Shown here piece after piece: positions 1 to 37,244 of a stretch of DNA of 37,244 nt (positions are counted from its first letter, which is position 1; every line of letters begins with the position of its first letter). The notes below the pieces were generated by a model, which made no database searches, was not told the origin of the DNA, and worked only from the letters and a program-made list of their open reading frames with translations. The DNA comes from a virus, in the IMG/VR virus record IMGVR_UViG_3300048690_000209, positions 1 to 37,244 of that record; one strand, written 5' to 3'. Made by a program: the position numbers and the translations under genes.

Positions 1-1
1 C

Positions 2-211
2 GCCAAACTCACAACAAAGAAACTAAAAAATGTTTTACCTGCAGAGGGGCTAGGGTGTGTGTTTGAATTAGTGGGAGTACCCAACCGATTTAAAGCAATG
101 CGTCGGCCTGATGACACAGAACAGTATGCCAGAGTATTGCAGTTGGGTATGGCATTTATTTTTTATGGTTTTTGTAGTGAGCACAAGCCTGATAGTTGGA
201 GAATGGTTTAA
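2..211 (+). CDS. 3' end of an unidentified gene (partial)
   Basis: An open frame runs from the window edge to a TAA at 209-211 and gives 69 residues, ending in SEHKPDSWRMV. The stop is directly followed by the ATG of the helicase gene at 212, so the two are in one operon. The start lies outside the window. The fragment has mixed hydrophobic and basic residues (PNRFKAMRRPDD) and I recognise no domain. Reality as a gene is supported by the uninterrupted frame and the exact stop/start junction; function is unknown. Confidence 0.6.
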   Translation, partial: AKLTTKKLKNVLPAEGLGCVFELVGVPNRFKAMRRPDDTEQYARVLQLGMAFIFYGFCSEHKPDSWRMV

Positions 212-1507
212 ATGCCTAAAGCAGTAATATCAAATCGTATTTACATGGATAATCCTGGTGTAGAACACACAAAAAAGATTATCGGTGCACTTACCTACAA
301 GATCAAAAAAGACACTGGGTCAAAGCGTTTTGCTACAGTAGAAACTATCAAGAACTATAAGGTGCTGCCCAAAGGTATCCTCAGTATTCCTCAAGGTCGA
401 CTAGACTTAATTCCCGAAGACTATGAAATCATTGATAAACGAGTGCTTGAGGATGTACCTTTCCCAACGCCTAAATACCCTCTACGACCCGAGCAACAAG
501 TGGTTTATGACCCAATCGACGATACCTGCTTTATCAATGCCCTTGTGGGATGGGGAAAGACTTTTACAGCCTTACACCTTGCACACAAGTTCGGACAAAA
601 AACTCTTGTTATCACCCACACAGCTGCACTCCGAGACCAGTGGTGCGAAGAAGTCGAAGTCTTATTCGGGACGCAGTGCGGAGTTATTGGTGGTGGACGA
701 GTTGACCACGCCGACCACTTTATCACAGTGGCCAATATACAGACGCTCTCAAAGTGTGCTGGTGACTTGGCTAAGGAGTTTGGGACTATTATCTTGGACG
801 AAGCCCACCACTGTCCTGCCACTACATTTGCACAAACAGTGGACGTATTCCATGCCCGCTACCGAATTGCTCTTAGTGGCACAATGATTCGCAAAGACGG
901 CAAACACATCTTGTTTGGTGACTATTTTGGCCCTCTAGTATACAAGCCACCACAGTCGAATACACTGACTCCAACAGTGCACATTGTTAAGTCGGGTATT
1001 ACACTAAAGCCAGGTGTACCTTGGGTTGAAAAAGTCACAGAACTACTAGAATCAGAAAAGTACAGGCAATTTATTGCAACCATTGCACTAATGCATATGC
1101 AAGAGGGTCACTCAGTGTTGGTAATTGCTGACCGAGTGGAGTTTTTACACAAAGTGAAAGAATACATTGGCGAAGATTGCGCGGTTGTTACAGGCGACAC
1201 AGATTACGAAGAACGACAGTACGTCAAACAAGAAGTCCTCTCAGGAAACAAAAAAGCCATATGCGGAAGCAGGCAAATATTCTCAGAAGGCATATCTATT
1301 AACACACTCAGCTGTGTTATCCTTGCAGCCCCAATGAGTAACGACAGTCTGCTAGAACAAATTGTGGGTCGCGTTCAACGATTGCATGAAGGTAAACTTG
1401 ACCCACTAGTTGTGGACATTAACTTTGCTGGTTATGCGGATAAAAAACAAAACAACGACAGACTAGCCTTGTATTTACGTAAAGGCTGGCAGGTAATAAC
1501 AGCATGA
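212..1507 (+). CDS. Superfamily 2 DNA helicase, UvsW/RadD-like
   Basis: The 431-residue protein has the ordered SF2 helicase motifs: LRPEQQ before the core (about 91-96), Walker A GWGKT (113-117), DEAH (196-199), SGT motif III (222-224) and QIVGRVQR motif VI (383-390). The N-terminal 80 residues precede the RecA-like core, as in T4 UvsW, though the protein is shorter than UvsW (587 residues). UvsW-type helicases unwind branched DNA and R-loops and move phage replication from origin-dependent to recombination-dependent initiation. Its placement upstream of SSB-like, gp47/gp46 and nuclease genes fits a recombination role. The helicase call is firm; the UvsW assignment is by architecture and context only. 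Confidence 0.88.
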   Translation: MPKAVISNRIYMDNPGVEHTKKIIGALTYKIKKDTGSKRFATVETIKNYKVLPKGILSIPQGRLDLIPEDYEIIDKRVLEDVPFPTPKYPLRPEQQVVYDPIDDTCFINALVGWGKTFTALHLAHKFGQKTLVITHTAALRDQWCEEVEVLFGTQCGVIGGGRVDHADHFITVANIQTLSKCAGDLAKEFGTIILDEAHHCPATTFAQTVDVFHARYRIALSGTMIRKDGKHILFGDYFGPLVYKPPQSNTLTPTVHIVKSGITLKPGVPWVEKVTELLESEKYRQFIATIALMHMQEGHSVLVIADRVEFLHKVKEYIGEDCAVVTGDTDYEERQYVKQEVLSGNKKAICGSRQIFSEGISINTLSCVILAAPMSNDSLLEQIVGRVQRLHEGKLDPLVVDINFAGYADKKQNNDRLALYLRKGWQVITA

Positions 1508-1519
1508 TAAAATTTACAC

Positions 1520-1548
1520 TTGCAGTAGCTTCGCTATTATGTTATAAT
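1520..1548 (+). promoter_or_regulatory. Sigma70-type promoter P1
   Basis: TTGCAG at 1520-1525 and a perfect TATAAT at 1543-1548 are 17 bp apart. Transcription would start near 1555, leaving a leader of about 13 nt with AAGGA just before the ATG at 1568. The -35 box is weak (3 of 6) and the -10 box is perfect. It would drive the small gene at 1568 and the SSB-like gene, whose unit ends at the terminator 2596-2631. The 9-mer TATAATATA at the -10 box recurs at the promoters at 6444 and 31590. Confidence 0.7.
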
Positions 1549-1567
1549 ATAGTCTAAGTTAAGGATT

Positions 1568-1945
1568 ATGGCACTCTTTTTTAACCTGGATTTATTAGAA
1601 ACAGAAACACATTGTGACCCTAAATTAATGTTAAGTATGCTGGAAAGGCATTTTAGCAAAAAGCCAATACCGAAAAACCACCGTGAACTAAATAGTTTCA
1701 AAAACTTGTCGGGTCACAGCTTTTTGTTAAATGCCCAACCTCTTTTCCAAGAAACTTGTGATATTGCACACAAAGCGCAATATATCAGACTTGCAGGAAG
1801 GCGTGATTATAGCTTATATAAACTTTATCGTGTAGTCTACCTAGACTTAACCTATTTCAAAGATCTTGACTTAGACGCACTAAAACACAATCCACTGCTT
1901 ACAATAACAGACAACAAAATTTACTTCAAATACGAAAATAACTAA
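1568..1945 (+). CDS. Unknown 125-residue phage protein
   Basis: The protein is soluble, without a signal peptide or membrane segment. It is rich in Leu, Tyr, Lys and Asn (ending DNKIYFKYENN) and I recognise no family. It is the first gene after promoter P1 and its stop lies 2 nt before the ATG of the SSB-like gene, so both are on one short transcript. AAGGA sits unusually close, 2-3 nt before the ATG. Position next to a single-stranded DNA-binding protein suggests a replication accessory role; this is only inference. Confidence 0.75.
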   Translation: MALFFNLDLLETETHCDPKLMLSMLERHFSKKPIPKNHRELNSFKNLSGHSFLLNAQPLFQETCDIAHKAQYIRLAGRRDYSLYKLYRVVYLDLTYFKDLDLDALKHNPLLTITDNKIYFKYENN

Positions 1946-1947
1946 TT

Positions 1948-2589
1948 ATGGCAATTTCATTTAAAAACACCAAAGGCAAAGCTCAATCAAACAAAGTTGA
2001 GGCTTATGAGTATAAAGACGGCGAAAACACAGTTCGCTTAGTAGGCGGCGTTCTTCCACGTTATATTTACTGGATCAAAGGTAGCAACAACAAGGATATC
2101 CCTGTTGAGTGTTTGGCTTTTAGCCGTGACAAAGAAAAATTCGATAACATCGAAAAAGATCATGTCCCAGCCTTCTACCCAGAACTAAAATGCTCATGGA
2201 GTTATACAGTTAACTGTATTGACCCAAAAGACGGCAAAGTCAAAGCACTAAACTTGAAAAAGAAACTGTTTGAGCAAATTGTAAGCGCAGCAGAAGACTT
2301 GGGCGATCCAACTGATTTTGATACTGGTTGGGACGTTGTATTCAAGCGTACTAAGACTGGCCCCTTGGCCTTTAATATTAGTTATGATCTCTCAGTATTG
2401 CGTTGCAAGCCACGTAAGTTGACTGATGAAGAGCGTGCAGCGGCTGAAGCAGCTAAGTCGATTGATGAAAAATATCCTCGCCCAACAGAAGCCGAAGTGC
2501 TAGCACTGTTGGAAAAAGTTACTACTAACGCAGACGAAGGCGACGAAGCGGATTCCGCAGCAGCTGAAGCAGTCAAAGAACTAGGTTGA
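1948..2589 (+). CDS. Single-stranded DNA-binding protein, gp32-like
   Basis: The 213-residue protein begins with a basic segment (SFKNTKGKAQSNK), has a central region rich in aromatic residues and Cys (ECLAF, CSWSYTVNC, LRCKPRK) and ends in a strongly acidic tail (DEGDEADSAAAEAVKELG). A basic/aromatic core followed by an acidic C-terminal tail is the usual layout of phage SSBs, where the tail recruits replication partners. It is shorter than T4 gp32 (301 residues), and no clear zinc motif is visible. It is followed at once by a rho-independent terminator, consistent with a short, highly expressed unit. The call rests on layout and context, not on an invariant motif. Confidence 0.6.
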   Translation: MAISFKNTKGKAQSNKVEAYEYKDGENTVRLVGGVLPRYIYWIKGSNNKDIPVECLAFSRDKEKFDNIEKDHVPAFYPELKCSWSYTVNCIDPKDGKVKALNLKKKLFEQIVSAAEDLGDPTDFDTGWDVVFKRTKTGPLAFNISYDLSVLRCKPRKLTDEERAAAEAAKSIDEKYPRPTEAEVLALLEKVTTNADEGDEADSAAAEAVKELG

Positions 2590-2595
2590 TAACAC

Positions 2596-2631
2596 ATAGC
2601 CCGCAATCCTAAAAAGCTTGCGGGCTATTTT
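2596..2631 (+). terminator. Rho-independent terminator after the SSB-like gene
   Basis: ATAGCCCGCAA (2596-2606) pairs with TTGCGGGCTAT (2618-2628), giving an 11-bp GC-rich stem with an 11-nt loop and a TTTT run ending at 2631. It lies between the SSB-like stop and the gp47 ATG at 2646. No promoter was recognised between them, so downstream genes probably depend on partial read-through. Confidence 0.85.
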
Positions 2632-2645
2632 GTCTGATAAACACA

Positions 2646-3605
2646 ATGAAAATATTATTTACAGCAGACGTACATATTAAGCTAGGTCAAAAGAATGTGC
2701 CTGTTGAATGGTCACGAAACCGATTTCACTTATTCTGCAAGCAGTTTGCAGAAATGCAGCATGAAGCAGACTTGGTGATTGTGGGTGGGGATGTATTTGA
2801 TCGACTGCCTACAATGGACGAAGTCGAGCTTTATTTTGACTTCGTGGAAAGCTTCCATAAACCCACACTGATTTATCCAGGTAATCATGAAATGTTGAAA
2901 AAAGATTCAACATTCTTGACTAACCTTAAAAAGTCTACGCACCGATTAAACCCACTGGTAAATATTGTTGATGAATACTACTCGGACGATGTAGTAGACA
3001 TTATACCTTACAACAAGCTAAAAGATTACGAAAAGCATGGCTATAACTTTAGCAATCGTATCTTGTGCACACACGTTCGTGGTGAAATTCCACCACACGT
3101 TAAGCCAGAAGTAGACTTAGATTTATTCAAACGCTGGGACTTGGTACTAGCAGGTGACCTACACAGTTATGAGAACTCTCAGCGCAACATTCTTTATCCT
3201 GGCAGCCCTTATACTACTAGTTTTCACCGTTCCCGAGTTGATACTGGCGCTATTATCCTTGATGTTAATAGTCTCAGTCATGAGTGGCGGAAATTCAACT
3301 TACCGCAGCTCATCAAGAAAACAATCACTGCCGAAGAGGCCTCCACCTCCGCCAATGCCACCGACTTTGACCACACAATCTATGAAGTGCAAGGCGATAT
3401 GCAAGAACTCGGAGAATTGCAAGACTCAGAGCTAATTGCTACCAAAGTCCTAAAACGCGATACCGATTCAGCACTAATGCTTGACGCAGAAATGTCACTG
3501 GATCAAGAAGTGCGCGAGTACGTAACCTATATCTTAGAACTACCCGAACCAACGGTAGATAAGGTTTTAAAAGAAATGCAAAATCATGCAGAAAAATTTA
3601 CCTAA
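2646..3605 (+). CDS. sbcD: SbcD / T4 gp47-like recombination nuclease subunit
   Basis: This is a calcineurin-like metallophosphoesterase of 319 residues. Its metal-binding motifs are in order: DVH (8-10), GGDVFDR (47-53), GNHE (79-82), THVRGE (142-147) and GDLHS (170-174), followed by YPGSPY (184-189). With the SbcC/gp46 ATPase encoded two genes on, it forms the Mre11-Rad50-type complex that resects DNA ends for recombination-dependent replication; T4 gp47 is 339 residues. The C-terminal part (about 225-319) is helical and should contact gp46. The 3' end overlaps the glutaredoxin gene by 20 bp, which favours translational coupling. Confidence 0.93.
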   Translation: MKILFTADVHIKLGQKNVPVEWSRNRFHLFCKQFAEMQHEADLVIVGGDVFDRLPTMDEVELYFDFVESFHKPTLIYPGNHEMLKKDSTFLTNLKKSTHRLNPLVNIVDEYYSDDVVDIIPYNKLKDYEKHGYNFSNRILCTHVRGEIPPHVKPEVDLDLFKRWDLVLAGDLHSYENSQRNILYPGSPYTTSFHRSRVDTGAIILDVNSLSHEWRKFNLPQLIKKTITAEEASTSANATDFDHTIYEVQGDMQELGELQDSELIATKVLKRDTDSALMLDAEMSLDQEVREYVTYILELPEPTVDKVLKEMQNHAEKFT

Positions 3606-3858
3606 AATAGCCGAAGTATGGTCACAAACTAACTGCCCAGCTTGTACTGAAGCCAAGCGATTGTTGGAAACTCACGGAACGCATATTGTAGAAAAAATGC
3701 TTGGCATCAATGGTTATACCAAAAAAGATTTAATTGAAGTAGTTCCAAATGCGCGTAGTGTACCGCAGATCTTTTTAGATGGTGAATACATTGGTGGCTT
3801 ACAAGAACTAAAAAGAAAACTAGCAAATGATAACAATAAAAACACTAGCATGGTCTAA
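3586..3858 (+). CDS. Glutaredoxin
   Basis: The 90-residue thioredoxin-fold protein has the active site CPAC (Cys17, Cys20), the cis-proline segment SVPQIF (Pro60) and the glutathione-binding stretch DGEYIGG (65-71), all diagnostic of glutaredoxins. Phage glutaredoxins usually supply electrons to ribonucleotide reductase. Here the likely client, NrdJ, is 4 kb downstream, while this gene is wedged between the two subunits of the gp47/gp46 nuclease. It overlaps gp47 by 20 bp and gp46 by 32 bp. The first 7 residues precede the conserved core; a later start is possible but no other ATG fits as well. Confidence 0.92.
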   Translation: MQKNLPKIAEVWSQTNCPACTEAKRLLETHGTHIVEKMLGINGYTKKDLIEVVPNARSVPQIFLDGEYIGGLQELKRKLANDNNKNTSMV

Positions 3859-5665
3859 TGCTTTTAGTTACGGATTAGATAATAAAATTGATTTTGTGGC
3901 TGCTCCGCTAACACAGCTTGTGGGCAAGAATGGTCACGGCAAGAGTTCTATTGCGCTAGTACTTGAAGAAGTTCTGTTCAACAAGAACTCAAAAGGCATT
4001 AAAAAAGCAGATATTCTTAATCGTTATGTAAAAGACAAGCACTATGCAATTGAGCTAGTGTTTGATCGTGATGGCACTGAATATAAGATCGAGACTCGTC
4101 GTGGTACAGCACAAACAGTCAAACTGTACAAAGACGGTGTAGATATTAGTGCCCACACAGCCACTGCTACTTACAAGATTGTAGAAGAAGTAATCGGTAT
4201 TGACCATAAAACTTTTAGTCAAATTGTTTACCAGTCAAATGCATCAAGCTTGGAGTTTTTAACGGCTGCAGACACTGCACGTAAAAAGTTTTTGATTGAA
4301 ATCCTAAACTTAGGTAAGTATACTCAAGCACAGGATGTTTTTAAAGAAGTAGCACAAGATTTAAGCAAAGATATTACTGCAACACAGTCGCAAGTTAATA
4401 CAGTAGTTGCTTGGCTAGATAAATATTCGAAAACGGATTTAACTCCAAAACAGCTTGTTGATGTTCAAGAACTTGATTCTGAAGTATTACAAGAAGCAGC
4501 TAAGTTAGAAGTATCTATTCAAGGTGTAGAGTCTACTAATCGTAAGATTTCACAAAATAATACATACAAGCAACTACAGTCAAAAATTACCTTAGTACCG
4601 CTACCTCCTAAACCCGAAGATGACATTAGCCAAGCACAGCTAGAAGCAAAGAACCTAAATACAGAAACCATTGAGCTACAAAAAACAGTTAAAGATTCTG
4701 AGGCATTTGTTCAGAAAATGAACAAGCTGCATGGTAATTGCCCAACGTGCTTACAAACAATTGATACAAATAAAATATCTGAGCTTGTCAAAGAGCAGGT
4801 AGATATTCAGCTAAATGCTGATATTAAAAGCACACAATTACGTTCACGTCTTGAACAAATAAACTCAGAGTATCGAGCATACACAGCTAAAAAATCTACT
4901 TGGGAAGCTGCACAGAAATCTCAAGAAGAGTGGGAAAAGTATCATCAGCTTATTGATACTGAACTACCGGATACTGTACTAGATAAAGCAGCTTTGCAAA
5001 ATAGTTTAGCGGATCTTGAGTCTAGTATCAAAGCTACGCGCGATAAGATTACAGCAGCTGAAAAAACCAATCAAACTGTTAGTGCACATAATTCCAAAGT
5101 AGAAACAATCAGTAAGCAGTTAGCTGAAATGAGTGAAGAACTGGAAGTATACAGTGAGAAACTTCATGAGCTGTCAGAGCGCATGAGTATTGTAAATGTC
5201 TTAACTAAAACATTCTCTACGACTGGCCTAGTTGCCTATAAGATTGAGTGCTTGGTAAAAGACCTAGAAGAAATCACAAATAACTACTTAGTTGACCTAA
5301 GTGATGGTAGATTTCAAATTAGTTTCAAAATTTCTGCTAGTGATAAACTAAATGTTGTTATTACTGATAATGGCAGAGACATTGAAATGTTGGCATTAAG
5401 TGGCGGTGAGCGTGCACGAGTAAATGTGGCCACACTGTTAGCTATTCGTAAATTAATGCAGACCCTAAGTTCGAGCAGAATTAACTTGCTGATCTTAGAT
5501 GAAACCGTTGAAGCACTCGACGTAGACGGTAAAGAAAAACTGGTAGAAGTCTTATTAAAAGAAGAACACCTAAACACCTTTTTAGTATCACACGGATTTT
5601 CACATCCTCTACTAGAAAAAGTCAACGTTGTTAAACGCAACAACATATCTCATATAGAGGCATAA
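3827..5665 (+). CDS. sbcC: SbcC / T4 gp46 / Rad50-like ATPase
   Basis: The 612-residue SMC-type ATPase has Walker A GKNGHGKS (33-40), a long coiled coil broken by a zinc hook CPTC (Cys304, Cys307), the ABC signature LSGGE (523-527) and Walker B LLILDE (553-558). With the gp47-like nuclease it makes the Mre11-Rad50-type complex that opens and resects double-stranded ends. The length is close to T4 gp46 (560 residues). The ATG at 3827 lies inside the glutaredoxin frame, giving a 32-bp overlap. The stop is one base before the next ATG at 5667. Confidence 0.95.
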   Translation: MITIKTLAWSNAFSYGLDNKIDFVAAPLTQLVGKNGHGKSSIALVLEEVLFNKNSKGIKKADILNRYVKDKHYAIELVFDRDGTEYKIETRRGTAQTVKLYKDGVDISAHTATATYKIVEEVIGIDHKTFSQIVYQSNASSLEFLTAADTARKKFLIEILNLGKYTQAQDVFKEVAQDLSKDITATQSQVNTVVAWLDKYSKTDLTPKQLVDVQELDSEVLQEAAKLEVSIQGVESTNRKISQNNTYKQLQSKITLVPLPPKPEDDISQAQLEAKNLNTETIELQKTVKDSEAFVQKMNKLHGNCPTCLQTIDTNKISELVKEQVDIQLNADIKSTQLRSRLEQINSEYRAYTAKKSTWEAAQKSQEEWEKYHQLIDTELPDTVLDKAALQNSLADLESSIKATRDKITAAEKTNQTVSAHNSKVETISKQLAEMSEELEVYSEKLHELSERMSIVNVLTKTFSTTGLVAYKIECLVKDLEEITNNYLVDLSDGRFQISFKISASDKLNVVITDNGRDIEMLALSGGERARVNVATLLAIRKLMQTLSSSRINLLILDETVEALDVDGKEKLVEVLLKEEHLNTFLVSHGFSHPLLEKVNVVKRNNISHIEA

Positions 5666-5666
5666 A

Positions 5667-5966
5667 ATGATTAAAATTGAACGAATTACGGCTACCAAGC
5701 CAACATTACTACGTAATGGTGTACGTCAACCTGTTACACAAAACATGACAGTAACTGCCGCAGAGCTGGAAACGATTGAGGCAACTGATGGTACTATCCT
5801 CTACTCTGTGGATGAAATGGAAGTAAAAACCATTACATTTCAGGCAAAACCAGTTGCCCCAACACCAGCAGCTAAGCCAGTTGCAAAACCAGTTATTAAG
5901 CAACCACAACCCAAGGCTGCCCAGCCTACTGTGGAACCTACAAGTGAAGAAAACGCGCCTGAGTAA
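5667..5966 (+). CDS. Unknown 99-residue protein with Pro/Ala-rich tail
   Basis: The N-terminal 55 residues look like a small folded domain (IERITATKPTLL, then TVTAAELETIEATDG). The rest is a low-complexity Pro/Ala/Lys tail (AKPVAKPVIKQPQPK) ending acidic. GAGG sits 7 nt before the ATG. The stop overlaps the next ATG in the TAATG arrangement. I recognise no family. The gene lies between gp46 and a Hjc-like nuclease, so a recombination accessory role is possible but unproven. Confidence 0.75.
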   Translation: MIKIERITATKPTLLRNGVRQPVTQNMTVTAAELETIEATDGTILYSVDEMEVKTITFQAKPVAPTPAAKPVAKPVIKQPQPKAAQPTVEPTSEENAPE

Positions 5967-6424
5967 TGGTCGTAGACGCTAGAGCCAAGGGAGCCCGTAC
6001 TGAAACCACAGTGCGTGATCTCTTGCGTAAACATACCGGTTTAGGTTGGGAACGTATTCCAGGTAGTGGAGCCCTTGACCCTAAACATTTGCTAAAAGGT
6101 GATTTGTATGTGCCTGGGCGAACTAACCTTTGGTGTGTAGAAGTAAAAGGTTATGCAGAAGACCATGTTACCTCGCATTTGCTGACTTCAAAAACACCGC
6201 AATTAGTGGAGTTTTGGGAACAAAGCGTTCGCCAAGGTAAACAGGTAGAAAAGAAGCCTCTGTTAATATTTAAGTTTGACCGAAGCAAAGTATTTGTGGC
6301 TTTTGATGATATGCCTAACTCGCAGAACTATCGCTGTATTTACTACAATCACGAAACACATGAATTTTATGTTGCTCTCTTAGAAGATTGGTTGAAGTAT
6401 GAGCAACCACAATTTGTGACTTGA
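5966..6424 (+). CDS. Hjc-like PD-(D/E)XK nuclease (possible Holliday junction resolvase)
   Basis: The 152-residue protein starts with KGARTE, followed by GSGALDPKHLLKGDLYV and CVEVKGY (about residues 9-14, 33-50 and 57-63). This pattern of an early Glu, GSGA...KGD and E-V-K matches the catalytic core of archaeal Hjc-type resolvases and other small PD-(D/E)XK nucleases, with the Asp of KGD and Glu/Lys of EVK as metal-binding and catalytic residues. It could resolve branched intermediates made by the neighbouring helicase and gp46/gp47, in the role T4 gives to the unrelated endonuclease VII. A VRR-NUC or restriction-type nuclease is the alternative. It is translationally coupled to the preceding gene. 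Confidence 0.72.
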   Translation: MVVDARAKGARTETTVRDLLRKHTGLGWERIPGSGALDPKHLLKGDLYVPGRTNLWCVEVKGYAEDHVTSHLLTSKTPQLVEFWEQSVRQGKQVEKKPLLIFKFDRSKVFVAFDDMPNSQNYRCIYYNHETHEFYVALLEDWLKYEQPQFVT

Positions 6425-6449
6425 ACAGAAGCGGTTAATCGTGTATAAT
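6421..6449 (+). promoter_or_regulatory. Sigma70-type promoter P2
   Basis: TTGAAC (6421-6426) and a perfect TATAAT (6444-6449) are separated by 17 bp. Transcription would start near 6456, 20 nt before the ATG of the FEN nuclease gene at 6476. The -35 box overlaps the stop codon of the preceding nuclease gene. It should drive the FEN-dUTPase-NrdJ unit to the terminator at 9947-9983. Confidence 0.75.
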
Positions 6450-6461
6450 ATACACTTAACC
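6433..6461 (+). promoter_or_regulatory. Dyad symmetry centred on the P2 -10 box (candidate operator)
   Basis: GTGTATA-A-TATACAC (6441-6455) is a perfect 15-nt palindrome containing the -10 box. It is flanked by GGTTAA (6433-6438) and TTAACC (6456-6461), the two halves being offset by 2 bp. A repressor bound here would block RNA polymerase. The dyad is observed; regulator binding is inferred. Confidence 0.5.
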
Positions 6462-6475
6462 ACAAAGAATACACC

Positions 6476-7321
6476 ATGAGTATTACATTTAAAAAAGCCA
6501 CAGAATCAAATAACACACTGTTGATTGTAGATGCGCTAAACTTGGCATTTCGCTATAAACATAGCGGAGCCACAGATTTTGCCACAGACTACATTCGCAC
6601 AGTTGATAGCCTAAAGAAAAGCTATAAAGCATCTCACGTTATTATTGCCTGCGACCAAGGTAGTTCTAGCTATCGCAAAGCACTGAGTCCAGAGTACAAA
6701 CAAAATCGTAAAGACAAGCAAGAACAGCAAACTGACGCAGAACGCGCAGCTTTTGAGCTTTTCTTTGAAGATTTCTTGCAAACTATTGACACTATCGAAA
6801 CTTCCACCAACTACCCCGTATTGCGGTTCCAAGGCGTAGAAGCAGACGATATTGCAGCTTACATCGTATCTCAAAAGTCCAAGCTGAGCACAGATGATAT
6901 CTGGCTTATCTCTAGTGATCGTGACTGGGATTTGCTTGTACAACCTGGTGTATCGCGTTTCAGTTATGTTACACGCAAAGAAGTTACACTAGACAACTGG
7001 AATAACCACTATGATTTTAACCCTGAAGACTATATTAGTATTAAGTGCCTTACAGGTGATACTGGCGACAATGTGGCTGGTGTCCCCGGCATTGGCCCTA
7101 AGCGTGCTGTGGCTCTTGTTAACGAATGGGGTAGCACTTATGACATTATCGCTAGTATCCCTATTGCAGGCAAGTACAAGTATATTCAAGAACTCAACAA
7201 GTGCAAAGACACTTTGATGCTCAACTATCAACTAATGGACTTGGTAACACATTGCCGCGAAGCCATTGGTAGTGAAAACATTAACACAATTGACACAACC
7301 TTACAACTTTACTTAAAATGA
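6476..7321 (+). CDS. FEN-type 5'-3' exonuclease / RNase H (T4 Rnh or T5 exonuclease family)
   Basis: The 281-residue protein has the acidic metal-binding motifs of the phage 5' nuclease family: IVDALNLAFR (17-26), CDQG (59-62) with the following basic arch SPEYKQNRK, EADD (122-125), SSDRDWD (146-152), and GDTGDNVAGVPGIGPKRA (194-211), the last joining two catalytic Asp to the helix-3-turn-helix. Enzymes of this family remove RNA primers and 5' flaps on the lagging strand; T4 RNase H is 305 residues. It is the first gene after promoter P2, and its TGA overlaps the dUTPase ATG (ATGA). Confidence 0.92.
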   Translation: MSITFKKATESNNTLLIVDALNLAFRYKHSGATDFATDYIRTVDSLKKSYKASHVIIACDQGSSSYRKALSPEYKQNRKDKQEQQTDAERAAFELFFEDFLQTIDTIETSTNYPVLRFQGVEADDIAAYIVSQKSKLSTDDIWLISSDRDWDLLVQPGVSRFSYVTRKEVTLDNWNNHYDFNPEDYISIKCLTGDTGDNVAGVPGIGPKRAVALVNEWGSTYDIIASIPIAGKYKYIQELNKCKDTLMLNYQLMDLVTHCREAIGSENINTIDTTLQLYLK

Positions 7322-7779
7322 GCAACCAATATTTTATTAACGATCCAGGACGTATTCCAGAACCCTCAATCGACTGCCAGCTACAGCCAGGCGCACATCT
7401 TCCACAACGTGCTCACCCCACTGACGCTGGTGCAGATTTGCGTGCACTTGAAGCACATGAGATTTATCCTGGAGAACAAAAACTTGTTGATACAGGAGTA
7501 GCCGTTAAAATTCCACGAGGGTTTGCAGGCTTTATTTTCAATCGCAGCTCGCAAGGGAAAAAAGGCATTACAATCCCACATTCGGTTGGAGTCATTGATT
7601 CCGATTATCGTGGAAATTTAAAAGTTCTGCTAAAAAATATTTCGGAAGACCCTTACGTTATCGAGGTGGGCGACAGAATTGCTCAGCTTGTTGTTCAGCG
7701 TGTGGAGCTTCCAACATTCCGTGATGCATGGAATGACACACAACGCGGTACTGGCGGCTTCGGCAGTACCGGACAATAA
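7318..7779 (+). CDS. dut: dUTPase (dUTP diphosphatase, trimeric)
   Basis: All five trimeric dUTPase motifs are present in 153 residues: TDAGADLRA (35-43), RSSQGKKGI (76-84), GVIDSDYRGNLKV (91-103, with the catalytic Asp and uracil-pocket Tyr), GDRIAQLVV (118-126) and the glycine-rich C-terminal arm RGTGGFGSTG (143-152). It hydrolyses dUTP to dUMP and PPi, preventing uracil incorporation and feeding dTMP synthesis. Translation is coupled to the FEN gene by ATGA overlap; the NrdJ gene starts 14 nt downstream. Confidence 0.96.
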   Translation: MSNQYFINDPGRIPEPSIDCQLQPGAHLPQRAHPTDAGADLRALEAHEIYPGEQKLVDTGVAVKIPRGFAGFIFNRSSQGKKGITIPHSVGVIDSDYRGNLKVLLKNISEDPYVIEVGDRIAQLVVQRVELPTFRDAWNDTQRGTGGFGSTGQ

Positions 7780-7793
7780 ACTAGAAAGAATAA

Positions 7794-9761
7794 ATGAACT
7801 CACCATCAACACGAGCACAAGTAATTACACGTCGTACCTATAATCGCCCTACTAGCGACGACGGAAAAGAGTTTGAAACATGGCAAGAAACAGTTGCCAG
7901 AGTTATTGATCACCAAGAGTGGTTGTGGGCACGAGCAGTAGACCGGGATTTAAATGACGTAGAGTACGCAGAACTTTATGATCTTGAGCAACTTATGCTA
8001 GATCGCAAGGTACTAATGAGTGGTCGTACACTTTGGTTAGGCGGAACTAACGTAGCTAAAACCCGTGAAGCGTCTCAGTTTAATTGCTCGTTCACACACG
8101 TTGAAACAATCTATGACGTAGTAGATGTACTATGGTTGTTGCTACAAGGTTGCGGCGTTGGATTTAAACCAATCGTTGGTACACTAAATGGTTTTTCAAA
8201 GCCAATTAAAAATATTAGAGTAGTGCGCTCTACCCGTACTACCAAAGGTGGTAATGAGCACAATACAGAAACATTTGACGCAGATACTAAAACTTGGACT
8301 ATTCAAGTTGGAGATTCCGCAGAAGCTTGGGCAAAGTCTATTGGTAAGCTTATTGCGGGTAAGTACCCTGCTGATACTCTCGTACTTGATTTTAGTCAAT
8401 TACGACCTGCTGGTGAAAGGCTAAAAGGATATGGTTGGATTTCTTCAGGTGATAGCGCAATTAGTACTGCTTATACTGCTATCGCCAATATTCTTAATGG
8501 TCGTGCTGACAGTTTACTTACTAGGATGGATATTCTGGACATTGTTAACCATCTTGGCACTATTCTATCCAGTCGTCGCAGTGCTGAAATCGCACTTTTC
8601 GATTACGGCCAACCGGAGTGGGAAGAATTTGCGGTAGCCAAAAAAGATTGGTGGTTGCACAACAATGCACATCGCACACAGTCCAACAACAGTTTAGTAT
8701 TTAAAGAAAAGCCGCTTAAGTCTGATCTAGAGAAAATCTTTGGAATGATGATTGAAGCTGGCGGTAGTGAACCAGGATTTATCAATGAAGTCGAAGCCCT
8801 CAGACGTGCTCCTTGGTTTAAGGGAGCCAATCCATGCGTTGAAATCTTACTCGGTAATAAGGCTTTCTGTAACCTTACCGAAACTGACATTGCCAAGTTC
8901 AAAGGCGACACAGCTGGGTTACACAACGCTATACGACTGGCAGCTCGTGCCAACTACAGACAAACGTGTGTTAACCTTCAGGACGGCATTCTTCAAGAGT
9001 CTTGGCACCTTAACAACTATTTCTTACGACTTTGCGGTGTAGGCCTAACTGGTATTGCAATGCGTCCAGATATGGGAAGCTATGACTACGAATACTTGAA
9101 GCGTACTGCTACTAGTGCTGCTGTTGGTATGAGCCAAGAGCTTGGACTGCCTGCTCCTAAAAATGTAACCTGTATTAAGCCGTCAGGAACACTGTCCAAA
9201 ATCATGGATACCACAGAAGGCGTACACAAACCACTAGGAAAGTATATTTTCAACAATGTACAATTTAGCAAACATGACCCGGTGGTTGAGAAACTACGTG
9301 AAGCGAATTACCGTGTTATTAATCATCCTGTTGATGATTCTGGAGTGCTTGTTACGTTTCCGGTAATGTGGGACGGAGTTCCGTTTGATAAAGTTGACGG
9401 CAAAGAAGTTAATATTGAGTCAGCTATTGTTCAGCTAGAGCGTTACAAGTTGTTGCAGACTTCATGGAATCAGCAAAATACCTCTGTAACCATCAGCTAC
9501 GATCCAAGCGAAGTAACAGGAATTATTGATTGGTTATTAGACAACTGGGATTGTTATGTTGGCGTGAGCTTTATCTACCGCACAGATCCAACTAAAACCG
9601 CTAAAGACTTAGGTTACTTGTACCTTCCACAAGAAGTAGTAACTGAACATGACTACCACGAGTATGTTAAAACACTAGGCGCTGTTGATCTTAATAACAC
9701 CAACAGTTTTGACGAAATCACTGATGCAGAGTGCGCAACAGGCGCTTGCCCAATTAAATAA
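7794..9761 (+). CDS. nrdJ: Class II (adenosylcobalamin-dependent) ribonucleoside-triphosphate reductase
   Basis: The 655-residue protein matches the monomeric NrdJ family typified by Lactobacillus leichmannii RTPR. The full set of catalytic residues can be placed by spacing: Cys98 in FNCSF (RTPR Cys119), NPCVE with radical Cys348 (RTPR Cys408) and Glu350 (Glu410), Cys359 in FCNLTE (Cys419, again 11 residues on), and the C-terminal redox pair Cys647/Cys652 (CATGAC; RTPR Cys731/Cys736). It reduces NTPs to dNTPs and needs host or environmental B12 but no oxygen and no separate radical subunit. Thioredoxin or the phage glutaredoxin could reduce its C-terminal pair. Confidence 0.95.
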   Translation: MNSPSTRAQVITRRTYNRPTSDDGKEFETWQETVARVIDHQEWLWARAVDRDLNDVEYAELYDLEQLMLDRKVLMSGRTLWLGGTNVAKTREASQFNCSFTHVETIYDVVDVLWLLLQGCGVGFKPIVGTLNGFSKPIKNIRVVRSTRTTKGGNEHNTETFDADTKTWTIQVGDSAEAWAKSIGKLIAGKYPADTLVLDFSQLRPAGERLKGYGWISSGDSAISTAYTAIANILNGRADSLLTRMDILDIVNHLGTILSSRRSAEIALFDYGQPEWEEFAVAKKDWWLHNNAHRTQSNNSLVFKEKPLKSDLEKIFGMMIEAGGSEPGFINEVEALRRAPWFKGANPCVEILLGNKAFCNLTETDIAKFKGDTAGLHNAIRLAARANYRQTCVNLQDGILQESWHLNNYFLRLCGVGLTGIAMRPDMGSYDYEYLKRTATSAAVGMSQELGLPAPKNVTCIKPSGTLSKIMDTTEGVHKPLGKYIFNNVQFSKHDPVVEKLREANYRVINHPVDDSGVLVTFPVMWDGVPFDKVDGKEVNIESAIVQLERYKLLQTSWNQQNTSVTISYDPSEVTGIIDWLLDNWDCYVGVSFIYRTDPTKTAKDLGYLYLPQEVVTEHDYHEYVKTLGAVDLNNTNSFDEITDAECATGACPIK

Positions 9762-9762
9762 T

Positions 9763-9945
9763 ATGATCTCAAATAACACTGAACTAACATTTAAAGTTAG
9801 TATTGAAGAAGCTAACCACATCTTAGCAGGTTTACAAGAACTGCCTGCTAAAATCTGTAATCCATTGTCTGTGAAGCTACAGGCTCAAGCAAAAGAACAA
9901 TTGCCTGACCAAGCACCAGAACAACCAACAGAACAGTTAGCATAA
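9763..9945 (+). CDS. Unknown 60-residue protein after nrdJ
   Basis: Translation most likely starts at the ATG at 9763, one base after the NrdJ stop; an upstream in-frame ATG at 9685 would lie wholly inside nrdJ. The protein has a short folded-looking part (LTFKVSIEEANHILAGLQELP) and a Gln/Pro/Glu-rich tail (QLPDQAPEQPTEQLA). The helical SIEEANHILAGL segment resembles short motifs of many small phage proteins of unknown role. It is the last + strand gene, directly followed by a terminator. Confidence 0.65.
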   Translation: MISNNTELTFKVSIEEANHILAGLQELPAKICNPLSVKLQAQAKEQLPDQAPEQPTEQLA

Positions 9946-9946
9946 T

Positions 9947-9983
9947 AAAAAGCCCCCGCGTTGCAAAACTCGGGGGCTTTTTT
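9947..9983 (+). terminator. Rho-independent terminator of the + strand block
   Basis: AAAAAGCCCCCG (9947-9958) pairs with CGGGGGCTTTTT (9971-9982) around a 12-nt loop, and a run of six T follows the G-rich arm. It begins 2 nt after the stop of the last + strand gene. Confidence 0.93.
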
Positions 9984-10025
9984 GTCGTCAAAAATTGTGA
10001 ACGTGCGCCAATGCAACCATAACAA

Positions 10026-10057
10026 AAAAGCCCCACATATTGCTATGTGGGGCTTTT
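10026..10057 (-). terminator. Rho-independent terminator of the - strand block
   Basis: AAAAGCCCCACATA (10026-10039) pairs with TATGTGGGGCTTTT (10044-10057), giving a 14-bp stem with a 4-nt loop. Read on the - strand it ends in six T. It lies 2 nt after the TAA (10060-10062) of the last - strand gene. With the terminator at 9947 it separates the convergent blocks. Confidence 0.93.
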
Positions 10058-10059
10058 CT

Positions 10060-10698
10060 TTATAGTGGAGTATCTTCGTTGCTGTCTTCGTCGTCTACGT
10101 TATCGTAGTCAATCATATCTTCCGGTGCTAGTTCCGAAAATACTAGTACTAGTATGTCCCGATACGGTTGCTCTACAAGATGTAAATCTAGTAAGTAAGT
10201 ATCAAGATGATTATTTCGTAGCAACTGAGCGTGGTACATAAACTGACCAAAAGCATCTAGTTGTTCTGAAATATTTTCATTTGCGTAATTTTCCAATGTC
10301 TGCGCAGCAGCCATTAGCATTACGTGTGGAATTTGTGATTTTGTTACAGTTACTAAGCGAAGTGCTTTGGCTTCTCGTGCTCGCATAATTTGATTACGCT
10401 TGGCAGTACTCCATGAATATCCACCATCTCCGCCCCATAAGTCCCAAGCTACTCGACCTTTGCTTGGAAAACCTTCTTCGCCGCTTCGAAAACCGGTTGC
10501 CTGTTTATCCGGCTCATGGCGACTGAAAAAGCTGTACATACGTAGCACAACACTTTCTGAAAGTGGACTACGGTCTTTTAATTGATTAGCCCTAGCAAGA
10601 CCTACTAAGGTCCCGCCAGGTTCACCATCTGCTTTCCATGCTAGTGCACGTTTGGCAGCAGTTGCCATTCCTGTTGTTGGTTTGTATGTTTTTGCCAT
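10060..10698 (-). CDS. Conserved phage protein of unknown function (WGGD..SW motif)
   Basis: The 212-residue protein has a lysine/alanine-rich start (GMATAAKRALAWK), then GGTLVGLARANQLKDRSPLS, FFSRHEPDK and GRVAWDLWGGDGGYSW (about 80-96). The pattern G-G-T..G..RA..L, F-x-RHE-x-DK, and WxLWGGDxGxxW is one I recall in many phage proteins of undefined role, sometimes attached to structural or DNA-handling proteins. The C-terminal third is helical and ends in a very acidic tail (DNVDDEDSNEDTPL). It starts 2 nt after the phoH stop, so it is co-transcribed with phoH. Confidence 0.8.
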   Translation of the reverse strand: MAKTYKPTTGMATAAKRALAWKADGEPGGTLVGLARANQLKDRSPLSESVVLRMYSFFSRHEPDKQATGFRSGEEGFPSKGRVAWDLWGGDGGYSWSTAKRNQIMRAREAKALRLVTVTKSQIPHVMLMAAAQTLENYANENISEQLDAFGQFMYHAQLLRNNHLDTYLLDLHLVEQPYRDILVLVFSELAPEDMIDYDNVDDEDSNEDTPL

Positions 10699-10700
10699 AA

Positions 10701-11459
10701 TTAATTTCTATAAGCCATAATAATTTGTTTACACATCTTACTACGTACAATGTCTTCATCAAGGAATTCTACTACCTCAATACCATCAATGCCTTCTAAG
10801 CGATCCACCGCGTCTTCTAATCCTGAATCAGGAATGTCAGATTGCTCAGTATCACCACTAAAGATCATTTTACAATTTTTACCAATGCGCGATAGCAGCA
10901 TTTTCATTTCTTCACGAGTACAGTTTTGTGCCTCATCTACTAGTACAATACAATTGTCAAAGGTAGTGCCGCGTAAAAAGCCTAGTGGAGTTGGATCAAT
11001 ATCCTTGGCTTTTAAACAGTATTCATAAAATCCTTTGCCCAATGCTTTAGTAAAAATAGCATCAAAAGGCAATAGGTAAGGAGCATACTTTTCTTCTAGA
11101 GTACCTGGTAAGAATCCTAATCCACGACCTGTTTCAATATTTGGTCTGGTTAAGATAACTTTATCAACACGTTTGTGAAATAACTCGCTGGCAGCATAGC
11201 TGGCAGCAATATATGTCTTACCAGTACCGGCACTGCCAATACCAAATATTACATCATTGTGTTTAATAGCATCTAGATATTCACCTTGTACAAAGTTTAG
11301 TGGCTGAACTTCTTTAAAGGTATAATTACGTTGAGGTTGGGGCTCGCTGCTTCCAGCATGTTTTTCATTACGCAGCCTAGACTTTTCAGCTTGTGAAGGC
11401 CGGTCGCTAGACTTTTTTGCTGGAAAGGTGCGATGGTTTTTACCACTATTTCTTGCCAT
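10701..11459 (-). CDS. phoH: PhoH-like ATPase
   Basis: The 252-residue protein has Walker A GSAGTGKT (75-82), Walker B VLVDEAQN (172-179) and SGDTEQSD (201-208), the standard PhoH signature. The first 45 residues are basic and low-complexity. PhoH is a predicted RNA/DNA-dependent ATPase, common in marine and freshwater phages and often discussed as a phosphate-starvation gene; its phage role is not settled. I chose the ATG at 11459 because AAGGAA precedes it at good spacing. A GTG at 11510 extends the frame by 17 codons but lies inside the promoter at 11501-11529, so it cannot be used from that transcript. Confidence 0.94.
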   Translation of the reverse strand: MARNSGKNHRTFPAKKSSDRPSQAEKSRLRNEKHAGSSEPQPQRNYTFKEVQPLNFVQGEYLDAIKHNDVIFGIGSAGTGKTYIAASYAASELFHKRVDKVILTRPNIETGRGLGFLPGTLEEKYAPYLLPFDAIFTKALGKGFYEYCLKAKDIDPTPLGFLRGTTFDNCIVLVDEAQNCTREEMKMLLSRIGKNCKMIFSGDTEQSDIPDSGLEDAVDRLEGIDGIEVVEFLDEDIVRSKMCKQIIMAYRN

Positions 11460-11482
11460 GAATTTCCTTGTTGGTTTATGTA

Positions 11483-11516
11483 AATCTTGTGGAAGAAATA
11501 ATTTTACCACAAGATT
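11483..11516 (-). repeat. 10-bp inverted repeat across the phoH promoter (candidate operator)
   Basis: AATCTTGTGG (11483-11492) and CCACAAGATT (11507-11516) are perfect reverse complements separated by 14 bp that include the -10 box. One arm is in the -35/-10 spacer and the other starts at about +2. The upstream arm is not transcribed from this promoter, so the symmetry points to DNA recognition by a dimeric regulator rather than an RNA hairpin on that transcript. Confidence 0.6.
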
Positions 11517-11529
11517 AAATTACTGTCAA
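11501..11529 (-). promoter_or_regulatory. Sigma70-type promoter of phoH
   Basis: Read on the - strand, TTGACA (11524-11529, 6 of 6) and TAAAAT (11501-11506, 5 of 6) are 17 bp apart. The start of transcription would be near 11494, giving a leader of about 35 nt before the phoH ATG at 11459. The -35 box begins 9 nt after the stop of the preceding gene, so phoH and the gene after it have their own supply besides read-through. Confidence 0.82.
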
Positions 11530-11537
11530 ATATAAAT

Positions 11538-11738
11538 TTACTTTGGGGCTTTTGGGGGCATAGGAGTACCTTCCAGTTTTTTATGCACTTTTACTTCTTT
11601 GCATACTTCTTTTGGTTTTTTAGTTTTAGGATCTGTTTGTTCAACACAGACCTTTTTGGTTTCAGCAGCGAATACTGAATTATTGTATCCTAGTAAAAAA
11701 ATACCTGTAGCTAATGCTAATACTAACAATAGTTTCAT
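11538..11738 (-). CDS. Small exported protein, 66 residues, unknown
   Basis: A Sec-type signal peptide is clear: MKLLL start, hydrophobic core to about residue 20 and a likely cleavage after VFA (NNSVFA/AETKK). The mature part is about 42 residues, with two Cys (KVCVEQT and KEVCKEV) and a Lys/Pro-rich tail (GTPMPPKAPK). The Cys spacing could allow one disulfide in the periplasm. The stop of the preceding gene directly abuts its start. No family recognised. Confidence 0.75.
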   Translation of the reverse strand: MKLLLVLALATGIFLLGYNNSVFAAETKKVCVEQTDPKTKKPKEVCKEVKVHKKLEGTPMPPKAPK

Positions 11739-12191
11739 TTAAATCTCCGGTTGAGGTGCTTGTTGAGGCGCTGGCTTGCCATTTATCATACGAATCTCTG
11801 CGATTGCAGTGCCGTTAAATCCAGCAGTAGTACTAAGACCTGGTGAGAAAGTTGGTTCTTGACGTGGTACATACGAAGTTTTAGCTGCTGCAGCTGCGTT
11901 ATCTTGTGCTTGCTTCATTAGTGCAATAGAAGCATCAACTTCTTCCTTACTTCCACCTGCTAACATAATTCCGGACAATGTACCGGTTAAGAATGTAGCA
12001 ATTGGTACAATTAATTCAAAAAATTTCTGGTCTATTGGGCTAATAGCGTTTAGTGGCTGTGTTACAAAAATCAAACTATAAAGCACAACGAATACAATGC
12101 CTGTTAGTGTTAGTGCTAAGCACACACCAATAAAAAACTTTAAACGAGCCATTAGCTGCTCATCGGTATATAAAAACGGATTACTTTGCAC
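11739..12191 (-). CDS. Two-helix membrane protein, possible holin
   Basis: The 150-residue protein has two hydrophobic segments (about 17-44, LKFFIGVCLALTLTGIVF onwards, and about 60-80, IVPIATFLTGTLSGIMLAGG), then a soluble Ala/Gln/Pro-rich tail. Translation starts at GTG (12191) with AGGAG six to seven bases upstream, overlapping the previous gene by 11 bp; an ATG 13 codons later has no comparable ribosome site. Size, two membrane helices and distance to the lysis genes make a holin role plausible, but the gene is 4 kb from the endolysin and the tail is long for a holin. Confidence 0.72.
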   Translation of the reverse strand: MQSNPFLYTDEQLMARLKFFIGVCLALTLTGIVFVVLYSLIFVTQPLNAISPIDQKFFELIVPIATFLTGTLSGIMLAGGSKEEVDASIALMKQAQDNAAAAAKTSYVPRQEPTFSPGLSTTAGFNGTAIAEIRMINGKPAPQQAPQPEI

Positions 12192-12450
12192 AGGTTACTC
12201 CTGGAGTGGTGGTTGGTGTGGATTGAGCTGGCGTTGCCTGAGGGTCTACTCTAGGATCGCGCTGCCCTTTGAAGATGTGGTCAGGACAAGTACGAGTTAC
12301 ATCACAAATTGGTCGCTTACATTGAGGTGAGTCCCAATTTGCTGGATTTTGGCATGGATATCGAAAACGATCTCCGCCAAAAAATGCTAAGGCAACTGGT
12401 AGTATAACCAATAAGCCTAGCCATTTAAATAATTTTAAGTCGGTGTTCAT
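12181..12450 (-). CDS. Small membrane-anchored Cys-rich protein, 89 residues
   Basis: An N-terminal hydrophobic helix (about 8-25, FKWLGLLVILPVALAFFGG) is followed by an exported-looking segment with five Cys (YPCQN, PQCKRP, ICDVTRTCPD, VTCAK) and a Thr/Pro/Gln-rich stretch (ATPAQSTPTTTPG). The helix can be an uncleaved anchor or a signal peptide. The Cys pairs suggest disulfides in the periplasm. The 3' end overlaps the next gene by 11 bp. Function unknown. Confidence 0.7.
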   Translation of the reverse strand: MNTDLKLFKWLGLLVILPVALAFFGGDRFRYPCQNPANWDSPQCKRPICDVTRTCPDHIFKGQRDPRVDPQATPAQSTPTTTPGVTCAK

Positions 12451-12502
12451 TTTTATTAGCCTACTTTTCCTAATAGTAAATTAAAGGTTTTTTGATACTC
12501 AT

Positions 12503-13000
12503 TCATCTGCTACACCTATTAGCCGTTTGACAAAATTCTGCTAACTCATATAGACCTATAAAAAATAAGAATATAACAAAAGCGGTAGCACCAATAACTA
12601 CAGCTAATTCATTTAAGTCTTCTTGTTTCTTTTTACGTGCGCGTTTTTGAGCATTAAGAAGTCTTACTTGATTAGCATCATCTGCGTCCATTTCAGCTTG
12701 GCGAGCTTTAATCTTCATCCAAACATCAATTTTACCTGTTTGCATAAATAGTAGTTTAAGTTCTTCTTCAAAAGCCCTTGCCTGTTCTAGTGCCATCTCT
12801 ATTTGTAAAGCCGCACCCATGTTTGAGCCTTTTTTAGAGCTTTTAGCTTCAATTAAAGCTTTGGTGCCAGTACTTGTAGCATCAAACATTTTTGCAATCA
12901 TTGGAGCAAGAGAACCTAAGTCGTTGGCAACTGCGCTGGCTTTCTTTACCATCGAAATGGCTGATTGTATCCCCGCTATTGCGGTAATCGGATCTATCAT
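12503..13000 (-). CDS. C-terminally membrane-anchored helical protein, unknown
   Basis: The protein has 165 residues from the ATG at 13000, which has GGAGG at good spacing; the GTG five codons upstream overlaps that site and is less likely. It starts MIDPITAIAGIQSAISMVKKA, continues as long amphipathic and charged helix (KARQAEMDADDANQVRLLNAQKR shape) and ends with a membrane helix (about 135-155, LAVVIGATAFVIFLFFIGLY) and a short Cys-containing tail. Similar DPITAI...I openings occur in uncharacterised proteins of aquatic phages. It is ATGA-coupled to the 42-residue gene upstream. Confidence 0.75.
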   Translation of the reverse strand: MIDPITAIAGIQSAISMVKKASAVANDLGSLAPMIAKMFDATSTGTKALIEAKSSKKGSNMGAALQIEMALEQARAFEEELKLLFMQTGKIDVWMKIKARQAEMDADDANQVRLLNAQKRARKKKQEDLNELAVVIGATAFVIFLFFIGLYELAEFCQTANRCSR

Positions 13001-13125
13001 TTTTTCTTCCTCCACTCTAAGCAGATTACTTTTCTATTGTATACGTCACCAGGCCACATCCATCGCGCACACTCATATTCTGGCTTCGCGTATCCTAATA
13101 CAAATGTTAGTATTAGGGTATACAT
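12997..13125 (-). CDS. Small phage protein, 42 residues (short gene)
   Basis: An ATG at 13123-13125 overlaps the TAA of the preceding gene (TAATG), and the frame runs 42 codons to a TGA that overlaps the ATG of the next gene (ATGA). The product opens with a hydrophobic stretch (MYTLILTFVLGYAKP), then has ECARWMWPGDVYNRKVICLEW and a KKK tail. The pattern C-x-RW, GDVYNRKV-x-CL-x-W is one I recall from very small conserved phage proteins. Exact junctions on both sides, filling an otherwise empty 124-bp gap, make the gene convincing. Function unknown; the N-terminus may be a signal or short anchor. Confidence 0.75.
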   Translation of the reverse strand: MYTLILTFVLGYAKPEYECARWMWPGDVYNRKVICLEWRKKK

Positions 13126-13682
13126 TACTTACCTGCTAGCGGGTTATCTATAGCAGTTTTAATTTTATTATCAACATTACGCTCAACACGTTCCAATTTA
13201 GCATCTGTATCGCGTTTTAGCTTTTCCAGGTCTTCGCGCGCTTTGTCTAAATTACTGCGAAGGTCTTTTTGTACAGACTTTAAGTCTTGGTCTGTTTCAC
13301 GCTGAGCTTGTTTAACACTACGCTCAATTTGCTCGGTTACGGTTTCGTTACGACGTAAATCTTGTTTTAGGTCGTTTTTAATATCACGAGTATAGTCTGA
13401 AGTCTTTTGAGAGTTTTCCTCAATTACTGATAGTCGCTTATCGAACTCACTTAGATCAGGTGTTACATACTCAGCAATTTTCTTTTTCATACCCATATAG
13501 TCTTTGTATATTTCAAAAGTGCCATAAAGACCGCCTAGGGCACTACTTGCAATTGTAAAAGCAATCATTAGTTTGGCTGGAGTAAACTCGTATCCACCAA
13601 TACTAATAACGGTGTCTTTTGAGGCATATTTTTTAGCTGCAGCTTCTAGCTCGTCAACTTTTTTATTTAAGTCTTCTGCCAT
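13125..13682 (-). CDS. Membrane-anchored coiled-coil protein, 185 residues
   Basis: A short soluble start (MAEDLNKKVDELEAAAKKY) is followed by one hydrophobic segment (about 37-56, LMIAFTIASSALGGLYGTF) and then by some 115 residues of charged heptad-like sequence (DLKQDLRRNETVTEQIERS and onward). This gives a single-pass protein with a long coiled coil. AGGAG precedes the ATG. It stands between the large Pro-rich exported protein and a 42-residue gene and shares TAATG coupling with the latter. No family recognised; a scaffolding or envelope-spanning role is possible. Confidence 0.75.
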   Translation of the reverse strand: MAEDLNKKVDELEAAAKKYASKDTVISIGGYEFTPAKLMIAFTIASSALGGLYGTFEIYKDYMGMKKKIAEYVTPDLSEFDKRLSVIEENSQKTSDYTRDIKNDLKQDLRRNETVTEQIERSVKQAQRETDQDLKSVQKDLRSNLDKAREDLEKLKRDTDAKLERVERNVDNKIKTAIDNPLAGK

Positions 13683-13690
13683 AATAACTC

Positions 13691-15388
13691 CTATTTATAT
13701 TGCAGGTTTACTAAGTCTTGATGCCTTTGATCCGACCCTAAACCGCGTAAAACTCGTACGTTGTCTACAACTCTTTGATTTTTGTAAACTTCCCGTGGTT
13801 CGTAAAAATTTGCGTCACGTAGCGCAAAGTTTGTGTAGCTTGCATATCCTTGTGGGATTGTTGCCAACTGTGCTAAACCAACGCCGGTGGCCAATTCATT
13901 TGTGGCAGTTTGATTGCGTTGTGTTTGTTGTGGTTGTTCAGGCTCAGATTGCTGAACTTGTTGTGCTTCCAAAATTTGCTTTAATGGACTGTTTAAGTCA
14001 GTTAAAAAGTTTGGCTGTTGAAATAGCTGCTCGGACTCTTGTCGGGCAAGTTCTTGTGGTGCAAAAACTGCTGTAGTTTGTGTGGTTTGAGCCTGTTCCA
14101 CAGTTGTTGGTACTAATAGCTGCAACTGTGTTGTTTGTTGCTGATTGGATACAGCAGTAAAACTTTGTGAATTTTGCAGTATACTGCTTGTTTGCTGTTG
14201 CTGCACTGTAACTGCTGCAAGGCTGCTACGGCTAGCAGAACTTGAGGCTTGAGTTCCACTACTACTAAAACTAGTTTCAGAACTTGTAATACTCTGTGAA
14301 ACTGCTGCAGTAGCAGTAGCAGTGGCCACTTGCTGTGCACGATCACCAGCAGCTTGTGCGGTTGCTTCGGCCGCTGTTACCACTTGTTGTGCTACAGCTT
14401 TTTCACGATCCGAATTCTTGGCAATTAAGCTTAATGCGAATCCAATATTTGGTGCTCCACCGGACTTTTCTTGTGCACTTGCTGCTGTTTGGGGTGGAGG
14501 TGCTTGTGAGCCTTGTTGTGGCTGTGGTTGACCTTGTGGTGGCGCACCTGGCGGCGGGCTGCCTGGTGCAGGCGGACTGCCGGGCGGTGGCGGACTACCT
14601 GGTGGAGGTTCTGGGGCTTCTGGAGGCGGAGTGTACGCTGCTTGAGTTTCTGTTGCGCTACTTTTTGGAGTCAACTTAGCTAGTGCGTCCAAATAGCCTT
14701 TGCAAGTAGGCGAGTAAAGTGGATTTGAAGCACAAGGATCAACCGAATACTTAACTGAGAAACTAACGTTATAAACTTCTGGACCGTACGGTCCCGCCCA
14801 ACCATTATTGTCGCGGCCAATAAACCCGTACTGTACTAAACCCACACTAGACTTTGCTAGTGGGGTTGAAAAAGTATCTGAGTAATTAAAATCTGTCCAG
14901 TTATAGCTATAGCTTAAATTCCACGCATTTCCATATAATAAGTTATTTGCAGCTTTACCACCAGTATTATCCCAAAATCTTACTAGTGCTGATAATTGAT
15001 CTGTGCGACCATCGTCCCAACCATTGCCATTTTTAGCTCTAAATCCAAAGTTATATCCATTTACTTGCAGACCTGTTGATTCTGGTAACAACGTACTGAT
15101 ATGTTGTTGCTGATAAACATAAGTAGAGCCATAACTAAAGTTCAATTGGTTGCCAGGACGTACAATTGCTTGCGGACCGCAGTAACCAGTATCTCCTTGT
15201 TGCCCCCAACAAGTTAAACTATCTTGATATACTGCACCGGTCCACGTAGATCCTGTTGCAGTAGTTGTGGGTATAACAATGTTGCCAGTTTGATATATTT
15301 GGCCAGGTATCAATTCTTGCGCGTTAGAATAACTTGTGAACCAAAAACCCAAGCACAGCGCCAAGACCAACTTTCTTATATACATCAT
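13691..15388 (-). CDS. Large exported protein: beta-rich domain, Pro-rich linker, Ala/Gln coiled region
   Basis: The 565 residues begin with a signal peptide cleaved near SNA/QELIPG. Residues about 25-225 form a Trp/Tyr/Asn-rich, beta-like domain (GNGWDDGRTDQLSALVRFWD, NNLLYGNAWNLSYSYNW) with two Cys pairs. Then come a Pro/Gly segment (about 245-300, PPPPGSPPAPGSPPPGAPP) and an Ala/Gln/Ser/Thr-rich stretch, probably helical. The C-terminus is ordered again (GYASYTNFALRDANFYEPREV). The signal peptide codons overlap the 3' end of the upstream gene by 65 bp. Two ATGs open the frame; GAGG suits the first. Function unknown; an extracellular or outer-membrane role is inferred. Confidence 0.78.
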   Translation of the reverse strand: MMYIRKLVLALCLGFWFTSYSNAQELIPGQIYQTGNIVIPTTTATGSTWTGAVYQDSLTCWGQQGDTGYCGPQAIVRPGNQLNFSYGSTYVYQQQHISTLLPESTGLQVNGYNFGFRAKNGNGWDDGRTDQLSALVRFWDNTGGKAANNLLYGNAWNLSYSYNWTDFNYSDTFSTPLAKSSVGLVQYGFIGRDNNGWAGPYGPEVYNVSFSVKYSVDPCASNPLYSPTCKGYLDALAKLTPKSSATETQAAYTPPPEAPEPPPGSPPPPGSPPAPGSPPPGAPPQGQPQPQQGSQAPPPQTAASAQEKSGGAPNIGFALSLIAKNSDREKAVAQQVVTAAEATAQAAGDRAQQVATATATAAVSQSITSSETSFSSSGTQASSSASRSSLAAVTVQQQQTSSILQNSQSFTAVSNQQQTTQLQLLVPTTVEQAQTTQTTAVFAPQELARQESEQLFQQPNFLTDLNSPLKQILEAQQVQQSEPEQPQQTQRNQTATNELATGVGLAQLATIPQGYASYTNFALRDANFYEPREVYKNQRVVDNVRVLRGLGSDQRHQDLVNLQYK

Positions 15389-16439
15389 CTGTTTTTACCT
15401 CATCCAGTTTAGGAATCTTGTCTGGGTTAGCATCCCACTGCGCTTTGGCTTGAGCACCGATTTGACCTTCATAAGGACAAGGTGTTCCGGCTTGTAGCAT
15501 AGCATCAAATACACGGCGATCTTGACACATTGTAGCAACTGCGGCTACTTTCATACCCATATCAAATAATGTTTTTGATAATTTTAAACGTTCACAGTTT
15601 AAGTCACGAACAGTGCCGCCTGAACTTACACCAAATACCTGTGTTTGAACACTACCACTTGAACCAGTTGAACACAGGTCAGCATTACCACCACTCATCA
15701 TTGTAGGTGCAACTGCTGTTGGTGGTGGCTGAATTACGCGTTGAGTGATCGTTGACTCGTTGATATTCTTGTTGGTTATTTCACCTGAATTAATATTTTG
15801 ATTAATATTGGTGTTGGCATTTGTATTTTGATTAACGTTTGTGTTGGTAGAAACCGCAGTACTAGTATTCTGATTAATGTTGGTCATTGAACCACTTTGA
15901 ACATTATTGTTGGTGCTGGTGGAAGTGCTGGTGTTGATATTACGATTAGTCATATCACCAGTATTAACATTATTGTTTGTTGCTGTTGACGTACTGGAGT
16001 TAATATTATTGTTATTATACGTCATTGTACCCGAATTAATGTTATTGTTGGTATTAACACTTGTACTTACATTATTATTATTGTAAGTCATTGTACCCGA
16101 ATTAACATTATTGTTATTGTAGGTAACAGTTCCACTCATAGCATTATTATTATTGTTGGTAACTGTACCAGACTGAATATTGTTGTTAGTATTTACACTA
16201 GTCGATGTGCTAGTATTATTGTTGTTGTTTGTGTTAGTTGAAGCACTATTAACAGTACTCAAACTAGTAGAATTAGAATTACTTGTAGTATTTGAATTTG
16301 AATTAACGGTGCTAGTAGAAACACTTGTTGAATTAGTATCTACTAAACTTTTGGAGTCGTAAGTACCTTGATTAATGAGCGTTTGAGCACCCACACTGCT
16401 TGCTGCAAATAGCAAACCTGCTAAAACTATTTTAATCAT
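15324..16439 (-). CDS. Exported Asn/Ser/Thr-rich repeat protein
   Basis: The 371 residues begin with a signal peptide (cleavage near VGA/QTLINQG). Residues about 35-245 are irregular tandem repeats of Asn, Ser and Thr with a recurring unit like SGTMTYNNNNVNSGT, as in solenoid or amyloid-like beta structures. The C-terminal 120 residues form a normal domain: LCSTGSSGSVQTQVFGVSSG, RDLNCERLKLSKTLFDMGMKVAAVATMC and TPCPYEG, with four Cys, ending in a hydrophobic GLGAVLGFLVHKLF. I recall this C-terminal domain from other aquatic phage proteins without a known function. It lies right after the endolysin gene and overlaps the next gene by 65 bp. Confidence 0.8.
   Translation of the reverse strand: MIKIVLAGLLFAASSVGAQTLINQGTYDSKSLVDTNSTSVSTSTVNSNSNTTSNSNSTSLSTVNSASTNTNNNNNTSTSTSVNTNNNIQSGTVTNNNNNAMSGTVTYNNNNVNSGTMTYNNNNVSTSVNTNNNINSGTMTYNNNNINSSTSTATNNNVNTGDMTNRNINTSTSTSTNNNVQSGSMTNINQNTSTAVSTNTNVNQNTNANTNINQNINSGEITNKNINESTITQRVIQPPPTAVAPTMMSGGNADLCSTGSSGSVQTQVFGVSSGGTVRDLNCERLKLSKTLFDMGMKVAAVATMCQDRRVFDAMLQAGTPCPYEGQIGAQAKAQWDANPDKIPKLDEVKTDDVYKKVGLGAVLGFLVHKLF
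15745..16350 (-). repeat. AT-rich tandem repeats coding the Asn-rich tract
   Basis: This stretch codes runs such as YNNNNVNSG and TNNNI in units of roughly 11-16 codons. On the + strand it reads as repeated blocks of ATTATTATTG and TTAACATTATTGTT. The copies vary in length and sequence, so they are diverged, and they are coding, not CRISPR-like. Confidence 0.8.
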
Positions 16440-16440
16440 C

Positions 16441-17055
16441 TTACGCTCCTAATACGTGTAATGCATGCTCGTAATGCTTAATACGATCTTCTAATCCAAT
16501 GGTACCGCCATTAATACGTTTTGTTAAAGTGAGAATATCACCCTTATCTGCCCACTGATTTAATTTGTTGGTTTCCCAGAACCAACAAGCCGACTGTGCT
16601 GCACCTTCAAATGTTTCCAGGTATTCAGCAGCTTCTTCTACGCTAATACCCAAACTAGCGGCAAACCAAGTATAGTTGTCTTTGCCAGTTAGCTGAATTA
16701 GGCCTTTGCCCGAATAACGATAGCCGTCGCCAGACTCTACCGGCCCATTGCCCATACGGTTAGCATAAACTAGGTTGGCAATTGCTTGCTGTTTGCCAGC
16801 ATACTGCTGTGCTAGCTCATCAGTTGGAAAGTACTTGGGAAATATCTTGCGTAGTGTAACTGCACGATAATTTAAATTTTCACGTAGTGCTGTAAAGCCG
16901 CCTGACTCATGTGCACACTGTGCTACAAAAGCTGCAATACGTTGCGGTGTATTGATCTCGTAGTCTGGTAGTAATTGAGCTAGTGCTGTATGCCATTGCT
17001 TAGCATACGGGTTTTTAGGAATCAGCTGTTGTAGCTGTTGTAGTGATAGATTCAT
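16441..17055 (-). CDS. Endolysin, glycoside hydrolase family 19 (chitinase-like lysozyme)
   Basis: The 204-residue protein shows the GH19 endolysin core: AHESGGF with catalytic Glu50, LNYRAVTLRKIFPKYFP (62-77), YANRMGNG (97-104), GYRYSGKGLIQLTGKDNY (111-128) and RINGG (180-184). GH19 phage endolysins cut the glycan strands of peptidoglycan. There is no signal peptide, so release should depend on a holin. Its start overlaps the stop of the lipoprotein spanin gene (TAATG), making a spanin-spanin-endolysin cassette. Confidence 0.93.
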   Translation of the reverse strand: MNLSLQQLQQLIPKNPYAKQWHTALAQLLPDYEINTPQRIAAFVAQCAHESGGFTALRENLNYRAVTLRKIFPKYFPTDELAQQYAGKQQAIANLVYANRMGNGPVESGDGYRYSGKGLIQLTGKDNYTWFAASLGISVEEAAEYLETFEGAAQSACWFWETNKLNQWADKGDILTLTKRINGGTIGLEDRIKHYEHALHVLGA

Positions 17056-17321
17056 TACTTCAATCCTTCATATATGATTTTTTGTTCGCGATACCAACGC
17101 TGCCAAGCGTCCAATTTAACAGCACACGTATAGTACTCGCTATAATTAACTGTTACAGTTTTTGCTACATCTGATAGCTTAGCCTCGTCGCTGAGCTTCT
17201 GTAAATTTGGACAAGGTTCTTGTAATAGAGTACCTGGTGATTGTGGAAACTTTGCTGTAACTGGAACAACTGTAGAACAAGCACTTAATGTAAGGGCTAG
17301 TGTAATAGCTAATAATTTCAT
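17055..17321 (-). CDS. Outer-membrane lipoprotein, o-spanin (Rz1)-like
   Basis: The 88 residues open with a lipoprotein signal: MKLLAITLALTLSAC, with the lipobox LSAC placing the lipidated Cys at 15. The mature part is about 74 residues, with two further Cys (EPCPN, YTCAVK) and an amphipathic end (LDAWQRWYREQKIIYEGL). Spanins of this size fuse inner and outer membranes at the end of lysis in Gram-negative hosts. Its ATG overlaps the stop of the membrane protein gene upstream (ATGA) and its end abuts the endolysin, as expected for a lysis cassette. Confidence 0.8.
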   Translation of the reverse strand: MKLLAITLALTLSACSTVVPVTAKFPQSPGTLLQEPCPNLQKLSDEAKLSDVAKTVTVNYSEYYTCAVKLDAWQRWYREQKIIYEGLK

Positions 17322-17737
17322 TTAGGCTGCTCCGCTGCACGATTATGTGCTTGAATGAACTCTTTTGGTAGTACGCAAGTGGTATCGTGTTTTACTACTT
17401 CACGATCAATAAACTGTACATTATCAGCACCGCGTCTTGTGATTACCTGAGTTTTATAAACTACTTTTTCTTTTATAGTTTCGTTGACGGTTTGTGCTTT
17501 GGCTTCTGCAACATCTACACGGGCTTGTAGTTCCTGTGCAGCCTGTTTCCAGGTATTATCGCAGTACAGCATTCCAAAAATAAAAATTGTTGCCGCAACC
17601 ACCGTACCGCCAACAATTTTAAGTGGCAAGGCATAAAGTTTTGCTTGAGGCAAATAACTTAATAAAAAAGCCAATATTCCGCTTATAAGTGATAGCCACC
17701 AGATCCAATCTGGAAGAATTTTAAAAATAAAAAACAT
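17318..17737 (-). CDS. Inner-membrane protein, i-spanin (Rz)-like
   Basis: The 139 residues hold two hydrophobic segments (about 11-30, WWLSLISGILAFLLSYLP, and 40-57, IVGGTVVAATIFIFGMLY), then a charged helix (AAQELQARVDVAEAKAQTVNE) and a segment VVYKTQVITRRGADNVQFID, ending KHDTTCVLPKEFIQAHNRAAEQ. The periplasmic-type coiled coil and the adjacent o-spanin gene make it the probable inner-membrane partner. Having two membrane segments instead of one is unusual for i-spanins. An alternative is a holin/spanin-like fusion. The ATG directly follows the TAA of the 31-residue ORF. Confidence 0.72.
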   Translation of the reverse strand: MFFIFKILPDWIWWLSLISGILAFLLSYLPQAKLYALPLKIVGGTVVAATIFIFGMLYCDNTWKQAAQELQARVDVAEAKAQTVNETIKEKVVYKTQVITRRGADNVQFIDREVVKHDTTCVLPKEFIQAHNRAAEQPK

Positions 17738-17833
17738 TTAATTTACCCTTGCGCGGTTAGCTAAGTACTCTAGCAACTCATTTTCATAACTCTGGAAATA
17801 ATTCCTTATGAATGTACTCATGAACTTGATCAT
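17738..17833 (-). CDS. Candidate 31-residue gene between the bilin reductase and the spanins
   Basis: An ATG at 17831-17833, with AGGA seven bases upstream, opens a 31-codon frame in a different frame from the reductase. It overlaps the reductase 3' end by 50 bp and ends in a TAA immediately before the ATG of the i-spanin-like gene. The product is basic at the start and helical (MIKFMSTFIRNYFQSYENEL, then LEYLANRARVN). The fit between ribosome site, overlap and exact stop/start junction suggests a real gene, but it is short and unsupported by a known family. Confidence 0.45.
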   Translation of the reverse strand: MIKFMSTFIRNYFQSYENELLEYLANRARVN

Positions 17834-18470
17834 CGTTGAATCCTAAACTTTTTAACACTCGTGGAGTGTGTGGATTACATTTTTGTTGTTGACAGTAGTA
17901 ATTTTGTTGCTGTGTAAAGTCATACTTGGCAACTTGATCGTCATAGGTTAACTTAGGACGATTTGGTTTAATGTTGTCTAAATAGTAGATAAGCGACTTT
18001 TTTGATATTTCTAGTATTACTGACAACTCAAACTCTGAATTAATATTACCGGCCGCAACCATGTTGCCGCTAAATATGTTTTGTGCCCACTCGGGCAGTT
18101 GACGTGGCTTAGCCCACGACGTAGGTTCTACCAGTTCATGGAACCAGTCAATCATTTTATGTTCTGGATCGCCACACGGAGAAAAATCTAGGAAAGCACC
18201 TGTAATCTTATTAGTACCAGCTATAATATCAAATCCGTAGATAGGGGCTGAATCATAAGTGTGAGGAAACACACATATATGCATCATGTACAGCTTTTTT
18301 GATTCAATGGCATCTATAACGTCTACGTTGGCACGACGAACCCAAGCATTTGAGTAATTTTTAGCGTACCAATCTGAGGTGTTATCCGTGGTCGAAAGAA
18401 AAGCACGCTGTGCAATAATGGTTTCCATTTCTTCAGCGTGCTTTTTTAATTTGTTAAATATTGTGCTCAT
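17784..18470 (-). CDS. pcyX: Ferredoxin-dependent bilin reductase, PcyX/PcyA-like
   Basis: The 228-residue protein matches the FDBR family over its length. MMHICVFP and PIYGFDIIAG place His64 and Asp81 at the exact spacing of the PcyA residues His88 and Asp105; SARS-free downstream anchors are LDFSP (94-98), QLPEWAQNIFS (124-134) and a C-terminus like PcyA (NYYCQQQ..N..T.RVL, 190-206). The PcyA Glu76 site has no Glu; Asp53 is one residue off. Family members reduce biliverdin IX-alpha with ferredoxin electrons; phage PcyX makes phycoerythrobilin. It overlaps the heme oxygenase gene by 17 bp. FDBR is firm; the PcyX subtype and product are inferred. Confidence 0.9.
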   Translation of the reverse strand: MSTIFNKLKKHAEEMETIIAQRAFLSTTDNTSDWYAKNYSNAWVRRANVDVIDAIESKKLYMMHICVFPHTYDSAPIYGFDIIAGTNKITGAFLDFSPCGDPEHKMIDWFHELVEPTSWAKPRQLPEWAQNIFSGNMVAAGNINSEFELSVILEISKKSLIYYLDNIKPNRPKLTYDDQVAKYDFTQQQNYYCQQQKCNPHTPRVLKSLGFNDDQVHEYIHKELFPEL

Positions 18471-18987
18471 TGGCTAGTTCACTAAACAGTTCTATAGCAT
18501 AATCAAAACACAAGTTAGCTTCGGAAGCCATTGAGACATCTAACTTGTTACGTAATGCATCAATCAGATCTTTACGATTCTCAAACTCATACATAGTTGC
18601 TGAACCTGGTACCAGTTTTTTAATCATCTGTCCACCGTAAAGGTCTCCCATATGTCGAACGTATAAGTGAGCTAATATTTGTTGATCTGTTAGGTTATTA
18701 GCTACATATTGTACATACTCTTGAGTACTAGTATAAAGTTTAACAACGCCGGCATTTAGTTCTATTAAATCTTGTTTAATTAAATCTGCCCGACATAATC
18801 CAGGCAGATTGTCTAATAATCCGCGCGTATTTGCCACACTTTCAAGTGTGTAGTATATGGCGTGTTGATTGTACAAAAAATCACTGTAAATACTCTCCGA
18901 CATTTTGCCGGAGAGTAATAGCTGTGTAAACTTGTGTTGTTCTGCTAACACATGACTATCATGCGTTAGCTCTTTTAGTGTTGTCAT
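18454..18987 (-). CDS. ho1: Heme oxygenase (biliverdin-forming)
   Basis: The 177-residue protein has the heme-ligand region SHVLAEQHKF with proximal His12, and the distal-helix motif YVRHMGDLYGGQ (109-120) with GDLYGGQ at 114-120. Both are characteristic of HO-1-type enzymes, which open heme to biliverdin IX-alpha with release of CO and Fe2+, using ferredoxin electrons in this setting. It is shorter than cyanobacterial Ho1 (about 240 residues), lacking C-terminal sequence, as in other phage enzymes. The ATG overlaps the TGA of the tail assembly chaperone gene (ATGA), and the bilin reductase gene follows with a 17-bp overlap. Confidence 0.95.
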   Translation of the reverse strand: MTTLKELTHDSHVLAEQHKFTQLLLSGKMSESIYSDFLYNQHAIYYTLESVANTRGLLDNLPGLCRADLIKQDLIELNAGVVKLYTSTQEYVQYVANNLTDQQILAHLYVRHMGDLYGGQMIKKLVPGSATMYEFENRKDLIDALRNKLDVSMASEANLCFDYAIELFSELANEHNI

Positions 18988-19346
18988 GTTGTTGGTGCTT
19001 GTGGTACTATGATTTCAGCAATAGTTGTAGCTGATGCAAAAGTTGCTGGCATATCGCGTAATTGTTGGCGATACGTTGCCCACTCAGCTTTTTGTGCTGA
19101 TGTTAGTGGAGCATCTACTACCTGAGTCCAATCACTTTGCTGTAATAGGTGTGTACGTAAGTTGCGGATACCAATATCGATTTGAGCTTTAGTAATTTCT
19201 GGCTCTTCTGGAATAGGCATATGCTCAACCCATCCAAGCTCCGTTAACCCTACTTGATCAGTTAAGCCAGTTCTTTGTAAAACATCTGGATAAGCAACTG
19301 GGCCATCTACTATTACACCATTTACTACATAATTATAAAATACCAT
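18984..19346 (-). CDS. Tail (fibre) assembly chaperone
   Basis: I start this 120-residue protein at the ATG at 19346, which has AGGAG seven bases upstream and overlaps the stop of the adhesin gene (TAATG); an earlier in-frame start adds 21 unlikely residues. The C-terminal half reads IRNLRTHLLQQSDWTQVVDA, then KAEWATYRQQLRDMPAT, the recurrent pattern (L..SDWTQ..D.PL....WA.YRQ.LRD) of phage tail assembly chaperones. It lies directly after the glycine-rich adhesin gene, its likely client, and is coupled to heme oxygenase. Confidence 0.82.
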   Translation of the reverse strand: MVFYNYVVNGVIVDGPVAYPDVLQRTGLTDQVGLTELGWVEHMPIPEEPEITKAQIDIGIRNLRTHLLQQSDWTQVVDAPLTSAQKAEWATYRQQLRDMPATFASATTIAEIIVPQAPTT

Positions 19347-20260
19347 TACATATCTCCTGTACCGGTTGAAGGAAACTTTCTGCCAGTACCCCAAATAATA
19401 CGAACACAACCGCGACCACCTCTATGATAGTGATATCTATTTCCTGAGTTGCCGCCTTGGCCGGAACCGCCGCCGTACAAACCGCCGTCAAGTACTGTAT
19501 GACCATAGCTGCTCCAAGGATTTTCTCCTCCACGACCATTTTCGCCACCGCTACCGCCTTGACCGCCTACATAACTATATGCAGAGCCGCTAGCACCTTG
19601 TCCAAAAGGACCTGTACCACCCGCGCTTGAATAGCCGTATGTACTGGAATAACTACCGCCGCCGGCAGCACCGCCACCACTACCAGAATTATTTCCATTA
19701 CCACCATTACCAGTATAGCCGCCAGCACCGCCACCGCAGTTATTACCGCCGTTACCGCCGAAGCCGCCACCATCACCACCCCAAGAACCACCAGTTGGAA
19801 GAGTACCACCACCACCGTAAACAACACTTGTACTAATAAAGTAACTAGTGCCTCCAGAACTATCGGTCGGACTTTCAGCTTGTAAGTAGTCACCACCTCG
19901 CCCAACTACAACTGTATAGGTTTTACCTGGCTCTACTTGAATATCATTTTTCCAACCTAAACCACCGCCACCAGGAGGTGTAGTATAGGTGTAGTTTGCA
20001 CTACCAGCACCACCGCCAATACAAACTACAGATACTTTGGTAACGCCAGGAGGGCAAGTCCAAGCATATGTACCGCTACCAAAACCATAAAAAGCCTGGC
20101 CTGACGGTGCTTCTGCTTCTGCTGCTGCAACTTTTGGCGGGAAATAAAGATTTCCTTTACCATCAGTGGAAAGAGGTTGACCAGGAGCACCATCCTGTAA
20201 CGGAAGTGTAAACTGAGCACCTTCTCGTCTTTGTAATTGATCTGTTACAATTTTTGTCAT
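19346..20260 (-). CDS. Glycine-rich tail-tip adhesin (receptor-binding protein)
   Basis: The 304 residues start with a short attachment-like segment shared with the fibre at 20711-21637 (MTKIVTDQLQRREGAQFTLP; there MGKLIVDQIQKPGGSTFTLP). A beta region follows (GFGSGTYAWTCPPGVTKVSV). From about 90 to 285 the protein is very rich in Gly, Ser, Asn and Tyr (GGDGGGFGGNGGNNCGGGAG). It ends RGCVRIIWGTGRKFPSTGTG. Gly-rich tips of this kind in phage adhesins (for example S16 gp38) fold as stacked polyglycine helices and carry host specificity. The fold here is inferred from composition. Confidence 0.8.
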   Translation of the reverse strand: MTKIVTDQLQRREGAQFTLPLQDGAPGQPLSTDGKGNLYFPPKVAAAEAEAPSGQAFYGFGSGTYAWTCPPGVTKVSVVCIGGGAGSANYTYTTPPGGGGLGWKNDIQVEPGKTYTVVVGRGGDYLQAESPTDSSGGTSYFISTSVVYGGGGTLPTGGSWGGDGGGFGGNGGNNCGGGAGGYTGNGGNGNNSGSGGGAAGGGSYSSTYGYSSAGGTGPFGQGASGSAYSYVGGQGGSGGENGRGGENPWSSYGHTVLDGGLYGGGSGQGGNSGNRYHYHRGGRGCVRIIWGTGRKFPSTGTGDM

Positions 20261-20283
20261 AAATTATCCTAATAAGATAAAAT

Positions 20284-20307
20284 GAGTGGGGTACGAATAC
20301 CCCACTC
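20284..20307 (-). terminator. UUCG-loop hairpin between fibre genes (possible weak terminator)
   Basis: GAGTGGGGTA (20284-20293) pairs with TACCCCACTC (20298-20307). On the - strand the loop is UUCG, an extra-stable tetraloop. It is followed by ATTTTATCTTATT instead of a solid T run. It lies in the 52-bp gap between the chaperone gene (ends 20313) and the adhesin gene (starts 20260). It could lower expression of the adhesin, bilin and lysis genes relative to the fibre genes, or protect upstream mRNA. Confidence 0.6.
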
Positions 20308-20312
20308 CGTTA

Positions 20313-20711
20313 TTAGATAGACAAAACTGGAAAGACAATATCATTTGGATAGTCTTTTTGTTTTGTGATATTATCTAAGGCTAGTCTATACTCTGAAATA
20401 GACTTCTTCTTGTCCTCAGAATACGTATCCCATAGTTCGGGACTAGTAAGTTCTTTTAATTGTGCTTTTAGCTGATCTACTTTACGTACAGCAGTTCTCG
20501 TCAAACGAATATTTTCATATTCTTTGTGAAACTGCTCTAGCTCTACGTCAGTTAATTCTACAATTTTACCATTAACTAGTTTAAGCTTAGTATGCTCTTT
20601 AAAACCAGAAGGAATTTCGTAAAATTCCTCCTTGGTTTGTTCACTATCATCTTCTGGTAAAGTATTTTGAGCTTGAATTAGTCTGCCTGTTTCATCAAAC
20701 TTTGCAAACAT
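20313..20711 (-). CDS. Probable tail fibre assembly protein
   Basis: The 132-residue soluble protein has an N-terminal beta segment (MFAKFDETGRLIQAQNTLPE), an acidic linker, and a helical C-terminal half (YENIRLTRTAVRKVDQLKA, LWDTYSEDKKKSISEYRLAL). This split, with the late W-x-x-Y-x-x-x-x-K...YR..L pattern, resembles tail fibre assembly chaperones. The start overlaps the stop of the fibre gene 20711-21637, its probable client. The assignment rests on shape and position. Confidence 0.65.
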   Translation of the reverse strand: MFAKFDETGRLIQAQNTLPEDDSEQTKEEFYEIPSGFKEHTKLKLVNGKIVELTDVELEQFHKEYENIRLTRTAVRKVDQLKAQLKELTSPELWDTYSEDKKKSISEYRLALDNITKQKDYPNDIVFPVLSI

Positions 20712-21637
20712 TATCTATCTCCGTATTGTGTAGCACACTGTGTATAGTAAGCTGCGGGAGACACGCTATTAGTAGCATTACCTGCATTACGGTTAGTACG
20801 TAAGGTTTCTAACATACGTAAGTCACAAATTAAACTACCATCAATTACTGTATCTAAGTTGTAGTAGTAATGTGAATCTCTAAACTGATAAGTTGTTTGA
20901 TACTGGTGTGATGTAGCCAGTAACAATAGTACTGTGGTATTTGCTGGTATAGTAATTGAAGCAGTACCTGCTACGTTAGTAGTGCTAGATGTGTATGTAT
21001 AAGGCTGTGTCCAAGTACCGCCGATAACAGAACTATAAGGTACACTGTTAGTGGGTGTATACAATGCTAGTGCTGCTCCACCATAACTACTATAATCGCT
21101 GCTATGATAGAAAACAAAGTTTCTTGTAATAGCGGAACCAGTAGTGTTACGAACTGGCAACAACGACATTGTAATACCAGTATAATCATCGGTAGTGTTA
21201 GAGTCATAATACTGTACGTTACGCATATGACCTAAACGCTTGTTATTTGCATAATAACACTGGCGATAAATATCACCGTTACGGTTATATACAAACAAAC
21301 GCTCACTACCACCTGTTGGAGCTCCGTCGCCCATACACATATTAAAAGCCATGCTAGTACTGTTAGTATCACTAGTAACATTACCTACTTGGAAAGCTCT
21401 GTAAAGCTGACCACCAGGACCATCACTGGTCCAAGATGATCCACTATAGGTATTGCCCTGTGAACTGCTTGACACAATCATACCGATTGTGTTGCCTTCT
21501 ACAGGAATTGGTCGGAAACTACCAATGGTTAAGTTACCGTTGGCGTCACTGATTAGTCCGCCAGCTGCGGCTGTTGTAGGTAGCGTGAATGTTGAACCAC
21601 CTGGTTTTTGAATTTGATCTACTATAAGTTTACCCAT
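20711..21637 (-). CDS. Tail fibre/adhesin protein, 308 residues
   Basis: It opens with the attachment segment MGKLIVDQIQKPGGSTFTLP, also found in the glycine-rich adhesin. The remainder is Ser/Thr/Tyr/Asn-rich beta sequence (SSSQGNTYSGSSWTSDGPGG, FYHSSDYSSYGGAALALYTP) without a helical domain. Such proteins usually form trimeric fibre or tip structures. AGGAG precedes the ATG inside a short palindrome (21639-21654). The 2061-residue fibre gene ends 17 bp upstream and a probable chaperone gene follows with a one-base overlap. Confidence 0.72.
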   Translation of the reverse strand: MGKLIVDQIQKPGGSTFTLPTTAAAGGLISDANGNLTIGSFRPIPVEGNTIGMIVSSSSQGNTYSGSSWTSDGPGGQLYRAFQVGNVTSDTNSTSMAFNMCMGDGAPTGGSERLFVYNRNGDIYRQCYYANNKRLGHMRNVQYYDSNTTDDYTGITMSLLPVRNTTGSAITRNFVFYHSSDYSSYGGAALALYTPTNSVPYSSVIGGTWTQPYTYTSSTTNVAGTASITIPANTTVLLLLATSHQYQTTYQFRDSHYYYNLDTVIDGSLICDLRMLETLRTNRNAGNATNSVSPAAYYTQCATQYGDR

Positions 21638-21653
21638 TTTAGGCTCCTAAAAT

Positions 21654-24600
21654 TTAAAAGAGATATGTGCGAGGAATATCAACGATATTTACAGTAGAAC
21701 TTCCTTCTACTATAACGGTAGCCCAGTCCGGGATACTGTACTGCTGTCTGGTAGAAATAAAACTACCGTTTAAGATTGTGTCCACAAGAGGACTTCTGTC
21801 AAGTTTTTGTAAATTTTCAGTATCTGGTGCATCTAATACTATTAGAATTCCGTCTACTTGATAATTTTGTGTAATAACTTTGTTGGTTGGTAACACGGCT
21901 GCTTTGTCTACATCAATTATTACATTGGTGTTGGTAGCAGGAGTTAGTAAGTTGTATATATCGGCCGCTTGAACTAAGGTATCTACGAAAGTTTTAACAG
22001 CATACTCTGTTGGAACCGCAGTATTTGAATTGCCTGCCATTGTACCGTCACTAGAGAACTCGTTAATAGTCTCACCTAACTGCGCACCAATAGAACCCAA
22101 CTTCAAGCTAGTCAAACCACTTAAGTCGAATGCGTTAGCATTCAATGTAGCACGACCAGTTGCTTGATCAATTCGGAAATATTCACCTACACGGAAGTTA
22201 CCATCTTGGTCAGTACTTACATAGAATACACGACCTGGGAAGACTTCGTTTGTTTCATTACCTTGTGCGGCAGCTTGTAGCGGCTCTCCAGGATAATTTG
22301 TAGTTACTACACCACCTGTACCAATTGACAAGAAGTCGTGGCCAGTTAAACGAATCTGTGAATACTTACTACGTAGTGTGATGCCAGTACCACTTACGCT
22401 ACCCATTGGTTTTTCTTGTGCTAAAATAACAGAAACTATAGAACTACTATTTACATAGGTTCCTGATACACTTTGTACAACGTACGCATATGTATCGCCT
22501 GCAATTTGAATACTCTGACCAGGTTTAGGTGCTGCTGTTAATCCTGTTAACACTAGTACAAAACCTTTTTGGTTTTCTAGCGCACCTGCACTTACAGTAC
22601 CTACTCCGCCATTTTGGAAAGAGATAGTGTGTCCTAGTGCAAAAGTACCTGTTGTATTTCGTACATATAGTTTATTTGCACTATATTGTACGTTTGTTAC
22701 TACGCCAGTTGCACCGTTACTTGTTACAAAAGTATCGCCTTCATTAATTACACCACCCTGATAAACAAAGTTTAGCTGTTGCCCAATCAATGTTCCAGTT
22801 ACTGCTGTTTCTGAGGTTCCGAACCCTTGAGCTACTGCCCCCCATGTACCATAGCTATTGTTACCGTTTAGTGCACGAATAAAACCGCCACCAGTACCTA
22901 TGTAACCAAAGTAACAGTAATAAGTAAAACAGCTTACAATTTCTGACTTACCTTCGTCTTTAACCCAATAACCAACACCGTTATCATTGATAATGGTATA
23001 GCCATGGAAGATCATTGTTTTAGCACCAGTACTATGTACAGTACCATCAATTAAAGCAGCAATAGCGCCTGAACCGATAAATGAACACTCTAAAACGTAA
23101 GGAGATTTAGTAGTAATAGGCGATGCTGGGTTAAATCCAACAACAACACCCTTAACTGTAGAAGTTGTAATATCACTAGGAGTTGTGCCAGGTACCCAAC
23201 CAGTCATACCTTTAAAGGTCATTTTGTTTAATATTGAGCCGTTGCTCATCTTAAACATTGTAGACTGACTATTTGGAGTTATACCGTCATCACTTAGACC
23301 GGCTTTGGCGTGAACGTTAACAGTACGTTGATTATCTCCAACAATAGCCACGTTTGGTGGAACTATGATTGGCAGTTGTTCATTGTATGTACCTGTTTTA
23401 ACAAAGATTGTAGAACCTTCTTCAGCACGTTGACAAGCATACTTAATAGTTGCAAACGGAGTAGATATATTACTACCACTTGTTACTTGGTCAACACCGT
23501 GTGGTGCAACATAGTAAACTTTTGAAGATTCTGTAGCTCCAAGCCAAGCAAGGGCATTACCACTAGCCGATACACTTAAACTTCTACCAACTTTATCATC
23601 CCCTGCATCAAGCGGCGCTGAATTGTAGTCATTGTTTAAGAGATCGTAGTATAAAACATCACCTAAGTTAGTACCTGGTATATTCTGCACTTCACCAGAA
23701 TTGTTTATAACAGATACACCTAAGAACTTATAGTTCTGGAAAGGTAAGCCATATGTTTTGAACTCTTCTAGCTCTTTTTTAGCATACTGGAAAGCTTCGC
23801 GTACAGTATCAAACAAATATGCACTAGGTAGTTTAACAACACGATCAACGCTAGATACTGCGGCAAAATAGGTATTTGTGAATTTACCAGCAGGGATATT
23901 GTTTAAATCGTATCCTGTACCAACATTTACATATCCATTATATTGTGGAACCGGTGTAAGTGTTGTAGTAGCAGCAAATCCTGTAGCACCACCAGTATCG
24001 GTTGCAATAATATTTGCATAACTATAGTGACGACCACCGTTAGTAACTGTAACTCCTAAAATACCGCTTGGTGTAGCTGCAACTGTGAAACTAGCCCCAA
24101 TACCTTGTGCTGTACTATTAACCTGTACGGTTGCATAAGTATAGTTAGTACCTGGATTTGTTAGGGTAATGCTTTCAATTGTATTACCATCAGCGCGTGT
24201 AACAGTAGCTGCACCACCCGTACTGTACTGATTACCAGTAATTTGTACTGTTGGATTACTTGTGTAGTTTTTACCGCGATTCGTAACTGTAATACCCGCA
24301 ATTGGATATCCACTTAAAATAGGGTTAGCTGTAGCGCCTGTACCTCCACCACCACTAATTGTAATAGTAGCAAAAGTATAACCATGACCTGGATTAGTAA
24401 TACTAATATCAGTAACACCGCCGGCTGTAATTGTTGCTGTAGCAGTTGCTTCGTGACCATCACCATTAATTGTTACAGTAGGGGCGCTCGTATATCCGCT
24501 ACCAACATTGGTAATTTCATAACTTTGAATAAAGTTTTTAAGAGTGTGTGCAGTTGCTGTTGCACCTGTTCCATTACCAGTAATACTTACTGTTGCATAT

Positions 24601-27600
24601 GTGTATCCACTACCACCACTTACCAAGTCAATATCAGTAATAGCACCTGCAACAATTGTTACTGTTGCTTGTGCACCAGTACCGTCTCCATTGATTGTTG
24701 CTGTTGCAGAGGTATAACCACTGCCAAGTGTATCCATGTGCACTTTAGCAACTGCGGTACCAAGATTTAAAGTAACGGCTAGTGTAGCTCCTGTACCACC
24801 ACCACCTACTACTGTTGCAGTTGGTGCTGTAGTATAACGACTACCAGCATTTGTAATTGCTGCACTAGCAATGTTTTTTCCTGGTGGAACAACTATTGAA
24901 GCAGTACCTCCAGTACCATCACCAAGCAATGTAACTGTTGAGTCGTTGGAATAATTATATCCGCCGTTATTAAAAGCAATAGACTGTAATGGAGCACCTG
25001 CCAATATTGGGGTAACTGTAGCACCTTCGCCATCGCCTTGAACAGTTAGATTAGTGGATAAACCACTGTAGCCGCTACCTTGTGCAGTAACTGTAACACC
25101 ACCTAAAACACCAAGCTTATAGCTTAATAAGTTATCGTTGTTATCAGCAAGCTTCCAGTCATTACCGTCACGTACTAAGAACTTGTTTGCTGTCTTTACA
25201 GGACTAGCGATTACTAAGTCTGCATCACGTAATTCACCGGCTTTTGTATTTGTGTAAGTACCAGTATTTACTGAGCCAGGAGTAACTCCATGACCGCTTA
25301 CTAACTTAATACCTTCTGTGCGCTTGATGTATGCAAGTGAAGCACCATCAATAGAAATACCATGACGCTGATCTTCAACAGAAATTACACGATTATTGCG
25401 GCTAGTTCCACGAATGGCAGCAACGTTGGCTTTTGTAGTTAATGTTTCGTCGTTGCGTGTAGTACCGTTTGTTAGCGAACCACCGCTAAAGTAGAAGTAG
25501 TTATAACCATTAATACTTGATAATGTGCTAGATACTAGGGCTGTTTTTTCGTAACGTACGCCACCAATCCAATACACAAACTTTGTTTGTCCTGCAACAG
25601 GACAAACTACTAAAGTTTTTGCAATTGCCGCAGTTTCGTAGGCTGTGCCAGTAGCAAACTTACTATCTTCACGAACAGTTACATCACCGTTCTTGTCAAT
25701 AGAGTAAACACGAGTACCATTATCACTGAATTCTACAACACCGCGAGTATCAACGTGCTGATTATCAAAACCAGTAGGATCAACGGTTGTATTTGTAACT
25801 GTAGAACCACTTAATACGTCTAGTACACCGTCAATAACTGCATTGTTATTAATGTTAGTTGTACCAGTTGCAGCACCGATTTGAACATCAGTTGCAGCAC
25901 CAGCAATATTAACTGTGGTAGCTGTTGTATTAACAACATTAAAAGTTGTTTGGTTAGTAGTAAGGTCACCGCCTTTTACCTGTACATCACCGTCAACAAC
26001 TAAATTGTTGTTAACATTAGTTGTACCAGTTGCAGCACCGATCTCAACGTTTGTTGCTGCACCAGCAATATTTACTGTTGTAGCTGTTGTATTTGCTATA
26101 TTAAATGTTGTGCTAGTAACGGTTAAGTCACCGCCGTCAATGTTTAGGTCATTGTCAACATCTAAGGTACCACTTACGCGGGTATTACCAAGTGTAGAAG
26201 TACCGTCAGTTGTAAGTGTTGTGCCATTTGTAAGATTTAAGCTACCACCACTGATATTAATTGTTGCACCGTTTTGAGCAGTATAGCTTGCATTAACGCC
26301 GCTAGCAACCAAAGGACCACTAATTGTTCCGCCTGCTGCTGCATTAATAAACTGATCTACGTAAGATTTTGTAGCTGCGTGTAGTGGATCTGTAGGAGCT
26401 GCATACAAGGTAAGCATACCAAGCATCGCATCGCCGTCTTTAGACAAGAATCCTTCTGCACCAGTAGCAAAGCTACTCCAGTTTGCGTTTGTTCCACCTG
26501 CTGGGTTACTGCCACCAAAACTATCTACGTTTGCAATAAAGCTAGAAGCTCCTGCTTTTACAACGTCGTCTTTGTAGTATTGAGTAGTGCTATTCCAAGC
26601 ACCCATCCAACGAATACCACTATTGAACTTCTGCCATTTGTTAGCAGCTAAGTCAGTAGCGAATACTGTAGAAGCATGTGGTAAGATGGAAATGTAAGTA
26701 TTACCACCGTAAGTAACTACTTCGTCAGTTGCATACTGTGTGGTAGTAGACCAAGGTCCGCTAACTTTAAAGCCAGCAACAATCTTATCCCAAGTAGCTG
26801 TAACTGTAGGATTAACGTTTTGGTTATCTGATTTTGCGCGGTATAGTGAACCACCGTAACCAATAACTTCATTGATTTTATATTCTGTAGCACTAGACCA
26901 AGCACCTTGATAGGAGAATCCTGAACTATATATTTGCCACTTTGTAGCATCAGTAGGTAAGTTGCCAGTTGTTACACCTAGTGCAATGTATACATTACCA
27001 CCATAGCTAACAATATCGCCTTGAAAATATCCAGTAGCGTTAACATAGTTACCTTTGTAACTGTTACCTGCTGTTAATAGTTCCCAGTTAGAAGAAACTG
27101 TAGGAAGCGTATTAGACTGTGTTAATTTTGAACGGTAGATGTTGTTACCATAAACAACAATATCGTTTACATAATATTCGGTTACAGCACTGAAGTTACC
27201 AGTAAACTTAATACCGCCTACATACAGTTCCCAATAACCAGTGTTGCTTGGTGCATTGTTAGTAGTTTCAACTTTAGCACGATAGATGTTAGCACCATAT
27301 GCAACCAAGTCATTTGGTTTGTATGCAGTAGCTTCGTTGTAAATACCGTTAGGGCTAACACCCTCTACAAATTTATCCCAGTATGTGGTATTTGTAGGTA
27401 AGTTGTTTGTTCCATCTTGTTTTGCAACAAAGATTGATCCACCGTATTTAACAACATCGTTCTTTTGATAAGAAACTGTAGCAGAATACACACCTTCGTA
27501 CTGAATACCGTCTAAGAATCTAGACCAGTAAGTTGCATTAGGAGGAGTAATATTTACAGAGTCTTTAACAGCAACGTATACAACACCACCGTGTGCAACA

Positions 27601-27839
27601 CCGTCACCAATTTTGTAGTTACCACTTGTGCTAAATACGCCGGTAAAGTTAAAACCCTCTACCATCAAAGCCCAATAAGCAGTATCTGTTGGCAGTACGC
27701 CAGCTGTTTTTAACGCAAATGTATAAACATATACATTTCCGCCGTACTTAACGATATCGTTAGATTCGTATGTAGTACTGGCGCTCCACTGACCAGCAAA
27801 GTGGAAGCGTAATTTTCCTAGATCAATTAGTTGACTCAT
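21654..27839 (-). CDS. Giant modular tail fibre protein, 2061 residues
   Basis: Modules in order: an 11-residue start; nine ~50-residue repeats with W...T.Y..ND.V.YGG..Y (about 12-460), resembling carbohydrate-binding modules of the CBM5/12 type; a fibre connector (SKDGDAMLGMLTLYAAPTDP); two ~50-residue NIAGAAT..IGAATGTTN.NNN repeats (about 570-665); some ten ~38-residue repeats built on GSGYT..P...I.GDG.GA.A (about 913-1298); a beta-helix/pectin-lyase-like region starting KVYYVAPHGVDQ and TPFATIKYACQRAEEGSTIF (about 1440-1840); and a C-terminal segment ending IVDIPRTYLF. T4-like aquatic phages have comparable large fibre/baseplate proteins. It probably binds host surface glycans. Module types are inferred from sequence patterns. 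Confidence 0.88.
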   Translation of the reverse strand: MSQLIDLGKLRFHFAGQWSASTTYESNDIVKYGGNVYVYTFALKTAGVLPTDTAYWALMVEGFNFTGVFSTSGNYKIGDGVAHGGVVYVAVKDSVNITPPNATYWSRFLDGIQYEGVYSATVSYQKNDVVKYGGSIFVAKQDGTNNLPTNTTYWDKFVEGVSPNGIYNEATAYKPNDLVAYGANIYRAKVETTNNAPSNTGYWELYVGGIKFTGNFSAVTEYYVNDIVVYGNNIYRSKLTQSNTLPTVSSNWELLTAGNSYKGNYVNATGYFQGDIVSYGGNVYIALGVTTGNLPTDATKWQIYSSGFSYQGAWSSATEYKINEVIGYGGSLYRAKSDNQNVNPTVTATWDKIVAGFKVSGPWSTTTQYATDEVVTYGGNTYISILPHASTVFATDLAANKWQKFNSGIRWMGAWNSTTQYYKDDVVKAGASSFIANVDSFGGSNPAGGTNANWSSFATGAEGFLSKDGDAMLGMLTLYAAPTDPLHAATKSYVDQFINAAAGGTISGPLVASGVNASYTAQNGATINISGGSLNLTNGTTLTTDGTSTLGNTRVSGTLDVDNDLNIDGGDLTVTSTTFNIANTTATTVNIAGAATNVEIGAATGTTNVNNNLVVDGDVQVKGGDLTTNQTTFNVVNTTATTVNIAGAATDVQIGAATGTTNINNNAVIDGVLDVLSGSTVTNTTVDPTGFDNQHVDTRGVVEFSDNGTRVYSIDKNGDVTVREDSKFATGTAYETAAIAKTLVVCPVAGQTKFVYWIGGVRYEKTALVSSTLSSINGYNYFYFSGGSLTNGTTRNDETLTTKANVAAIRGTSRNNRVISVEDQRHGISIDGASLAYIKRTEGIKLVSGHGVTPGSVNTGTYTNTKAGELRDADLVIASPVKTANKFLVRDGNDWKLADNNDNLLSYKLGVLGGVTVTAQGSGYSGLSTNLTVQGDGEGATVTPILAGAPLQSIAFNNGGYNYSNDSTVTLLGDGTGGTASIVVPPGKNIASAAITNAGSRYTTAPTATVVGGGGTGATLAVTLNLGTAVAKVHMDTLGSGYTSATATINGDGTGAQATVTIVAGAITDIDLVSGGSGYTYATVSITGNGTGATATAHTLKNFIQSYEITNVGSGYTSAPTVTINGDGHEATATATITAGGVTDISITNPGHGYTFATITISGGGGTGATANPILSGYPIAGITVTNRGKNYTSNPTVQITGNQYSTGGAATVTRADGNTIESITLTNPGTNYTYATVQVNSTAQGIGASFTVAATPSGILGVTVTNGGRHYSYANIIATDTGGATGFAATTTLTPVPQYNGYVNVGTGYDLNNIPAGKFTNTYFAAVSSVDRVVKLPSAYLFDTVREAFQYAKKELEEFKTYGLPFQNYKFLGVSVINNSGEVQNIPGTNLGDVLYYDLLNNDYNSAPLDAGDDKVGRSLSVSASGNALAWLGATESSKVYYVAPHGVDQVTSGSNISTPFATIKYACQRAEEGSTIFVKTGTYNEQLPIIVPPNVAIVGDNQRTVNVHAKAGLSDDGITPNSQSTMFKMSNGSILNKMTFKGMTGWVPGTTPSDITTSTVKGVVVGFNPASPITTKSPYVLECSFIGSGAIAALIDGTVHSTGAKTMIFHGYTIINDNGVGYWVKDEGKSEIVSCFTYYCYFGYIGTGGGFIRALNGNNSYGTWGAVAQGFGTSETAVTGTLIGQQLNFVYQGGVINEGDTFVTSNGATGVVTNVQYSANKLYVRNTTGTFALGHTISFQNGGVGTVSAGALENQKGFVLVLTGLTAAPKPGQSIQIAGDTYAYVVQSVSGTYVNSSSIVSVILAQEKPMGSVSGTGITLRSKYSQIRLTGHDFLSIGTGGVVTTNYPGEPLQAAAQGNETNEVFPGRVFYVSTDQDGNFRVGEYFRIDQATGRATLNANAFDLSGLTSLKLGSIGAQLGETINEFSSDGTMAGNSNTAVPTEYAVKTFVDTLVQAADIYNLLTPATNTNVIIDVDKAAVLPTNKVITQNYQVDGILIVLDAPDTENLQKLDRSPLVDTILNGSFISTRQQYSIPDWATVIVEGSSTVNIVDIPRTYLF
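23945..25100 (-). repeat. About ten GSGYT-type repeats in the giant fibre
   Basis: Each unit of about 38 codons has the form I-T-N-x-GSGYT-xAP-x-V-x-I-x-GDG-xGA-x-A. Copies are clear at the codons for GSGYTSATATI, GSGYTYATVSI, GSGYTSAPTVTI and GHGYTFATITI, with degenerate ends. The repeats are coding and in frame, and suggest a beta-solenoid shaft. Confidence 0.82.
25849..26137 (-). repeat. Two long coding direct repeats in the giant fibre
   Basis: Two copies about 160 bp apart code NTTATTVNIAGAATDVQIGA and its near twin with NVEIGA. At DNA level they share stretches such as TTAGTTGTACCAGTTGCAGC. The similarity at synonymous positions suggests a fairly recent duplication or gene conversion. 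Confidence 0.75.
26460..27806 (-). repeat. Nine CBM5/12-like repeats in the giant fibre
   Basis: Nine successive units of 49-52 codons share F-x-x-x-G-x-[WY]-x-x-x-T-x-Y-x-x-N-D-x-V-x-YGG-x-x-[YF]-x-A, then P..T..W......G. Lengths are 51, 49 (six times) and 52 (twice). The Trp and Tyr positions are those that stack on sugars in chitin- or cellulose-binding modules; ligand identity is not visible. Confidence 0.85.
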
Positions 27840-27840
27840 A

Positions 27841-28071
27841 TTATATTAGCCTCATAAGTAAGTGTCCTTTGTTACCCCATTCGAACTGAATAGTATCTTT
27901 TGACCATACCCATTGTTTATAGTCATACTTATCAATTACGTCAGTTTCTGGTAGTGAAACAGGAGTGTCTCCGTCTAAAATTTCGATATTTAAATTGCCT
28001 GTGTCAGGGTCTAGACGAAACCCGTAGAACACTTTATCAACTAAATCTGTACCTGTATAGAATCCACTCAT
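27841..28071 (-). CDS. Small structural protein, 76 residues, unknown
   Basis: The protein reads FYTGTDLVDKVFYGFRLDPD, then NLNIEILDGDTPVSLPE and ends QFEWGNKGHLLMRLI. It is soluble and beta-like. It sits between fibre genes, overlapping the preceding stop by one base and ending one base before the giant fibre ATG. The GTDLVDKVFYGFRLDPDTG segment resembles small virion proteins of cyanophage-type myoviruses. Probably a fibre or baseplate connector; not shown. Confidence 0.65.
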   Translation of the reverse strand: MSGFYTGTDLVDKVFYGFRLDPDTGNLNIEILDGDTPVSLPETDVIDKYDYKQWVWSKDTIQFEWGNKGHLLMRLI

Positions 28072-28391
28072 TATGAGACTCCTTGTAAAATCGAAAAGAC
28101 TACATCAATGCTGGTAGTTACCATGGCAGAGACGATTAACTTGTCCCCTGGTAAAAGCACTAATTTATTGCCCTTCATCAACTCGAAAGGTTCGCCTGCT
28201 TCTATACGTTTGTTTTTATGCACATAGGTATCTGTAGAACCTCTGCGCGTTTTAATTGTAAAAGGCACAGTAGTACTTAGTAAGTTACTAACACTACAAC
28301 CTATTACGATTGCCTTTTCTGGGGCTGTGTATACTTCTACTTCTGTAGTACCTACACCGTTTGCTATTGCATTTGTAAATGTTGTTGCCAT
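28071..28391 (-). CDS. Small virion structural protein, 106 residues
   Basis: The sequence is beta-rich (TTEVEVYTAPEKAIVIGCSV, TTVPFTIKTRRGSTDTYVHK) with KLVLLPGDKLIVSAMVTTSI near the end, the form of a small jelly-roll or beta-sandwich. Such proteins occur beside tail fibre genes of T4-related cyanophages as structural proteins of unknown position. The start is 4 bp after the preceding stop and the end overlaps the next ATG. Confidence 0.68.
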   Translation of the reverse strand: MATTFTNAIANGVGTTEVEVYTAPEKAIVIGCSVSNLLSTTVPFTIKTRRGSTDTYVHKNKRIEAGEPFELMKGNKLVLLPGDKLIVSAMVTTSIDVVFSILQGVS

Positions 28392-28394
28392 ATT

Positions 28395-28619
28395 TTACCC
28401 CAATGCAATTGCCATTACGATAGCTTTTTCGTTAGCTATCTGCTCAATTAAGGCATCTTGTCCACCGCCTGCGCTAAAACTGCTAACAGTACCATCGTGT
28501 TTTTTATAATACATGGTACCGTCATAGTCGTTTATTGCTACTTCACCGAATTCTAAATCTTCGGGCTGTGGGATTCTGCCAGGAATTGAGCTACGTTTAA
28601 ATTTAATTACTGCAGCCAT
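28395..28619 (-). CDS. Short fibre-anchor-type protein, 74 residues
   Basis: The N-terminus IKFKRSSIPGRIPQPEDLEF, followed by GEVAINDYDGTMYYKK, is the attachment motif (KRS..G..P....L..GE.A.N..DG.LY.K) at the start of many phage fibres and tropism determinants. Here only a short helical tail follows (GGGQDALIEQIANEKAIVMA), so it is either a stand-alone connector or a shortened fibre. The next gene carries a related motif with a full fibre body. Confidence 0.72.
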   Translation of the reverse strand: MAAVIKFKRSSIPGRIPQPEDLEFGEVAINDYDGTMYYKKHDGTVSSFSAGGGQDALIEQIANEKAIVMAIALG

Positions 28620-28628
28620 TTAGCACCT

Positions 28629-29960
28629 TTAATAAGTGCCGCCGTCAACTTGTACAATACTAGCTAATCCGGCAGTTACTGAGAACTGTGAAGAATCAAA
28701 CTTAGCTAAACCTTTGATTAAGTTAGTGGCTGTTGGGATTACAGTTTGCAAGATGTTGGTAATCAAACCCTTGGCATTAACCGTGATTGTTGGCACAGTT
28801 ACTTCATCACCGAAAACACCTACTGTGGCATTAACTGTGGCCAGTGTAATTGCTGCCGAAACTGCTGCACTACCGTCTACACTTAATAGTGTAGCTATTG
28901 CATCACCAGTTAAGCTCAAGTTACGTGCTGTTGCCCACTTGGTAGCTGTAGCTGCATTACCAACTAATTCTGCATAGACATTGGTTACTTCCAAGTCTTT
29001 GTTTAGTTGCCAACGATCTGTGCCGCTAGTATACAAGATAGTTGCTGGTACTGCTGGGCCACGAATGGTTATACCACCGCCGTCTGCCATTGCTGCCGAC
29101 GTAGCATCTTTGGCTAACTCGATGTTTTTATCGCCAATAGATACTGTTGTAGAGTTAACTGAAGTTACAGTTCCTAAAACAGTTAGGTTACCTGTGATGG
29201 ACGCGTTACCATCAATGTTGATGTTGGCAGCAGTAATATCGTTGCTGTACAGCGTACCGTTGATTGTAGCGTCATTGAACACAACGTTTGATGTTGGATT
29301 AACTGCTTGACCAAGGTTAATTGTTACTGTGTTGTCGGTAACCGCTGTGGTAACACCGACTCCGCCTACAATGCTAAGGGTATCCGTTAACAGGCTAATT
29401 GTATCGGTTCCGGTATTACCGGCTACGCCTAGGTTAGTTGCAACACTAACAGTTCCAGCGGCTGTTAAGCGACCTTTTGAATCAACTGTGAATGTTGGAA
29501 TATCTGTTGCTGAACCATAGCTGCCTGCGGTTACTGCGGTATTTGCTAGCGTAATTGCTGCGTTTACATTTTGTGACCCGTCTACGCCGGTTAGTTGTGC
29601 AGTTGCGTCACCGGTTAGGCTTAGGGTACGTGCATTCAACCATTTAGTTGTAGTAGCTGCGTTACCAATTAAGTCTGCGGTAATATTACGTGCTGCAAAA
29701 TCGCCATTTGAATCGCGTTTTACTAATGTGCCGATTGTATTGGAATTAGTAGCAGCGTCAACCATATCGGTATAGCGCTTACCACCAACGATAATGTGGT
29801 TAACTGCATTACCAGCAGTTTCGAGTCCAAGACCAATATAAAGTCTATCTCCACCATTCGACCCGTTGTCTGTTAAGCCTGAGTAGGCTAACTCACCCGC
29901 ACCTAATACCCCAGGATTGCCTGACGTTTCACTGCGTTTTATTCTTACTATAGAAGCCAT
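28629..29960 (-). CDS. Tail fibre protein with attachment motif and repeats, 443 residues
   Basis: The start VRIKRSETSGNPGVLGAGEL is a fibre-attachment motif. From about 95 and again from about 330 come related modules (GNAATTTKWLNARTLSLTGD; GNAATATKWATARNLSLTGD), each followed by V-DGS..V-AAITLA and a V/IPT.TV..KG.. stretch. The middle has LTVLGTVTSVNSTTVSIGDK. This organisation is common in long fibres of T4-like cyanophages. The protein lacks a C-terminal chaperone domain, so it probably assembles with partners. Confidence 0.82.
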   Translation of the reverse strand: MASIVRIKRSETSGNPGVLGAGELAYSGLTDNGSNGGDRLYIGLGLETAGNAVNHIIVGGKRYTDMVDAATNSNTIGTLVKRDSNGDFAARNITADLIGNAATTTKWLNARTLSLTGDATAQLTGVDGSQNVNAAITLANTAVTAGSYGSATDIPTFTVDSKGRLTAAGTVSVATNLGVAGNTGTDTISLLTDTLSIVGGVGVTTAVTDNTVTINLGQAVNPTSNVVFNDATINGTLYSNDITAANINIDGNASITGNLTVLGTVTSVNSTTVSIGDKNIELAKDATSAAMADGGGITIRGPAVPATILYTSGTDRWQLNKDLEVTNVYAELVGNAATATKWATARNLSLTGDAIATLLSVDGSAAVSAAITLATVNATVGVFGDEVTVPTITVNAKGLITNILQTVIPTATNLIKGLAKFDSSQFSVTAGLASIVQVDGGTY

Positions 29961-29971
29961 ATTTTTTCCTT

Positions 29972-30238
29972 TTAAAACTGACCAGATTCAATGATTTGTT
30001 GATCTAGTAGCTTGGTGGCAGTCCACTGCTGTGTTGAGGCATTGTACACTAGTGTGCTGCCACTCTCTAGGTTTGTGGTATCAATGTCCACTGAATTTGA
30101 AATAGAACTGGTCGAGGCTGGAGGCATCATACCCGTAACAATAACCGTGGCCTGTTTATCATCAATGACCAGGTTATGTGTTTGTGTAGTTTGTACAACC
30201 GCGCTGTTATTTGACTCGGTTACAACTACATCAGTCAT
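29972..30238 (-). CDS. Small structural protein, 88 residues, unknown
   Basis: The protein is Thr/Ser/Val-rich (MTDVVVTESNNSAVVQTTQT, VIVTGMMPPASTSSIS) and ends TLVYNASTQQWTATKLLDQQ plus IIESGQF. The phrase LVYNASTQQW..T.LL is a frequent short motif of phage fibre proteins. Its ATG overlaps the TGA of the gene upstream (ATGA). The likely role is a fibre or baseplate accessory. Confidence 0.65.
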   Translation of the reverse strand: MTDVVVTESNNSAVVQTTQTHNLVIDDKQATVIVTGMMPPASTSSISNSVDIDTTNLESGSTLVYNASTQQWTATKLLDQQIIESGQF

Positions 30239-31128
30239 CGGGTAACCTCTGGAACTAGTGTTAAGTTACCTACTAAGAACGGCACAACATTGTTGCCATT
30301 GAATAGTTCTAGTGAATAAACTGCTGTTGAAAAATCAAATAATCTGGTTACGCTGCCTAGCACAGTGATTGTAATAGTTTTTGTTGTGTTGTCTAAGATA
30401 ATTTGACCAGCCTGTGAAGTTGCTTCAAAAAGTACTGTTGGACTATCCACAGTTTCACGAACTTGCATGCGTGCTGAATACTGTGATAAGTCAACTGGTT
30501 GGCCATATTCTACAACACCACCACTTGTAAACGTAGTATAGTTTAAGCTATTTACTTGGTTGATTTCAATTTTATTTGCTTGTGCAGCTTGATGTGCAGC
30601 AACAGCAGCTTGATTTGTTGCAATAGCTGACTGCCAGGTTGAGTACGCATTATTTGCAGCATTCAAAATAGGCGGAAAAGTACTAGGTATTGGAGGAGAG
30701 TATTGCTGGTTCTGCTGCATTATAAACTGGTACGCAGCTTGCGTAGTCATTGTAGCCCAAGGTCTTACTGTAGGTGCTACTGTTTGAGCATCTTGATTTC
30801 GTGCATCTTGCCATGTATATAAGGCACCCAAGTAAGCGTCTTCTAAAACTTCTTCATCAATTAGTGTTGGTGCTGTGGCTGTTACTGGTGTTGATACATG
30901 ATAAGCATCTTCTCCAACGGTATTGATTTCTTTCATACCACCTGCACCAACTACACGAAATCTCCAACCAACAGGCATATTGTGTGCTGTTGTGGTAGTT
31001 ATAACGCAAGGGGCCGATTTTGCGATAGTTTGAATTGGTACGTAAACTTTTGTTTGCGATTCCCAACGGTAAACTTCTTGAAATGTGCTGCCTTGGTATA
31101 CCTTATAATTAATTTTTGCTGGTTGCAT
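30235..31128 (-). CDS. Virion structural protein, 297 residues, unknown
   Basis: An N-terminal beta domain (INYKVYQGSTFQEVYRWESQ, APCVITTTTAHNMPVGWRFR) is followed by a helical Ala/Gln-rich middle (NNAYSTWQSAIATNQAAVAA) and a C-terminal beta domain (YSARMQVRETVDSPTVLFEA, LDNTTKTITITVLGSVTRLF). The first and last parts together resemble the beta domain of small fibre/baseplate proteins, interrupted by the helical insert. The start overlaps the membrane coiled-coil gene by 20 bp. Confidence 0.68.
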   Translation of the reverse strand: MQPAKINYKVYQGSTFQEVYRWESQTKVYVPIQTIAKSAPCVITTTTAHNMPVGWRFRVVGAGGMKEINTVGEDAYHVSTPVTATAPTLIDEEVLEDAYLGALYTWQDARNQDAQTVAPTVRPWATMTTQAAYQFIMQQNQQYSPPIPSTFPPILNAANNAYSTWQSAIATNQAAVAAHQAAQANKIEINQVNSLNYTTFTSGGVVEYGQPVDLSQYSARMQVRETVDSPTVLFEATSQAGQIILDNTTKTITITVLGSVTRLFDFSTAVYSLELFNGNNVVPFLVGNLTLVPEVTR

Positions 31129-31468
31129 ACACTCTGCCTTTCTGTGGTGCTGACTGCTTTAAATTACTTACCTCTTGAGTAAGAGCAGATATTTCAGTGC
31201 GCAGATGCTGATTCTCTACAGTTAATTTTTGTAGTTCGCCATTTAAAGCAATTATTTCTGAATGCAACCTGCCTAGCTCTACGCTAAGCTTAGTATTCTG
31301 CTCGCTCATGCGCTCCAATTCAGTGTGCATAAGGCTGATAATACTAGTTTCTGCTTCTGTACTTTGCCAATTTTTTAAGATTTTTTGCGCTCCTACCAGA
31401 ACAGCTGTTATTGCGATTGCAACTAAACTAACGGCCTGTAAGATTTGCTCAAAATTAGAATCCAACAT
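31109..31468 (-). CDS. Membrane-anchored coiled-coil protein, 119 residues
   Basis: One hydrophobic segment (about 10-29, LQAVSLVAIAITAVLVGAQK) is followed by about 75 residues of heptad-rich helix (LMHTELERMSEQNTKLSVEL, EISALTQEVSNLK). AGGAG precedes the ATG. It is the first gene of the transcript from the consensus promoter at 31590-31618, behind a leader of about 115 nt. Why a membrane protein should head a structural gene operon is unclear; an i-spanin- or antiholin-like role is possible. Confidence 0.75.
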   Translation of the reverse strand: MLDSNFEQILQAVSLVAIAITAVLVGAQKILKNWQSTEAETSIISLMHTELERMSEQNTKLSVELGRLHSEIIALNGELQKLTVENQHLRTEISALTQEVSNLKQSAPQKGRVYATSKN

Positions 31469-31476
31469 ATGTGAGT

Positions 31477-31571
31477 TCTCCTATTTATTACGGACTATAA
31501 TCTTTATAGCCACTTAGTTTATTTAACTAGTTGTAAACCAGTGAGAATCCTTATTAACGTAAAATAGGAGA
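31477..31571 (-). promoter_or_regulatory. Leader element able to mask the ribosome site
   Basis: In the - strand leader, TCTCCTATTT (31562-31571) is perfectly complementary to AAATAGGAGA (31477-31486), which contains the ribosome site of the gene starting at 31468. Pairing would hide the site behind a 75-nt loop. The complementarity is seen; control of translation is inferred. Confidence 0.4.
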
Positions 31572-31576
31572 CTACG

Positions 31577-31616
31577 GACAATTTGATATATTATAGCATA
31601 TAGGGTCCAAATTGTC
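31577..31616 (-). repeat. 9-bp inverted repeat across the consensus promoter (candidate operator)
   Basis: GACAATTTG (31577-31585) and CAAATTGTC (31608-31616) are perfect reverse complements, 31 bp centre to centre, close to three helical turns. One arm overlaps the -35 box, the other the predicted start of transcription. A dimeric or looped repressor would cover the promoter. Confidence 0.55.
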
Positions 31617-31618
31617 AA
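31590..31618 (-). promoter_or_regulatory. Perfect-consensus sigma70 promoter of the fibre/bilin/lysis operon
   Basis: Read on the - strand, TTGACA (31613-31618) and TATAAT (31590-31595) are both perfect, 17 bp apart, with TG at the extended -10 position (TGCTATAAT). Transcription would start near 31583. It lies just downstream of the terminator at 31624-31661, so it resets transcription for the genes from 31468 towards 10060. Confidence 0.92.
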
Positions 31619-31623
31619 TGCAA

Positions 31624-31661
31624 AAAAATACCCTGCCCATTTGCATGAGCAGGGTATTTTT
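31624..31661 (-). terminator. Strong rho-independent terminator
   Basis: AAAAATACCCTGC (31624-31636) pairs perfectly with GCAGGGTATTTTT (31649-31661) around a 12-nt loop. On the - strand seven T follow in line with the stem. It starts 5 bp after the stop of the gene at 31666 and closes the unit 37243-31666. It could work in both directions, but no + strand gene reaches it. Confidence 0.93.
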
Positions 31662-31665
31662 CAAA

Positions 31666-32499
31666 TTACCAGCCTGTTAATTCCATTGAGTGTGCGTAGT
31701 AGCCAAATAGCTGATATTGAATACTACTATTTGATCTTTTGCCGTATATCATCGAGTCTTGCTCCATTTTAGCGTAATCGCTGCTGGGAAATAAGCTAAC
31801 AAATATATTTTTGTGAACTCCAGTACTACGGATAATTTTTAATAAATCTGATTTGTCATTGTCTGGTAATAAGCTAAAGTCGAAATTAAACTTGTCAAAA
31901 GCAAAGCTTCTGTCTACAGCTAAATCACCGCTGTCTCGTCTGGTAACTTGCGAATTATCTACAAAATCAAATTGAGCTCCGTTTTGTATATTAAATGTAG
32001 GCGACCAATAATCACCAATTACTAATCTTGCTGAATCTATGTAACCTATGGGATTAGCTGGATCAGAAATCTCAATTACTGCTGCACGGATATTGCTAGG
32101 TTTTGAAGTAATCCATACAGCTGTTTTTACACTTCCGCCATATACAAAAGTATTGGCGTTTATTCCTGCTGGCCAGGCCTTAGGGTCTATGTTATAACCT
32201 GGCACAGCAGATATGGTACCGCTGTTGTAAACAAGACTACTAGCCTGAGCATCGCTGTAAAGTCTAACTGTGATTGTTGCAGTACTACTTAAATTAGTGC
32301 AAGGCATAGCTACACAACCAACAGTTTGAGCACTATTCCAACTAATATTATAAGTTACGCTAGTATTTGTACTGCGATGAACTTGTGACTTTAAATCTGT
32401 TAATAGATTAGCTGCTACAAGAGTTCCGCTACTACTATTAGCTGTAATTGCTGAGGCCGAATCTGCGATGTTGTTATAAACTATGCGTATATTTGCCAT
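31666..32499 (-). CDS. Virion structural protein, 277 residues, unknown
   Basis: The N-terminal 150 residues are beta-like (SASAITANSSSGTLVAANLL, VTYNISWNSAQTVGCVAMPC), resembling a galactose-binding-type sandwich. The C-terminal part has DNSQVTRRDSGDLAVDRSFA and SDLLKIIRSTGVHKNIFVSL. I recall similar two-part proteins next to fibre genes of aquatic phages. It is the last gene before the terminator at 31624-31661. Confidence 0.7.
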   Translation of the reverse strand: MANIRIVYNNIADSASAITANSSSGTLVAANLLTDLKSQVHRSTNTSVTYNISWNSAQTVGCVAMPCTNLSSTATITVRLYSDAQASSLVYNSGTISAVPGYNIDPKAWPAGINANTFVYGGSVKTAVWITSKPSNIRAAVIEISDPANPIGYIDSARLVIGDYWSPTFNIQNGAQFDFVDNSQVTRRDSGDLAVDRSFAFDKFNFDFSLLPDNDKSDLLKIIRSTGVHKNIFVSLFPSSDYAKMEQDSMIYGKRSNSSIQYQLFGYYAHSMELTGW

Positions 32500-32508
32500 A
32501 TAAAACCT

Positions 32509-32868
32509 TTAAGTTAGTGTTTGATTTGTCAAATCAACTTGAGTAGGCGGTGCAGTTTGTTCTAAATCACGGGCCTCGGCGCAGTCTAAGTAAAGCGAGT
32601 ATAATGCTAAGTATATCATACTTTGCTTTACTACTACGCCAGTTCTTTCTCCGGTTTGAGGATCTCTTAAATTAATTAAATACTCTGGGTCATACACTGT
32701 TTGTACTGTTCCTCTGTTAGTATAAAACTTTTGCTCACCTATAACTGCCACATCTTCTTCCATAAAAACAATAGGTTTTGGAATATCTTCTAGGTAGTTA
32801 CTAATATTTACTTGTTTGGCTCTTCTCCAAACTGTGCCTTCGGCAGTTGTTTCTTTATAATTTGCCAT
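32509..32868 (-). CDS. Small structural protein, 119 residues, unknown
   Basis: The protein starts YKETTAEGTVWRRAKQVNIS and contains IVFMEEDVAVIGEQKFYTNR and MIYLALYSLYLDCAEARD, ending in a Pro/Thr/Gln tail. It is soluble, with no signal. Position between a 621-residue fibre-like protein and another structural protein suggests a baseplate or fibre hub component. Confidence 0.66.
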   Translation of the reverse strand: MANYKETTAEGTVWRRAKQVNISNYLEDIPKPIVFMEEDVAVIGEQKFYTNRGTVQTVYDPEYLINLRDPQTGERTGVVVKQSMIYLALYSLYLDCAEARDLEQTAPPTQVDLTNQTLT

Positions 32869-32877
32869 TTTATTTCC

Positions 32878-34743
32878 TTATAGCCATATGCCATATTCAA
32901 CGGGAGTTTCAACAATTTGTTGCCATGGTAGAACACAGCGTATATGTACATCGTACTGAGCACTGGCTACGGTGGGTGGACGTATTTGAGTAAAAGCACT
33001 ATATGTAAAGTTTACAGGTACATTAACTGTGTTACTAAATCCAGTTAACCAACCAGTCCAAGTATCTTCACCAGCATTTGCAGATTTTATTCGATATTCA
33101 ATAACAAAATTACGTTGTTCTGGGTAAGTAGGCGTACTTGTTATTTGAGCATATATTGTGCGAGTAGCTCCATTTTGATTTGTTCCGGCAATTGTCCAGT
33201 CAAATCCATATACTGGAAAAGTTTGTGTGGACGAAGTACGGGTTATAATATAGTCTTCGTATCCAGGATAATTTAATTTTATTTCGTAATCAAATACACC
33301 ATTATTACCTCCTGGATCTGTAGTATAACTAACACTATTACTACTCATATTGCCAGGGATAACCGTTAACGGTGCTCCACCTATTGCAGTATTCCAATTT
33401 CCGTACGGAGAAACACTTCCTGCTGAAGCAGCAGGCTTAACGCGCCACTCAATGTTAAATTCTCTGGTAAATGGATATGTAGAAACATTATTTATTTGTA
33501 CATTGGTAGTATTTGCTGTAGCGTTTATTATTACCGCAGGACTTTCTATGTACAAACCAACGTTCCAAAAAGCCGTTCCTGAGGTACTATTTATTCTAAA
33601 TGTGAAAAATAAAGACTCTAGGGGTTCGGATACTCCATCTATTTTTGCGGTTATGTAAAAGTTAAGAGTTTCGGCACTCCATATAATCTCACCACTTACA
33701 GCTGCTGTGCTGCCATCATTGCCTAACCAATCAGTGTTATCTGCAGTACCAATATAACTATTTGTAGAATAAAAGAAACTACATTCACCATCTAATGGAA
33801 TATATTTTATAGTTCCTGTTAGGGTACTAGTATATCCTTCACGTATTGTAGTGGGGGAAAAGCTGAATGAAGGTATTGGTGTTCTCCAAATAGTAATATT
33901 TGGACTAACTCCTAGCAAGGGGCCACTAGAATTATTTAGCCTAAAGACAACGTTTGCTACCTTGTCTTCATTCATATAGTTTCCGGACCACTCTAGTGTA
34001 CGCAATACTAATAATGCAGTACCATCTGCTGGTACTGTAATAGTGCCGGTTAAAGTTGTTGGTGCATCAAGATCTGCGGAAGTTATTTGTGAACCACTAA
34101 TTGTTAGTGTATTGATTTGATAGTAAATAGTTGCACCTACTAGTCCTGAAGTAGGTACGTAGACAACAGTTGCACGCGGAGCAGGATTTCTATTTGCGTA
34201 TCTAAATATATTATCTCTGCTGAGCGTTATGGCTCCTACAGAATAAGTGTCTGTTAGACTTAATGCTGTACTTTTACCAATTAAATTAGTTCTGGCGGCA
34301 TCGGAATACACGGAAATTTGAAAAGTACCTGTACCTTCAAGTTGAGTATCTGTGGCAGTAGCTATACTTTGCGGGTAGTAATAAGAATCTTCAAAACTCC
34401 ACGACGTACTGCCGCTTGTAGTCTGAAAATCGGCGTCTTGTAGATTAACATAGTCAGTTAGTTTCCAATACACTGTAGTATATACTACACTGTCGACGTA
34501 CATAGTAAAGTAAAAATTTTGGCCTTCAGGAACCGTATTAGGGGTTACAGAAAATTGAACAGGACTAGCTTTGGTTTTATTTCTAAGCTGATTTAAGGAT
34601 ATTATGCCGCTGCTTGGTACACCTGTAGTAGCTGCAGGTACATAAGACCCGCCAGCATAGTACTCTGACAACTGTACTGGAGGGCTTCCACCAAACTCAG
34701 TTTGAACATCTAATAAAGTTATTTGTCCACTAGGGGTTGTCAT
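32878..34743 (-). CDS. Fibre-like protein with Ig/Calx-like beta repeats, 621 residues
   Basis: The N-terminus SGQITLLDVQTEFGGSPPVQ, ending in LNQLRNKTKA, is a typical phage tail attachment segment (S..I.L.D.Q.EFGG). The rest is repeated beta-sandwich sequence: VQFSVTPNTVPEGQNFYFTM (about 78-97), PSFSFSPTTIREGYTSTLTG and other units opening with F-S..P.T..EG, like Calx-beta or Ig-like modules. Such modules decorate virions and may hold weakly to carbohydrates. It overlaps the next fibre gene by 4 bp (ATGA). Confidence 0.75.
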   Translation of the reverse strand: MTTPSGQITLLDVQTEFGGSPPVQLSEYYAGGSYVPAATTGVPSSGIISLNQLRNKTKASPVQFSVTPNTVPEGQNFYFTMYVDSVVYTTVYWKLTDYVNLQDADFQTTSGSTSWSFEDSYYYPQSIATATDTQLEGTGTFQISVYSDAARTNLIGKSTALSLTDTYSVGAITLSRDNIFRYANRNPAPRATVVYVPTSGLVGATIYYQINTLTISGSQITSADLDAPTTLTGTITVPADGTALLVLRTLEWSGNYMNEDKVANVVFRLNNSSGPLLGVSPNITIWRTPIPSFSFSPTTIREGYTSTLTGTIKYIPLDGECSFFYSTNSYIGTADNTDWLGNDGSTAAVSGEIIWSAETLNFYITAKIDGVSEPLESLFFTFRINSTSGTAFWNVGLYIESPAVIINATANTTNVQINNVSTYPFTREFNIEWRVKPAASAGSVSPYGNWNTAIGGAPLTVIPGNMSSNSVSYTTDPGGNNGVFDYEIKLNYPGYEDYIITRTSSTQTFPVYGFDWTIAGTNQNGATRTIYAQITSTPTYPEQRNFVIEYRIKSANAGEDTWTGWLTGFSNTVNVPVNFTYSAFTQIRPPTVASAQYDVHIRCVLPWQQIVETPVEYGIWL

Positions 34744-37184
34744 TTAATCTTCCTGTCTAGCTCTTTGATTGCTTCAATTATTAGTGGTATTAGTTTTTCA
34801 TACTGAACACCGAGTGTTCCGTCCGGCTTAGTGGCTACACTTTGTGGCAGTATTTTTTGGACTTCTTGAGCTATAATACCTACATCGTGCTTTTTAACAA
34901 AATAACCATCTTCCCCACCTTTTTTAGCAATTACTGAATCTTTCCAGTCATAGGAGTACCCACCTAAAGTCTTTAATTTTTCTAAAGCGTTTGTTAGTGG
35001 AACAATATTTGTTTTTAGTGTAATATCAGAACTGTAATAAGCAGTTACGTTACCTGTTGCGTAAGTATCTCCATTTACAAGTAAACCTGCACCAGTACCG
35101 GCTGTGATAATAACTGTAGGAGCAGAGCCAGCAGATTTAAATACTGCTGCACATGTATTAGCTGCAGTATTATAATTATCTGCACTAATACAGGCATCAC
35201 TCATCCTACCTTTGACAAATAATCCTGTGACATGGCTAGTTGCAAATTGATTGCTATTCCATATACGAACTCCATAGGTGCTGGTCATATTTTCAATATT
35301 TAATCCGGAACTAGTATGGCTACCATTTCCGGCATTTATGAAAATAGCGTCTGCTCTAGTACCGGAAATATACACTGTATTAGTACCGTTACCAGGTCCA
35401 CCTTGAAATTTTGCTGCCCCACCTTTAGCAGAGTATGCATAGAACGCATATGTATTAGGGTTTGTACTAATGTCATCCGCCATTAGTGCAGGGCCTATTG
35501 TAGGCCCTGCTTGACCTAAGCGTTTGTTTACTTGACCTACAGAGTAAGAAGCACCTAAGCCATCTGCATATCCTGAACTACCTAAAATTACGTCAAAATT
35601 ACTATCCGTAGATTGAAAGGTACCGCCAGTTAGTTTATTTGCAGTAATAGATTTTTCTACAATTAGTGAACCTGTAATATAGGTTACTTGTAGTGCCCAA
35701 CTTGCCGAATACCCAGAAGTTGTTGCACGATAGGCTGTAGAGTTATTTCCACTATTGTAAAGTATGGTAGCAATATCCCCCAATTGAGCGTATCTAAAAC
35801 CCGTAGCGTTATATACCTCTGAGTCTGTAGGCTGAGAGCTGTCATTGGCACCGCCACGATTAATCAAATATGTAGCAGAACCGGGAGTGCCTGGATTACC
35901 TGGATCGCCAGGATTACCTGGATTACCTTGGTCACCTTTAACTCCGTTTGCACTAATTGCGCGAATACTATATAAACTATTAGTCCAATCTAGAGTACTC
36001 TGTGTAGTTGTAGGTGTGGACTCTACGTTTAATGGAACAGTAATAGACCATAAAACCCAACCTGGGGTAGTATTTGTAGGTGCTTCTATATCCCAAAACG
36101 CTGGTGCAGAGTATCCGCCAGTATTCCAATAATATATAGTACTACTAGTAGGTCTAGCTGGTGCAGAGCCAGAAGTCCATCTATAGATGGCTGGATACGC
36201 ACTCATGAAACCGTTTTGACCTACTTGACCAGGAATACCCTGTTCAACAACACTCATTGATCTAGTAACGCTTAGAGGGGTGGTAAGATTAGCACCACCT
36301 ACAACTAATTGTACTGTAATTGTACTAGTACCTGTTGGCGTAATTGTTACTTGACTCTGAGTAGAACTACTAGGGATAGCTCCAGTTATATTCCAAGCAT
36401 AGGTGGCATTGGTAACATTGGTGACTACTGCTGCTAATGTTCTTGCACTTGGAATTACTGTTCCACCACTATTCTTATAAAAAGTACCTAAACCATCTAT
36501 ATCAATTAGTGATACTCCTAGCCCTTTTACACCGGCCTTAGACTTAGAAACTGTAAAAGTTTTTATTTGTGTTGGCCAACATGTTTTAGTAGCTGTACAA
36601 GTAAGAGTAGCAGTATCAAGACTATCAATCATATTAGTAACTGATATTGTTCTTGTATTTGCTCCCGTAGCTGTTACACCACTAGGAACTGTCCATGCAT
36701 AACTCCATGCAACAGAATTATCCGTACTGCCAATTATAACTGACATAGTACTGGTTGCGCCTGTATATACACCTTCAGTACCATCAGCTGCTGTAGGTAC
36801 TTGTACACTGCTAGTAGATAGTGCTGAAGATACTGTATCGGAACTATTACTAAGAATCAGTGAATTTGTATATCTTTGACCGTATAACTCTAAAGTAGCA
36901 GTTATTGTAACGGTGCTTCCTGTTTGAACAGAAGTAGCAGGTATAGTTATATAGTTACCATCTACAGTACTCGGAACACTAGGGCTAGTAGACCATGAAA
37001 CTGTTCCTTTTAGTTCTCCTGATAAATTAGCCTTAACTAAAATTTGTGAGGGCTGTGTACCACTATAGTTAGTATAAAATGAATTTGTTGCAGAGTTAAG
37101 AGAGATATAGTTACTAGATACATTTAACATTCTAGGAACTGTTGCTGTTAGCAATATGTCTCTTTGGTTTACTATTGTTGCCAT
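34740..37184 (-). CDS. Tail fibre protein with collagen-like segment and C-terminal S74 chaperone domain
   Basis: The 814 residues hold N-terminal beta/Ig-like domains (VSWSTSPSVPSTVDGNYITI; AWSYAWTVPSGVTATGANTR), a short collagen-like stretch (GDQGNPGNPGDPGNPGTPG, near 35880-35945), beta fibre sequence, and a C-terminal intramolecular chaperone. The latter begins at SSDITLKTNIVPL and continues YSYDWKDS, HDVGIIAQEVQKILPQSV and YEKLIPLIIEAIKEL. Peptidase S74 domains trimerise the fibre, then cut themselves off before the Ser-Asp; the Ser-Asp and Lys are present. It should be a receptor-binding trimer. Its ATG overlaps the stop of the upstream gene. Confidence 0.88.
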   Translation of the reverse strand: MATIVNQRDILLTATVPRMLNVSSNYISLNSATNSFYTNYSGTQPSQILVKANLSGELKGTVSWSTSPSVPSTVDGNYITIPATSVQTGSTVTITATLELYGQRYTNSLILSNSSDTVSSALSTSSVQVPTAADGTEGVYTGATSTMSVIIGSTDNSVAWSYAWTVPSGVTATGANTRTISVTNMIDSLDTATLTCTATKTCWPTQIKTFTVSKSKAGVKGLGVSLIDIDGLGTFYKNSGGTVIPSARTLAAVVTNVTNATYAWNITGAIPSSSTQSQVTITPTGTSTITVQLVVGGANLTTPLSVTRSMSVVEQGIPGQVGQNGFMSAYPAIYRWTSGSAPARPTSSTIYYWNTGGYSAPAFWDIEAPTNTTPGWVLWSITVPLNVESTPTTTQSTLDWTNSLYSIRAISANGVKGDQGNPGNPGDPGNPGTPGSATYLINRGGANDSSQPTDSEVYNATGFRYAQLGDIATILYNSGNNSTAYRATTSGYSASWALQVTYITGSLIVEKSITANKLTGGTFQSTDSNFDVILGSSGYADGLGASYSVGQVNKRLGQAGPTIGPALMADDISTNPNTYAFYAYSAKGGAAKFQGGPGNGTNTVYISGTRADAIFINAGNGSHTSSGLNIENMTSTYGVRIWNSNQFATSHVTGLFVKGRMSDACISADNYNTAANTCAAVFKSAGSAPTVIITAGTGAGLLVNGDTYATGNVTAYYSSDITLKTNIVPLTNALEKLKTLGGYSYDWKDSVIAKKGGEDGYFVKKHDVGIIAQEVQKILPQSVATKPDGTLGVQYEKLIPLIIEAIKELDRKIK

Positions 37185-37243
37185 TATATTATTATCCCTA
37201 TATCTACTCTGCCAGAAATCCAGTCGCGATTTATACTAATAAT
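37184..37243 (-). CDS. 3' end of an unidentified structural gene (partial)
   Basis: On the - strand an open frame enters from the window edge and gives 19 residues (IISINRDWISGRVDIGIII) to a TAA at 37184-37186. The stop overlaps the ATG of the 814-residue fibre gene (TAATG), the same coupling seen across the operon. Too little is visible to name it; position suggests another structural protein. Confidence 0.6.
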   Translation of the reverse strand: MISINRDWISGRVDIGIII

Positions 37244-37244
37244 T

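Follow-up and report, generated by a model that had tools for sequence, protein, structure and literature searches.

We identified a cassette of two genes, encoding a heme oxygenase and a ferredoxin-dependent bilin reductase (FDBR), in a 37,244-base IMG/VR virus record, the whole of which is referred to here as the window. Our overall explanation, which we consider probable, is that ~100-kb siphophages, distant relatives of Demerecviridae, carry a functional ho-pcyX cassette as an optional late cargo, and that this cassette would convert heme to phycoerythrobilin with an iron benefit to the phage. The parts of this explanation differ in strength. An enzymatic heme-to-bilin pathway is very likely from the two sequences, phycoerythrobilin, a pink pigment, is the product we would expect, and iron from heme breakdown is offered as a tentative account of the benefit. 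The initial annotation had proposed a two-step pathway from heme to a phytobilin. Families, motifs, folds and selection agree with this proposal, and the PcyX-type reductase allows the product to be sharpened to phycoerythrobilin.

The features of the region are listed in Table 1. The positions and residues given in the initial annotation, including the 17-bp overlap, were borne out for both genes; their strand, which it had left unstated, is minus.

Table 1. The bilin cassette and its surroundings in the window
Feature	Position	Strand	Evidence
GH19-type endolysin	16441..17055	minus	phrog_181 endolysin (E=6e-78), PF00182
Rz1-like outer-membrane spanin	17055..17321	minus	Matches to Rz-like spanin PHROGs; LysC hit short of the Pfam cut-off
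Rz-like inner-membrane spanin candidate, first lysis-block gene downstream	17318..17737	minus	Signal-peptide-motif match to phrog_4952; lies ahead of the Rz1-like gene
Probable PcyX-type ferredoxin-dependent bilin reductase, 228 aa, Asp50/His64/Asp81	17784-18470	minus	PF05996, 5owg, tree, residues
Overlap of oxygenase and reductase genes, 17 nt	18454..18470	minus	ORF coordinates
Heme oxygenase, 177 aa, His12 and GDLYGGQ 114-120	18454-18987	minus	PF01126, motifs, fold
Tail-fibre-assembly-type gene, probable ATG 19346	18984..19346	minus	PHROG tail fibre/assembly matches
Glycine-rich tail-associated protein, directly upstream, same direction	19346..20260	minus	phrog_4474 (unknown function), phrog_863 tail fibre assembly
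Long tail-fibre protein, 2061 aa	21654..27839	minus	phrog_9851 tail fiber (E=1.7e-224)

To classify the reductase, we compared its family scores, residues, phylogeny and fold with those of known FDBRs. It matched PF05996 above the curated Pfam cut-off (E=1.3e-18), and its His64 and Asp81 align with His88 and Asp105 of PcyA at exact spacing, as the initial annotation had described; this pair was kept in all relatives covering both positions. Asp50 occupies the slot of Glu76 in Synechocystis PcyA. Every PcyA aligned, whether from cyanobacteria, cyanophages or alphaproteobacteria, has Glu in this slot, whereas Asp50 was kept in 88 of 92 phage relatives. In the alignment PcyX has the same Asp/His/Asp set, presumably numbered Asp55/His69/Asp86, and the alignment with 5owg together with a residue count makes Asp50 the counterpart of Asp55. 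Asp55 has been described as a catalytic residue specific to PcyX (PMC11480375).

The best match among solved structures was the phage PcyX 5owg (173 bits, E=6e-50), with cyanobacterial PcyA at 40 bits. In a maximum-likelihood tree of 90 rows, the reductase fell into a 24-row clade (support 100/99) that consists of phage reductases from IMG/VR and is separate from the PcyA clade (12 rows, support 95/97). The order in which the window clade and the clade of 5owg and the Pelagibacter phage Mosig join is an unresolved fork. The reductase thus lies outside cyanophage PcyA and PebS; it was a position within them that the initial annotation had named as evidence against its proposal. Membership in PcyA was rejected because of Asp50 in place of Glu and a score of 87 bits against the cut-off of 206 for the NCBIfam PcyA equivalog NF002760. 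PebS was rejected because PebS of cyanophage P-RSM6 has Asn at the His88 position, where the window reductase has His64, and because the very long PebS branch is distant from the window in the tree. The AlphaFold model (mean pLDDT 90) matched the structures of PcyA, PcyX, PebB, PebA, HY2 and PebS, and a median dN/dS of about 0.08 over unsaturated family pairs indicated purifying selection. Taken together, this data suggests a PcyX-type reductase, closer to PcyX than to the other FDBR families. In four loci (L089, L090, L091 and L092; e.g. L091:10627-11331), the reductase has Lys in the slot of PcyA Glu76 and PcyX Asp55 and keeps the His and Asp. These phage HO-FDBR pairs appear to represent a third type of active site, and their product cannot be predicted.

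The upstream ORF encodes a canonical PF01126 heme oxygenase, as judged by its family score (E=3.5e-18, above the curated Pfam cut-off), proximal His, GDxxGGQ motif and all-helical HO fold. The sequence is alignable to Synechocystis HO-1 (1we1), and His12 and the GDLYGGQ motif, both pointed out in the initial annotation, align with the proximal His and the distal-helix motif of solved heme oxygenases. His12 and the Gly, Asp and Gln positions of the motif were invariant among 10 phage relatives. Foldseek matches of the structure model were heme oxygenases (TM 0.75-0.82), with low model confidence across the distal-helix stretch that holds the motif. The protein is short (177 aa), the solved enzymes having about 205-220 modelled residues, and its median dN/dS of about 0.14 (unsaturated family pairs) indicated purifying selection. 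A 12-bp hairpin spanning the first oxygenase codons was dropped as a conserved element and taken as coincidence, since relatives do not conserve it.

We found that the two genes are linked well beyond the window. In nearly all of ~90 loci the reductase gene is immediately preceded by the oxygenase gene, the sole exception being L039, where no oxygenase gene was found nearby. Only 4 of the called adjacent pairs do not overlap, and in nearly all relatives the overlap measures 1-59 nt, most commonly 20, 29 or 17 nt. The two genes nevertheless reassort between phages. The 99,859-bp record G003 shares 82% identity with the window in the reductase and 57% in the oxygenase, and the same record shares 79% and 81%, respectively, with locus L005. 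That the pair stays together despite this reassortment points to a joint function, and the adjacency over ~90 loci, the purifying selection and the expected folds argue that the pairing is not due to chance.

To place the phage, we used G003 as a near-complete stand-in, whose helicase, SSB, SbcCD, RusA, exonuclease, class II ribonucleotide reductase and PhoH are 96-100% identical to those of the window. G003 has 25 tRNA genes and a siphovirus-type set of proteins (fused protease-capsid protein, portal, tape-measure and major tail proteins). Two of its genes that lie outside the window give the affinity by proxy: the terminase is 50% identical to those of 113-117 kb Vibrio phages, and the capsid protein 37% identical to that of the Demerecviridae phage PG07. 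These sequences suggest a ~100-kb siphophage lineage that is distant kin of Demerecviridae (T5-like). The known members of that family infect Gammaproteobacteria. Two ORFs of the window, 32878-34743 (621 aa) and 13691-15388 (565 aa), had neither a Pfam nor a PHROG match.

The cassette lies between tail-fibre genes and the lysis block, in agreement with the late, structural setting noted in the initial annotation. The tail-fibre-assembly-type gene and the oxygenase gene share 4 nt, at the stop of the former and the start of the latter. A terminator-like hairpin was observed at 20284-20307 on the minus strand (10 pairs, z -3.7), after a tail-fibre-assembly gene at 20313-20711, so that the genes from 20260 through to the lysis block may form a transcription unit of their own. 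Some 36 family loci in IMG/VR have the cassette between a long tail-fibre/assembly module and an Rz-Rz1-endolysin block, in some cases with extra genes between the cassette and Rz. At L007:298-2501, L023:5206-6999 and similar loci, genes for a surface-sugar-type PfkB kinase, cupin, epimerase and carbamoyltransferase precede the oxygenase gene, in the place of the tail-fibre-assembly genes. Many of the marine loci L042-L080 have Hsp20-like and ClpS-like (sometimes DnaK-like) genes, assigned by eye, directly upstream of the oxygenase gene.

Eight relatives of 69-104 kb, with core proteins about 70-99% identical to those of the window, lack the cassette throughout their records; the cassette thus appears to be optional late cargo of the ~100-kb siphophages. 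Of 26 cassette-positive loci that extend far enough upstream, 24 have a homologue of the 2061-aa tail fibre; both full cassette-positive records have one as well, and none of the 8 cassette-negative relatives does (Fisher p=1.5e-6, from related loci and adjacent genes, hence no independent test). The clearest case is G009, which has a helicase, RusA and RNR 98%, 99% and 97% identical to those of the window and neither the cassette nor the fibre. Another cassette-negative relative, G004, has a tmRNA-like gene (tag ANDTQFALVA; L205:4777-5170) amid many tRNA genes, a possible host clue. The cassette either hitchhikes physically with the fibre or serves in the host that the fibre reaches. It is conceivable, if rather doubtful, that the cassette is a host-specific trait that moves with one long-tail-fibre module among similar backbones, with its benefit (iron, biliverdin removal or interference with host biliproteins) confined to that non-photosynthetic host. 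If so, phages reaching one non-photosynthetic host type would also bring the conversion of heme to phycoerythrobilin.

The window covers ~37% of a genome the size of G003, and as a fragment of a ~100-kb lineage it says little by the absence of a gene. We examined related records, several of which are fragments. In searches with positive controls, none of 14 cassette-bearing records of 34-128 kb had photosystem or phycobilisome genes, which extends the absence of photosynthesis genes reported in the initial annotation. These searches of the 14 records also gave no PHY-domain phytochrome gene, a search that the annotation had recommended beyond the window, and no ALA synthase (Aminotran_1_2 match). 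Its observation that ferredoxin is missing held for the Fer2 class, the ferredoxin class covered, in 24 related records, and the electrons for the reductase presumably come from the host. The host itself was sought but not found. BLAST of window positions 1-20000 against 398 Pseudomonadota genomes gave short diverged matches, none of them CRISPR-spacer-like or prophage-like. A single scan of genome contigs turned up nothing beyond phage-like contigs within MAGs and alphaproteobacterial or cyanobacterial PcyA of 26-29% identity, and neither the tRNAs nor the INPHARED matches indicated one.

From the families and the intact motifs, the heme oxygenase would open host heme to biliverdin IX-alpha, CO and Fe2+. 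Host ferredoxin would then feed the reductase, which would reduce biliverdin by four electrons, most likely through 15,16-dihydrobiliverdin to phycoerythrobilin. This product is predicted because the reductase is PcyX-type, with PcyX residues and PcyX as its nearest characterised relative; sequence is, however, no reliable guide to the product of an FDBR (PMC13193486). Late in infection, heme breakdown could release iron, and the reductase could pull slowly released biliverdin off the oxygenase. Iron release alone leaves the second enzyme unexplained, as heme breakdown needs no bilin reductase. In 4 of 36 family loci, and likewise in phage Mosig, a gene for an iron-dependent 2OG-Fe(II) oxygenase comes directly before that of the heme oxygenase, which is weakly compatible with iron use; this neighbourhood is a minority, and aquatic phages commonly carry genes of this kind.

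A possible but less favoured explanation is that the product, or the removal of biliverdin, alters a host phytochrome or bilin-binding globin and shifts the light signalling of the infected cell. It would account for a pathway that continues past biliverdin to a reduced bilin, a step superfluous for iron release. Some non-photosynthetic bacteria have bilin-binding globins and pre-PcyA enzymes (PMC10151467), and the product of the PcyA of phage CB_2 assembles with phytochrome (PMC11480375). However, the 14 cassette-bearing relatives encode no phycobilisome-type or PHY-domain protein, and mainly because no bilin acceptor of the phage was found, we favour iron release with product pull over a chromophore role.

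A functional PcyA that yields phycocyanobilin, like that of the freshwater phage CB_2, is an unlikely reading of the reductase. The enzyme belongs to the PcyA lineage and shares the catalytic His/Asp pair with PcyA, and CB_2 shows that phage cassettes can yield phycocyanobilin (PMC11480375), but the Asp in the Glu76 slot, the low equivalog score and the much greater nearness to PcyX, in both the 5owg score and the tree, argue for a PcyX-type enzyme. A role like that suggested for pebS and pcyA of cyanophages, in which the cassette would support photosynthetic light harvesting by a cyanobacterial host, is very improbable. The predicted product is a phycobilisome pigment, and expressed PcyX adds phycoerythrobilin to the phycobilisomes of Synechococcus (PMC13197396). 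Against this stand the position of the reductase outside cyanophage PcyA/PebS and the lack of photosystem and phycobilisome matches in the 14 related records. The backbone, in addition, resembles that of Demerecviridae, with their gammaproteobacterial hosts. Finally, although the oxygenase is short and its distal helix is modelled with low confidence, we see almost no chance that the pair consists of non-functional remnants or an annotation artefact, given dN/dS far below 1, invariant catalytic residues, and an overlap and pairing kept across dozens of phages.

The pair is real, but the initial annotation had overrated its novelty: ho1-pcyX from phages of presumed non-cyanobacterial hosts dates back to a 2016 description (cited in PMC4928673), further work followed in 2018 and 2024 (PMC11480375, Nat Commun 2024), and the pair has been characterised biochemically (PMC4928673, PMC11480375). 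The ho1-pcyX cassette of uncultured oceanic phages (Ledermann 2016/2018; PcyX_EBK42635, PDB 5owg) has the gene order, the Asp/His/Asp residue set and the presumed non-cyanobacterial host in common with the window, whereas the enzymes of the window fall into a separate clade with about 40-43% identity to marine PcyX, in a different phage lineage and genome position. The hemO-pcyA/X genes of Pelagibacter phage Mosig (MT647606) have the same order and a short overlap, with about 42% identity in the reductase and about 35% in the oxygenase. Mosig is a 141-kb Kyanoviridae (T4-like) phage that carries several 2OG oxygenases and a ferrochelatase, and its cassette adjoins neck genes instead of lying between tail fibre and lysis genes.

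Phages with hemO-pcyA/X-valaS cassettes, including CB_2 from freshwater, likewise combine HemO and an FDBR and are phages of non-cyanobacteria (PMC11480375). The CB_2 FDBR lacks PcyX Asp55 and makes phycocyanobilin (PMC11480375), in contrast to the window reductase with its matching Asp50. The three-gene hemO-pcyA/X-alaS cassette contains an ALA synthase gene, absent from the 14 relatives of the window. The contigs of the 2024 study are of myovirus type (PMC11480375). Because of the siphovirus-type proteins, terminase and capsid matches of G003, the window's lineage is regarded as distantly T5-like, unlike Mosig and these contigs. Cyanophage PebS and PcyA are also phage-carried FDBRs, and PebS likewise makes phycoerythrobilin; PebS belongs to another FDBR lineage, cyanophage PcyA has the Glu76 active site, and their hosts are cyanobacterial, unlike in the window.

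Our literature search, mostly outside subscription journals, found nothing relevant on bilin or heme-oxygenase genes in Demerecviridae or T5-like phages. We found no report of an ho-pcyX pair in a ~100-kb T5-related siphophage lineage with a tail-fibre/lysis setting, those described earlier being from pelagimyophages. The cassette is thus not confined to T4-like pelagimyophages and occurs in a second, structurally unrelated lineage of tailed phages. The literature has no settled answer as to what phages of non-photosynthetic hosts gain from a phycobilin pathway. The lineage described here is a natural experiment on this question, with many phages of ~100 kb and closely similar core proteins that have or lack the cassette, and the benefit would become testable once the host is found.
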